From: Hygrocybe punicea
Taxonomy: Eukaryota; Basidiomycota; Agaricomycetes; Agaricales; Hygrophoraceae
Length of the DNA stretch: 64,000 bases
Direction of reading: 5' to 3'
Assembly (NCBI GenBank): GCA_963556145.1
Contig: OY744461.1
Coordinates: 6,520,891 to 6,584,890, forward strand
Part shown: positions 1 to 64,000 of the stretch, piece by piece
How positions within the stretch are numbered: position 1 is the first letter of the stretch
Layout of the letters: every line of letters starts with the position of its first letter
Program-made: the position numbers and the translations under genes
The notes under the pieces: generated by a model
Told to the model about the DNA's origin: nothing
Databases searched by the model: none
What the model saw: only the letters and a program-made list of their open reading frames with translations

Positions 1-1040
1 ATTTATTATATATTTCTCTGTATTGTGCATGCAAGGAGACAAGCCCAACTAGCATTCTTACCTATATTAGCAGTAATGGATTGATTATAAATCTTGTTTA
101 CTTGTATTGATCAAAAGCGGCTCAGCTAGATAATGGGAAATGATTAGATAAGATGTGAACAAGAGGATGATAAGATAATGATAAGATAGGATGCATCAGA
201 GAGTGATTGTGATATTCTGCTTACATAAAGACAATGGTCTATTGTTCTGAGCAGTCCTTTGTTCTAAACAGTCCAAATGGTGATAGAGCCCATTGTTCAC
301 AGCCTCTTTGATGCCATCCATTGTTCTCATGACTCAGTCCTATTGTTCTCACTTTTCCATTGTTCTCAGTCCCCCGTTGTTCTCCAACAGTATAAATAGG
401 GCCCCCAAATTCCAGTAGTCAGTAGGATTCCCCCCTCACCACTCAGTAGTCACTCTCAGTTGGGTTCACACAGTGTGATCCCTCATTCTCTTAGTACTAG
501 TAGTTACTCATTGTAGTAGCTAGTGCTTGCAATCCAGTCTAGTTCACTCTTATTCTATCATTCTCTGAGTTCCCCTTGTCATCAAGGAGAATTCACCCAG
601 TTCACTCAGTCCAATCAATTCATTAGTCAGCATTAGTCAGCTAGGTACACTTCTAAGGTTAAGGTTTCATCCTAAACAAAACAGAGTATTCAAAAGGTAT
701 TAAAGATATCCCTGAACTAGTAGCCAATGTGCGTTTGAAGCTTTGGATTTAAGTCAGATATTATAATACCCAGAGATACTCTTGATTGAATAGGCCCTGT
801 AGCCAAAACCATCCATATTCAACTGGTGAATATTGTTATCAGTATTCATTAGTTCATATTTTTATATTCCAGTAGTGAATATTAGTATTTTCAGTACATC
901 ACACACCCAATGGCTATTCATACCTACTCAAAGTCTCAATTCTTAATTGAAGAGACCTCACTATTACATTCTATTGATTCATATAGTACTTATACCCACA
1001 AAACCCCTTCCTGATAGGTAATTTAGATATTAGAAACCCA
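1..1040 (+). promoter_or_regulatory. LTR- or promoter-like segment with TATA box and TTGTTCT motif cluster
   Basis: No coding region is visible. A good TATA box (TATAAATAG) lies at 391-399. Between about 240 and 385 the motif ATTGTTCT or a near match occurs about seven times at irregular 15-40 nt spacing (near 241, 258, 291, 319, 341, 359, 376). Downstream, 410-620 is rich in CAGTAGTCA and TTCACTCAG words. This arrangement is common in the U3/R part of LTR retrotransposons, but neither an LTR boundary nor a primer-binding site could be fixed, and the segment starts before the window. A solo LTR is the most likely identity; a host promoter is the alternative. Confidence 0.3.
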
Positions 1041-1099
1041 CGAACAACAAGAAGGTATGTCAACTCCGGTAATTCTTGGTGAAACAAACATTCACATAA

Positions 1100-1442
1100 C
1101 ATTGTTTCCGTTGTCCATTGTCCCCATCCCCATCCCCATGCCCGCTGCCCTACTCGTCATCCTCGTCTTCGTTGCCCCTGCCCGTTGTCGTCTTCCTGTT
1201 GTTGTGGTTCCTGGTTCCCGTTGTCGTATTCCCCTTTCGCGCCGTCATTGCGTTTGTTAGTTCACCCCATTGTCATCATTCCCGTTGTCCTCGTTCTTGC
1301 TGTCATGGTCGTCCTGGGTTGCTCCCAGTCACGGCTGCATCCTCCATCTCCTTGTCGCCCGCATCCACGTCCACTTGTTGCTGTTGCCTTGTTTGCATTC
1401 ATTTGGCACGAGGGTGCAGAAAAAAAAACCTACAAGTGTTTA
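1100..1442 (+). repeat. Repeat R copy 1, left part (GC-rich block plus GGCACGAGGG end)
   Basis: A C/T-rich, CpG-containing block in imperfect GTCGTC-type triplets ends with TTTGGCACGAGGGTG, an A-run and CCTACAAGTGTTTA. The same block occurs inverted at 8725-9060 and direct at about 44110-44499. Reading frames open here only because of the triplet composition (proline-, serine- and arginine-rich) and are not counted as genes. Copy 1 is interrupted at 1443 by element A and resumes at 7370. Confidence 0.75.
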
Positions 1443-2040
1443 TTGCCATTTTCAGAAAGGTTGTCACATCACACGTAACATGCGAATTTTGTCACTCTGG
1501 CACAGGAAACATCAGTGAGCTGTTTCTCATCCAATTCTCAAAATTTCCATCTAATTCTTTCTGTTCTGTCATCCCCTCATCCCTCTCCAAGTGCACAACC
1601 AACTTTCAGGCCCCATTTCTCAAGTATAGGCACGATCAAAATTTGGGCCTTGTCACTCTCTCGGAGAACATTTCTGGTGCATCGCGGGGAGATACCAAGC
1701 TGGAATTGGGCCAAAATAACCCAGGTATGTCCTGCCCAGATGCCCATGTAGTTTTTGTGCTGAATCACTTGAATTTTCACCATAGGAAAACCCAGATGTC
1801 ACCCAACGCCGCCCTGACGCTGTGAGCATATCTGCATTACCTAGTGGAGAGATGTTGTCCAGGAACTATATGGAACCTTTCATGGTATGTCTACCCCAGG
1901 TGCATGCATTGCCATAAGCTGACCACACTCAGTACTCGGCTTTACAGGCGGCTTGGAACCTCTATACTACACTATCCACCTCCGGCCATTTTTCTCAACA
2001 TCTATCTGTTCGGTTTGTGCACGGCTGGTCTATCCTTCGT
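1443..2040 (+). repeat. Element A left terminal inverted repeat
   Basis: It matches the reverse complement of about 6775-7367 with scattered substitutions, for example around CTCTGGCACAGGAAACAT. The similarity fades near 2040-2055. The outer tip reads TTGCCATTTTCAGAAAGG here and TTGCAGTTTTCAGAAAGG at the other end. Confidence 0.85.
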
Positions 2041-2155
2041 ATATGAGACATGTACTGTACTTATATAAATATATTTGTTGCTTGAGAGCCAAATCAAATC
2101 GTGTGTTACCGCGGAAACGGCCGAATATCATCCTTCCTCCTTCATTGCAACTTGC

Positions 2156-3800
2156 ATGGGGAATGCTCGACAAAAACAAAGCCGAGGTCCCAAAGCACAC
2201 CAGGCAGCTCCTGTCCCTAAGGACCTGCCGGTTGAGGCTGGCAAAAGCCCTATGCCCCCTCATCCTCGAACACATCCCAAACCAACGCCAGCCTACAAAG
2301 TGCGCGACAACAACGGACTAGATGACTCGGAGCTGGATGTCGAAGTGCTAGATCGCGACGAGGTATACAATCCACCTCCTGGCTCTGACAACGAGCAAGA
2401 CGCCGACGATGTCAACATCCTTGTCAAGGAGCTTCTTGGGCCAGCTGGGGCTGCGGACGCAAAACGCAATGAAGAATTTGACGTTGTCAGCTCAGATTCT
2501 GATGCTGATTCCGAACCTGAAGGTTTTCTGGTTTTTTATTGACATATTTCCTACGCTTACGCTAATTTACAGAAGCTCTCTGCCTCAAATTCAATATCCC
2601 TATCGGGACCGCATCCGACATACAACAATTTTCATCCGGCACCACTTGGAGTACATTTTGTAGCAAGGTTGCCAATGTGATGGATATTCGGCATTCCAAA
2701 CTTGAGGTGGCCTATAAGTTCAGCACATGGACTGCCAAGGCGTGACCTCTCCTACTCACCAAAGTGACTCACCTTGCTGCGTTATTCGATGCCACATGGA
2801 CAGAGTTGAATCAGATGGCTAAGGCTAAAGGTAAAAAGAAGGCATTTCAGGTTATTCTCGTTGATCAATGTGAAACGTCTCGCAAGGGTGGAAAGAGACA
2901 GGCAGATGATAAGAAGGACAAGGTAATATTTCAATTGATAATACTATGTACTGGACTGACTACATGCTTGGACAAGGTGAAGGCCAAGAGGAAGAAACGA
3001 TTGGACACAGATGAGGAGAGTGGGAACAACACCGAATTGGGGAAGAAAATGCCGAAGACATCCGCTGATTACATTGCCGAGATTACAGAGAACCTTAAAT
3101 GTCCTCTTCACAACGGCAAACCCTGTGTCAAATATCCGGAGGGCCATCACTACACCTTACAAATAACTGATCTAAGTCTCTGGGGCATGCTTCTCGTGAG
3201 TCTCTCATTTATTTATTGCTTAACGAGACTCATTGTAGTCCACGTCAGGTAAACGGCTCATATGATTTGACCATCTCGCCACCTGTCCAGTTGAAGGTTG
3301 GCGACGCTTCCTCTCACCGGCATGTAAATGCGAAACCTGCTCAAGTTGTCGCTACAAGCGGTGCGGCTCAACCGATCATCATTCAGATGCCACCTCCATA
3401 TGGTGGATCGAGGCACCACTATTCCCCGTACACCCCTCCATCGGCTGTACCCAAAAAATCATCTCGCTCCCAACGTGATGGGCTGCACATCCCCAGCTCA
3501 GACAGCATAGATTTCAATGACATCCCCAATGTCTTCCCAGCCATCCCCACTTGGCTTGCTGCACTCGACTCCAGTGCTCGGGGCATTGATGGAGATAATT
3601 TTTCCCAGTATACTGATGCCATCCGGGTGAATGGGTTCAGGCGCATCCATGAGCTTGCTGGTGAAGGCCTTGCTAATGAGACTATTGCCCATTTCTCAAC
3701 CATTTGCAATATCCCAATTGGAATCGCGAAACGAATTCTCAAGTTTGCACAGAAGGACACGGATGGTATCAAGAAGGCTGAGAGGGCCAACAGGAAATAA
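2156..3800 (+). pseudogene. Accessory gene of element A (transposase-partner family), broken by TGA
   Basis: This gene is homologous to the accessory gene of element B (10797-12686); I do not recognise a named family. Model: exon 1 at 2156-2522 (acidic, low complexity), intron 2523-2572, then exon sequence from 2573, a possible intron ending just before 2977, intron 3196-3248, and a last exon to 3800. Shared landmarks in order are an acidic linker, a domain with CSKVANVMDIR, a Cys/His segment (CPLHNGKPC) followed by a Trp-containing LSLWG, a proline-rich linker, and a C-terminal helical region (NGFRRIHELAG) resembling SAM or helix-hairpin DNA-binding folds. An in-frame TGA at 2743-2745 interrupts the second exon, so the copy is a pseudogene unless the stop is an assembly error. 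The role is inferred only from its repeated pairing with the transposase. Confidence 0.65.
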
Positions 3801-5458
3801 TGGGCAGTAGTGAAACATTTTCTTTCTAGTATGTGTGTAGATAGTCCTACAATGTCTTCAACAGACTTGTAGTTATCAATATAGTGTTGCTGTTTGGTTG
3901 CTCAGAATGCAGAAAGTTGGGATCATTGAAAATTAAATATATCTTGGCAATCATGGGGCAGTTTGCCTTATGTATGGTGAGGATGGAATGGATGGAGTGA
4001 GAGCATCAATATGTTAAGACCTATGGATTATTGGACAAACAATTTGAACACAACTACTGTGTTGATGTCACTGACCTGGGTGGGGAATTCTTACCTGGAG
4101 CCTTACAAGTTGGAATCAATGATGGGTCCCTTGAATTACAAAGTACCTGGAATAATACATCCAGCTCTAGTATTACCACAGCTAAGGCTAGTAGCCAGTA
4201 GCCTAGCCTGTTTTAGCTTAGCCCAGGTCTGGCTAAGCTAAGGCTGATGACCAGCTACCAGCTACAGCTACCTCAAGTTATTAGCTGTTGGCCATTTGTG
4301 TTTGTGATGTGACGAGGGGTCTGTGCATGAGATGATGGGCCATGATCACCCACAACCTCACTGTAACTGAATGGTGATCTTAGTCAAGTCTGGCTGACTG
4401 AGTAGAGGGAAAGCAGGTATTACAACAAAAACCAATTGAGGAACATTCACACCACTGCAGGTGCATTGCTAGTGGTGTAGATCTTGCCATCCTGGCAATG
4501 AGTGATACAGGAAGTAAACAGGTTTGGAGGGGTGAACCACCATCTCGATCAAGGTCAGCAGCAGGATTGGGTGTTCCCCTGTCATTTTTGTGCCTAGCAC
4601 CTCATCTCAATTCCTTTATTTAAGAGCAGGATTAAAATAGGATATAAATTAAGGACACATAGAAATGGACCAAAGGGCTGGGGTTTCATGATTGGTGACT
4701 ACAGCAGCAGGGGGTGGTGCAACATGACTGATGAGAGACTGAGTTGCACTGAGATGAGCAGGGTGGATGAAATTTCAATGTAGATGGGACAGTGTGTCTC
4801 GGTTGAATATGAAAATTGGTAAAGTCACAAGTCAAAAGCAGAGGCAATTAGCTGACTGCCAAGTGAAGAGAGGAAGACCAGGCAAAACATGAAATGATGC
4901 AAGGTGGAAAAGTAGCCAGGCCAATGGAAGAGACCAAAGATATCATCGTGGTCCATTACTTGACTCAAAGCAGGCAATGCTAACTCCCATTGATGAGCCG
5001 GTTGTTGTATTGTTGGTAGGCCTTGGTGCCAACTCCTTTTATCTCAATGGCAGTGATGCCCTTTGACAATCCTGTATTGCAATCATAGACCATTACTTCA
5101 CTCAAAGCAGGCAATACTAACTCCCATTGATGAGCCGGTTGTTGTATTGCTGGTAGGCCTTGGTGCCAACTCATTTTCCCTGAAAACGAATGGCAGTGAT
5201 GCCCTTTGATACTTGTGCCTGGCTCCTCCCCTCAACAAGCAAACTAGGGTCCAGCTCCACAGGCAGCCATATTGAATAATCCTTATCAATGTACAATTTT
5301 ACCCAAACAAAGCCAGGATTTGCTGATGAAGGTCTCAACCCCTCCACAAAGGTTACAAGGCAATGAAGTCCCTCAACAGATGTCAAATAAAAGACATTGA
5401 TAATTGCACAATTACAGAGTACAACAAAATATTCCTACATCAGTCTTGCCACATGTAG
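3801..5458. other. Element A internal non-coding spacer with a 137-bp tandem duplication
   Basis: No credible gene is present. Around 4190-4280 there are overlapping AGCTAAGGCT and CCAGCTAC words. A segment beginning CCATTACTT at 4953 is repeated at 5090, a period of 137 bp covering about 4953-5213. Both copies contain GATGAGCCGGTTGTTGTAT. Confidence 0.7.
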
Positions 5459-6649
5459 CTACAAATATCCACAGTGATGATAGAAAGCCTCTGCGTCGTC
5501 TGCTGTCACTGTGTGCACTGATTCCCACAGTTGGCAAAAGACCTCAGCCTGCTGGTCAGGTGTTTCCATCACTGCACGCACTATGTTGCCCTTCTGCCTG
5601 ATATCGGACTTGATTGCCAAGAACGCCAGTTCAATCGGGTTGAAATCTGGTGAGTATGGGGGGAGAAATTCAATCCGCATACCCCTATAATCCAATGAGT
5701 ACCTGCAAGGAAGCAGGATCAATGACATACCTTTCCTCGATCATTTCGGCAATTAGATTAGACTTGTGGATGCAGCAGTTATCCATTATAATGACAGAGT
5801 TGACTTCGGGAAAAGGATTCATTTGCTCAAGCAGCTCTTCGATGAATTCGGCGAAGCAAGACATGTTGAATGATCTTTTGACAATCTTCACAGTCAATAT
5901 CCCATGGAGGGAAATGGCAGGAAGTATGGAATATCTTGAATCACTGGTATCAGTTACTGATCTTGAACAGATAAAGAAACAAAATACCGTTTGCCCCAAA
6001 TGAAAAAGGCTTTTCTGACAGCACGCTGGCCCCGAATCGCCCAAGCGCAGCCCCAGTACGTTGTGCACCGATCACAGGCACTCTTGTCTACAAATACTAG
6101 CTGCTCAGCTTAATACTGAAGGCCAACCCTTTGTATATATTTGGCACGCAGCAGAGTGCTCCTCTCAATAGCTACCTTCGTCAGCTGTGTAGAATTATCC
6201 AAATCGTCAGTTAGAATAGCTAAAAACAAAGGAAACCGACCTTTTTCATAGTATGCCCACTACGGTGCAAGGCTCTCCATATTGTGGATAAGGATACTGA
6301 TTTCTGGGTGCTCAGCTGGAGCTGGTCGCAAAGTTCTTCGAGGTACACGTCACAGTTATCATCAATACAACCTTGGAGGAACTGATGGGAATTTTGGTCA
6401 ATGCATCAACAATCTCAAGCGATGACATACTGAAACCTCCTCAGAGGTCAAATGACGACACCTTCTGATCAGCCGCTGGTCCACCAATGGCTTAGAAACT
6501 CGGCCAGTTGAGTGATGTTGAGCCAGAATCCTGAGGACTTGTCGTCGGCTTATGCCAGTGTAAGCAGCGATTTTGTCGAGATCTTCACATGGTGTCATCT
6601 GAACAATTGCCCAGCGTAGGTCTTCAGAGATTCGTTTGCCTCGTGGCAT
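5459..6649 (-). pseudogene. DD34E (IS630/Tc1-mariner superfamily) transposase of element A, inactivated
   Basis: The N-terminus (ATG at 6649) carries a homeodomain-like helix-turn-helix (ISEDLRWAIVQM ... GISRRQVLRIL). The catalytic core follows: first Asp in VFVDKSACDR, second Asp in IIMDNCCIHK, and Glu in LPPYSPDFNPIELAF, with 34 residues between the last two. Coding blocks are joined by introns whose positions match those of the intact relative at 18238-19416. One ends CAGGTACTCATTGGATTATAG just before the last exon, and one starts GTATTTTG after GGCAAACG. An in-frame TAA at 6110-6112, seven codons before VFVDKS, kills the reading frame, and parts before it are diverged. DNA cut-and-paste activity is known for the family; this copy should be inactive. 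Confidence 0.85.
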
Positions 6650-6774
6650 AGTGATTCGGAGTTGTTTCAGAAGATCAACGTTGGCTTTGGATACCTAATA
6701 TGGCAGTGTCGAGTTCAACGGTGAAGGGATCATTATTCAGGTAAAAAATACATCATACAGGTGTCGTATAGAAA

Positions 6775-7367
6775 TAATAGACTAGCTGTGCACAAACCGA
6801 ACAGATAGATGTCAAGAAAAATGGCCGGAGGTGGATAGTGTAGTACAGAGGTTCCAAGCTGCCTGTAAAGCCGAGTACTGAGTGTGGTCAGCTTATGGCA
6901 ATGCATGCACCTGGGGTAGACATACCATGAAAGGTTCCATATAGTTCCTGGACACCATCTCTCCACTAGGTAATACAGATACGCTCACAGCGTCAGGGCG
7001 GCGTTGGGTGACATCTGGGTTTTCCTACGGTGAAAATTCAAGTGATTCAGCACAAAAACTACATGGGCATCTGGGCAGGACATACCTGGGTTATTTTGGC
7101 CCAATTCCAGCTTGGTATCTCCCCGCGATGCACCAGAAATGTTCTCCGAGAGGGTGACAAGGCCCAAATTTTGATCGTGCCTATACTTGAGAAATGGGGC
7201 CTGAAAGTTGGTTGTGCACTTGGAGAGGGATGAGGGGATGACAGAACAGAAAGAATTAGACGGAAATGTTGAGAATTGGATGAGAAACGGCTCACCAATG
7301 TTTCCTGTGCCAGAGTGACAAAATTCGTGTGTTACGTGTGATATGACAACCTTTCTGAAAACTGCAA
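6775..7367 (-). repeat. Element A right terminal inverted repeat
   Basis: This is the inverted partner of 1443-2040. Its outer end is GCAA at 7364-7367, followed by the duplicated TA at 7368-7369 and then the continuation of repeat R (AATAGTCAGTAG). Confidence 0.85.
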
Positions 7368-7369
7368 TA

Positions 7370-7829
7370 AATAGTCAGTAGAATAAATGAATAAGATAAA
7401 TAGAATATTTGCCTGGGGTGCTCTGGCATCTGCACCTGTTGTTGTGTCGTTGTTGAACTTGCACGTGAGAATTTCAACCGGAATTTGCTGATATCCAAAA
7501 CGGTGTTGAGTTGCCATATAGGAAAGGGTGGCTGGATTTTCTTATTATTATTATATATACTACAACACCTCAATGGCCAGGGCAAGACCCTGAAGAGATG
7601 TAGGTATGATATATCTACCCCAAGAGGAGTTTTGGTATTTTATTTTATTTTATATTGGGAGATATTCACAATGCATTTTATGCCTCTGCCAAAATTGGAC
7701 CCTTAAACAGCTAACTTTGCAAGTACACATCTGAAAAATCCAAAATTAATTCTAGGAGTACTAAGGAAGATGTACATTGTGTTCCAGACAAGTGTCTGGT
7801 AGTTGGTGTGGCAAGGAATGTGTTGTAGC
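7370..7829 (+). repeat. Repeat R copy 1, right part
   Basis: R resumes after element A with AATAGTCAGTAGAATAAATG and runs through GGGTGCTCTGGCATCTG, GGCCAGGGCAAGACCCTG and CCAGACAAGTGTCTGGTAG. It matches the reverse complement of 8264-8720 and the direct copy at 46083-46530. No gene is apparent; it looks like a non-coding, long-inverted-repeat element. Confidence 0.8.
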
Positions 7830-8263
7830 CAAAATTGATTTGAAGCTTTGCGGACAATCAAAAGTCCATATAGGCAGACACAATCATGAATGGAAGGTGA
7901 GTGAGAAGTTCATCACATTTTGGCTCCAACACATTCCCTGCCACACNNNNNNNNNNNNNNNNNNNNNNNNNNNNNNNNNNNNNNNNNNNNNNNNNNNNNN
8001 NNNNNNNNNNNNNNNNNNNNNNNNNNNNNNNNNNNNNNNNNNNNNNNNNNNNNNNNNNNNNNNNNNNNNNNNNNNNNNNNNNNNNNNNNNNNNNNNNNNN
8101 NNNNNNNNNNNNNNNNNNNNNNNNNNNNNNNNNNNNNNNNNNNNNNCAAAATTGATTTGAAGCTTTGCGGACAATCAAAAGTCCATATAGGCAGACACAA
8201 TCATGAATGGAAGGTGAGTGAGAAGTTCATCACATTTTGGCTCCAACACATTCCCTGCCACAC
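7830..8263. other. Palindrome centre with a 200-N gap flanked by a 117-bp perfect duplicate
   Basis: N runs from 7947 to 8146, exactly 200 bases. The 117 bp before it (7830-7946) and the 117 bp after it (8147-8263) are the same sequence in the same orientation. Since R copy 1 and copy 2 face each other here, the simplest reading is that two contig ends overlap across the spacer of the palindrome and were joined with a fixed-size gap instead of being merged. Confidence 0.85.
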
Positions 8264-9060
8264 CAACTACCAGACACTTGTCTGGAACACAATGTACATC
8301 TTCCTTAGTACTCCTAGAATTAATTTTGGATTTTTCAGATGTGTACTCGCAAAGTTAGCTGTTTAAGGGTCCAATTTTGGCAGAGGCATAAAATGCATTG
8401 TGAATATCTCCCAATATAAAATAAAATAAAATACCAAAACTCCTCTTGGGGTAGATATATCATACCTACATCTCTTCAGGGTCTTGCCCTGGCCATTGAG
8501 GTGTTGTAGTATATATAATAATAATAAGAAAATCCAGCCACCCTTTCCTATATGGCAACTCAACACCGTTTTGGATATCAGCAAATTCCAGTTGAAATTC
8601 TCACGTGCAAGTTCAACAACACTTGTTGTTTTCAACAACGACACAACAACAGGTGCAGATGCCAGAGCACCCCAGGTAAGTATTCTATTTATCTTATTCA
8701 TTTATTCTACTGACTATTTAAACACTTGTAGGTTTTTTTTTCCACACCCTCGTGCCAAACGAAGGTGAACAAGGCAACAGCAACAAGTGGACGCGGATGC
8801 AGGCGAAAAGGAGATGGAGGATGCAGCCATGAACAGGAGCAACCCAGGATGACCACGACAGCAAGAACGAGGACAACAGGAATGACGACAACAGGGTGAA
8901 CGAATGAATGCAACGATGGTGTGAAAGGGGAATACGACGACGGGAACAGGGAACCACGACACCGGGCAAGGGCAACAAAGATGAGGACAGTGGGCACAGG
9001 CATGGGGATGACAGAAATGAGAACGACTGGGATGGCAGAATGGGACAACGAGGACCACGG
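8264..9060 (-). repeat. Repeat R copy 2, inverted, without an insertion
   Basis: This is the reverse complement of copy 1 without element A. The uninterrupted junction GTGTTTAAATAG lies at 8714-8725 and provides the empty-site reference for element A and, approximately, for the insertion in copy 3. The GC-rich end (8745-9060) has lost CpG sites relative to copy 3. Confidence 0.8.
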
Positions 9061-10235
9061 AGCCCAACAATGATGACAATGGCCCCGCCAAAGCCAACAG
9101 GGCGGCCAACGCCCAACAACAAAGATGATGGTGTAGTAGTTGTGCCTGGTCAGTCATGTGATCAGGTTCCCATGGTTTGACCTAGTCAGTAGCCTTCCAG
9201 ATGTAGTAGTCAGTCCATCCATCCTATCCAGTCAACTTCCCCTCGAGTCCTGTGTGAGTCCCCGGAGTGGTACCTCGGTACCACTCCAATGGCCCCACCA
9301 CGCCCAACCATGACGACGATGGCCCCACTAATGCCCTAAAGACCCCCAACGAAGACGGTGGCCTCAACACTGCCAAAGCTACACCCAACAGGGCCCCACC
9401 AATGCCCCAAAGCTGCCAACGCCCAACAACGACGGTGACGGCCTCACAAAGGCCCCAAATGACAATGGCAGCCCCAACAACACCCAAGCCACACCTAACA
9501 GGGCTGCCAATGCCCCACCAATGCCAAAGGGCTGTCAACACCCAATGACGATGACGACGGCCCCACCACCGCCCAAAGGGGCCCTCAACAACAACTGGGG
9601 TTCCAACAACACCCAAGCCACACCCAACAGGGCCGCCAACACCCAACAACAACGCCAACGGCCCCACCAATGCCCAATGATGATGGCAATGGCCCCAACC
9701 ATGCCGTAAAGGGCCCCCAGCCAATGCCCAATGATGACAGCAGCCCCACTGATGCCCAACACGGCCAAACAATGATGGCGGTGGCCCTCATGGCCCCAAC
9801 GATGAGCCCACCAGTGGGGCACCAACACCTTGCGAAACACGCCACCACATCAATTGATGCGTGTGCCAGCTTCGCGAGGTATGTAGCCATCTTATTGGGT
9901 GTGGGACTGATGCCAGCAACATCAGAATGTTCCCTTATAATAAGCTTAAATATATAAGATTGCTTAGAATAAAATTAAAACTACATGACTCCGTATACTA
10001 GGACCTTTAAAGTCACCCACCCCAGGCCCATGCCCAAGGAATAGTGGAGAGGCCACCCTCCCCACTGGTGACAGTCAAGGCTAGAATTGAATGCTCACAA
10101 CCATCCAGAGGCTGCACCCAAACCAGGACTTCAGTGCCCTGGCATCAAGCAGAGAAATTCGGCTCTCTCTGCCGGGGTGAGTGGACTGGAAGTCAAAGAG
10201 CACTGGGGGCCAACACAAAGGTTTCAGGGTTTTTA
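9061..10235. repeat. Low-complexity CCCCAAC/AATGCCC repeat region, no gene
   Basis: From about 9290 to 9870 the plus strand is an irregular array of CCCCACCAATGCCCAA- and GACGACGGCC-type words. Longer units such as AACACCCAAGCCACACC recur near 9478 and 9609. Open frames here on both strands are compositional. At 9265-9288 there is a short palindrome, GGAGTGGTACC-TC-GGTACCACTCC. 9870-10235 shows nothing recognisable apart from the flank of element B. Confidence 0.55.
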
Positions 10236-10624
10236 TTGTGTATTGCACGTGACCTTGTATAACGCCACAGTCACAACTTCATCCAAGGCCCTACAATCGG
10301 ATGGCCATATCTCAGCAAGTTTTGCACATATCAACTAGTGGTTTGAAATCCCCATTCCCATACCCATAACCAAGGTGTTGACCACTTATTTTTGTTCTAA
10401 TATAGCCATTTCCAAATTCGAAAATTTGGCAATGGGTATGGAAGTCGGTTGGACCTTGCAGGCCACAGAGGGCATCAGCCATTGTCAAACTATGTATGTA
10501 CACTCCAGTGCTTATTTGCTAGGTGCTAAAGACATTTTTGACAGCTCACATGAGAACATGCATGGAAGTACGGTTGCACAGATCGGCACACGGCTTTCCC
10601 ATCTGCAGTACATTTACTAGCATT
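10236..10624 (+). repeat. Element B left terminal inverted repeat
   Basis: A 389-bp arm that is nearly identical to the reverse complement of 19564-19952. It contains the internal palindrome-like CCAAATTCGAAAATTTGG near 10410. Similarity ends just after GCATTTACTGT, near 10630. Confidence 0.9.
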
Positions 10625-10796
10625 TACTGTAGCTGTCCCCCTCTCACTAATACCTTTATTGTAGTGGGGTGTACTGTTACTCGCATAGAACTATTTAATT
10701 CAGAATACTTCATATGTTCTTCCCACTAACAAAAAAATCTATGTTTCAAAGCATATCTCCTCAACAAAGGGTTTCCAAGTCACAATATCCGTGTTT

Positions 10797-12686
10797 CTAC
10801 GCATACAAGTCCTCTTCAACTGTCATTGTGAATGTTCCAGCCTTCACCAACTCCAAGTCCTCTTCCGCATAACGTATTAACCAATCTGCTGTACCTTTAC
10901 CAATTCCAAGCCAATCAGACAACTTTTCCACAGAAACACGTTCTCCAGTAAGCTGGTGGAGACGGCGATAACCTTCTTTATTGAATTTATCAGCATGTGC
11001 ACTGAAATCTTCTCCACAGCGATCAGGATGTTGGTCGCAATAGTTCAACCAAGGAATTATCATGGGATAGTTGACTTTGATAGGCGCAACTGCTGCAGTT
11101 TGTGCTGGATTGAGAGTGGATGGTGGGCCTTGACTGTAGCCGGGCCATGTTGGGGGATATGGTGGGGGTAATAGCCATATGGAAAACCTGGGTTTGGCAG
11201 CGGTGCCTGTGCCTGTGTCTGTGCTATTGGATGGCCAGGATTCCTGGAACGTGGTGCATTGCTGTAGAAGTTGAGTTCCACAGGTTTCACGTCAATAGTA
11301 TTGTTCCCAGGATCTCTGACCTTCAGTGAAAGGTCAGCGTCATTTGACTGGAATAAAACAACCAAACACACGATCTTGGTGGCCCATAAATTGAGGTTAC
11401 TTTCGGTAATGGGGTAGCAGGAGTTCTGGGAATCTTTCCAACATAGGACAGGCTTGTCGGGAAGGCTATGAATGTCACATGAATACGCTTCAATAAGTGC
11501 CCTTCTAGCTGCAACTTTTTGCTCATGGAACAAATCCCCATTGGACTTTACAATTTCCTTGTCACCAACGGTCGACGTCTTTGAAGCCCCAGGATTTTTC
11601 TGTTGATACTAATTTAGTTATGGCCGTGAGCAAAAGTGCTACAGACCTTTATATTATTTTGCACAGGATCGTCACCTTTGTTGAAGATTTGCACTGCCAC
11701 AGCTTTCATTTTTCTTGCAGAACGCTGACCGTTGGTGAGCATTGCTGGGACTACCAGAGGACGAAGACGTAGCAGCATAGTGGTAAATTGTTGCTGTGAG
11801 GTGAGATCACATGGCAGTGAGTCTTTATTCTCAGAGCTGAATCGATACTGTGCCCGTAGTGATGTCAGATATATGTTGAGTGCCTCTGCTAGTTTTTGCT
11901 GGAAATCGCCCCAAGACAGCATTGATGACAGAATTTCCACAATGCGTGACCCTTTCGATCTATCATTTATTTCAACGGTGAAGCTGAATGGTTCTATTAA
12001 ATGTGATAATGTAAGATCATTCCCTTTCTGTTGCGGAGAAGCAACTCACCGTCATCGTCATCATCACTTTCACTCAATTCCACTGTAATCTTCCCTTTTG
12101 CTACCTTATTGCTAGTTGTGGTCTTCAGCTTTGGCTTGAACTTGATGACATCGTTATCATTGGTCACGCGCCACCTCTTGAGCTCTTCCTCCTCATCAAC
12201 TCTTTCCTGGGAGTTTTCCTCTTCCTCATACTCATTGACATCAAATTTCTCACCAAATTCCTCACCAGATTCCTCGGAAACATCATCCATGGCTAACCTT
12301 TGAAGCAAGGCAGCGACTCCACTTGACGCCTTACACCCAGGACGCTGGACTTCGTTGACTGAGGTTTTTTCCTGGCTTTGCAGCTTTGATGCTTCTGCAT
12401 TGGAATGTGCCTGTGTGGAAAGGGTATCTCCAGATTTTGAAGCGATGGAGGAACGTGATTGGGTTGTGCGTGTAGTGGTAACAAATCTCACTCTTTTCCC
12501 CAGCTCTGCAATGGCCTTGACCCCATTCATATTGTCGTTCGTTGTCTTTACCACAGGCTCCGTCTCCCTCTCTTCATCGGACACCATTGTGGGTCCATCT
12601 GGCACAGAAGTGGCAGGCCCTTGGGTGGTGCGCCGTCGTTTTGCTTTGGTTTCCTCCTTACGTTGTTTCACAGCTTTCCGTCCCAT
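10797..12686 (-). CDS. Accessory protein of element B (transposase-partner family), about 567 aa
   Basis: I do not recognise a named family, but the protein is clearly homologous to the accessory gene of element A. Spliced model: 12686-12050, 11993-11647, 11599-11188 and 11104-10797. Only the 83-nt last intron is uncertain: its donor is the weak GTTTTC, also used in the element A copy, and without it the frame would shift near 11160. Residues 1-40 are basic (AKRRRTTQG, a likely nuclear signal). About 150-215 is very acidic, ending in a SESDDDDD run. About 215-330 is a folded domain (SWGDFQQKLAEALN). About 345-400 has a Cys-His stretch and NLNLWATK. About 420-500 is proline-rich. The C-terminus (EGYRRLHQLTG ... 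WLGIGKGTADWLI) looks like a small helical DNA-binding or SAM-like domain. It is divergent from its neighbours across the element and probably assists transposition or targeting (inference). Confidence 0.7.
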
Positions 12687-12847
12687 ATCAGCAAAGAGAG
12701 AGAGATGCGAGAGAGCTTAGAGAGAGATGCGAGGGAGCCTACGTGAGACGCGAGAGAAAAACTTGTGTACTAACACATATTTAGTATCTCGCCTATTTTT
12801 ATTTGTACCATTTGACAAAACAAAACGTCACTGAAATACTGCACATT

Positions 12848-14639
12848 TTAATAATATGAATCATGGGGTTCAGATGGAGGGAACTGCAGCATCAGCCTGG
12901 CATCCTGAAGCTCTGAACATTCACCTATTCCCCTGCAGTTATGGAGAGTCGCATGTGAAAAGTCCAGTACCCGGATGGCGCCTGTGGGAGATAAGACCAC
13001 ATTGTCAGGTCGTAAGTCTTGGTGGCAAACTCCTGCCTGATGAAGTAACAGGAGAGTAGCCCAAAGATCTGACCTAAAAAGAGTAAAGTAGATGTGATAG
13101 TCTAGTATAGGTGGGGACATACCGCTGACGCAATGTAAGGTCAAAGAAGGACCTAAATTTCTCTCCTGCATATTGCATGACCAGCACAAGAAGATGCCCA
13201 CTGACATAGAGACCATACACAGATGGTATTGCTGAGCCCTGAAGTGCTGTGAGATCTGCATATATTCTGGCTTCGTGATATAGCAGTTCCTGAGACAGCC
13301 CATCCACCACAACCTTTCCGACAATGTCTTCTTGTTGCATATCAGCATAATGCCCTCTGAATACATTCCCAACTGATCCCCTCTCCAGATATGTTGTAAG
13401 AATAAGTTTTCGGCATTGCTGACGTTGCCAAGGAAGTGACTTCAGAACTCGCGTCGCCTTGTGCAGCCACTGCTTGAAGGTGGAGGGAGGAGGCCCACGC
13501 ATGTGCAAAGAAGACATGACGTTGCAAAGACTCAGCACGTACGTCTCCTGTTGACATCGATCGAGATCGAATGTTAGCCCTAAATTTTCAGCCTAAAATG
13601 ACCTTTGATTGAGAAGAAGCGATTGATGGAAAGAAAAGCACCTGTAAAGTTACACCAGGAAATATTGTTGCCAGCTTAGCAGCATTTGCATGGATGTTTG
13701 CGTTAGCTGTTTTCGTTGCGTGTCATGTACGGCCTAATGACGTTACCAATGAGATTGTAGGAACTTGGACATGCTGCAGCACGTCCAAGACCTTGGCACC
13801 CACACCCAACAGACAGTAAATGATTAGGGGCATAAATGGCGTTGTCGCATCCAGGATATGCAGAATATCTGAGCACAGAAGGCGGTGCAGGGGCCCTCCA
13901 GGGATTGGGCAAAGAGTGAAGAGCATGTACCGATCGCCTCCAAAGAGCAGAGCATATGGTATTTTTTTCAGATCTGACAGCATAGATATCCCAATCTGGG
14001 GGTACAAATGGTGAGGTGAGCGATTCCTGTAGGTTCAGATCAGCACACCTTAAATATTATGGAGTGATGCCCTGTCTCACTAGGGCTCAGCTCCAGAACT
14101 GTACTGTTACGACCAAGCTGTAATATATTCGTCGCATGATGTGAAAATGCTGTCCAGCTCTTGAACTTGACGTGAAGCTGTGCGTCCGCGTCTCGGTGTG
14201 GGCGATAGGTTCCATCGGGAATCTGGTTGAACAGTGTGTTACGTGTGGTAGTCACAGGCTGTGACGGATTACTGTCCACCTCCTCCACTGCACAGCTGAT
14301 GGGGTTGAAAGCGCGATGGAAAAGGAGGTTGGATGATGTTTCATGGTCTAGGACATAACCCCTCAGGGACCTCTCCAGTCCTGCAACGGCTTGAATGAGC
14401 ACTGCAGAGGGGGCTAGCTGTCTGCCAGGTGCAGTTTGCAGGTAGGCTTGAAGCGACACCAGCATGCGATGGGGTAAAGATGGATCACATATGATGAAAG
14501 CGGGACGGCCTTCCTGATTGGGGGGTGGTATGCCGACCTGGTACGGGGCCGTGGAGGTTGAAGTCGGTACCTTGGTGAATTCATGCTCTGAGGGCAGAGG
14601 AAAGATCATACTGGGGATGAAAGTCGCCAGGGTTGACAT
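12848..14639 (-). CDS. Protein-kinase-like protein, 522 aa
   Basis: Spliced model without stops: 14639-14049, 13995-13747, 13674-13642, 13592-13123 and 13073-12848. The second intron would use an unusual AAG acceptor, so exon 3 is the least certain. The first 300 residues resemble no family I know. The C-terminal part looks like a eukaryotic kinase fold: a glycine-containing N-lobe (LERGSVGNVFRG), GKVVVDG in the place of the ATP-binding lysine strand, a catalytic loop HQDLRPDNVV (Asp467) and LDFSHA (Asp485) instead of DFG. Similar divergent kinase-like proteins are frequent in mushroom genomes. HQD and DFS leave activity possible but unproven. It lies between the accessory gene and the dioxygenase gene inside the TIRs of element B, so it is cargo, or a captured host gene that regulates the element. 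Confidence 0.65.
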
Positions 14640-15534
14640 GGTGCCTTTGCCTTTTCCATGGAGATAGGTGAGTTCAAGTTTACAGTATGTAGAAAGTTTA
14701 GCATTCACTCTTACCTACTGGCTCTTTCACCTTTGTCGGTCTTGCAGCCAAGATCCTTTTATGTGGGATGACAGCGTATGATAAGTATTTTGAGCATTCT
14801 GTCGAACGCTTTCGGTCTCGTGGGCCCAGTGGAGCAACTGATGCATCAGGGGGTGTCCCAAAAAGGTGCACGTTTTACGGTGATAAAACGTGCACCTTTT
14901 TGGGACTGCTTCCGGTACTGATGGACTTTTCACTGAAGGAGCTCTTGGACATGCTCCAGTTCCTCCATCAATCTGCCGACAGTCTGCCACCAGGTATATT
15001 TGCCATATACCAAAAGCTCTACGCCTTCGGTAACCATGTGCATTCTGCAAGTCCGTTCTCTCGGAATGACACAGACCCAACGCATTCTGCCACTCTGGTG
15101 AGTCCACTGGACCATGACTGCCTTCCACGGCTGAACTTTCACATGTCCAGCTCCGGTCCTTCTCATGGGATGCTGACCACACACATTCTGCCAGTGCAGT
15201 GAGTCCATGTCCATGTGGACGCAGCCTTTGCGACCATTCCCTTCACACATCAGGCTCAAGTCCTTCTCACAGAATGCAGACGGTGACCGCACACATTCTG
15301 CCAGTCCAGGGAGTCCATTTTGTGGTAGCTTTCCTTCACCCACCCAGGTCGTCTCCTCAGCGTTTGGAGTTTTTCCTTCGACGCCCGAACCTTCACACAT
15401 CGCGCTGGACTCCCTGCAGAATGCCAGTGCAAATACGGTGAGCAACATTCCCCGTTTCCCTTTTTTTCTAAGTTCTTCCTCCATACATCCAGATCCACAC
15501 CGACCACGCACATTCTTACACTGCCCAAAACCAA
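14640..15534. promoter_or_regulatory. Divergent intergenic region of element B with degenerate tandem repeats
   Basis: This region separates the kinase-like gene (minus) from the dioxygenase gene (plus) and probably holds both promoters. From about 15030 to 15430 the words CATTCTGCCAGT, GAGTCCA and CTTCACACAT return at roughly 100-130 bp intervals on the plus strand, giving a degenerate tandem array. Open frames on both strands here follow the repeats and I do not accept them as genes. A perfect hairpin at 14855-14906 is listed separately. Confidence 0.5.
14855..14906. repeat. Perfect inverted repeat, 23-bp arms, 6-nt loop
   Basis: The arms are 14855-14877 and 14884-14906, starting GTCCCAAAAAGGTGCACG, with loop CGGTGA. 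It could be a protein-binding palindrome between two divergent promoters, a minimal MITE, or a transcript hairpin. The arms contain GTGCAC, itself a palindrome. Confidence 0.85.
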
Positions 15535-18140
15535 TTGGATCGAAGGGAGCGACGCCGTTCAAACCGTATTGGGGAGCGGGAAGGTTGTGGTGCTGGGGCG
15601 GGCGCGTATGCGGTTCACAGGGTTGGGGAATGCAATCGTGGTGGTACGAAGCACAAGAAAAAGAACAAAGGGAAGAAGCAGCAGAAAGCTTGGGAGTTCA
15701 TTGAGAAGCCTGTCAGCACTTTGGGAGGACGTGCCGCAGAGGCTATCTCCAATTTATCACAGGGTGCTATCAGCAATTTGTCGAATGCATCAACCCAGAA
15801 ATGGATGCAGTCAATGCGAGCTTTGGTGGCAGGTGGGGCATGGGAGGGTGAGAATGGTGCTTTCGTGACGGACTCTCTGCAGTCCGTGGTCCAGCGTTGC
15901 CAACGCAGCCTGGAAATGGCCACTGGGCTGGAATTCATTACTATGATTAATATGCTGCAGCTAGCAGCAAAAGCAGACTGGTGGGTCCTTCTTATGTTGA
16001 CACGCTGTGTCTTATCAGCTTCCTGTAGCATCTTGAGGACGAACAGGTATAAGTCAGTGGCTAATGTCTACAATCTTCACTTAATGGGGATGGATGGTGG
16101 CCCGACATTATCAACCTTTCGCACATGGGTAGGAATCGGTACGAAGTTTGCTTCCATTGCCGGTGCTGGTGAGCTTCCTCTTACTGTCATGCACAGTCCA
16201 TGCTAAGGTTGTCTCACAGGATCTATATACTTTCTGATGATTATTGCAGCGAACAACTGCAGGGCTGAGATTTCGCAGATGAAGTTTGATGCGATTTACG
16301 CCATATCAAATACTCTTCGCTGGCCTGATCCTGGTGAGTAGCTCCCTCTGTGCACAACTGTTTATCTCATAGAGTTTAACCTACCAAACGCTTTAGAAAC
16401 GGATGCAGGGAAGGATGTTTGTGAACGTCTAATTCCTCTCATAGACTACCTACGACGTCACATCCCTTTGAGACTTTCCACTATGTTCTCACCAAGTTTG
16501 CTTCATGATATGGATTTGAAGGGAGACATAGACTGCTCGGACTTGGATGTGTCTGATCATTTCTTCGACAGCATCCAAAAAAAGTAAGTGATCAGGGTTT
16601 AATAGGTGTAATAGTAATAATATTTTGTCAGCTCTTTTCTGTCCCTCACGCGGAACCGTGAAATCTGGGCGCGGTGTCTGGAGCCTCTAATGGGACGTTT
16701 GGTGGTGCCTGCACAACTCCATATTATGAATCAAAACCTACTCCATTCTTACATGTCCTCAAGGCAATTTAACATGGACGAACGGCCGTTGTCACCATTC
16801 TCGGATGCAGGCAGTGACATTCAGAACCATGTTCAGCATCAGCTCAGCTTGGGTAGCGTCGTACAGGCCCCTCCACTGTGCGGTTTTCTGGTTCCTGACC
16901 CCGTGTCCCCGAACTACATGGTTCTTAACACTAGATTTGTTATGGATGCTAGACAGAACAAGACAGTCCCATACCCAAGAGAATATGAGGCAAGGAAAGC
17001 ATATACAGATCAGCAAAGACTGTACGCTCTCAATGCCCAGGTTCCCAAGGGTAGTGATGATTTTGCCCGTATGGTAAGGGTTATATGAACTTGAGAGTGG
17101 GGCAGAATTGATGTGACCTTGATAGATTTCTGAGCTATATGATGAGAGCGGTGTCAAGGGCCCAAATAGATATGTTTTGATGGATGAAAATATTTTTGAT
17201 GGGTGAGTTTTGTTTCTCCTTGTGTTATATTGGCCACCGACATCGGCATGGTTGCAGCAAAGACGTCCGTCTCAATTGCTCTGATGGATCACTGGCTGCA
17301 TTCATCTGGGGAGATATGCCACAGGACATGCGCTTGTCCCTCGAACGGAACATACGCAATGCTTTGCTTGTGGAGAGTGGCCCTTCCCTGGTTTATACTG
17401 ATAGTTCTGAGGCTTCAAGTGGCATCAAGTTTCCTGCTATTCACTTTGATGTGTATATGAGAAATGGACCACGTGTGCGTTCATGGCTGACAGTTATCAC
17501 ACAGTTACTAATACATTGGAACAGGGAGATGGTGCGCCCCATGATGTGCACCCATATCTGCTACGTCGCAAAGGGTGCTCAAAGACCAATTACTATCAAC
17601 TCATGCCACGCGTCTCTGAGGAACTCAAGGAACATGCGTGTGAATATACAAACCTTTGCAATACTTTTGAGGATTTTTTTTTGTGGGTAGAAGGAAAGGT
17701 CGGTGTTGAATCAAGGTCATTCATTTGGTGTGCTCATACATTCCTCTCAGCTTATTGAGCACCTGCCTGAAATGCACGAGGACCTGTCTATGTTCGTGGA
17801 TGTGCTCCCAGGGAAGGAAGCATCCCCCGTTCATCCATTCAGTGGCTTTGTTCTGAACATCAATGTCATCACACGTTGCCACAGGGATGTAAAGGATCGA
17901 CGTGTTTGTCTTGTTTTGGTGATAGGTGACCATTCTGGTGGTGAGCTTTGTTTGCTTGAGCTGGGCTTGGTGGTACGCTTGAGGAACGGAGACATAGCTC
18001 TCTTTCCCTCTGCCCGCATTACTCACTTCAATCTCCACTACAAAGGCATCAGGGCATCAATTGTTCTCCATTCAGACCATGCAGGGCAGAGTTGGGTGGA
18101 GCATCGTAATCATTGGATAGGCCATCATTATATGTATTAG
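15535..18140 (+). CDS. TET/JBP-like 2OG-Fe(II) dioxygenase-domain protein, 744 aa
   Basis: An eight-exon model stays open throughout: 15535-16168, 16220-16333, 16397-16583, 16632-17073, 17126-17202, 17258-17474, 17525-17698 and 17751-18140. The start is chosen as the first ATG in frame; an upstream exon is possible. Residues 1-50 are basic (KKKNKGKKQQK). The middle is helical and unrecognised. The last 130 residues form a double-stranded beta-helix pattern: iron ligands His659-x-Asp661 in TRCHRDVKD, a GGELCLLELGL strand, GDIALFPS, distal His707 in RITHFN and an Arg716 (GIRASIVLHSD) suited to bind 2-oxoglutarate. This matches the fungal TET/JBP-type families, which oxidise 5-methylcytosine or thymine in DNA and have been reported in fungi with KDZ transposons. 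Here it sits 97 bp upstream of a DD34E transposase, within the same TIRs. Substrate and activity are inferred; a different 2OG oxygenase is the alternative. Confidence 0.7.
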
Positions 18141-18237
18141 GTATCCGAAAGTGATGTCATTATCTTCCTTGTGAGATAAGGTCCAAATTACCAAAAGAAG
18201 CAATTCAACTTGTTGACTTGGATCAACCATCTACGCC

Positions 18238-19416
18238 ATGGTTGCTGGCAAACCGATCCCTGAGGAAGTCCATTGGATTGTCATTCGTCTTAGTATATCC
18301 ATGGGGCCCAAGGAGATTTCCATGTACACTGATCTAGGATTGTGCTCTGTCCGGAAGATACTTGCGCATTTCAGAAAAACAGGCAATGTCAATGTACCAA
18401 AACGATTGAGGCCTCAAATACATCGTTCACTATGTGACTATGATATACAGGTTTGTGGGCTTGTTTCTTCAGTCAACTATACTCTGCTTAAGCAAATTGT
18501 CTAGCACATGTTTGCAACGTTGAATCAAACTCCAGATCTTTATCTGGATGAGCTTCAGACAGAGTTGGAGGATGTGTGTGGTGTATTGGTATCAACATCA
18601 ACAATATGGCATACCCTTATAAAAGGTGGGTATACCATAAAGAAGGTGTGTAGTTGACATTCTCATTCACAAAACCTGTGGTCATCATTGATAGCTTTCA
18701 CGTGTCGCAATGGAGCGAAGTGCTGAGAAACGTGCAGAATTTGCTGCACGTATTGGAACATATGATGCAGAGCAGCTTGTTTTCATTGATGAGAGTGCTG
18801 TGGATCGCCGGACAACCTATCGTGGACACGCATGGGCAATACGTGGTAGAAAAGCGTCACGCAAAGCCTTCTTCTGCCGTGGACGACGGCAAGTATTGCC
18901 TATTCACTGACAGCTTCTCTTCTAACTTTTATGATCACAGATTCTCAGTGTTACCTGGATTATCACTCAACGATGGAATTATACATTGCGACATCGTGGA
19001 AGGTGCTTTTGACTCACAACTTTTCTATACCTTTATTGGACGTCTGCTGGACCAAATGGAACCATTTCCTGCTCCAAAATCAGTCATTGTTATGGACAAC
19101 TGTCGTATTCATAAACACCCAGAGATTTTGGAGCTCATTGAGTCACAGTAAGCAATCATTTGCCCAGATTGATCTCTACTAAAATATATTCAGCGGCATG
19201 CGTTATGAATTCTTGCCACCATACTCCCCTGACTACAACCCCATCGAACTAGCCTTCTCAGCAATGAAATACCGCCTACGTCGTCATGGTGAATATACCC
19301 GTTTGGCAATGACTGAGTTGTCCAATACGGAGATATATTGTACACTGCTTGAAGCTCTTTATCAGACTACTGAGGCTGATGTATTTGGATGGTTCCGCCA
19401 TTGCGGTTATGTATGA
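18238..19416 (+). CDS. DD34E (IS630/Tc1-mariner superfamily) transposase, 325 aa, intact
   Basis: Five exons: 18238-18450, 18505-18645, 18695-18888, 18941-19147 and 19194-19416. The third intron (18889-18940) starts GCAAGT, a GC-AG intron; the element A copy has GT at the same place. The N-terminus is a helix-turn-helix (PEEVHWIVIRL ... LGLCSVRKILAHF). Catalytic residues are Asp150 (LVFIDESAVD), Asp235 (VIVMDNCRIH) and Glu270 (YSPDYNPIELAF). Thirty-four residues lie between the last two, the DD34E spacing of Tc1 and IS630. It would excise and insert element B at TA. No stop or frameshift is seen, and the TIRs are nearly identical, so the copy may be active. Confidence 0.92.
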
Positions 19417-19563
19417 TATCTGATACCCTATGTAAATTTCCAGACGGTGAATTCATGTCATGTCATGTAAGAATATGCAGATGGGGAGAAGAATGAAAGC
19501 AAGATAGCTCCCTGTGGATCTAAAACAGATGAGTACCAGGGGGGGACAGCTGAAACCACAGTA

Positions 19564-19952
19564 AATGCTAGTAAATGTACTGCAGATGGGAAAGCCGTGT
19601 GCCGATCTGTGCAACCGTACTTCCATGCATGTTCTCATGTGAGCTGTCAAAAATGTCTTTAGCACCTAGCAAATAAGCACTGGAGTGTACATACATAGTT
19701 TGACAATGGCTGATGCCCTCTGTGGCCTGCAAGGTCCAACCGACTTCCATACCCATTGCCAAATTTTCGAATTTGGAAATGGCTATATTAGAACAAAAAT
19801 AAGTGGTCAACACCTTGGTTATGGGTATGGGAATGGGGATTTCAAACCACTAGTTGATATGTGCAAAACTTGCTGAGATATGGCCATCCGATTGTGGGGC
19901 CTTGGATGAAGTTGTGACTGTGGCGTTATACAAGGTCACGTGCAATACACAA
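19564..19952 (-). repeat. Element B right terminal inverted repeat
   Basis: Partner of 10236-10624, with one substitution seen. It ends CACGTGCAATACACAA at 19952 and is followed by the duplicated TA at 19953-19954. Confidence 0.9.
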
Positions 19953-19954
19953 TA

Positions 19955-20569
19955 ATTGAAAGTGAACAATCACATGATCTTAAACATGTGATTTTTGATG
20001 TGGCTAATTCCCAATCACATGACCTTAAACATGTGATTTTTAACGTGAGAATTAGCCATGTCACTTATGAGTTTACTCCAAGTCTGAGTTACTACACTAG
20101 CAATCTTGCACAAACTCTGTTTCAACTTTCTGAAGTTCATTCAAGCTCTTACTCAGTCTTACCCTCTAGTCTACCATATACTGAACAATTGCCTGAGCTT
20201 CTGAGGAAATTCAGACAATTCTCAAGGCCACTGCAACAAATATGTTCCTACTACAAACTGCTAATATTTTTTTGGAAAAAGAATGGGGCAAAGGTGGACT
20301 TGTTAAAATTGTTCTACTTGTACTGGGATTGAAGGAATGAGGAATTCAAATTTATGGGAAGGCAGCACATAAAAAATGGATAAAGTTCAGCTAGAGGTAA
20401 AGTCAGTGTTTCAGAAAATTTTATCTGCTGAAAAATTGTAAGTGATTATTGGTGGATATGGTCAATAAAAACACTAATATCAGAAATTAGAAAGGAGTCT
20501 AAAATGCATATGGATTAAGAAGAGGCAAATGAGGAGGGCCATCAAAAAAGAAATGACAAGGCATACATA
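19955..20569. other. Non-coding stretch with a doubled CACATG..CATGTG palindrome
   Basis: Two copies, near 19969-20000 and 20012-20043, of an imperfect palindrome read AATCACATGA-CTTAAA-CATGTGATT. The rest is AT-rich; I see no gene or known element. Confidence 0.5.
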
Positions 20570-20945
20570 TTTATTGCTATTTGCAGGTATTTTGGCACAT
20601 GTGAAATAATCACAAGATTTTGATGTTGAAAACATCAAAATTTAACTCCTTCAGTTTTCAGCAGAATCAGATGATTAGATTGGCTCTCTTGTAGAGCAAT
20701 AACAAATGCATAAAAATCCACATGTTGAATATAGTCATTTATAAGCCAAACTGAGTATATATCAAACAAATTATTTCATTTGTATTACTAGCAGCTAGGA
20801 ATCAGAATGTACTGCAATTTTGCCTATCTAATCACCTGATCCTGCCCAAACCTGAAGGAGTTAAAATTGAAATGTTGAAAACATCATAAATTTGTGATTA
20901 TATTACATGTGCCAAAATAACTGCAAACAGCAATAATTTCTTCAC
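20570..20945. mobile_element. MITE-like foldback element, about 375 bp
   Basis: Inverted arms of about 120 bp: 20571-20690 and 20822-20940. Shared words are ATTGCT(A/G)TTTGCAG, TATTTTGGCACATGT, ATAATCACAA, ATGTTGAAAACATC and TTTAACTCCTTCAG. Arms match with several mismatches, so the copy is old. No coding capacity; the exact ends and target duplication are not fixed. Confidence 0.6.
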
Positions 20946-21239
20946 AAGTGATGAGCAGAAATAGGGGTTCTATCATTCTGTGAATGTAATGAGAATAGAA
21001 ACATGAAATATGGAACTTATAAATTGTATGTTGAAGTATATGATACTTTGTGAAGAATACACAGTGATATTATCTTTTTTGATGAATATAAATCTGTAAA
21101 TAGCAGAAAATAAATAGTGAATTAATTAGATAAACCAAACAATAATCTTCACCAGAAATTTTGCATTTGTGGAGGTGCATCAGCCTAGAAAATAGTGGGT
21201 GCAGGAGATATGCTGATAACATCAGCCTAGGCCATCCCA
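20946..21239. other. AT-rich spacer
   Basis: No gene, repeat or motif is recognised between the MITE and the 45-bp array. Confidence 0.5.
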
Positions 21240-21665
21240 GTGGGGCCTGAAGTTATCCTGGGAAATCAGCCTAGATCATCCCAGTTGGGTCAGGATATAT
21301 CCTGAGAAAATCAGCCTGAACCATGTCAGTTGGACCAGGATATATCCTGAGAACCTGAGCCTAGACCATGTCAGTTGGACCAGGATAGATCCTGAGAACC
21401 TCAGCCTAGACCATGTCAGTTGGGCCAGGATATATCCTGAGAAAATCAGCCTAGACCATGTCAGTTGGGTTGGGATATATCCTGATAGCATCAGCCTGAA
21501 CCATGTCAGTTGGGTCAGGATATATCCTGATAGCATCAGCCTGAACCATGTCAGTTGGGCCAGGATATATCCTGAGAAAATTAGCCTGAACCATGTCAGT
21601 TGGACCGGGATATATCCTGATAACCTCAGCCAAGACCATGTCAGTTGGGCCAGGATATATCTCAG
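21240..21665. repeat. 45-bp tandem repeat, about nine copies
   Basis: The unit is built from GGATATATCCTGAGAA, ATCAGCCTAGACC and ATGTCAGTTGGACCA. GGATATATCC is itself a palindrome. A 45-bp period keeps a frame open on the minus strand as a 15-residue repeat (GYILTQLTW), but composition and context suggest this is incidental. It directly abuts the 3' end of the DIRS-like remnant. Confidence 0.85.
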
Positions 21666-21720
21666 CCTGATTCAGCTATCCCCAAGTCAGTTGGGTGATC
21701 TCATTTTCAGGCATCCCATC

Positions 21721-24700
21721 TCAGTTGGTAATATCTTGCTGAATGCCCTGGAAGGAGAGAGAACAGGCATTGTGATTTATGATTGTCAGCAGGGCCAGTA
21801 AGACCGTGACCATCTCAGCCAAGCCAATATCTCTGCCATCAGAATGCCAACCAGGCACCAGTGGCCATGCCAACCCATGGTCATCCCAGACTAAGCCAAT
21901 GCCCCATGACAATGAAGCATCAATAAAGATGGTAGATGGGGAAGAAGGGGGACAAGGGGAGATGTTCATACCACACCATGCAAGGGAGAGTTGATCCCAC
22001 CACCAAGAGATATCAGAGAGGGTAGCAGGAGGAATGTAGAATTTAATAAAACGCGAGGGGCAAGAGGTGAATGAAGCCAGAAAACGATAGAGTGAAGGGA
22101 GATGGGAATTAAATATGAAGATGATGACAGAGCAATGATTAAGAGAGCCTATGACAGATTTGCATTTTTTATGAGTGACGGAGGTGCTGGGAACCTAGCC
22201 GACAAGCTTTGACAGGAATTTTGGATGCTTTGAATCCAGAAGCGAGAGGGATTTCGAGATGAGGTTCTAGTGAAAACCAATGTAGTTGAAGGATGACACA
22301 AAAGGGATACACTTGCCTGGCTTTGTAGACCAAGGCCAACCCAAATCCACAGCCACATCCAACACCAGGGACTCATCGTAAGAACATGTCCAGACACCAT
22401 CGATCACTGGCTTGATGGGAAAATGCCAGAATGTGAAGTCATCAGCCCATTTAAGAATATCGTCGACCAATTTGAAAATGTAAATGCGTATGATTGCATC
22501 AGCTGTGCAGCCAAAAATCCCAGATGAACTCGTACAGCTGAAGCAGCAACAATGATCCATATGGACACAATCTTTCCAGGCGACACACACATGAAGGCAG
22601 TGTAGAGACTCAACGTCTCCCTGAGTCCGTCTCACAAATCCAGATGAACCCGACACCTCCAAATGACTCCCATTCCAACCCGATGTAACCCGATGTGACG
22701 TGACCTGACGTGACCTGACGTATGCCGCTTTTTCACAGCCGCTTTCAGACCAAATCCGGCAGTCTTAAAAGCCCCAGAGTTCTAATTATAGGGGACAGAT
22801 CTTATTGGACTCGATCCCCAACTTCGGACTTGCTTTATATACACATCTCCTCATCCTTTTGGAGATATGTATGAGATTTTATTGGACATTCATTTTCCCC
22901 TCCATTTTCCTGTCTTCATCACATCACAACTCCCTTCTTCTCATCCCCATTCCAACCTTTCTTTGTAGTTTTCCATCGGCCGAAATAGACATGTCCGAAA
23001 GTAGACTACTCACTCATGTACTATAAAAATGGTCTCCAATGACCATACAAAGAGAGATACCCTTAGTCCCCATTTTCCTATAGTCAGAATTGCCTTTTGT
23101 CCCTGAAAATGCTCATCCTCATAAACCCTTAGATTTTTATAGTTCACTTCATTGTCTTTATCATTGTTCCCATATATTCGTTCATTGTTTCCAACCCGAC
23201 CCAACCCGACCCGGTATACCTGACATCGTCGGCATCGTCAGGTTCATTGTTATTTAACCGCTTTCACTCTGGTCATCACCGGATTCATCATTATTTGTCT
23301 AGTTCTACACAGCAGCTTACATTTTACATTCCATTTCTTCATTTAGTACTATCCCCGACACTGATTATCCACAGTCACTTCTATGCTGACATCCCTAGGT
23401 TAGGATCACTTTTTTATTCCACAGCCACCTTGACCTTGCCATTACAGCGGTCTTCTGGCACCACTGGCATGTGGCGATGGGCTGCGTTGACATCGAACAT
23501 GGCAACCTCGGTACCTGGAGGAGATACGAGATCGTGGGTAAAATCATCAATAAAGGAACATTATCCAGTACGGCCGAATTGGTACCTGGAGGAGCATTCA
23601 GAACACGAGTAAAACAGTCTATAAAAGTTCCCCAATCACAAGAAAAGGCAGAGGAATCGATTTCGGAGTTGACAGACAACATAATGGGGTCGTTTCGAGG
23701 AAATGAGTGGTCTTGAATGAGGTGAGGCTTAAGCAGTTTGGCGAAACACAAGCTGAGAGGAGAAGTGCGGTAGGGGCCAAAAAGGGCCAGAAATTCACTT
23801 GGGGAATATCCACTAGAATATCTCCCTTCTTTGACTTTGTTAGCAATATAATCATCAATAATGGAAGGATTCTCCAATGCAGATTTATGGTTAAGGGGGA
23901 AAAAACTATAGAAATTGAAGAAGAAATGCCAATATTGAAACTGGAATGCAACCCTTCAGGGACATCAGAGAAAATATCTAGTACACCAGCTGCTGAAAGA
24001 AACTCGTGCCATTTATCTGCTTTGAGGGGAGTGATGATGGGAAGGAACTCAGACTTGTGGGTGGGATTGTGCATTATGCGAAGTAGAGCCACAGAAGGAA
24101 CAGATATGGGAGTAGAGACAGGTGTCAGTGAAGGAGCACCTGGCATGGCCATTGAAACGGAAGCAGACTTGGATGTCGTCCAGGGCTTTCCAGTAGCCAT
24201 CTTCCCCTTTTGTGAGAAAGCCGTTACCCAGCTTGGGGCATTTATGTCTGCTGTGTGAGCCTGAGAGACAGATGAAGCACACTGTGGGAGTGTCGGATGA
24301 TTTTGCAGGAGCTGAAGATGTGCGTTTGGAGATGGGACAATTTTGGGCATGAGATTGACTGGCCGGCGAGCCCTTGGAAGCGCTGGGCGGTTGGGAATGA
24401 AAGTGGGCAGTGCAGATACTGTCCATCATACCTCTCATGACTGCAAGTTGGTGTGAATGATCATTATCGACGATCTGAAGCCAAAGATGAGAGTGGAATG
24501 TGGCAGGTGAAAAGGAGATTGCACCAGGAGTGATTGCGGGGTTCGGGATAGTGGCAGGAGCACATGCAGGGTTCCAGAGGACCTGAAGCAGGGAAGCCGT
24601 GTCAGGTACAATGCCGTTCTTCATTGAGTTGATTGCCATCGAGAGGGCCAGGGAAAAGGCAGATGCTACATTGGGGTCAATAGAGCCTAAATGCACTGGG

Positions 24701-25557
24701 GAGGTCATGGTGTTACTGGGTGGGCTAGGCCTGAAGGGACCTATTGAGGGGTGGACAACAACCAGGAGTCTGGAAGGACTAGGAGGTGCAGAAGCCATAG
24801 CTCATGGAATGGCTGGAGAGGAAACCCTGGGAGGTCCTGAAGATGGAGGAATGGCTGGGATCAATGGAACAGTTGGAGAGAGATGCAGATTGATGGCTGA
24901 AATGGGAGCAGTCATGATTGGGGAATGAGGGGTTGGAGGGGGAATGGAGAAGGGAGGGAGAGCTAAGGATGAGGATGAGGGAATAGAGGATAAGGCTGTC
25001 AGAACTGAGGCAGAGGCTGTCAGAATTGAAGTGGAAAGAGAAGGAATGATGGGATCGAGAGACAAGGGATGTGGAATAGAAGGAAAGGAGATCAATCAAG
25101 GCAGCACAGAAGACACTGCGAGATGGGAAGGGCGAGCCGGAGCAGAAGGCAATTGGGGAGCTTTTCCTTTTCCTGCCTGAGCAGACCTGTTAACGGGAGT
25201 CATCAACCTAGAGGGAGCCTTGCACAAACATTTTGCTGGGGGCATGCTGGCAGCCAGGGGAGGATCTTCTTCAATTGGGTCCAGGACAAGCGCTCATCGT
25301 CGGGAAGGGGACGGAGGTATATCTGTCAGAATCTGGTTGATCATTTCCAGATTGAGGTTGTCTGCTGGTAAACCAGGAGAGGAGGGCCCATCTATGGCAG
25401 AAGGAGAGGAGGGAAGAGTGGTAGGGAGGGCAGCAGAAGGGAGAGTGGCAGAAGAGGGAAGAGGAGAATGGAGAAAGTCAGAGGCAGCTACTGGGACCAA
25501 ACTCAGGCAAGCAAATGACAAGGGAACGAGGCCAAAAACTGAGAGATGGTGGATCTA
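21721..25557 (-). pseudogene. Degenerate DIRS-like (tyrosine-recombinase type) retroelement: gag-like, RT and RNase H
   Basis: The minus strand, read from 25557 downwards, gives several frames of one ancestral polyprotein. About 25520-24800 is Ser/Pro-rich. 24798-24049 is a gag-like protein with two zinc-knuckle-like clusters (CFICLSGSHSRHKC and CLYSHICSFCGSTSHNAQSH). About 24060-23400 holds the N-terminal RT region (VNSEIDSSAF, DWGTFIDCF). 22580-22260 holds RT with IFGCTADAIIRIY and the active-site-like WADDF. 21969-21721 holds the RNase H (IFIDASLSWGIGLVWDD). The order and sequence style match RT elements of mushrooms assigned to DIRS/YR groups. The recombinase was not found. Frameshifts and a block of about 700 bp that interrupts RT make it dead. 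Confidence 0.6.
22665..23395. other. Block interrupting the RT domain (possible nested insertion)
   Basis: RT homology stops near 23400 (after LWNKK) and resumes near 22590 (AWKDCVHMDHC) on the minus strand. The intervening sequence carries unlike words: GACGTGACCTGACGTGACC at 22690-22720, and ACCCGACCC repeats and CATCGTCGGCATCGTC near 23195-23245. I could not find clear terminal repeats or a target duplication, so a deletion-insertion event is equally possible. Confidence 0.35.
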
Positions 25558-26408
25558 GGGACAAGTGAGATGTGTCATGATGGTGCCTGATCTGGGGATC
25601 AGATGTAGACCAGATCAGGACCACTGCCCTTATATAGGCAACTCGTGAGTGCACCCATCATCATTGTGGTGGTCATAGTGGTAATGGTGGTGGTAGTGAT
25701 GGTGGTGGTGGTGTGGCCATTGACTGGGAACTGAAGTTTAGTTAGTGTTGAATAAAATAAAATGAAACTTATGTGGGTGGCAGGAGTACCCTGCTGCCTG
25801 TTTTGTTGACCTCAGGTGCTCCGTCATCCTTGTTTGGCATATGTTGTGGGTGTTGTTGGTGGTTGAAGAGGTGACTTGGTGACTTTGGAAGTCAGCCAAG
25901 TGGCTGACTGGGGAATATTGGTTTGTGGTTCAAACCCAGTTTGAAACCATTTCAGCCCACAGCCAAATCCCCAAACCAGAGACTGAATGGTTTGGTCTCA
26001 GCCACAATTTCCCAAATGGGAACCAAAACTGGCAGTTTCAGTTCGGTCTAAACCAGGTTTGGATTGGTCTAAGACTGAACTTCCCCAACGCTACCCCCAC
26101 CTCCAAAAATTTGCCATTAACAAAGAGAAAACTGTTAAAACAGTCAGGCCCAGCCATGAACAGAATGACTATGTATTATGCATGTATCCTAGTTAGGCTA
26201 AGTATAATACAGTTAGCGGATGGTCTATACAATGTAAGGAATACGTACCTCAGCCATAAACAGAACGACTGAGGTAGCAGGATAGTCTGTGTGACATTGA
26301 TATACTATAAACAATGTCACGTGTCCTGATCGTGTCCCGATTGAGTAATCTACACATGTGAAATCCAATACTCCTCTCTGTGAATATTACTCCTCCTTGA
26401 ATGGAATC
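25558..26408. other. Spacer; (GGT)n-like microsatellite and possible copia LTR
   Basis: A GGT/GTGGTG-rich microsatellite lies at 25660-25716. About 25920-26400 lies downstream of the copia pol stop on the minus strand, beginning with a purine-rich AAGGAGGAG (the polypurine-tract position), so it may be a decayed 3' LTR; its ends are not defined. Confidence 0.35.
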
Positions 26409-27510
26409 CTAAGTAAGAATACCCATAGTGTGCCACATAAAACAAAATTCTTTGGCAGGTGAAGGTTTGGTAAAGACATCGGCGAGATTTGTTTTAGTGT
26501 TGACATATTTGACCTCAATTTCATTGTTGGCAATGTGTTCACAGATGTAATGGTGTTTGATGTGAGTATGGAAAGAACAGTTGCCTGTGAGTACAATAGC
26601 ACCATTGTTGTCACAGCGGAGTAATGTGGGTTTGGTTTGACCGAGTTGGAGGCCAAGTAAAGGGCACAGAGCCAGACCATTTCTTTGGAAGCTTTGGTGG
26701 CAGTAATGTATTCAGATTCACAAGAAGAATTAGAGACAGTCTTTTGTTTATGAGCAGACCAGGAGATAAGACCAGAGCCAAGGGAGAAAGAGTAGCTGGT
26801 AGTAGACTTCCTGGTTTCGACACAGTTGGTGAAGTTGGAGTCAGTATACCCAGAGAGGTCAGCAACATGCTTGCCACCAAGGTGAAGCTTGAAAAGCCAA
26901 GTGCCCTTCAGGTATTGTGCGATGCGTTTAGCAGAATCCCAATGGGTGAGGCTGTAGCAATCTAAGAACTGGCTAAGCTGTTAGATGGCAAAGACGATGT
27001 TTGGATGGGTCCCCATGGCAATATACATCAAAGATCTGACAAGTGCAAGATAGGGCATGACCACAAGGTGGTGGATATCCTCTGGTGTACATGGGGAGTC
27101 AGAAACCCAGGAAAGTTCCAGATCCATGGGGATAGAAATAGGAGCATCCAACAGGCCAAACTTACTGATGACTTGGTCAATAAGGGCAGTTTGCAACAAA
27201 CACACAGAACATGTAGCTCAGTCACATTCGATCACAATACCAAGACAGAATTTGGCCTCACCTAAATAATTTAGGCTAAATTGGAGATGACCCAATGTCC
27301 ATGTATTTGTGTCTTGAACTGTTCATTTTTGCTTTGTCACTAGCAACAGAGAGGAAGTCATCGACATGTACGGCAGCAAAGATAATACCTAACAGAGTGT
27401 GGTAGAAGTAGATGCAGTATTCACATGCAAGGCAAGTGAAGCTGCCTCAAGAAAGCCAGAGCTACCCAGGTGGCCACTGACACTGTGTTTTACATGACTA
27501 GAATGGCAAC
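26409..27510 (-). pseudogene. Ty1/copia pol remnant (RT C-terminus and RNase H)
   Basis: Reading downwards from about 27450, minus-strand frames give AAVHVDDFLSVA (RT active site VDD), NYLGEAKFCLGI, then a longer segment (FGLLDAPISIPMDLEL, SLMYIAMGTHPNIVFAI, AKRIAQYLKGTW) and RNase H (GYTDSNFTNCVETRKSTT, SCESEYITATKASKE, IKHHYICEHIANNEI, ADVFTKP), ending at 26409. These are textbook copia motifs. Several frame changes and stops, and absence of gag, protease and integrase, mark it as a 5'-truncated fossil. Confidence 0.88.
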
Positions 27511-28167
27511 ATGAGTACCTGCCCACACCATCGTGGTCATGTAGGTTGTTTAGCCTAGATCAATATAATTATTTTTGCTTTTCTTTCATATAATGAAATA
27601 TTAATGATGAAAATATTGAATATAAAATATAAAATCAGTGCTCTGGCTGCATTCTGGATGAAGTTACATATACAGATAGGTGACAGGTCTATACAGGTCT
27701 ATAAAGGTGAGACAGCGGACTGCATAGACCTACATAGATGTTGCATGGCACTATATAGATTTAGATATAGAAAGAAGTAGTCTATGACTCTATGACTCTA
27801 TGGACATCTGCACAGCATGTGGCAGACATCATCAAAACAGCCATCAGTGACACAGGTATTTTGAAATGCACCCCCAACAAACTTATCATGAATCATGATA
27901 GTGCATAAGCACCAGTAACTGGTAGTCATAGTACTAGTAGTTGCAGTTTCTGCTGGTGGATGGGTTTTTAGCAGTAAAGATGTAGCCTCATTTGATGAGT
28001 TTATTCAGCCAGTCACATGTGCCCTATCTGTAATTTGTCAATGCAAAGTCTGAATTATGCAATATACTTTTACAGCCGTTTTTGAAATTCTTTTTGAATT
28101 TTTTGGGTAGTTTAGAAAAATGTTGACTTAGAAAATGTTTGAGTGCTGTATTTTATATCTCATGAAA
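27511..28167. other. AT-rich spacer, nothing recognised
   Basis: The stretch contains short runs such as CTATGACTCTATGACTCTATGG near 27780-27805 but no gene or element. Confidence 0.5.
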
Positions 28168-28169
28168 TA

Positions 28170-28552
28170 CAGTGTTCAATGGCTCCTTTGAACACTACCA
28201 GTCCTTTGAACACCCTAATTTAATTGATTCTGTACTTATTTCTACTGCTAAAAAGTGTTTTAATTCCCTCAGTGCATCATCTGAACCTATCTGGATATTG
28301 ATTTTGATTCAGAACCATCAATAAAATTAGAAACTGAATATTCACAAAGCAGAGAGAAATCTGATCACTCCTTTGAACACTAATGTTTCGATCATAAAAC
28401 ATTCAAATATTAATAGATTTCTTTGAAAATTGGATTGAGAGGTCTTTAAATATATAAGCAACTTTTGGTCAACTCAGATTTTGTTCAAGATAATTGGCTA
28501 CCTGTCGCATTTTAGGTTACTTTTTGGTGTTCAAAGGAGCCATTGAATACTG
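28170..28552. mobile_element. Tc1/mariner-type MITE, 383 bp, TA target duplication
   Basis: Ends read CAGTGTTCAATGGCTCC... and ...GGAGCCATTGAATACTG, giving TIRs of about 26 bp that start CAGT(G/A)TTCAATGGCTCC. TA lies on both sides (28168-28169 and 28553-28554). There is no coding capacity. CAGT termini with TA duplication are typical of Tc1/mariner MITEs. The ends differ from those of elements A and B (TTG...), so another transposase would mobilise it. Confidence 0.8.
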
Positions 28553-28554
28553 TA

Positions 28555-29040
28555 CTGCATGGATTGACATGGTTATAGAGGGAAAGTTGTACTATGTCTT
28601 AAGGGCTATCTACTCCTGTAATTGCATTTAGAAAATATTTAGTGTGGTGAGTTGTGGATGAAACAAAAGGCAAACCAGTACTTTGTGACACCTCAAATGA
28701 TGTTGTCAAGTAATGCCATCAAATGAACTCCTATGAAGAAGATTGTAGAGAGAAAGTTGTTCATTTTGTCAAGGGCTCGAAGTACATATACCATGTTTTC
28801 CTTTATTTTTTGTTCTTTGAGCCAATATTACATCATTACTACATCAGGAAATTAGGGGGGGGCCGATATATCCAGGTGGAGTTGATGATTGATAAGCAGA
28901 CTTGCAGCCGTTTGCAATGTCTTATCTAGCCAAATAAATGCATTCAAGTACAATATAATTATTTCGATGGTTGATCAGATTTGTGAAAATTTATTGCTAT
29001 ATATAAGGGGATACCATATACACCTAATTATTCCACTGCA
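28555..29040. other. AT-rich spacer
   Basis: No gene is recognised. Open frames such as 28723-28929 lack any family resemblance. Confidence 0.45.
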
Positions 29041-29335
29041 ATCCCATTTTTTCACAATCTTATAGAAGCTTAGCCATACAATATAAGCCATTTTGATAAG
29101 CATTTAATTATTGGTGTGAAATACCATTTTTTCACAGTCTTATAAAAGCTTTGCCATACAATATAAGCCATTCTGATAAAGATCTAATTATTCCTGTGAA
29201 ATACCCTTTGTTTACAGTCATGTAGAGGCTTAGCCATACAATATAAGCTATTGTGATAAACATGCAGTTATTCCTGTGGAATACCTTTTTTTTACAGTCA
29301 TGTAGAAGCTTAGCCATACAATATAATGTCCAATA
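29041..29335. repeat. 80-bp tandem repeat, four copies
   Basis: The segment (A/C)CC(A/C)TTTTTTTCACAGTC-type followed by TTAGCCATACAATATAAGCC begins at 29041, 29121, 29201 and 29281, an exact 80-bp period. Copies differ by a few substitutions. No coding role is evident. Confidence 0.85.
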
Positions 29336-31949
29336 TGCAAGTGAGAAATCAATCGGTTGGAAAAGTCTGTATGTTAAGTACTTCTACAAAAAATAAATCC
29401 TCCTGTATCCATTTAATATTACGCCACATCATACCATGAAACATCGACAACAATATCACCAAGACTCTCCACATGAATGCGGATGCAGTGGTTGCCCTTG
29501 CAGCAAAAATGGGCATGGGAATTGGCTTTTATACAAAAAAACTCACCCTATTCACAGCCTGGACGTAAGTCCCCATTCCCCATTCGTTACCATAGCGGAC
29601 TCGGACGGAATGTCCTCCCTGTCACCATTGATGTCAGCACACGCGTGTTGGAAGGCCTCGATCACATACCAGGAAACAATTGTTGGCGACAGAACGTCGA
29701 GCGGTGGACATAGCGGCTGCAAGTCGAGCTGACCGTGTGGACAAGGAGGCCGCTATTGAATAAATATACGAATATAACAAAAATACTCACCTTAGATTCA
29801 GCTATAGGCATTTGGTGGCGATGAATATGGCAACAGGAACTGGCCAGCCCTAAAAAAGGAAGGAGATAAGCGTGCCATTTACTTGTCCGACATGGCACTA
29901 CAGTAGGACCCAGGGCACTGTTCTTTCGATGTTTAAATTGGGTAGCCAGTGGCCATGCTCATCATTGGCAGTAATGAGCTCACCCGAACCTGTTAGCTTA
30001 TTCCAACTGTTACAATTACACATATAAAACATGAGAACTACATGGTATTAATCAAAGGGTGGGAAGGGGGTAGGATGGTGCTCAGAAATAATGGAGGAGA
30101 GGAATGCGACCAGGGGAAGGGAGGTGAGGGATATTTGGAGGGTATATCTGATATGGAGGTCAGCAGGACTAGGAAAGGGGGTGGGGTAGAGAGGGCAAGG
30201 GGAGAGGAATACTAGGAGGTACTTACCTGAATAACTCGTCCATTTCCCATTGTTCACCCTCGATACCCTTATCCAAGACCTGTCAGCCCATCATCATCCC
30301 AATTGCGCAGTGGTCATGCCTGTTTTTCTCATCCCGTTGTCGGCTATCCCTCGTCATTATCCTCTGTCACTTATCCCCATCATTGGATGCTATCCCGTCG
30401 GTCTGTACTGTTGTGTTGTTGTATGTTGTATGTTCCTGTTGTATGCTCTCTGTCAGTCCTTGGTTGTTACCTACAGAACAGTGGCACTGTCACCAGTCTC
30501 CATTGTTCACCCCACTGTTGCGTTGTTCCAGTTGCACGTTGTATGTTCCCTATCATATGTTCCCTATTGATCTTCACTGCTGTCTTGTAGTACCCAAAAA
30601 CAGTAGCAAGTGTGCAGTGCATTCACTTTGGTAGAACAGACGAGGACGTACCTGATGCCCTCCCTTGCTTTCAATGCTGTCAGATCCATTTCTCAGTAGC
30701 TCTTGCTGAGTGAATTGTGAAAATTAGTGCTGTTGCTAGTCCCCGTTGTGTCTGAGTTGTTGCACATATCTTCCCTGTGGTATGTTGTATTCTCCGTCGT
30801 TCGTCATTCCCGCTCTCCAAGTTTATCAAACACCATCATCTCATCGCCTCCCAGTTTTGCTGACTTCCAGTTCACCACCATTGGTCAACAGGCCAAGTTT
30901 CTCAACCGTCTCTTCAATCCAGACTCTCCGCTGCATCAAGACCAAGATCAACAACCCTTGCCCTTGCCGCCTCCTCACACTGGAGATTGTCCTTTGCATC
31001 CTGGCCTCAACACCCCACCACTTTCTTCTGAGGCTAAACCTAGGCCAACATTGTTGTGGCAGCTTTCCTTTGGATATTCGCACTTGAAATGGCCCCGAGC
31101 ACATTGACTGTGACGAATAAAAAATCGTCAAACTAAGTACACAGTCGCAATGATATCTTAAGCATGATGCAAGACTCACTTGCATGTATGGTCGGCACTA
31201 CCCCAGAGGACAGCCACAAACAATCTTCCGCTCCCAGCAGAACAAACATGCCAAAGTCTGCTTCTTCTCTAAATTACTCCTCTTGGCAGGATCGGTTTCA
31301 AGCTAGTCCTGGTGGGTTCCATACCGGATAATGCAATTGCCCCTTGCTGATCAGTCGGTGGGCTTCATTCGGGAGAAAGACGATAATGGGAAAGTAAAAT
31401 ACTGTAGTTTGGATCAGAGTCCATGGTGTGCAAACTACTTGACCGTAACAGGTAGTGGTGAGTTCTTTGTTTCCACGATGAGCACAGAGCATCCAGCCTT
31501 GCAGCCCCACGTGCTTCCAGCAGACTGGCAAAAATGTGTTTGGGATTGTGGGATGCAAGCTTGTGGGTGAGGACACATATTGCAGAGAAAAGTAAGGAAC
31601 ATTGCTGGTTAATGTCACGTGGAATTTCCCCATCTGGATTCGTGAGACGATGCAGAAAGCAGTGTTTACTCTTACCAAGGTAAGACCATAGATGATGGTG
31701 ACCACCCACAATTTCCCTTGATTCCCTGTACAAGGCAACGGTTCCACTGTTCTACTGTAGCGGGCATGCCTTGAATTTGAAAGCCTTCAAAACTGGCCAA
31801 CTATTCCAATACCTAGATTGTTTAGAGCACTGGATTTATGATATGATAAACATCTAACAGGCCAGAAGCCATGAACCAGGTAAGTGGATACCAACGATAC
31901 ATTGACCCACAATCCTGTTTTCTTGTGAAGGGAGCAAAAGGGCTAGCTC
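29336..31949. other. Gene-poor stretch
   Basis: No gene is supported. 30250-30830 is C/T-rich with recurring GTTGTATGTTCC and CCATTGTTCACC words and may be a decayed LTR. 29436-29760 keeps short open frames on the plus strand (MRMQWLPLQQKW in one frame, ADAVVALAAKMG in another) that could be a gene fragment. 30841-31110 is proline-rich in two frames. None resembles a family known to me. Confidence 0.35.
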
Positions 31950-31955
31950 AATGAA

Positions 31956-34138
31956 TTAGGAAAGGCTACACCCTTGCACAGGGTCAATGACGGCACAAAA
32001 AATGTGTTCACCGTCTTCCCATGGTAACCGTTGACCATCCACCTGCACTACTACTTTCTTATTTTTCCTCTTGTATGCAAGCACATTAACAAGTTCTCCC
32101 ATTCGCTCCCCTTCCAACACAATGGCTTTGCCCCCCCTCTCTTTGGGGGGGAAAGGTGACAAATACTCAACCAGAACATCAGTGCTTCATATGTCCCCAA
32201 CATTACCGGTCCAAAAATTTGCTACAGAGTTTGGGTCGACATGCCCACATGGTCCAAAGAAGCGATCGAGTTCTGTTCAAGCAACATGACCATTCCATCT
32301 GCCCCGTTCATACTTGGGCCCAAACCGAACGCAGATATGACAAAGGCCAAGTTTCGCCCAGATGTTTGGGTTTAGTAAGAACTCACCTGGTCTGTCTAAA
32401 TGACCTAGTCAGACATTTACACATGTCTGAGCAATGCCTTAACTTACCATATGAAGGGGGGCCGACAGTTTCATGTAGTAAATGATGGCCAGGATCCCAT
32501 GCTGGATTAGTCTCGACATTGCAAATCTCCGGGGGTGGTGTGCATTGGCATACAACTACCCCAAGCCGGTGGCGTGTCTGGCGCCAGACCTCAAGTGCAC
32601 CAGGGTCTGGTGTTCGACCATCTAGAAGAAGCCCATTTTGCCTTAGAGGGGCCAAAAGATTAGTTAAATAAAAATATAGCAGGAGCAACATTTACATGGT
32701 TATGGCATCGACCCTTTTAATCAGAGAGGTTTCAGTTGATCCTGCAAAATAGATATGGACTTGGTCCAGGTTGCTACTTCTAACCTCACCCACATAGCCC
32801 TTCCTGAATCCATGGATGATAAGAGCCATTTGGCTGATCAGCAGATCCCAGGCACCACAAACCACTGCCAGAGAATCCAAAGGACATAACGAAACAATAG
32901 GCATAGGTTGATATGTTTGAATGTAAAACTCTGAACGACAGATCCGATAAGGCAAGATTTAAGAACACTGGTACATTATATTGTGAATGAAAGACTTCAC
33001 CTCATCCCCCATGTTGTCTGCCACAAATGTAACATCATCCTCTTCAGCAAACACCACTATCCCATGTTGTCCTTGCTCCGTTCCTTCACAGACTTCAACA
33101 CTGTCCCCTACTTGAAAATATCAACGTAGGTCATTGATTGAGAAGGACTGGTAGCTTTGTTCTGGGTCAATGGTTTGTGATCCCTGTTTTGAAGCTGAAG
33201 CGAGGACAACTACTGCAGTCCATTGGCCGACGTCCAAAGAGACAATCTGGCCAAACATGCCTTGTAGAGATCCACATATAATCCTGACTTTGTCCCCAGG
33301 TGACCAGAGTGTCATTACACTTGCTTGCCAAATCGAAGTGAATATCGGGATGCAATTAGGAGGGTAATTGGCATGGATGAATTGAATCATTTTGGGTTGC
33401 TTTCATCCGTACCCAAGTGCCGGCTGGAAACTTTTCCTGCTCTACACCAGCTTCCGATAAAAAGTGATGTTCTTCCAGAGGCAAGTATTTGACTTGGCAT
33501 GGCAACCTAAGTCTGCGGCATGCTTTCTGGAGGTCCTTGATGTCTTTGCAACATACAAAGACAAAACCTGGCATTGTAGACACGTGTACCACTTGTCTGA
33601 TTTCTGTATAGGCAGCCATATGTTCAGAAATGTAGTTCTCCAGACCAGACTGGAACTCGCGTGTCAGCGGAGCGTTAATCACAACAGAAAGTTAAGGCTC
33701 ACATTAACTTTTAGAGTCCAATAATTTAAATCTTTGTCCCCTATGGTTTCGACTGGTTTAGCTGATAGTGGAGAATATTTTGCCACTAAACACTGTGCAA
33801 TTTGCCAGAGATCTTCTTTGTCAAGCTCACATTCGTAGGGTTCAGGAGTGAGAGGAAGATTAATGCCAGTGGTGAGGTCCTCCCTGTTGATCAATTCTAG
33901 GCACTTGTTAAATACATCGACATCATGAAAACAAGAGTGTACCATTATGAAAACTCTCATCTTCCTCATCTTCCCCTTCTTCTTCCTGGTCACCGACTCC
34001 AGCTTCAAGGTCGATGTATGGATTTCCCTTATAAAGAGATAATTCAGTGGGAACTCCAAAAGAAACAGAAGCACTCACAGTATGGATTGGATGCATGCAG
34101 TTTATTAGGTGGAAATGTGTAAACTTGTCGATGCGCAA
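31956..34138 (-). pseudogene. Spt5/NusG-like multi-KOW protein, damaged
   Basis: Spt5 is the elongation factor that clamps RNA polymerase II, with an acidic N-terminus, an NGN domain and several KOW domains. Minus-strand segments follow that order. There is an acidic start (PYIDLEAGVGDQEEEGEDEE, 34020-33950), an NGN-like part (TMPGFVFVCCKDIKDLQKAC, about 33590-33500), KOW-like segments FPAGTWVRMK (33420), SPGDKVRIICGSLQGMFGQI (33290), FQVGDSVEVCEGTEQGQHGI (33110) and FRKGYVGEV (32800), and a last one, ERGGKAIVLEGERMGEL (32140-32090). Introns plausibly join some pieces, for example one starting GTTAATGTG after YWTLK. Other junctions need frameshifts (near 33385). It may be a decayed paralogue; mushrooms have expanded Spt5-like families. 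A functional gene with unusual splicing cannot be excluded. Confidence 0.55.
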
Positions 34139-36589
34139 AACTTGTCGAGTAGGAAAATCTCACACCAAGTCCCGCAATAACACCACATGCCAGTTATCTC
34201 ACGATCTGAGAACAAAAATCATATACACAGCACCAGTTCACAGAACGAAAAACTCACCCCTCAATGTTCTGTTCAATACTTGGACCAAAAGTTTGGCATC
34301 ATGGAGATGCTGGAAGTAGGCAAACCACTTTTTTTGCCAGTGGGTCCAGAAAACAAATGACCTTCTGCCCCATGGCACTATCCAAAAATCCAATGCGAAC
34401 CTATTTCTGTTTAACTTCGCAGGTGAGGTCTTGTAAAATGTTGAGATAAATGTTCTTGGACAGGTCGGCAGAGAAGGTTTTGGTAAGGATGGCTGGCTGC
34501 GAGGGTGTCAGACTGGATGATGGAATCGGGTTCATAATAGAGTTATGCAGGGGTACACGAGTAGACAGTAAGAATTGCTATTATTCTAGCACCAACACTG
34601 GCAGAAGCAGCAACCACGAAGGCCTTTTTCAAATCCATCTGCGACTGGCGACGAGGATGTCAGATATGGTCCAGAACTGTGGAAGTATTTCTCACCTTCC
34701 AAGATACTAGCTACCCTCCTCGACCCCTCTCCCACATCTCCTTCTCTCACCTTCCAACACTTTCAATTTGGTCTTTCTCGTATTCTCCCACACCCTCTTT
34801 TGTCCTCCTGTGCTCTCTGTACTCATGTATGCTCATTACCACGTCTTGTGGTTGTCAACCTTCAATTGTCACCTCCCCAGCCTATTGTAACTGGCCCTCA
34901 GCCCTCTTTCACATCTAGTTGCCTTCTCTGGCTTTTCAGATGAGCTGTCCTGCCTCTTTCATCCTATACCTTGCAACACATAGTCCCTGTCCTATACAAC
35001 TTATGCCCCCTCCATCAATGCCAAGAGCGAAATCCACTGTGAGTCGTACTCATTTTCAGATGAGTATCTACTTAATCTCTCCCTAGTCCACACGATCTAC
35101 TCGATGTGCAACCACCACTTCCATCACCCACCATCTCGCCACGAGCAAAGCTCAGTTCCAGGTACATCATCGTGGCATTACAACAAGTCATGTACTGATG
35201 TCAATGTGACAGAGAGGGCAATGGGTCCAAGTACATTACGACGGCATATGGCAGTTGGGGACATATGTGAAACAGCTAAAATTGGTAAGCTTTGGAATGA
35301 CGGCCTATTCTGGTGGCTCACCAAGCTGCAAGGGCAACCACCGCATTGACATTTGTCTGAGGAAACTGGGTGATATCAGGATTGACCTATCGCACTATGA
35401 TGTAAAAGAATGGTAATTACTTGAGCACAAAAATATTATCAAGGTGATGTCCACATTATATCGAGGAAACCACAATGTCTCTCTACTTGATGGACAAGGT
35501 GAGAACTGCATTGTTTGGGAGGGACTGTTGAGAAAATCAGAATCTTGCTTCACACAAGTTGTGCACTGTCTGTTTGGGATGAGTGCAGTCAAATCAAAGG
35601 GTGTGCATTACTTCCTGAAAGCCAAACTAATAAAGCAGCCAAACAATGAGATCCACCTAGGCTGGGCAATGATCACATAGCAAACAAGGGCAGAGTTCAG
35701 TAACTAACTTACCAGTCACTCCAAGCTATAAATCCCTGTCAGTGCCATGGCTATTGAAAACCCAGCTTCCTGTAAATACAAATACAAACTAATCACCCTC
35801 ATTGACGGGGAGACAACGCCGTAATTTGAGTTCTTTATGTTGAACAGCTGAACCATTGATAACTACTCCTGTTCCCGATGTTCCGAGAGAAGAAACAATA
35901 TGAAACCATAACTTTCAATCACCTTCACTGCCTGATCAATCCCTCTCATGCTATATGCCTTGTCACTCAATATTTAGTGATGTCTTGCTCAGCCCAGATA
36001 ATGGTAAAATGCTCACCACAACAATCTAACCCATTGTCTCCATAAGACCAGTAGCCCTAAGAGAATGTAGTAAAGAATTAGGAGAAAAACTTACTCGATG
36101 GAAGTAATAGTCAGAAGCACGGTTCTAGTTCCATGTCAGCTGCCATTTTTTGATACCACTTCACTAGAGGTCTTACCGGGTATTGTCGACAAGTTTGCTG
36201 ACACCGTTTGTTGTGTTGGCAGCTGTGGAAGTTGTTCCAATCAATTCAATGATAATACAATGGGATTGAAGTGAAAAGGTGGAAGGTAGCTGTACGGGGT
36301 CAGGAAGGCATTGGTCATTAGAAATCAGTCCCTGTAGATCGGGCATTCCACTCACCATTTCCACTGTGGTATATTTGTCACCCGGTCTAGCTAACATTGT
36401 CATGGTTCTTGACGTTTTTATTCTTATTGCAGGGGTTGTTAGCATGTCTAGTGAATGGTATGGGTAACCCACGGGCAAATGGCTGTACCCGTACCCACAC
36501 TCGGTGGCACTTCAGTCCACCACAATTGTACATCTAGTTAGATGTAACATAACGGTATGTTGTGTTCCATCTAAGTGTTCTACCAGGCC
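34139..36589. other. Gene-poor stretch
   Basis: I find no supported gene. 34690-34920 is C/T-rich. 36173-36478 keeps a minus-strand frame of about 100 residues (PAIRIKTSRTMTM ... PDLQGLISNDQC) without recognised similarity. No terminal repeats were seen. Confidence 0.35.
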
Positions 36590-37300
36590 TGGTCTTCCCA
36601 GGGACAATTTATTAGTCCCAGGGACATTTCACCCATGGGATATATTTTCAGACCAAGGCTAAAATGGGACACTTTAAAAAGAGGCCCAGTGGATGATTAA
36701 ATATCCCAAGGGATAATTTTAAAAGAGAACCATGGTCTAAATATAAGTACCATGGGATTCTAGAGCTTATATTTGGCTAAAGTAAGGGACAATATATATT
36801 TCAAGAAGCTACCAAATCTTAGTCCAAGGGATATGTTACCAATGCAGAAGAAGACTGTGGGACACTAACTGGCACACAAATGTGTCCCATGGGACATTTA
36901 GTCTACTATGAATATTTCTCATGGGATACTTTGATGTTGAGGAAATATACTATAGGACATTTATTTGACCATGAATATTTCCCATGGGATGTAAATGTGT
37001 TCCATGGGATGCTTCCATTATATTGAACTTATACCATGGGACATTTATTCTACCATGGATATAGCCCATGGGATGTTTCCATTTGTTCGTATTATACCAT
37101 GGGACATTTATTCTACCGTCAATATATCCCATGGGACATTTCCATTTGTTCAAATTATACCCATGGGACATTTATTCTACTGTAGATATGTCCCATGGGA
37201 TACGTACAATTATCCCACGGGACATTTATTCTACCATTGATTGATCCCATGGGATATTTCCATTTCTTTAAATTATACCAGGGGATATTACGAGTCCCTA
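36590..37300. repeat. CCATGG-containing minisatellite, block 1
   Basis: CCCATGGGA and GGGACATTTATTCTACC recur, with a regular unit of about 55-63 bp from 36950 (…CCATGGGACATTTATTCTA…CCCATGGGA…TTTCCATTTGTTC). Earlier copies (36590-36950) are strongly diverged (CCCAGGGACA). The orientation is the same as in block 2 at 42330-42800. Confidence 0.8.
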
Positions 37301-37790
37301 TAAGGGAATCGTTCTATATGGTGGATTCTCAAACTCAGGGTCAGACTCTAATTTGCCAAGCCCTGGGAACAATTTTGAAGCCCTGGGAATAATTATGAAA
37401 CCGTGTGACTGGGCGGAGTTGAGTGTGAGAATTTGTTGTCCCAATCAGCAAGAACAATAAGGCAGCCGGATCACAGCAGCCAATTTGGAAATGGGTAGTG
37501 TTATATCATGTTGGTATTGCAATTGCAATTGGTTTCTGATAATGATCACATGCATTCATAATGCAATGTGCCGTGTATGAATGAACAATATGTCAGTGGT
37601 ATCTGTCATGTAGCCACATCTACTGTGTGTAATAGAATTGTTGATAATGAAATGAGGTCAAACAGTGTCCATTGTACACTTGTCACACAGGTCCAAATGT
37701 GTGCGGTGAGTGTTTGGTAGGTGTCCCAGCTTTAATCTGGCGCAGTTGTTTGCACAAACATCTGTACGGTGTTTTGGTGGACATGTTCAG
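37301..37790. other. Spacer between minisatellites
   Basis: Non-coding; no motif is recognised. Confidence 0.4.
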
Positions 37791-38480
37791 TGCATGTAAG
37801 TAAACCGGTGTGACCGGATATATGACACCGAACACATCGAACATGTTCAGTGTGTTCTGTGGACATGTTCGGTGCATGTCAGTAAACTAGTATGACCAGA
37901 TATATGACACTGAACACATCGAACATGTTCGGTGTGTTCGGTGAAGATGTTCGGTGCATGTCAGTAACCTGGTATGACCAGATATACTACACCAAACACA
38001 TCGAACATGTTCGGTGTGTTTGGTGGACATGTTCGGTGCATGTCAGTAAACTAGAATGACCAGATATATGACACCAAACACATCGAACATGTTCGGTGTG
38101 TTCGGTGGACATGTTCGGTGCAGGTCAGTAAACTGATATACTACACCGAACACATCGAACATGTTCGGTGTGTGCGGTGAAGATGTTCGGTGCATGTCAG
38201 TAAACTGGTATGACCAGATATACGACACCGAACACATCGAACATGTTCGGTGGACATGTTCGGTGCATGGCAGTAGACTGGTATAACCAGATATACTACA
38301 CTGAACACATCGAACATGTTGAACCGGTGTGTTCGGTTGACATGTTCGGTGGATTTTGGTAAGCCAATATGACTAGGTATACTACACCAAACACATCTGG
38401 TGTGTTTGGTGTACATGTTTGGTGGATGTCCATCGACTGGTATGACTAGGTATACTACACCGAACACATCCACCAAACAC
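37791..38480. repeat. 82-bp minisatellite with GAACATGTTC palindromes, about nine copies
   Basis: The unit, on the plus strand, contains CACCGAACACATCGAACATG, TTCGGTGTGTTCGGTGG, ACATGTTCGGTGCATGTCAG and TATGACCAGATATA. Starts of the ACCGAACACATC word are about 72-88 bp apart, mostly 80-83. GAACATGTTC is a perfect 10-bp palindrome. Translation on the minus strand gives pseudo-repeats only. Confidence 0.85.
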
Positions 38481-40870
38481 ACCAAAGATGCCGCAGCCTG
38501 CATGTGGGGCATTCCCCTTGCACAAATAGTCATATGAACAATGTATTCAATGTGTCTGTAGTGTAGCTACATGTACAATGTGTACTAGAATTAATATTAA
38601 TGCAAGCATTGACTACTTGTCGAACAGGTCCAAAGTGTTCGGTATGTTCGGTAAGGTGTTCGGTTGATGTCCCAGCCTTCATCTGCATCAGAAGAATTAC
38701 ATATGCTTAAATAAGCTTTTACCTTTTTCGCTCGAACTTGCGCTTTTAGCCCAGAACTTTTCAGTGCTTTTCAGTGCTTTCTCCTTTTTCATTCCATCTT
38801 CTGCTTTTCTGACTAGGCTTTTTTTTAATTCTGGCAGCTTATTCTTATATATTATATTTGCAAAACTACTGTGACGAGTGTGCATTAGAATCAGTACCAT
38901 TGCTAATGACACAGATATTCCGGGCGCAATCTGTACTCATACCCACGAGAAACCATAGTTCGCGTGTCTGCCGATGCATACTTGCGGGCCTGCCCCTTCA
39001 TACACACGCCCATACCCACCATTGACCTCGCGGCGCGGGAGGTGCGTCAATTGAAGCAATGCCATGTGGATGCGAGGTGGCATTGGGGGTGGGTGTCTTT
39101 GCGCATGGGCGCGGGAGAGAACTCACCTGGCGACCGGGGTGGGTGCACCACTCCCCCAGTCTCACTTCACTTTGGCCTCTGCTGCCGTCACCGTTACCAT
39201 TGTTGGGTCGTCCTCTTCGCAGCCATTCACGTTTGGTTGTGTCTTCATTTCAGCCCTTGTTTCGTTGCAGTAGTTACAAACGACCTGTATAATATCAAAT
39301 AATAACGGTAGATAAAAATGATAATAACACTCACCTTTGTGCTATTCCATATTGGGTTGTTCATGATGTCGTGGGTGAGTCAAGTGTGGGGATGTTGGCA
39401 AGTGTGGAGAGGGAGAGCATGAGAGGGAGGGATAGCATGAGAGGAAAAGGGAGACCATGACGGTGGAGTTGGAGCGATGTCAAAAAAATCAGTGAAGTCC
39501 ATACTTTACCTTTGTTTGGTCCATGTTCAACTTTGCCTTAGCACCAACACGAACACCCGTTGAACCTTGGACCGACACTAGTAAGTAGCAGTGCGGTACA
39601 GTGCTAAATTTCATTTTCAGGGCAGGACAGTGGCAATGGCAAGGACAATGAAGATGATGAGGGCAACAAAAACGACGGAACGACAACAGCGGGGATAAGG
39701 CAGTAAAAATGGCAGCGACCTCGATAAGGTAAGGACAAGTTTCAACTCTAGCACTAGCGTGTACACTGACACTAGGAGAATGGTGCCGGCAGCCACACCA
39801 GTACCAGCCCAACATCAACACAGACACCTGCAACAGCACCAACACCGGTGGCCAAAACCAGCATGACACCTGGAGCGAGTCCTCAGGCGAGCCCATGTCT
39901 GGCAATACCAGTGACAATGATGGATTTTTACTAGCCCAGTCAGATTTCGATGGCAAAGCAGGTAAGTGTTCCTGGGCTAAGTTCATACAGGTACTGACAT
40001 ATTTGTGCAGCCTAATCACGATTGGCAACTCCACCGTGCAAAATGCGCCGTCTCGTCTCCATCTGTCTGCCATAGTTACATGCTTCGTATTCCTGTGCCT
40101 CCCTGTGCCCCCCTGCTGCAAATAATATAAGCTGTTTTGATACCCCCTACTGAAGTGACGAAAAGCCTACCTTGAAATTAAAAAGTACACGGTGCTTCCA
40201 CAAAAGACACCTAGCTTATTGACCTATTCGTGCTTTTAGTGTCTTCAAATAAGCGGGCCCCAGCTTTTAATAGCGGATCGACCCCGCTAATATAAGCTGG
40301 CCCAGCTTATGGCTTTTCGTGCTTTTCGTGCTTAAAAAAGCTGAATAAGCACCCAAAAGCGGACATGTAACTCTTCTGATGTGTGGCATTTCCCTTGCAC
40401 AAATAGTTGTACGAACAACGTATTCAGTGTATCTGTAGTGTAGCTACCAGTACAATGTGTATTAGAATTAATATTAATGCAAACATTGACTACTTGCAAA
40501 GTGTTCGGTATGTTCGGTAAGGTGTTCGGTTGATGTCCCAGCCTTCATCTGTGGCATTTCCCTTGCACAAATTGTTGTACGAACAATGTATTCGGTGTAT
40601 CTGTAGTGTAGCTACCAGTACAATGTGTATTAGAATTAATATTAATGCAAGCATTGACTACTTGCAAAGTGTTCGGTATGTTCGGTAAGGTGTTCAGTTG
40701 ATGTCCCAGCCTTCATCTGTGGCATTTCCCTTGCACAAATTGTTGTACGAACAACGTAATCGATGTATCTGTTGTGTAGCTACATGTACAATGTGTATTA
40801 GAATTATCATTAATGCAAACATTGACTACTCGTTGTACAGGTCGAAAGTGTTCAGTCAGTGTTCAGTAGA
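38481..40870. repeat. 169-bp tandem repeat, four copies, split by element D
   Basis: The unit begins (G)TGTGGCATTTCCCTTGCAC and ends GGTTGATGTCCCAGCCTTCATC. Copies start near 38505, 40382, 40552 and 40720. Element D (38686-40381) interrupts the junction between the first and second copies; the last copy ends diverged near 40870. Confidence 0.8.
38686..40381. mobile_element. Element D: 1696-bp TIR element inside the 169-bp repeat
   Basis: Neighbouring repeat units read TTCATCTGTGGCATT without interruption. Here the left flank ends TTCATCTG and the right flank starts TGTGGCATT, so the inserted DNA runs from CATCAGAAGAATTACAT to ATGTAACTCTTCTGATG with an apparent 2-bp TG duplication (CATCAG.. 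against ..CTGATG ends, about 17-bp TIRs). Subterminal regions are packed with GCTTTT and AAAAGC words (38700-38830 and 40150-40365). No transposase is recognised; a frame at 39895-40125 (SGNTSDNDGFLLAQSDFDGK) may be a gene remnant. Superfamily unknown; 2-bp duplications are reported for Plavaka-type elements. Confidence 0.65.
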
Positions 40871-40949
40871 TGTCCCAGCCTTTTTCTGATGCATTCCCCT
40901 TCCACCCACAATTGTACACACATTATATCAGATGTGTCTGTGTTGCAGT

Positions 40950-41322
40950 CACTGGATGCAAGCCATAATATTTCTAATAAAAATATCTTGAAATTGCCTG
41001 GAAATTAATCCATATTATTTTAACATGTCATTTGCAGAGAACATTTACATATTTAGTGCATATTTTTTGTACATTTCTGAGATAGGTATCATAAAGATAT
41101 GATAAACATTATAAGAAAACCAAGATGTTTAAAGACTATGAAATTGTATTTCTTTTAAGATAGCACTCAAGATACTTTTATTATCACTTCCTTTAAAACG
41201 AACTGACATTATTTAGAAGGTTTTTAAATCTTTTCTCACAATGTTGTATTAAAGTAACATGGATTAATTTCCAGATAACTTCAAGATATTTTGAGTTGAA
41301 ATACTATGGCTTGCATCCAGTG
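40950..41322. mobile_element. CACTG-ended MITE, 373 bp, AGT target duplication
   Basis: It starts CACTGGATGCAAGCCATA and ends TATGGCTTGCATCCAGTG. The arms stay similar for about 75 bp (ATATCTTGAA, TGGAAATTAATCCAT). AGT flanks both ends (40947-40949 and 41323-41325). CACT(A/G) termini with a 3-bp duplication are typical of the CACTA superfamily. No gene inside. Confidence 0.75.
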
Positions 41323-41325
41323 AGT

Positions 41326-42329
41326 CATATATAATATGCACATTGAAATCGTTCCCAATGCAAGCAGTGATTTCTTGTCAAAGAGGTATAATACAATGTT
41401 CCACCTTCAACCCTCGGCAATCCCATTGTAGACATAATAGTATGACCTGTATATTGGATGGGTCTGTACAAGTGCTACATATCCTTGCAATGCACCTCAT
41501 ACTTAATACATTATCAATACTGGTAAAACAGGCTGAATGGATTTCAGTAAATCATTGGGCCAGTGTCCCAGACACAGTATGCAGCATTGCAGTGCAACAG
41601 ACACTGTCTGTTCCATAAATTCCATTCATGCATATCACACCTATCTTCATCATGTGTGCTGGAATTGGTTCAGGTGTTCAACACTGATCAAACTGTTACA
41701 CAAGAACATTGTGTCACCAACTTCACAGCTTCATGAATCGGAAGCATTGCTAGTGCACAAGCTGAACCAGTCATCTTGTTGATTCTGGTATCATCAAACC
41801 CAGTGATCTTATTAAAGTGGTTCCAATACAAGTGCAGTTGGTGTCATTGTACATGGGATTATTTCTACCATACTCACAGGAGGTCATTCTTGACCCGACA
41901 AATAATTCAGATACTTAGAGTTTCTGGATATACTTACTATGTATTCTGTAAAACTTTCACAGAGTAACTATGACTACTGATAGAGTAGTAAATTAGTTGT
42001 ATATATGCCAGCATGAACACTGCAAACTTGATATGAAAGATGCCAATTTGGGATCTGATATTGCATTATGACAAATTGGAAGGAACAGGGTATAATCAAT
42101 TATGAAAGCTATATCATTGTAGTATGGTATCTGAATGGTATCTGAATGGCATCAGTATGTAATAATAAAGGAAATATTAATAACTTTGCAAATATTGATT
42201 ATCATAGCAGCATCATAATACTGTATGATTTGTATCCACTTATTCTCTCATTACTAAAAAGGGACGAGTAACCTGCCATGCAAAGCAATGGCCCACACCC
42301 CACTAGTGTATTCTAATGTAAATATGTCC
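41326..42329. other. AT-rich spacer
   Basis: No gene or repeat is recognised apart from scattered short frames. Confidence 0.45.
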
Positions 42330-43435
42330 GATGGGATAGTTAAAATTATACCATGGGACATTTATTTTACCATAGATATGTCTCATGGGATATTTAAAAT
42401 TATACCACGGAACATTTATTCTACCATATATATATCCCATGGGACATTTCTATTTGTTCAAATTATACCATGGGACATTTATTCTACTGTACATATGTCC
42501 CATGGGATATTGTAAATTGTACCTGGGGACATTTATTCTACCATATATATATCCCATGGGACATTTCCATTTGTTCATATTATACCATGGGACATTTATT
42601 CAACCGTTGATATATCCCATGGGACATTTCCATTTGTTCATATTATACCATGGGACCTTTATTCTACTGTAGATACATCCCATGGGATACTTACTATTAT
42701 ACCATGGGACATTTATTCTACCATTGATTTATCCCATGGGCTGTTTCCATTTCTTCAAATTATACCATGGGACATTTATTCTACCGTAGATATATCCCAT
42801 GGGACATATTACAATACCATCAGAGAGAATGTATATTTTCCTGGGATAAATATCTCAAGCAGGTCTACTATAGCCAGATGGCTATAACATTGTAAATAAA
42901 ATAGGTAAAATTATGGAAATATTTGTGTGCATAGATTAAAAGGCCTAGGGATTGTAATATTATTCCTTGGGATATTTATTTTACCTGAGAAAAGCCCATG
43001 GGACATATAGAATATCCCATGGGATACTTATCTTGTCTTAGAAAACAGCCCATGGGACATGTAGAATATCCCTTGGGATATTTGCCTTACCTGAGAAAAG
43101 CCCATGGGACATGTAGAATATCCCATGGGATACTTATCTTGTCTTAGAAAACAGCCCATGGGACATAGAACAACCCTTGGGATACTTTCACTATTACAGA
43201 AACAGCCCATGGGACATGAAAAATATTGCTTGGGATATTTATGTTACCCAAGAAAAAGCCCATGGGACACATAAAATATCCCATGGGATATTTACTTTAC
43301 CCACAAAAAAGCCCATGGGACATATAAAATATCCCTTGGGATACCTTTGTTATTGCAGAAACAGCACATGGGACATGTAAAATATCCCTTGGGATATTTA
43401 CTTTACTCAAAAAAGCCCCAATCTACAGGCTGGTG
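42330..43435. repeat. CCATGG-containing minisatellite, blocks 2 and 3
   Basis: 42330-42810 has about eight units of 55-63 bp with CCATGGGACATTTATTCTA, then TATCCCATGGGACATTTCC and TTTGTTC, as in block 1. 42950-43430 is a related array of about 60 bp with GCCCATGGGACAT, AGAATATCCCTTGGGATA and TTACCTGAGAAAA. Both are imperfect and non-coding. Confidence 0.8.
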
Positions 43436-44109
43436 GGACTGCCTGCTTGCTCAGCATCTGCCAAGTCACACAATAATAGTCATACCAATGCCACATGTTA
43501 CATAATTTTAATTTACCAACCACTCAAAATAGATATACCAAATTAAACAATTATTTTACCTAAATACATGGTATTCTACTTTATCAGGGGAGAGACAGGG
43601 AGGTGGAGGAGAGGAGAGGAAAGGGGGGATGGCAGGGGGGATGGCAGGGGGTGGGCAGGGGGAGAAGGGGCAGGAGGTGAATGGGAGGTGCGGATGGTGG
43701 ATGGACAGCATATAAGCAGGGGGAGAAGGGGCAGGTTAGGAAGGGGGATAAGGGGTAGGAGACAGTCAGGGGGAGAAGGGAATGGAGGATGGAGGAGGAG
43801 GGGAAAGGAGGAAAGGGAGGGACTAACAAAAGTACATACCGGTGTTCCCCTGGTGTCCACGCCCCTCCGCGTCCTCGCCCTTGTCCCCGTCCCTGTCCTC
43901 GTCCTCGTCCTCGTCGTCCCCGTCCCGGTCCCCGTCGTCCTCGTCATCCTCGTCGTCCCCGTCCTCGTCGTCCCCGTCCCCGTTGTCCCCGTCCGCCTTG
44001 TCCTTGTCCTTGTCCTCATCGTCCCCGTCCCCGTCCTCGTCGTCATCCTCGTCCCCGTCACCGTTTCCATCCTCGTCGTCCCAGTTGCCATCGTCCTTGT
44101 TGTCCCGGG

Positions 44110-44499
44110 CTCCGTGGTTCTCGTCGTCCCATTCCCCCGTCCCGGTCGTCCTCGTTTCCGTCGTCCGTGGTTCCTGTGCCCGCTGCCCTCCTCGTCGTCC
44201 TCGTCTTCGTTGGCCCTGCCCGTTGTCGTCTTCCCGTTGTCGTAGTTCCCGCGCCCGGTGTGTCGTCGTCTTCCCCATTCTCGCCGTCGTCGCGTTCATC
44301 CTCATTCTTGTCTTTGTTTACGCCGTCGTCGTCATTCCCGTCGTCCTCGTTCTTGCTGTCGTGGTCGGCCTGGGTTGTCCCCGTTCTCGGCTGCGTCCCG
44401 TCTCCTTGTCGCCCGCGTGCACGTCTGCTTGTTGCGGTTGCCGCATTTGCGTTCGTTTGGCACGAGGGTGTGGGAAAAAAACCTACAAGTGTGTTTAAG
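44110..44499 (+). repeat. Repeat R copy 3, left part; preceded by a purine-rich tract
   Basis: This GC-rich block is homologous to 1100-1442 and the inverse of 8725-9060, and ends TTTGGCACGAGGGTG, an A-run and CCTACAAGTG. It keeps far more CpG than the other two copies. 43600-43830 upstream is GGGGGAGAAGGGG-type purine-rich, and 43850-44110 is GTCCTCGTC-type triplets. Long frames across both (arginine/proline- or serine-rich) are compositional artefacts. Confidence 0.7.
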
Positions 44500-46074
44500 G
44501 GCTCGATACTGATGTCTGTTGAGGAAAAAATAATAAATAAATAAATAAATAAATAAATAGAAATTGAATTGGGTAAAATCAGTATCTGTACATCAGTAAA
44601 TAACATTGGCTAGTCAACATCCCAGCAAGGCTTATTGGGTCTCTTTGAGTCCCTACCATTGCAGTCACTCTTGCCACAATCCCTATACTGATCCAAACAC
44701 AACCTTACCTCCTTTCTTCCATTACATGATTCTTTTCCACATTTTTTGCATGTTTGGATCTTCCTTTTTTGGGATTTGGCTGTGCTGGGGTAGGAAGGGA
44801 AGCCAATGTCTGCTTGTATGATAGGGAGTTGAGCTGGCTGTGAATTTGTTGGGAGACAGACATGGCTTGGTGTTGTGGCAACACTGAGCGAGAGGATGAG
44901 TTTCCAGTTGCACTATCAGCAGAAATTTCCAGAAGTCCATTTCCAACAAAATGCTGTCTCAGTGGTTGCTGTGGGGCATTTGGAACCCCCAGAACATGAC
45001 ATGGATCAAGAATTGCAGTGTGAAGTGATACACGAGCATCTGAGGACATTGAGAGGGATTGTCAAATATTAATGCTTGTCTTCCACTCTCCACAGTAGGT
45101 GTTGAGCTGTTCTGTCAGCTGATAGGCAGTGTCAGTATCATACAATGAGGTTATGAATGCAGAAATGCAGACACACCTTATATGATATATGCTGATTCAT
45201 ATCTGCATGATGATTCCATACCCATACTGCTTCACTCCAGTTTGGCTAGGCAGTGGAGTTGAAGGTGAGACTGGTGAACATCAGCTGACAAAACAGTGCC
45301 TGCTCCTCCAGATTGTGAACAGGCAGGATTGCTTTTCGAGTTCCTTGTAATTTGGCAAGGAAATGGTGAGGTTGCTTGGCATCTATGTAGTCAACATGCC
45401 ACATTGTAAAAGCTGATGAGCAAGCTGTAGTATATTGACTTTGACATAAGGGCAGCTTTATATTTCATATTTTAAAAATATTTAATGTTTTCTCCAGGTC
45501 CTATACTACTTCAAAGAGATTAGACTACATCTCTGTACAAGAAAAATGAAATACCAAAACTTAGTATTCTGCTTGAAGTAATTCACATTGCTGGCAAGGC
45601 AGGATACAGAAGTTAGAATACAGCAGCATGACTGAAAGGTAAAGAAGAGTCATAAATGAATAATTTTGGGATGGGTAAAGTTAATTTGGTGTGGCATTTT
45701 TCCCCAAATGACCAGAAACTTCAGTTTTCTTCATTAAATAAAATACTGAAAACTTGTTGTATACTTAAAATCAAACATTTTACAAGCCTTGGCTAAGGAA
45801 TAAGTAGAATAACAATTCACAAGGCTCTAGTGCCAAAGAAAGTGCAGATTTAAATGAATTTATTAATATTGACTCTATTTCTGCCCAAAAAGCCTTGACA
45901 TTGCAGTGTCATTTGTAGTGTAACATGCCAACAGCATCTGACAATTTTTCTGGTATTTATTTAGTTGGGCATTGCAGCAAAACATTGAAAACAATGCCAA
46001 CATCACCTGAGTTGCTTAGTCATCACTTAGTCAGTATCAGTATCAGTATCCGCAACAGACATCAGTATCGAGCC
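44500..46074. mobile_element. 1575-bp non-autonomous TIR element with 8-bp target duplication
   Basis: The left end GGCTCGATACTGATGTCTGT and its inverted partner form 22-bp perfect TIRs (44500-44521 and 46053-46074). TGTTTAAG is duplicated at 44492-44499 and 46075-46082, and repeat R continues on both sides. An 8-bp duplication fits hAT (or Zisupton/KDZ) families. Internally there is an (AATA)n microsatellite at 44530-44560 and a minus-strand frame of 114 residues (45049-44705: QQIHSQLNSLSYKQTLA ... KKGRSKHAKNVEKNH) without recognised similarity. No transposase. Confidence 0.85.
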
Positions 46075-46082
46075 TGTTTAAG

Positions 46083-46530
46083 TAGTCAGTAGAATGAAGA
46101 AAAAAGATAAAGAACACTTACCTAGGGTGCTCTAGCATCCGCACCCATTGTCGCGTCGTTGTTGAAAACAACAAGTCATGTTGAACTCGCGCGCAAGAAT
46201 TTCAACCGGAATTTGCCGATATCCCAAACGGGGTCGAGTTGCCATATAGGGAAGGGTGGCTGGAATTTCTTATCATTATTACATGTACTACAGCACCTCA
46301 ATGGCCAGGGCAAGACCCTGAAGAGATGTAAGTATGATATACCTACCCCACAGGGAGTTTTTGTATTTTATTCCATTTTATATGAGGAGATATTCACAAT
46401 GCATTCTATGCCTCTGCCAAAAATGGACCCTTAAACACCTAACTTTGCGACTACACATCTGAAAAATCTAAAATTAATTCTAGGGGTACTAAGGCAGGTG
46501 TACATTGTGTTCCAGACAAGTGCCTGGTAG
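46083..46530 (+). repeat. Repeat R copy 3, right part
   Basis: R resumes with TAGTCAGTAGAATGAAG and follows copy 1 to CCAGACAAGTGCCTGGTAG, then stops abruptly at 46530 where GTTGCCGCGGCTCGG begins. The second arm of the palindrome is missing here. Confidence 0.75.
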
Positions 46531-46968
46531 TGTTGCCGCGGCTCGGCTAACCACGAGCGGACTTTAAAAACCGCGGCTTATCTCCAAAATGGCCAGGCTG
46601 GCCACACTGCCCAATCGGAAGCCCCGACTTCGGCCGAGTCAGCTGCCGAGGTCGGCTTGAACCATTTTTAATATTTTAAATTCCACTTTTATGCCTAACC
46701 TGCACATTGTGATGCACTTCGCCACTAAAAAGTCCATAATCAAGATGCGGAGTTCATACAAATCCAACTGCCAACGAAGATGACTACAAACGGGTACGCC
46801 TACAGGCTACTGTACAGAAAGGAAGATGGGGTATGCAGTGTCCAAATAATATATAGCAACTATTCAGAGGAGTTTAGAGCCGGCTGGAGGTGAAGGTGAA
46901 ATGCTGTTCTGAGAGCGTAACCTGTACATAACTCGTTGTTAATCCAGTGAATATAGATGTGTTGGTAC
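46531..46968. other. GC-rich junction and spacer
   Basis: 46535-46660 is GC-rich with short palindromes (GGCCAGGCTGGCC, CCGCGG twice) and may be the edge of another insertion that truncated R copy 3. The rest is the 3' flank of the casein-kinase-like gene. Confidence 0.35.
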
Positions 46969-48032
46969 TTACCTCATACGGTGTGTGAGGGCGGGATGTT
47001 TGCGTTTGCGCTTAGGAGTGCTATCCCAAAGTTCCGTCCTGCTCAATGGTGTGGAGATTGAGCCACCAGCAACATCCCAATCGAATGCTGGATTACTCTG
47101 GAACCCCGCCTGTGATAAGAGATTGTTGAAAAGGTTGCGAAAGTGATTATAATCAGGTTTTTCGTCGAAAGCGAGTGAGCGACTTTGTTCAAGAAAAGTA
47201 TGAAATTCCACTGGGAGCGACTGGTATAAGTCATGTGTTGCGATTCCTCGTTTGCTTTTGAGAATGCCCTGCCCCAGGCCCTGCCATGGCAAACATCCAC
47301 GAAGAAAGTATATGAGAATGTAAGCGAGAGACTCTAGATCGTCCCGCCTTCCAAGCTCCAAGCCCAAGTGACTATTAATGGATGCGAAGTTAGCGGTTCC
47401 GATGAGGCCAAGACCCTTGTTAAACGGAATGTGCAGGTGCGTATTGGGATCCCTAAACTCATTTGATAGCCCAAAATCGATGAGGTGCACCAGGTTGGCA
47501 TGCTTGCCAACACCCATAACGATGTTACTAGGCTTGAGATCGCGATGAATGAAGTTGCGAGTATGGATGTATTGCAGGCGACAGAGCTGGACACGGAAGA
47601 TATCAACCAATCAAGTATGACCTTGGAAGTCAATTTACTTACCAACTTGTCAGCCAGGAGCAGAACAGTTTTCAACGTGAACCGAAAATGGCATTGAACA
47701 AAGAGGTCCTCGAGGGATGGGCCAAGGAGATCAACCACCATCACATCGAAGCCACCTTCCATGCCAAACCAATGGACACAAGGGATACCAATTCCTCCGC
47801 TAAGCCTCTTGTAGACGTGAAACTCGTGGTCTAGAGTGCGATCCTTTCCATCCAGTGGCTCAAGTTTAATGGCAAAGTCTTCCCCTGACAAAATGTTGCA
47901 CGCATGGTATATTTCATCTGTTTACCCAGGCTTGTGAGTAAATTATGAAGAGAGTTAGTTGGACCTACGGGTGGACCCGGAAGCGACTATTCCATGCAAC
48001 CTATATCTACCGGCTAATCGAACAAGTTTCAT
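46969..48032 (-). CDS. Casein kinase 1-like protein kinase, 318 aa
   Basis: Three exons without stops: 48032-47969, 47917-47643 and 47586-46969. Joining exon 1 to exon 2 rebuilds a CK1 glycine loop (GIVASGSTHEIYHACNI), and ATP lysine Lys39 sits in FAIKLE. The catalytic loop is HRDLKPSN (Asp129), the Mg loop DFGLSNEF (Asp150), and the CK1-type activation segment is GTANFASINSHLGLELGRRD, where most CK1 enzymes have GTARYASIN. The C-terminus is a short basic tail (PKRKRKHP), a possible nuclear signal. CK1 enzymes phosphorylate primed Ser/Thr sites and act in DNA repair, trafficking and clock control. The protein is shorter and more divergent than HRR25-type CK1, so it is probably one of the expanded mushroom CK1 paralogues. 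It appears intact among transposons. Confidence 0.88.
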
Positions 48033-50327
48033 GAAGATTGTACTATTTCACAGTGGGGACAATCAGAGTATGTACGCACAGAATATTAGACATTACTCAC
48101 TATACAAAAGAGAGAAGTTGATGATACACGAAAACGAACCCAGTTCAAGTTGGACGTTTAACTCCGCAGGGTTCACATGCAATTATCACGTGCCAATGTC
48201 AATCGTATTAAGTGAAACATATTACTATTAAGGCTTCTAGTCACTGCACTTTCTGTCTTCAGTATCCAGCTTCTTTGTTTTTGACTGGGCTGAAATAATA
48301 TCAAGTACACGACTTACCCTGCGACCCTGATCACCCTTTCCCTTTTAACCATTCACAACAAACTGCAATAGAGTGGGCACGGTGGGCTCGTGCAAGCAGG
48401 CAGTGGCCATACATGAAGCGGCGGTGGTCTGTTGGCCTGCAGTAAGAGCAGTTGCCATGTTAAGAGTGTGTTGATGGGGATTGTTAGGTCAAGGTTAATA
48501 AGTCGAGGGCGGAGGTGCATACTGCCTCCAATGACTCACTGAAGCGTCGAGCGGTCGATCGGGTACGCAGCTAAGCACTCTTTCCGATGACTCGAAGGCC
48601 CATTGAATCGGGCTGGTGAGCCGTGTTGTTGGGTCCGCGTCATAGATTGAGTGCCCAAAAGTTGAGAAATTTTCTCAATCGCAGTGGCAGATCCACCTGA
48701 AATTTGAGTTAGAAGAGGATGATGATGACCTCAGGAACCATCAGTCAGTCATCAACGTTGTCAACAGTGGAGACACACCGTTTTCGTAGTATGTAGAATC
48801 GCATCAATTTTGTCCTAGTCTTCGCATGACCGTTTCTACGTCCACAAGTAAATTTGAAGCACCTTATGCAAATAATTGATAACAGAGTAGGTAGCAGGAA
48901 AGGGGGAGTAGGCCATGGAGCAAGGGGAATGTTACAGGAAAGTTTGAGTGAAAAATATAATTAAAAACGTCCAAGTTCCATCCTGTATCTCCTAAAAGTC
49001 GTTAGAGGTTGAACGGGTGGTCTAAACAATGGTACTCACCACCGTTGAGGATGTTTGGATGGCTACAAGTCAAGCGGATCCTCCGCTTGTCAAAACCCTG
49101 TAGAACATACTGTATATTGTGAGGTTTTCACAACTAAGGAAAACAGAGACAGAGAGATTCACTTACCGAGCAAGGAAACCCACGAAAATAGCAATGTAAA
49201 CCACCAAAACACACTTCCAAATGTTTACGTTCAGCTGATTGTAATCACGGTTGCGGCAAAGGGCGTAGTGGTGGTGGTGGAGGTGAACTTCGCCGTTCAC
49301 ATTGTATATATCAATCTGAGCATTGCCAACATTGTCGGCGGTGTACGAGACGTCTCTGGGCATGAGGTGGTGGTGTGTGAGTAATGGAATGCGAGGAGGA
49401 TAAAGTGCGAGAATAAAGTGCAAGGACAAGCGCGTCCTAAAGTCACGCGTCCAAAAAGGCAAGTACTTGGATAAGACCTGAAAACACTCGTTTACGAGTG
49501 AAAATAATTTACACAGACACGGTAAAAAAAGAACTCATCTTATTAGACATCCCATCATACTGATTTTTCACACTTGGCCACCAAGGATAGGTATCCCTGG
49601 TGTATTGTAGCATAAACAGTCCCTTTGAAGCCGAAACCAGCAAACACGATTCCTACCTCCACATCTTCTGCCGCCACCACCACCACACGTTCCTTCCACC
49701 CAGTTCCAATGCTTATAATTTGCCAACATACCTTCTTCAGATCGAGTACACATATGATAACATGTATACTCGATTTTATCACCTTCCAACGAAAGACTAT
49801 CTTGAAATAGTCCCGTTCACAAAGAGTCGCTCTTAGAAAATGAAGCGATTAAGCTATAACTTGAAACAGCAGTAAAATGAATTATCATCCTCCGGCTTTC
49901 CTGGTGAACACGGGGAAAAATGATAATGTACCTGTGAACTTCGGTCCTTGTCAGCACCATGCCATTTGTGGTCAACTTCGCATCAGCATCGTTCCCATAC
50001 TTGGCGCCCCGGTTCTTCTGTCATCATAGATGTTACTTGTCACCAGGTGTTGGCTTTGTTGTACACACTGGCTTCATTGGCATTGTGTCGTCAGATCCCC
50101 TTTGTCTTGTAAGAACATCATGATTCAAAGGAGTGGAAGAGAACCGTAGGGCTCAGGAAACAGTGTCTCTCCCTTTGATCCTGAGCGGTGTGAGAGGAGC
50201 TTGTAGAGCTTTAGAAAAGGTGGCACAGCAAACATTGGCGGAAAACTCTCAATTAGGAAGCATATTCTAAATCTAAATCTATACGGTAGACGAATTACAC
50301 TATTGAGTATATGCCAGGACCCCCGAG
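48033..50327. other. Spacer with possible small genes
   Basis: No gene is secure. On the minus strand 49462-49163 encodes about 100 residues with NVGNAQIDIYNVNGEVH, a His cluster and a C-terminal hydrophobic stretch (CVLVVYIAIFVGFLA) that could span a membrane. 49782-49555 is a short frame with VVVVAAEDVEVGIVFAGFG. Neither is recognised. 48360-48680 is moderately GC-rich without RNA-gene hallmarks. Confidence 0.3.
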
Positions 50328-53175
50328 TCAATCTTCGTCGCAAGTGATGGATTGAATGGCACAGTCCAAGCCATCTTGAAAATCTCCCTCGAGTAACTTC
50401 TGCAGGAGGTCATCCTCTGGGTCATCCACAACCATTAACTTCTCTGGCATCATCCAAGCATCTGTAAAATTGAGACGGTCTTGCTTCAGATGAAATTTTA
50501 CCATCTGGAGAGCTTCCATCAGGAGAAGACTGATCCGATTCCTCCGCTTGGTGTCTGTTTCAGCACTCGAGGAAAATATACGTTCACAAGGAACAGCAGA
50601 TGCTTGAATTGGAAGATAGTTTATGGCTATCGCAAAAAGGGTGGGGAAATAAGGTCCGTTAACCTACAATACCTTTTAGTATTTGATGTATACTCAATGT
50701 CACTGCGTACCTCCCAAAATTTGAGAATGTCAACATTCTTTGGCGACACTGGCACCGTGATATAAGCCTGATACTCTTGATCAACGGTTTGCACATCCTC
50801 GCTAGATCTACCAATCTCCATGTCGTCACCAAGGCCATATTGTGCTGCAAGTGACATATATTTCGGCATCTCTCTGGCATCCTGGTCTGCTTCGGGGGTC
50901 TGTGTTGGCTGTTCTTCAGTGTTACTGACTTTCTTGCGGTATTTAATCATCTTTTGAAAGTAGTGAGAATGTTTCAAAGCATAGCGCCACATAAATAGAC
51001 TTGCCATTTGACAAATCTTCGATTCGGCCATTTGGATGTATTCCATGTCCCAATGTTTCTTGATCCAGTTCATGCACATCGCGGGGTTTAGGACTGTATA
51101 TGGTTATTAGATATTGGCACCTCGGAATCCACGTAAGTATTTACCCATTGCAATAATATATGCCGGAGTGTGATCCATTTGGCCATAATACCTAGTAGCC
51201 CAATCTAGCCCAGGTTGGATGACCGGCTTCAAATTTGGGTGTTCCAGAATCATTTTATCCCACATTGACATGAATGACTCAAACGCAGGGATGGCGCCGG
51301 ACAATATTGGCGTTCTCTCGCCCGACATCACTTGCTGTACTACATGAGGGACCTGTTGGTAGAATACAGAATCAGGGTATGTCTCATGGCCCACTTCGTT
51401 ACTTACACTCAAAACAACCTCTATATCCTGCATCTTGGACCAGTCACGAGAAGAGAGTTGGTCCTTTGCAAGGTCGTTGTTGTTAGGAAGAGCGAGGAAG
51501 TAATCAACCGCCTGGTAAATTACTTTTAGCAAGGAAAAGGAAATTCAGTGAAATGGGGGCATACCGGGCGAAGCTCACGGAGTCTGTTTAGCATGTGATA
51601 AACAGAATCCCATCGCGTCTTCACATCTCGCAAGAGCTGCAGATGCTTAACTTTGACGATTTTAGGAGGATTCCCTTCCTTGAACCACCCCTTAGCATTG
51701 CCGTTTGTGATTACCTCACTGAAGGCATCTCGCCGCGAGCCTGACCCTCGAATAGCTCGGACAACCGCGCGAGCACGAGATATGGGATTAGGTGCCACCG
51801 GTTCAGTGTCCATAAGAGCAGGGGTGTCAGTTGTACCAGTATTAGAAATGCCAAGTATGACTCACCCAGAACTAAGGTCGACGACGTGACTGTAACACAT
51901 GATCTTGCATTCAGCCACATCAAAAGCAATATCACGACCTGTAAATATCCTTTCAAGCGCCCTCATCATAGTCTCGTTGTTTGATGCATTGTCCAAAGTG
52001 AAATGCCCAGCCTAAGTTGAAAAATGTGTCGACTCAGAATTGTCTCCCTGTTAGTTTTCACTTAATAGGCTTACCTTAATGGTGATCCCAGCCCTGTCAA
52101 GAAGTTGTATGACCGTTGCAGCAAGTGATTCGCCATCATGACTGCCACGGAGGCGGTGAAATGCAATTAGTGATGCTTTGAGTTGTAAAGAAGTCGTCCC
52201 CCAAACTTTGGCGATCCAGTGGGCGGTTAGTGCGAGATAAGGGTGGCGGTTTTGATTTGACCACACATCTGCCGTAAACGAAATTTGTCCTACAGAATCC
52301 TACAGAATGTGGATGAGAAACGGTCGGACGGAACAAGGAACACCTACCGCAAGCTGGCCCTTTAGGACCTGAAAATAATTTTTCCACGCTTCAATGATTA
52401 GCTCACACAGCTTCGTTCTGTGAGGAATCATGTTCTCTCTTAAGTCATTTCATAGAAGGATAAGAAGACGCCTAAATTTGGGACATTCAACGAGGTTTAG
52501 AGACTTCAAGAGTAGGCTAACAGTGAGTATAATAACTTCAACTGTAGATAAAAACATACCTGATCATCGGCTATCATGAAATTTAACAATGCCTTGTGAA
52601 AGGTACATTCGTCAAACTTCTCGGGCTCTGATGGAGCCTCACTAGCCATGGTTCCTTGTGATCGAGCTTGCGACACCAGTCCCAGTAATAAAATTTTCCA
52701 TCCTTCTTCCTTCGCTACTGATCTGTATAGTTCAATGTGGTACTTTTCGATATGGGGTCGGAGAGATGTTGTTGAAGTGTTCTTTGAGAACTCGTAATTG
52801 ATGGATGACGACCATTGAGTTGGATTGGCAGCTCTGGCCTCCCTGCCAACGATGTGTCGATAAGTCTGAAAACTGAAGAGGAAATAAAACTTACTTGCAA
52901 AATTTACAGATTTTTTTGCCCATCTCCGGGTCAGTTTCGAAGAAATACTGAATGTCGGCTGCACCCACCTTCCGTACAATAGGGACACTCGGGTTGTTGA
53001 CTTGGATGTCACAGTGACTATCTGTTGTATCTCGAGCGCTCTGACGGGCGTGGGCTGGTGTGGGTTCTTCGGTCTCGCTGCCAGAGACGTCCTCTAGTGG
53101 AAAGTACTCTCCTTCTTCAGGTTCCTGGAGGGCATTGGCTTGGGTATGGTTGACTCGACAAGCGCGGGGTGCCAT
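50328..53175 (-). pseudogene. hAT transposase, inactivated by a stop
   Basis: Exons on the minus strand run from ATG 53175. A BED-type zinc-finger region (KICKFCK, joined by an intron to EARAANPTQWSSS, then LRPHIEKYH) is followed by PHRTKLCELIIEAW, the RNase H-like core (ISFTADVWSNQNRHPYLALT, GHFTLDNASNNET, IMCYSHVVDLSSG, KTRWDSVYHMLNRL) and the C-terminal dimerisation region (SAVPCERIFSSSAETDTKRR, ending ITCDED at 50328). Several short introns are needed. An in-frame TGA (TCA at 52450-52452) interrupts LLILL-NDLREN, where hAT relatives often have Arg. Cut-and-paste with 8-bp target duplication is known for the family. TIRs were not found, so the limits of the element are unknown. Confidence 0.88.
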
Positions 53176-53966
53176 AGTTGATAGTCATAGTAGTAAGTAG
53201 AGGTTACAGGTTACAGAGGCAAATTAGATCTTGCATTTATATAGAGGAAAGTGACTGATCCAATGCTACAGTTTTTTTTTCCCTAGCTGACAGATATCCA
53301 CCTAGTGTTTGAGTCGGTTAGTTAATTTCACTGTGGATTTATGACGTAACACCAATAGTCAGTTAGAATTACACTGTGGCAGCGAACGTGCCAAAAAATG
53401 CCCCCAACTCCACAGAACCACCGAACTCAACAGCAGCAACAGCAAACAATCCCCACAGCTCCTCGGGACACACCAGTAGGGGTAAACATTAAAAGACTGA
53501 ACATATCATTGTCAACGGGTCCAAAACGAATTTCTGAGGCATATTGTAGAACAGGTGGGGTTGTAATCCACAGGCAAAAGCTACTCAAATTCAGAAGTCT
53601 ATAGTCCATGGGAATCCACATCGCCGCGAACATAATCCACACTGTGGCGAACATAATGAAACGAAAATGCCAACCACGCATGCCCATCAAGCAGTGGCTG
53701 CTGCCACATCACTCTACTGCCGCTCCGCAACCTGCAGATAAAATTATCGTCTCCAATCTTCGGCAAGACGTAAATGAAACTCAAACCTGCTTGTCCTGCT
53801 CCGTAGTAATCACTCATCAGTCGTGTGACACCAGCGACGACTACTTCGTCTGCTGCAGCTGAAGGACAAGTGGCCAGGTTTGTCTAGAATGTCCCATGTA
53901 CATACGGTTTGTTGATTCACAATGAAGGAACGGTGGACCTCGAGGAAGACGTGGAGGGAAGGGAGG
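53176..53966. other. Spacer between hAT and CxC genes
   Basis: 53176-53400 is the 5' flank of the hAT gene. 53440-53966 keeps a few short minus-strand frames, for example DYYGAGQAGLSFIYVLP near 53810, that may be decayed 3' exons of the CxC gene. No other feature is seen. Confidence 0.35.
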
Positions 53967-55430
53967 TCAAAGATGCAAAAATGACCGAGGGATGCCAAAG
54001 ATGGCCGCTGGTATTGAACAAGTTTGATGTCGCGAGAGGTGAGGCTGAGAGCAAGTTGTGATGGCACACATATTCTTCATGTAGTCACGTTGCGAACAAA
54101 ACTTTTGATGTTTTGACGGGAGCGGCTCTTTGCAGTCTTGAACATCGCAACAAGGATGGCCCATATCAATTCTATCTGTGACAGTCGAACGCAATGCCTC
54201 TACCGAACGAGAGTTAGCTATTACTGGAGACAAAAACCAATAGGTATGGGCTCACCGATGACACCAGCTTCATTTTCACGAAGCTTGCAATATAAATTAC
54301 AAGCATGGTTCCAGTATTCCTGTCCAGGGCCTACCATTGCTGCTGTCCGCAATTCAAGAGCAGCTCGAAGCCGTTGGGCTTGGTCGGCAGCGGCATGTGG
54401 TAGGCTGAGAGTGGCATTGCATTCGTTGCGATCTAACAGCAGTGCATGGATAAAAAATGCATCCCAAACGTGATTGCAGGTCATCGTGAATTTGTATGGC
54501 CATTCTAATGGCAAGATCTGAGCTGTCAGGTGGTCAACATTGAGATTGTATATCCGTGCCAAGTTCGTTGCCGAAACCCTTGAAAATTCATGAAGAAGAT
54601 GCGAAAACATTTTTATTATTTGTGCTCACCACGTGCACACCATCATATTCGCAAATCTTTCAATAAGGCATGTCTCGACGAAGTAGTGCATCGAAATCTG
54701 AACAATTGGAGAAACCCCAGGATAATACGAGCAAGTGGTTTCATCTTGATGAACATAATAATTGGAATAATATCGGGTCTTGCAAGCTATACGGGTGATC
54801 AACAAGCAACGCCATAACCGTATGAAGAGTAAGATTTACTGATACATATTGCTGAATACGACCAAACAGGTATTGCTCCCATATCCTGCGTAAACAAGAC
54901 AGCTTCGTAGCGCGTGAGATCCACAAGTTCCTGAGTATTCGTTTTAAGCGGTCCTCTCGAGTTGATGCTGCACTTAAGGTCCGAACAGACATTGATTGGT
55001 GGGAAAAGGTCATAAAAACCTGTAATGCGAGTTTACATTATAGTCCTAAAGGTGTTTAAGTGATGATCAGCTTACCGATGCCAAAGTCGAGGCCATGTTC
55101 AAGGAATAATGGCAGGAGAGATGCATTTCTTAGTGGTGCGTTGTACTGGTTATCCTCATGATTCCTCCATGCAACAAGGAATAACAGGCGAAGACTCCTC
55201 CAGATCTCCGACACCACTCCTCCATCAACAGCGAGTACAACTCCAAGGAAGCTAGTAGCATCAGCAGGGAGACGGAGAGGGGGATCAGATGATTCTGGCG
55301 ATTGGCTCCATGAGAGGCATTGACGAAGATGGGAAATGACTGAAATGAATGTTGCGAGTTGAAAGAATGATAGAACCTGAACAATGTCGGGATTTTCATT
55401 GAGAACTTCGAGCAACAGTGATAGCGACAT
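53967..55430 (-). CDS. CxC5/CxC6 cysteine-cluster protein (KDZ-transposon-associated), 419 aa
   Basis: Five exons without stops: 55430-55076, 55019-54846, 54786-54630, 54578-54256 and 54217-53967. The N-terminal 115 residues are helical. A CxC5-like region follows (AVLFTQDMGAIPVW, SCKTRYYSNYYVHQDETT, VETCLIERFANMMVCTW), then a helical part (NHVWDAFFIHALLLDR). A CxC6-like cluster ends the protein (HPCCDVQDCKEPLPSKHQ, KFCSQRDYMKNMCAI, HQTCSIPA), probably binding zinc. In fungi such proteins accompany KDZ transposases. No KDZ transposase is in the neighbourhood; hAT and a foldback element flank it. The C-terminus may originally have extended further, since relatives usually continue past this cluster. 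Confidence 0.72.
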
Positions 55431-55526
55431 GATAAAAGTGAAGGAGTTGAATTACTAATAAGATTCGCAACCGGTTGCTAAGCATTGAATGATTACATAA
55501 GTACTCAAAAAAATGTGATCGGTCTC

Positions 55527-57829
55527 CACCTAACCTTCCCACACTACAAGTCAAATGATACTAGGTGACGGCTGTTGCCGTCTAGTATAGTTTGACTTGA
55601 TTGCCTTATTTCTCTACTCCAGCAATATCCCCAGCAATACCGGGAACATTGTTACTACTAGTTGTAGATTAGATAATGATATCTGTCCAAAACGGGGATC
55701 AGGTTCGCTTTCCACCGCTGTCAGGGACCCTCGAGCTCACTGTCAGCAACAGCGAGCTCGACTTACTCACTCTCCCCCCGTCTTTTCAAGCTGATTTTTA
55801 TATATATAATATATTTATTCTTGTACTTACTATAGATAGACTAATATACATGATAATACAGCAAATAAAAGAGAAATAAAAGAAACAAAAAATAAGGATA
55901 CATGAGGTGCTACCATTGAACCGGTGGGTACTCACCTTCACAGAGGTGTCACATCGGGTCCACTGGTGATGGGTAAGGGCGCCAGAGGGGCGGGAAGGAC
56001 GCGGGGAGCAGGGGAGGATGGCCAGCCTGGGGTGGTGGAAGTGGGTGGTGGGGAAGCGGCCGGTAAACGAGATGGGTGGTGACTGGAGTAAGGAGAGGGG
56101 TGGGGGAGGGTTCCTGGCCCCAAACGAGGAACAGGGAGGGATCAGTAAATGGGGGAAAGAGCAGGAATGGGCGGGTACTCACCTGCGCCATTGGGCCCCC
56201 CACGGCCCTCCCTGTATTCCACCGTTAATAAAAACATGGGGGACATCATCTTTGATGTCCCCAGCGGCCCCGTCATTGGTTTCGCCGTCCCAATCGGTCC
56301 CGTCATCAAGTTGCGCGAGGGTGGTGATGGCGGCAGTTCCAGCGATGATACCTCGAAGACGACGATGCTGTTGACGACGCCACTGCCGTGGGCAACCCAC
56401 CACATTGCCTCCATCGCATTCGTTGCTGCGCGCCCGATCTGTCGCGGCTAGTTTTAAAGTTCGAGGCCATTGGTTGAAAACGGCGGGGGCGCTCCTACTT
56501 GGTTTTGAGGGCATACAGGGGGGTGGCCTTGGTGCCAATCGTCGCTGTCGTCCTCGTCGTCCTCGTTGCTGTTGTTGTTGAGGCGGTGGGGAGTGGGAGC
56601 GCAGCGGAATGGGGGATGGTGGTGGTAAAAGCCTAAAAGGCATGTGACTGTTCACTTACCTTTTACTACCACATGCCCGCCTCCAAACTCGCCTCCTGCC
56701 ACGCTCCCACTACCCACCCCCTCAACTACGACGGAAACGAGGAGGAGGACGACGACGGCGACGATTGGCGCAGAGACCACCACCCCGGACGTCCTCAAAG
56801 CCGCGCAGGAGCATGCCCGACTTTTTCAACCAACGGTCTCGAACATCGAAACCAGCAGCGGCGGGCTTGGCGCACAGCAACGAACACGATGAAGGCAACA
56901 TGGAGGGTTGCCACCGGCGATGGTGTGGTTAACGGCGGCGGTGTCGTTGAGATATCGCCGTCGCAACCGCCCTAGTCGCCACCCTTGCGCAACTCGATGA
57001 CGGGACCGATTGGGACGGCGAAAACCATGGAATGGACGATGGGGCCGTCTGAGATGACGTCCCCACTTGCTTCATTGAAGGTGGGATATTGGGAGGGCCA
57101 CGGGGGGCCCCTAATGGTACAGGTGAGTACCCATCCCCCTCCTGCTTTTTCCCCACGTACTTACCCCTTCCCGCCGCTTTTTCGGGGCCGGGAGCCCTTC
57201 CCCATCCATCCCCTTTCCATTTCACTCATCCGCCTCACTTCCAGGCCCTTTCCCCGCCATGCATTGCCACCCCCCACTCCATACAATCTTCCCCACCCCC
57301 CATCATCTGTCCCAGCCCTCTAGCGCCCTTTGCCACCAATTTCAGACCCCATCCGGCGCCCCCGCGAAGGTGAGTACCCACCGGTTCAATGGTAGCACCC
57401 CATGTATCCTTATTTTTTGTTTCTTTTATTTCTCTTTTATTTGCTGTATTATCATGTATATTAGTCTATCTATAGTAAGTACAAGAATAAATATATTATA
57501 TACAAAAAAATCAGCTTGAAAAGATGGGGGGAGAGTGAGTAAGTCGAGCTCGCTGTTGCTGACAGTGAGTAAGTCGAGCTCGCTGTTGCTGACAGTGAGC
57601 TCGAGGGTCCCTGACAGCGGCGGAAAGATCCGGGGCAGCGGCGGAAAGCGAACCTGATCCCCATTTTGGACAGATATCATTATCTAATCTACAACTAGTA
57701 GTAACAATGTTCCCGGTATTGCTGGGGATATTGCTGGAGTAGAGAAATAAGGCAATCAAGTCAAACTATACTAGATGGCAACAGCCGTCGCCTAGTATCA
57801 TTTGACTTGTAGTGTGGGAAGGTTAGGTG
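55527..57829. mobile_element. Foldback element C, 2.3 kb, with 8-bp target duplication
   Basis: It is flanked by TCGGTCTC at 55519-55526 and 57830-57837. Both ends read CACCTAACCTTCCCACACTA inward. The outer about 400 bp are closely similar inverted repeats, and weaker inverted similarity continues to a centre near 56650, for example CATCAAGTTGCGCGAGGGTG near 56305 against CACCCTTGCGCAACTCGATG near 56980. The whole element can thus fold into one hairpin. The right arm has a 29-bp duplication (GTGAGTAAGTCGAGCTCGCT) near 57532-57590. The inner part is GC-rich; frames there are compositional. No transposase. The 8-bp duplication suggests a hAT or KDZ/Zisupton enzyme. Confidence 0.85.
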
Positions 57830-58057
57830 TCGGTCTCGTGGACCTAGGTCCCTGGGCAAATTATTGCGGGTGGAGCGGTCCGAGTAGACTTCTGGTTGAG
57901 GCTGAACTCATAGTCATGACTATTTTAGTCGACTTTGTCCCAGGATCAGCTGGGTTGGCTTGGTTACAACACGTGACCGGCTTTGGCTTCCAGCCAGCTT
58001 TTAGCTGAGTTGCAGCAACACTAGATCCAGTTAATAATAGGAATGCTCTTCTCAGGC

Positions 58058-59398
58058 ATGTCCGAATCCAACAAGCCCAATCCCTCATATTGCACTATGA
58101 CCCCATCTCAAATGATCTTCATCCTTGGTGCTGGTAAGCATCTCAGTGCTCAGCTTCAATAACTTGGATTTCACTGATAAAGTCTTATCCGAAGGCCAGT
58201 CCAGTCAGGAGTACGTGTGCCACCATCAGATCTCACTGACCACCGCTCCAACCATTGGTTCAGAGGCCAGTTACACTGAATGCGCAATCTATCAGCCCCT
58301 TCATGGGAAATATTCTGGTGAATATGTTGCCAGGTGTGCATCCGGAAGCTGTGGGTATCTCGGTACGTTGACTTCAATCTTTTGTGGGATTCTGGCTTAA
58401 GTTGTATAGTCAGTCTAGAACATATGTATATGCAAAGGGGTTTGATGTTATACAAATATCCTCTTCGGCGTGCATTTTTTTATTCAACAAAATTTCCCCC
58501 TGCAATCATTGACACTGTTAACAGACAATACTGAAATCACACCTCCTCCTGTCTCTCCTAGAGTCCCCGAATTGCTATCGGGTCAGCAGCTTAATTGTAG
58601 AGGCCTATCATCTAGTCCAGAGTTCAGAAGCCTATTTGCACAGTGCTGTTGTGGGCAACTGATTGGTTGGAGAATCTTCAGATACCACACTTGCGCTGTA
58701 GCTGCCATTATCGCTCAGAAGTTGCCAGCGGTTATCGACCTCACCTCCGATGCTTTGGATGTCGTTGACTTCAAAAACGGAAGTACAGAAGCTGATATAC
58801 AATTTAACGCTGAGCATGTGAAGTCCCTGTTAAGTAATCTTTTGCTCCTACATATAGTTGAAAATGTTTGTCATCTAAATGTCCAGTTGTCCATATTCCT
58901 GACCTTTGACCTATTTTTCAGGGCATCATTACGGGAAAATTCAAGGGGACAGTACTTGAGGCGTCCATCAAATATCTTGTTATCCACATCACCAAGAAGA
59001 GCCCGATCCTTGCAGTGGAGTGGAACATCACTAGGATCATAGAATATTACCTTTATGACTTCGCTGCTACAGTTGTAAGCCCCATTCTTGAATAGCGACT
59101 GATTAATACTGATGGTGCAAGCAGCTTATGCATAGTGTCTGGCAAATGAGTTCCGGAGTTAGGGACAATAAGATTCAATTATCTGAGGCCAACTTTCAAC
59201 ACTCATTGACCATGCTGTCAATCAAAGTCGATACCACTCATCGTATGGAGCTTTATGAAGAAGCCAAAACCGCTCGAATGTAAGTAATTCAAATTATTTC
59301 AAGTTGAGCCATTCATCTGAACCCATTTTGCTATTTCATCAATCACTCACAGCCAGAAGGCACAGAGGAGATGCCAGGCAAAGAAAACTTGAATAACT
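58058..59398 (+). CDS. Unrecognised cysteine-containing protein
   Basis: I do not know this family. Plus-strand exons inferred from GT-AG introns begin at ATG 58058 (PSQMIFILGA, donor GTAAGC at 58134). They continue from 58181 (VLSEGQSSQEYVCHHQISL ... YTECAIYQPLHGKYSGEYV, CASGSCGYL), then VSLEHMYMQRGL, and from about 58526 a longer exon (PELLSGQQLNCRGLS, FAQCCCGQLIGWRIF, KLPAVIDLTSDALDVVDF). Weaker ones follow (GIITGKFKGTVLEASIKYL, NKIQLSEANFQHSL), with an end near 59398. Two cysteine groups (C..C in CASGSCGY and CCC) could bind metal. It is divergent from the CxC gene, with element C inserted between them, so the two may belong to one old KDZ-type element (inference). Intron borders after 58810 are uncertain. 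Confidence 0.45.
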
Positions 59399-59657
59399 AG
59401 GACAGAATTTACCCCCTTGACAACATTTAGTGCATTCTGCTTGGACTGGACTTGTTGTTTGCTCACTCAGAAAGCTGGATATTTTCTGATAAAATTTTGT
59501 TGCATTTCAAGCGTACATTATCGTTTCATGTCTAGTTTTCAATTCTAGCTATAGTTGTTTTTTGGCCATCGTGACGTGTGACCTCAAAAACATGATGGTG
59601 CGGTACCGCATCCGCTGATGTCTCACTCACTATGACTGTCTTCAACCCTGCTCGACC

Positions 59658-62600
59658 ATGGATCCGGACCTCTACAAAGCTGAGTCATGCTTGTGTGGGA
59701 AATCATACCCCCAACCTCATGCTTTGAAGATGCACCAGCGCCTTTGTAACATGAGTAAGAAACGGTTAAGTGGCGCTTTGGGGAAGGCAAAAGAGCTATG
59801 GGTCAAGAGGAAGAAAAGGAGGGTTGAAGATTTAACAGACTACGGCACTCACGTTGGGCAATTGTCTGGAGAAGGGAAGGCCGATTTTGGAGGTGTTCCG
59901 GAGGCTGTCGTGAGTGTCCCAGACACACCTAGAGTATTGGAGGTAGGTTTTCCATGATTTAACTTATAGAAATTCCTACTGTTCTCACTGATGGCCAGAT
60001 TCCTATAGAATCTGACGATGGCAGCGGATAGCATGGGTGTTGGCATGCAAGAATCTGAAGGTGAGGTAAAACTTCTGCTGTGTTTCTTGCTGCAGTACTT
60101 TACTTATCTATTTTCTTGCCCTTGAATTACCAGCAAAGTTTTGTTGATGACTGTCATCTGTCTCTGGTGGAGTGTCGGCCCCATCGAGACAATCATAGAA
60201 TGCCAGCATGATTTCGGGATGTCCTACCGCAGCCTTTGTCTCTCTTGCCACCAAACGACGAAGCATCCTTGGGGCAACCAACGAGATCTCTGTCAGCTGT
60301 TTCTGATTCCTTTCAAACAGGATCCTCATCCCTGAGACCTACAACTTCAATCACCAAACGTATTAAATGACTGTTTCGAACGCCTCCAAATGTCTTTGGA
60401 CTTTTCAGACAGTACCGATCAGTTAAATTACTGTCTCATGACCCTGAGGAGCACATCAACATCCATGACTTATCTGAGGGCCTGTCTGCCACAGATCCAA
60501 CACTTCATGAGTGCCAGAAGCCCCAAACGGTCAAAGCCTCCTTTAGCCCTTATCCAAACAAAAACTCTTTCCTCCTAGGCGATTGGTACTGGAGACAGGG
60601 TGCTCAAAAATCTGGAGAGAGCTTCCGAAAGCTTCTGAACATCGTTGGTGATCCCCAGTTCTGCCCAGACGATGTGCATCACACCCCATGGAAAAAAATA
60701 GATGCAAAATTGGGTGCAATGATTTTGATAGGGCAGATGGTGCGGATGAAGAGGAAGACACGGAATGGTTGGACAAGGATGCTGGGTGGAAGAAATCTCC
60801 CATAAATATCTCGGTTCCTTTCCACCAAAGATTGAAGCAGCCAGGTCTGCAAAACTACCATGTAGGCTACTTACATCACCGATCACTGGTATCTGTCATT
60901 CGCAAAAAACTTTCAAATAATCACGATGCTCAGCAATTCCACTATGAACCATTTGAACTCTTTTGGCAGCCTACTCCTACAAGTGCTGATGTACGGGTCC
61001 ATGGGGAACTTTACACATCACCTGGGTTTCTTGATGCTCACCGGGATTTACAAGAATCGCCTGGAGAGCCCGGTTGCGACCTCCTGAGAGTTGTTGTTGC
61101 CATGATGTTTTGGTCGGATGTCACCCACCTAACAGACTTTGGTATGGTGAAAATATGGCCATGCTACCTTTTCTTTGGAAATGAGTCAAAATATCGCCGA
61201 TGCAAACCTTCATGCAATTTATGCAATCATGTGGCCTATTTTCAGACTGTAAGTGATTAATTTCAACTGCATGTCACACTTTAGTCTGATAATGTTTTCA
61301 GCTTCCAGACACGTTTCAAGACTTTGCAAGCGAGAAATTGGGTGGAAAGCAACCAAGTGATGCTTTAATAACCTACTGCCAGCGCGAAGTACTACACGCA
61401 CAGTGGGATATCCTTCTCAATGACGACTTCATGGTCGCACATGAACATGGTATTGTAATCTACTGTTGTGATGGAATCACATGACAGTTTTACCCACATT
61501 TCCTTACCTATGCAGCTGATTATAAAGAGAAGTATGCAATGTGTTTCCTATCCATGGTTCTTGTTCTGATGAAGCCCAGAGTCATCCTTGCCACCATCCA
61601 TGACTTGGGTCGCTGTCCTTGTCCCCACTGCCTTGTACAGCTCTCACAAGTTCATAACATGGGGAAAGTACAAGACATGAAGCATCGCGAGACACATGCT
61701 CGCGTAGATGACGAAAATAGGAGGCACAAGGTTGAAATGGCTCAGAAAATTATCTATACGAGAAACTATACTGTCGACACCGAAATGGTGGAAACCCTCT
61801 TTGGGGAACAATCCCTGGTTCCAACATCTGTAAGCATAAAATTGATCTCTTGGAGAAGCTGGAGCTAACAATATTACAGAATGCATTCTCTTGCAAGCTT
61901 TCCCCACTGGGTTTTAATTTTTTTCTTATGCTGGTTGTTGATCTTCTCCATGAGTTTGAGTTGGGTGTATGGAAAGCTTTGTTTATACATCTCCTCCGGA
62001 TCTTGGAAGCCACTGATAAGACTTTGATCATTGAACTGAACCATCAGTATGTGATGACTAACAATTAATGCACAACAACTCATACCATGCTTGAAGCTAT
62101 AGACAAGTGCCCACTTTCAGTGGAGACACCATTGGACGGTTCCCTGCCAATATCTCCGAAATGAAAAAATTGGCTGCACGGGATTTCAAGGATATCTTAC
62201 AGGTTAGTATTCTATTCTGCCTTATCATCAGTCAGCTGACCGCAGGATTACCAGTGTGCCATCCCAGTCTTTGACGGCCTCCTGCCTGAGCCGCACAACA
62301 GTGCCATTCTAGAGTTACTCTTTGTCTGCGCACATTGGCATGGCATAGCCAAGCTTCATATGCATACTGATATCACTCTAGACATCCTTGACCAGATAAC
62401 CACTCAAGTTGGTATGGCATTCTGCAAGTTCACCGACCAGACATGTGCAGCCTTCGACACACAGGAACTTACCCATGAGGTAGATGCATGTAAGTGTCAT
62501 CAGCTGAAGAAAAAACAAGCACTTTTGACACCTAACGGTCCGAGGGCCAACATGACGGTTCAGCCCTCACAGGAGAATGGGCCGTGGTGGAAGAAATTCA

Positions 62601-64000
62601 ACCTCCATACCTACAAATATCATTCCCTTGGAGATTATGCGAGTATGATTCGTCGGGTAGGCACGACAGATTCCTACTCAACTGAGCCGGTAAGCATGTA
62701 TTACTCTACTTGAGTTGGTCTTTACACACACATTCTAGGGTGAGCTCAAACACCGCACGCCAAAATCCTGGTACCCTCGCACAAGTCGAAAAGACTTCGA
62801 GACGCAAATGGCTCAGATTGAGCGCAGAGAAGCTCGACTTCGCAAGATCAGAGGGAGAAATGCTCCGAGTTGGGCCGAAACAGTGGCGAAGACACCAGAA
62901 GAACACCATCACATCAGGATATCACAGAATGAATACCAGCATATCGGCACCTTTCTTCGAGAGCATTCCGGCGACCCAGCAATCAAGGTAAGAGAAACGG
63001 TTGATAAAAAGCCAGTCGCAGTCTAACGTTCTTTTCTTGATAGAATTTTCTGCCCAAGCTTAAGCAACACCTCCTCGCCTGCATCATGCCGACAATACAA
63101 GATTATGCTACACAGGATGGCAGTGACACTCACTGTCCTCAAGTTCTTTTCAGGCATGACCATATCTACAAGCATAATATTTTGCGCGTTAACTACACCA
63201 CTTATGACGTCCGATATTCTCGAGACGTGGTAAATGCATCCACCTTACATTGCAACATCATGGTCTTGAATGATGAGGATGGTCAACACACGAACCCTCA
63301 TCCATTCAGCTATGCTAAAATCCTTGGAACTTATCATGTCAACATGGTGTACATTGGCCCCGGAATGATTAACTACCAACCCCACCGAATGGAGTTCTTA
63401 TGGGTAAGGTGGTACCGTCGAGTGGATACAACAAGAGCAGGCTGGGATGTTCGCAAACTCGATCTTGTCCAATTCCTGCCAGTGGGTGAAGACAACGCTT
63501 TTGGGTTTATCGACCCTTTGGATGTTCTGAGAAGTTTTCATTTGATTCCTGCCTTTGCTAGGGGGAAGTTACATGTTGCTGGCAAGGGTTTGTTGGTGTG
63601 TGCTCGAGATTCATCAGACTGGGTGGCATATTATGTGAATCGGTAAGCACGTCGATGAAATCTGCCACCGCCATCTCAACTTTTATTTTAAGATTTGTTG
63701 ATCGCGATATGATTATGTGGTACTACGTAGGCCTTGGTGTGGGGCATAAGCATGTTCACCCTAATGCTGGCTGGTCACTTAACCAGTCAGCTGCTGAAGG
63801 ATTGGGATCTGAAAGAGAGGAAATGGATCCAGAAGCTCTGGGCAAGGAACATTCTTCCTTGGATTCTGGTGTGGCCTCCCAATCTGAAGATGAGGGATCC
63901 AGTGACAGTCATGCCAGTGAAGAGGGTGACGAGGACTCTGACATGCACACAGACGACGAGGAATTACTTGCTATGGAAGATATGTACGGGTCGAACTCCT
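59658..64000 (+). CDS. Plavaka-type (CACTA-related) transposase, partial at window end, one frameshift
   Basis: It starts MDPDLYKAESCLCGKSYPQP with a C2H2-like finger (CLCGKSYPQP ... HQRLC), followed by KKRLSGALGKAKELW. After two introns (59943 to about 60009; about 60067-60133) come RTPPNVFGLFRQYRS, NSFLLGDWYWRQG and VGDPQFCPDDV. Further on are NISVPFHQRLKQPG, HHRSLVSVIRKKL, VRVHGELYTSPGFLDAHRDL, VVVAMMFWSDVTHLTDFG, ESKYRRCKPSCNLCNHVAYF, CPCPHCLVQLSQVH, LVVDLLHEFELGVWKALF and a C-terminal region to RFVDRDMIMW and an acidic tail. These are the hallmarks of the Plavaka family of mushroom genomes. A single-base loss near 60717 shifts the frame between DAKLG and NDFDRADG; elsewhere introns (e.g. 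62052 to 62104) keep the frame. It may be a recent pseudogene or an assembly error. The end lies beyond the window. Confidence 0.88.

Follow-up and report, generated by a model that had tools for sequence, protein, structure and literature searches.

A DD34E transposon of Hygrocybe punicea carries a TET-like/kinase-like gene pair that also occurs beside Plavaka transposases

The window, that is, the whole stretch of DNA that was analysed, comprises 64,000 nt of Hygrocybe punicea contig OY744461.1 (GCA_963556145.1), positions 6,520,891-6,584,890 of the forward strand. It contains a transposon with two core genes and two cargo genes, and the features identified are as follows (window coordinates).

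10234-10235: left target-site duplication, TA (target TTAA)
10236-19952: IS630/Tc1-mariner (DD34E) element, 9,717 bp
10236-10630, plus strand: left terminal inverted repeat (TIR), 395 bp, tip TTGTGTATTGCACGTGACC
10797-12686, minus strand: accessory core gene, family length 595 aa, three exons (12050-12686, 11647-11993, and about 10797-11599), with a frameshift in the window copy
12848-14639, minus strand: kinase-like cargo gene, family length 546 aa, four exons
14855-14906: 52-bp palindrome between the kinase-like and TET-like genes
14921-18140, plus strand: TET/JBP-like dioxygenase gene, 844-aa model, 13 exons, frame open
within 15068-15535, plus strand: repetitive 5' exons of the dioxygenase, model uncertain
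about 17126-18140, plus strand: dioxygenase catalytic domain, last exons
18238-19416, plus strand: DD34E transposase, 325 aa, five exons (18238-18450, 18505-18645, 18695-18888, 18941-19147, 19194-19416), one intron GC-AG
19558-19952, minus strand: right TIR, 395 bp, one mismatch with the left
19953-19954: right target-site duplication, TA

The element is a cut-and-paste IS630/Tc1-mariner transposon, as indicated by its transposase, its TIRs and its TA duplication. The transposase carries the triad D149/D235/E270 with 34 residues between D235 and E270, a DDE_3 domain (99.2 bits, cut-off 28.6) and an N-terminal helix-turn-helix (HTH_33, 31.5 bits, cut-off 25), in agreement with the 325-aa DD34E enzyme predicted by the first-pass annotation. 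That annotation, made from the sequence before any search, had also described 389-bp TIRs with one difference; the single mismatch was right and the length is 395 bp. The TA duplications it reported were confirmed both by the flanking TA and by three copies of the surrounding repeat without the insertion, which read ...TTTTTAATTG, i.e. TTAA, with TA duplicated on insertion. The genome search it had proposed for the TIR tip returned 27 occurrences of the 19-base tip (13 forward and 14 reverse, two loci being duplicates of one insertion), of which 26 adjoin TA and 25 adjoin TTA/TAA, and no match in the genome to the reversed tip used as a control. Seven clean pairs of tips were obtained, spaced 9.7-11.3 kb apart, and the copies are 95-99% identical to each other over long pieces (BLAST).

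The window copy had been described as apparently intact, with four gene models free of stops, and this did not hold. Relative to the family majority, the kinase-like gene is cut short by a premature stop, TGA, at 13723-13725, and the reading frame of the accessory gene shifts by one base near 11164; the earlier models of 522 and 567 aa, shorter than the family lengths of 546 and 595 aa, appear to have stepped over these lesions. The dioxygenase frame is open as claimed, with a length of 844 aa rather than 744, the 5' exons being uncertain. Frames were scored in 18 of 20 copies, the single tips L024 and L025 being set aside, and of the seven paired full-length copies one has all four open.

The two cargo genes form a 5.5-kb cassette, head to head, between the accessory gene and the transposase. 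The same divergent pair was found in two further families of the same genome, beside a Plavaka (CACTA-type) transposase. Families were assigned by identity cut-offs, with two rows lying near the B/C border: A is the DD34E element, B includes L034 and L037, and C includes L035 and L041. Family C gave HMM matches to Plavaka (PF18759, E 6.6e-19 and 1.1e-38) and also contains a DUF6532 protein (PF20149), while in B the Plavaka assignment is by homology, a B-copy query matching within 20 kb of the dioxygenase in 14 of 15 B and 11 of 16 C cases. A kinase-like gene on the opposite strand lies within 15 kb of the dioxygenase in 15/16 A, 14/15 B, 11/16 C and 0/7 D matches, a count taken over 54 of 64 dioxygenase rows (the four weakest and six secondary fragments set aside) and 45 of 49 kinase rows. 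The accessory gene, listed in 14 rows from family A only, is in range of 13 of the 16 family-A dioxygenase matches. Thus the cargo genes do recur together among the copies, as the first-pass annotation had anticipated; it had regarded cargo genes outside the TIRs at syntenic host positions as evidence against its proposal, and the pair does occur outside the family-A TIRs, on Plavaka transposons and not at host positions.

Cassette DNA is about 72% identical between A and B (pieces 68-77%) and about 65% between A and C, and the homology breaks off about 40 bases or less from the 3' end of each gene. A cassette tree grouped A with B and placed C outside (fork support 84/96-98, with long outgroup branches), and the catalytic domain alone did not resolve the order of the three. 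The cassette may therefore be derived from a Plavaka element. The DD34E core also exists without it: L040 is such an element, 5.1 kb in length with a 277-bp TIR, and no dioxygenase match was found within 12 kb of any of 50 accessory loci checked outside family A, in a survey covering 50 of the 161 accessory rows and 53 of the 247 transposase rows. Between A and L040, dN/dS was 0.06 for the transposase and 0.12 for the accessory gene, the latter with saturated dS (3.5). Relatives of the accessory gene were found in Russula and Amanita, and relatives overall in Flammula, Trametes, Pluteus, Armillaria, Russula and Amanita, in keeping with a mushroom-type genome.

By its sequence the cargo dioxygenase is TET/JBP-like. 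The HMM comparison with Tet_JBP that had been recommended gave a match (E 1e-5 to 2e-5), but its 25.3 bits fall under the Pfam cut-off of 34.9, and the protein is therefore named TET/JBP-like rather than a curated member. All six aligned dioxygenase rows matched Tet_JBP at E<0.01, and HxD...H (H262, D264 and H310, numbering of the first row) is invariant across them; we take these residues to be the Fe(II)/2OG facial triad. The motif reads HRD in A and B (L037) and HCD in C (L035), so that all three families have HxD and none the HxE of the PE type (Kojima class). A structure model of the window's last dioxygenase exon (pLDDT 46) had no fold match at E<=0.001. The model of an Armillaria relative, P0004 (pLDDT 41), gave CcTet, NgTET and CMD1 as its first 17 fold matches, superposing poorly (TM 0.15-0.19 by query, rmsd 11-18 A); the unrelated fold that would have spoken against the first-pass proposal was thus not encountered, within the limits of a low-confidence model.

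The copies are heavily decayed at CpG. Among the 1189 departures of 11 clean copies from the consensus, 646 are C-to-T changes at CpG, where the rate is 20-fold that of other C/G positions (changes shared by copies enter more than once). Of the 28 nonsense cells, 18 result from CGA becoming TGA. The clean set was drawn from 18 copies after removal of L022 and L026-L030, in which the sequence ran beyond the element or had an interruption, and of L023, a duplicate of C2:2951041. Such a load indicates that the copies were probably methylated in the past. Since copies of all three families, A, B and C, show this decay, and the window outside the element is equally CpG-poor (o/e 0.53), it is not special to cassette carriers; any protection by the enzyme would be incomplete, and the carriers were not kept unmethylated.

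CpG-type decay also bears on the substrate of the dioxygenase, which might be thymine, 6mA, RNA or protein instead of 5-methylcytosine (5mC). The enzyme is distant from known TETs, its Tet_JBP score being as low as given above and its match to TET2 reaching only E 1.4; the equivalents of Gly331 and Asp337 of CcTET (AG type) come out as D and V by ungapped counting from HxD, so that the Asp337 position is not Asp; and NMAD-1, PHD2 and Ofd2 appear lower in the P0004 fold list. However, the enzymes heading that list are all known 5mC enzymes, and the decay of the copies is of the CpG type, so that we regard another substrate as unlikely.

Folded as RNA, the palindrome between the genes would give a stem of 23 bp (family-consensus letters). 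Its half-site, with at most one mismatch, occurs 63 times in the genome, each time no more than 600 bases upstream of where a kinase-like gene starts, which rules out a scattered MITE for the A/B form. A search for known RNA families returned only microRNA-precursor-like and other matches, all under gathering scores. The palindrome is present at 32 of 45 kinase-like loci; the other 13 comprise ten of family C, two distant loci and one A copy with open frames. The latter, the sole paired copy with four open frames, lost it through a 52-bp deletion, so either the palindrome is not strictly needed or this copy is impaired. The C form has 11 sites. In a comparison by eye, ten of them had a kinase-like gene at 4 kb or less, while the remaining one (C33) is close to a dioxygenase match whose kinase-like gene is 18 kb off. 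In the B copy L037 a diverged version (8139-8183; 82% over 45 bases) stands past the kinase-like gene and ahead of the Plavaka frame, which counts against an exclusive position between the pair. Conservation is 45/52 in direct alignment and 94.5% over 55 bases (one copy inverted), compared with about 72% for the surrounding cassette.

Selection on the cassette genes was estimated between families, where dN/dS is about 0.1-0.3 overall. For the dioxygenase it is 0.15-0.19 between A and B (0.10 in the catalytic part) and 0.13-0.16 between A and C, and for the kinase-like gene 0.14-0.21 and 0.20-0.21, respectively. In the L037, L035 and L041 sequences compared, one or two stop letters were encountered, reflecting either intron read-through or decay. 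Within family A, counts of nonsynonymous and synonymous changes (shared changes counted repeatedly) were 142/75 for the accessory gene, 137/90 for the kinase-like gene, 180/91 for the dioxygenase and 83/34 for the transposase, just slightly under the neutral estimates of 2.17, 2.03, 2.46 and 3.71. This near-neutral decay would suit a cassette that is passenger DNA, picked up by chance and useless to the transposon, as would the sister element L038, in which a COPA/WD40 fragment, plausibly a mere host gene piece, occupies the cassette slot. Against this stand the low dN/dS values that both genes show in comparisons among A, B and C, their retention together on two transposon types and the conservation of the palindrome above its surroundings, and we consider a passenger role quite improbable.

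A dN/dS below 1 cannot by itself show whose fitness gains, and the cassette might serve the fungus, as host genes spread by transposons under selection on a host function. One kinase-like gene (G000:C36:1357229; 39% identity, frame open, without a dioxygenase match in range) may be a host locus, and oxidised methylcytosine also lies over retrotransposons in other Agaricomycetes, according to the part of PMC12730594 consulted. Against this, 44 of the 45 kinase-like loci entered have at least 54% identity and 43 at least 60%, which is where families A, B and C lie, and these families are multi-copy, with broken copies. A host function thus has a low probability in our estimation.

The kinase-like protein has a protein-kinase-like domain at the C-terminus, with profile scores near the cut-offs (Pkinase 30.6 bits, cut-off 31.7; APH 23.3, cut-off 23.2) and the motifs HQD..N and DFS in A and C, the latter being NFS in the B copy L037. 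Its N-terminal part, which has no Pfam profile match, contains PD...VEFK in the A consensus, L034, L037, L035 and L041, with K replacing E in the window copy; this PD...ExK resembles a PD-(D/E)xK nuclease motif. A single weak homologue was found in the protein database (E 4e-4). It is very improbable that the two divergent genes constitute a self-contained selfish module of eukaryotic transposons, of a modification-restriction-like type and moving as one between unrelated transposase types, here from Plavaka to DD34E, in which the TET-like enzyme would oxidise element methylcytosine, a kinase-controlled nuclease would sense methylated or oxidised DNA and so clear silenced competitors or license cutting, and the palindrome would coordinate both genes.

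We think it fairly probable instead that a DD34E transposon with its accessory core gene acquired the two-gene cassette, and that the dioxygenase relieves methylation-based silencing. The core, transposase and accessory protein, would have taken up the ready-made cassette between its genes. The dioxygenase would then oxidise 5mC on element DNA and thereby relieve silencing or, alternatively, let freshly made copies be expressed and moved, with the kinase-like partner and the palindrome regulating or assisting this step. That the pair has been kept together on two unrelated transposon types suggests a joint function, and its presence on both suggests that transposons exchange it as a ready-made kit to counter silencing. 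The element may plausibly demethylate its own copies.

Typical IS630/Tc1-mariner members have the transposase as their sole gene. The present element resembles them in its DD34E transposase with DDE_3 and helix-turn-helix, its TA duplication and its inverted repeats, but differs in its 9.7-kb length, accessory core gene and two-gene cargo. The Plavaka-bearing families B and C (L034, L037; L035, L041) share with A the divergent pair and the palindrome (diverged in C), whereas the Plavaka transposase and DUF6532 protein (PF20149 in C) replace the DD34E transposase and accessory gene. The best fold match of the P0004 model is CcTet of Coprinopsis cinerea (7vpn, 8jkk), with which this relative shares 12-15% identity. 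A nuclease-like part joined to a kinase domain recalls the REase-kinase (CR/Crinkler-type) proteins (PMC5289972, citing Zhang 2016, consulted in part), a motif-based lead only.

The first-pass annotation had put the element forward as the best candidate for an undescribed system in the window. TET-bearing fungal DNA transposons are in fact published, in 11 lineages (Kojima 2025, PMC12730594, consulted in part): Zisupton, Kyakuja, Dileera, hAT7, IS3EU, PHISTA/Harbinger, EnSpm, ESTA, Plavaka and Helitron1/2. They share with our element a TET/JBP gene on a transposon, exchange among superfamilies and Plavaka as a carrier. The terms 'mariner', 'IS630' and 'DD34E' are absent from the main text of that paper, and the accessible literature searched yielded no DD34E, mariner or IS630 carrier of TET; nor was a two-gene cassette or palindrome found in the part of PMC12730594 consulted. 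As far as that part describes them, its TET+ Plavaka elements are of the PE type with HxE, while the families here have HxD, and its kinase partner is an alpha-kinase of IS3EU families, while ours is protein-kinase-like with an extra N-terminal part. With the present element the IS630/Tc1-mariner group joins the known carriers of TET-like genes, and the unit exchanged is a two-gene cassette with a conserved palindrome, not a lone TET gene. With the cassette on two unrelated transposon types, a cassette-free DD34E core and many CpG-decayed copies in a single genome, H. punicea makes it testable whether transposon-borne TETs help their carriers escape methylation, and what role the kinase-like partner plays.

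The transposon was delimited by its terminal inverted repeats and by comparison with unoccupied copies of its insertion site.

Window 10236-19952, 9,717 bp: DD34E element

The inverted repeats at its ends are 395 bp long with 1 mismatch, and TA is present on both flanks. Unoccupied copies of the surrounding repeat match the element flanks joined with a single TA; at least 90 of the 100 bases of the junction without the element were covered in 40 of 54 matching rows, and three unoccupied sites read TTTTTAATTG. The target of the window element is TTAA, with the TA duplicated. The surrounding repeat (window 10170-10235 and 19953-20050) is multi-copy and carries a duplicated 36-bp unit. Also in the window are degenerate repeats at 9081-9661, spaced approximately 100-310 bp apart, and 200 N in a row at 7947-8146, which may be a gap or withheld sequence. 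Searching the 92-Mb genome for the 19-base tip gave 27 matches (reversed control, 0), and seven complete pairs were found among the 20 element copies examined, the window copy included. Two copies of this DD34E-borne family (family A), G000:C2:2951041-2961981 and C2:2981625-2991624, match at 100% identity across 9,499 aligned bases, have the same 12 flanking bases in the stretch shown, and therefore probably represent a recent duplication of the locus rather than two insertions.

All four gene models were predicted by eye and with the consensus. The transposase model (325 aa, five exons) contains D149, D235 and E270, the last two 34 residues apart, and its profile matches (DDE_3, 99.2 bits; HTH_33, over its cut-off) place the predicted protein in IS630/Tc1-mariner. 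The only GC-AG intron of this gene is at window 18885-18945. The accessory and kinase-like models comprise 595 and 546 aa, and the dioxygenase model 844 aa in 13 exons, its repetitive 5' end being uncertain; in the window copy the 5' part is 238 bp short of the majority consensus. Tandem exon-like repeats occur in this part (window 15068-15535), in numbers that differ among copies. The window copy has a premature stop in the kinase-like gene and a frameshift in the accessory gene. All four frames are open in 1/7 paired copies, and in the remaining 6/7 one to three genes are broken by stops, frameshift, deletion or insertion.

The dioxygenase matched Tet_JBP at E 1e-5, under the curated score; all six aligned dioxygenase rows matched it at E<0.01, and HxD...H is unchanged across the aligned rows. 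For the structure model of P0004, an Armillaria relative, the first 17 matches in the PDB were CcTet (Coprinopsis cinerea), NgTET and CMD1, with TET2 further down (E 1e-3); the model is of low confidence (pLDDT 41) and superposes poorly (TM by query no higher than 0.19). The model of the window's own dioxygenase fragment gave no structure match at E<=0.001. We call the protein TET/JBP-like. The kinase-like protein scored slightly under the curated score for Pkinase and slightly over that for APH; its motifs are HQD..N and DFS in families A and C, and NFS in the family B copy L037. Its N-terminal part is better conserved than the remainder and has PD...ExK, a motif like that of PD-(D/E)xK nucleases; a profile search of this part gave no support for PD-(D/E)xK.

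Relatives of the core, the transposase and accessory genes, were found in the same genome. The accessory protein had no domain reaching the curated score in the profile search; related proteins occur in Russula and Amanita, and this genome holds many. Among 50 non-A accessory loci taken from 161 rows, a transposase among those entered lay within 12 kb in 38, and a dioxygenase match in 0. Locus L040 is a bare core of 5.1 kb with 277-bp inverted repeats (96%), enclosing a transposase and an accessory gene. L038 (G000:C1:2774500-2783499, 982-7775) is a sister DD34E element whose core is bounded by inverted repeats of 357 bp (95%), and has a COPA/WD40 gene fragment between its core genes, in the slot taken by the kinase-like/dioxygenase cassette in family A. 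From these two loci, the interval that separates the transposase from the accessory gene resembles a cargo slot. L039 has both core genes, and no inverted repeat was found within the 6 kb examined. A weak accessory-protein match at window 3324-3776 (G000:C1:6524214-6524666; E 1.1e-5) suggests that a further core-gene relative may exist in the window.

Dioxygenase matches were assigned by identity cut-offs to families A (16), B (15), C (16) and D (7), 54 of 64 matching rows being entered; two rows assigned to C may be B, judged by their kinase genes. An opposite-strand kinase-like gene lay within 15 kb of the dioxygenase in 15/16 A, 14/15 B, 11/16 C and 0/7 D, so that five rows of C and one of B had no kinase partner in range. 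A Plavaka match lay within 20 kb in 1/16, 14/15, 11/16 and 0/7, respectively, the sole match near family A being part of a neighbouring B element 12-19 kb off, and an A-type accessory gene lay within 12 kb in 13/16 A and in no B, C or D row. In B and C, which we read as Plavaka elements, the Plavaka transposase adjoins the kinase-like gene and a DUF6532-type protein lies past the dioxygenase. DNA identity between A and B is approximately 72% over both genes and part of the intergenic space, with unmatched gaps in part of the kinase-like gene and in the 5' part of the dioxygenase, which is repetitive; between A and C it is approximately 65%. Homology in both comparisons stops within about 40 bases of the 3' ends of both genes. 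A tree grouped A with B and placed C outside (support 84/96), the kinase tree with midpoint rooting gave the same A+B grouping (100/100), and the catalytic-domain tree alone did not resolve the order of A, B and C. We infer that the cassette moved from Plavaka to DD34E elements. Locus L036 (G000:C33:3437500-3447499) holds a TET-like gene that is more distant (46%) and has no kinase partner, close to a long ORF resembling, by eye, a piece of a Helitron replicase/helicase. At G000:C36:1357229-1357840 lies a kinase-like gene that is likewise distant (39%), with an open frame and no dioxygenase match in range; it may represent a host locus or an ancestral one.

Between the divergent kinase-like and dioxygenase genes sits a 52-bp palindrome, whose consensus folded as RNA at -37.6 kcal/mol (z -9.8). 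Its half-site, with at most 1 mismatch, had 63 genome matches, all 63 lying no more than 600 bases upstream of where a kinase-like gene starts, and was present at 32/45 kinase-like loci. The A and B palindromes are identical at 45/52 positions in direct alignment, or 94.5% over 55 bases when one of them is inverted, exceeding the approximately 72% of the cassette. In family C (11 sites) both arms have become unlike those of A with pairing kept; the loop of B is inverted relative to A and C. A diverged form precedes the Plavaka frame in L037 (8139-8183). The palindrome may be an operator, a dioxygenase-leader hairpin or a recombination-prone structure; it is gone from the sole paired copy with four open frames, which counts against an indispensable role.

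Dioxygenase dN/dS was 0.15-0.19 for A-B (catalytic part 0.10) and 0.13-0.16 for A-C, and kinase-like dN/dS 0.14-0.21 and 0.20-0.21 (against L037, N-terminal part 0.12 and kinase part 0.30), values that are rough because dS exceeds 1, from matched stretches that may hold intron bases and, in L037 and the C loci L035 and L041, one or two stop letters. For the core genes, L040 only gave values, 0.06 (transposase) and 0.12 (accessory) at dS 3.5; comparisons with L038 and L039 were saturated.

Across 11 clean A copies, C-to-T at CpG accounted for 646/1189 differences from the consensus, at 20 times the rate of other C/G, and CGA to TGA for 18 of 28 nonsense cells in A copies (CpG C-to-A, one), shared changes being counted repeatedly in both tallies. 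In pairwise comparisons CpG C-to-T made up 49/58 in B, 72/116 in C and 65/98 between the window and one A copy. Given this load, copies of A, B and C were probably CpG-methylated, thus bearing the mark on which a TET enzyme would act by oxidation; the decay was not prevented by carrying a dioxygenase gene. CpG o/e is 0.53 in the window outside the element and 0.56-0.71 in element pairs, and as the surroundings are equally CpG-poor, the decay does not specifically mark family A.

TET-bearing fungal DNA transposons are described in 11 lineages (Kojima 2025, PMC12730594), and mariner, IS630 and DD34E have 0 occurrences in its main text; the other literature searches found no DD34E/mariner carrier of TET. 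The TET-bearing transposon is thus a kind already known, and the DD34E carrier and the two-gene cassette with its palindrome are absent from the literature examined.
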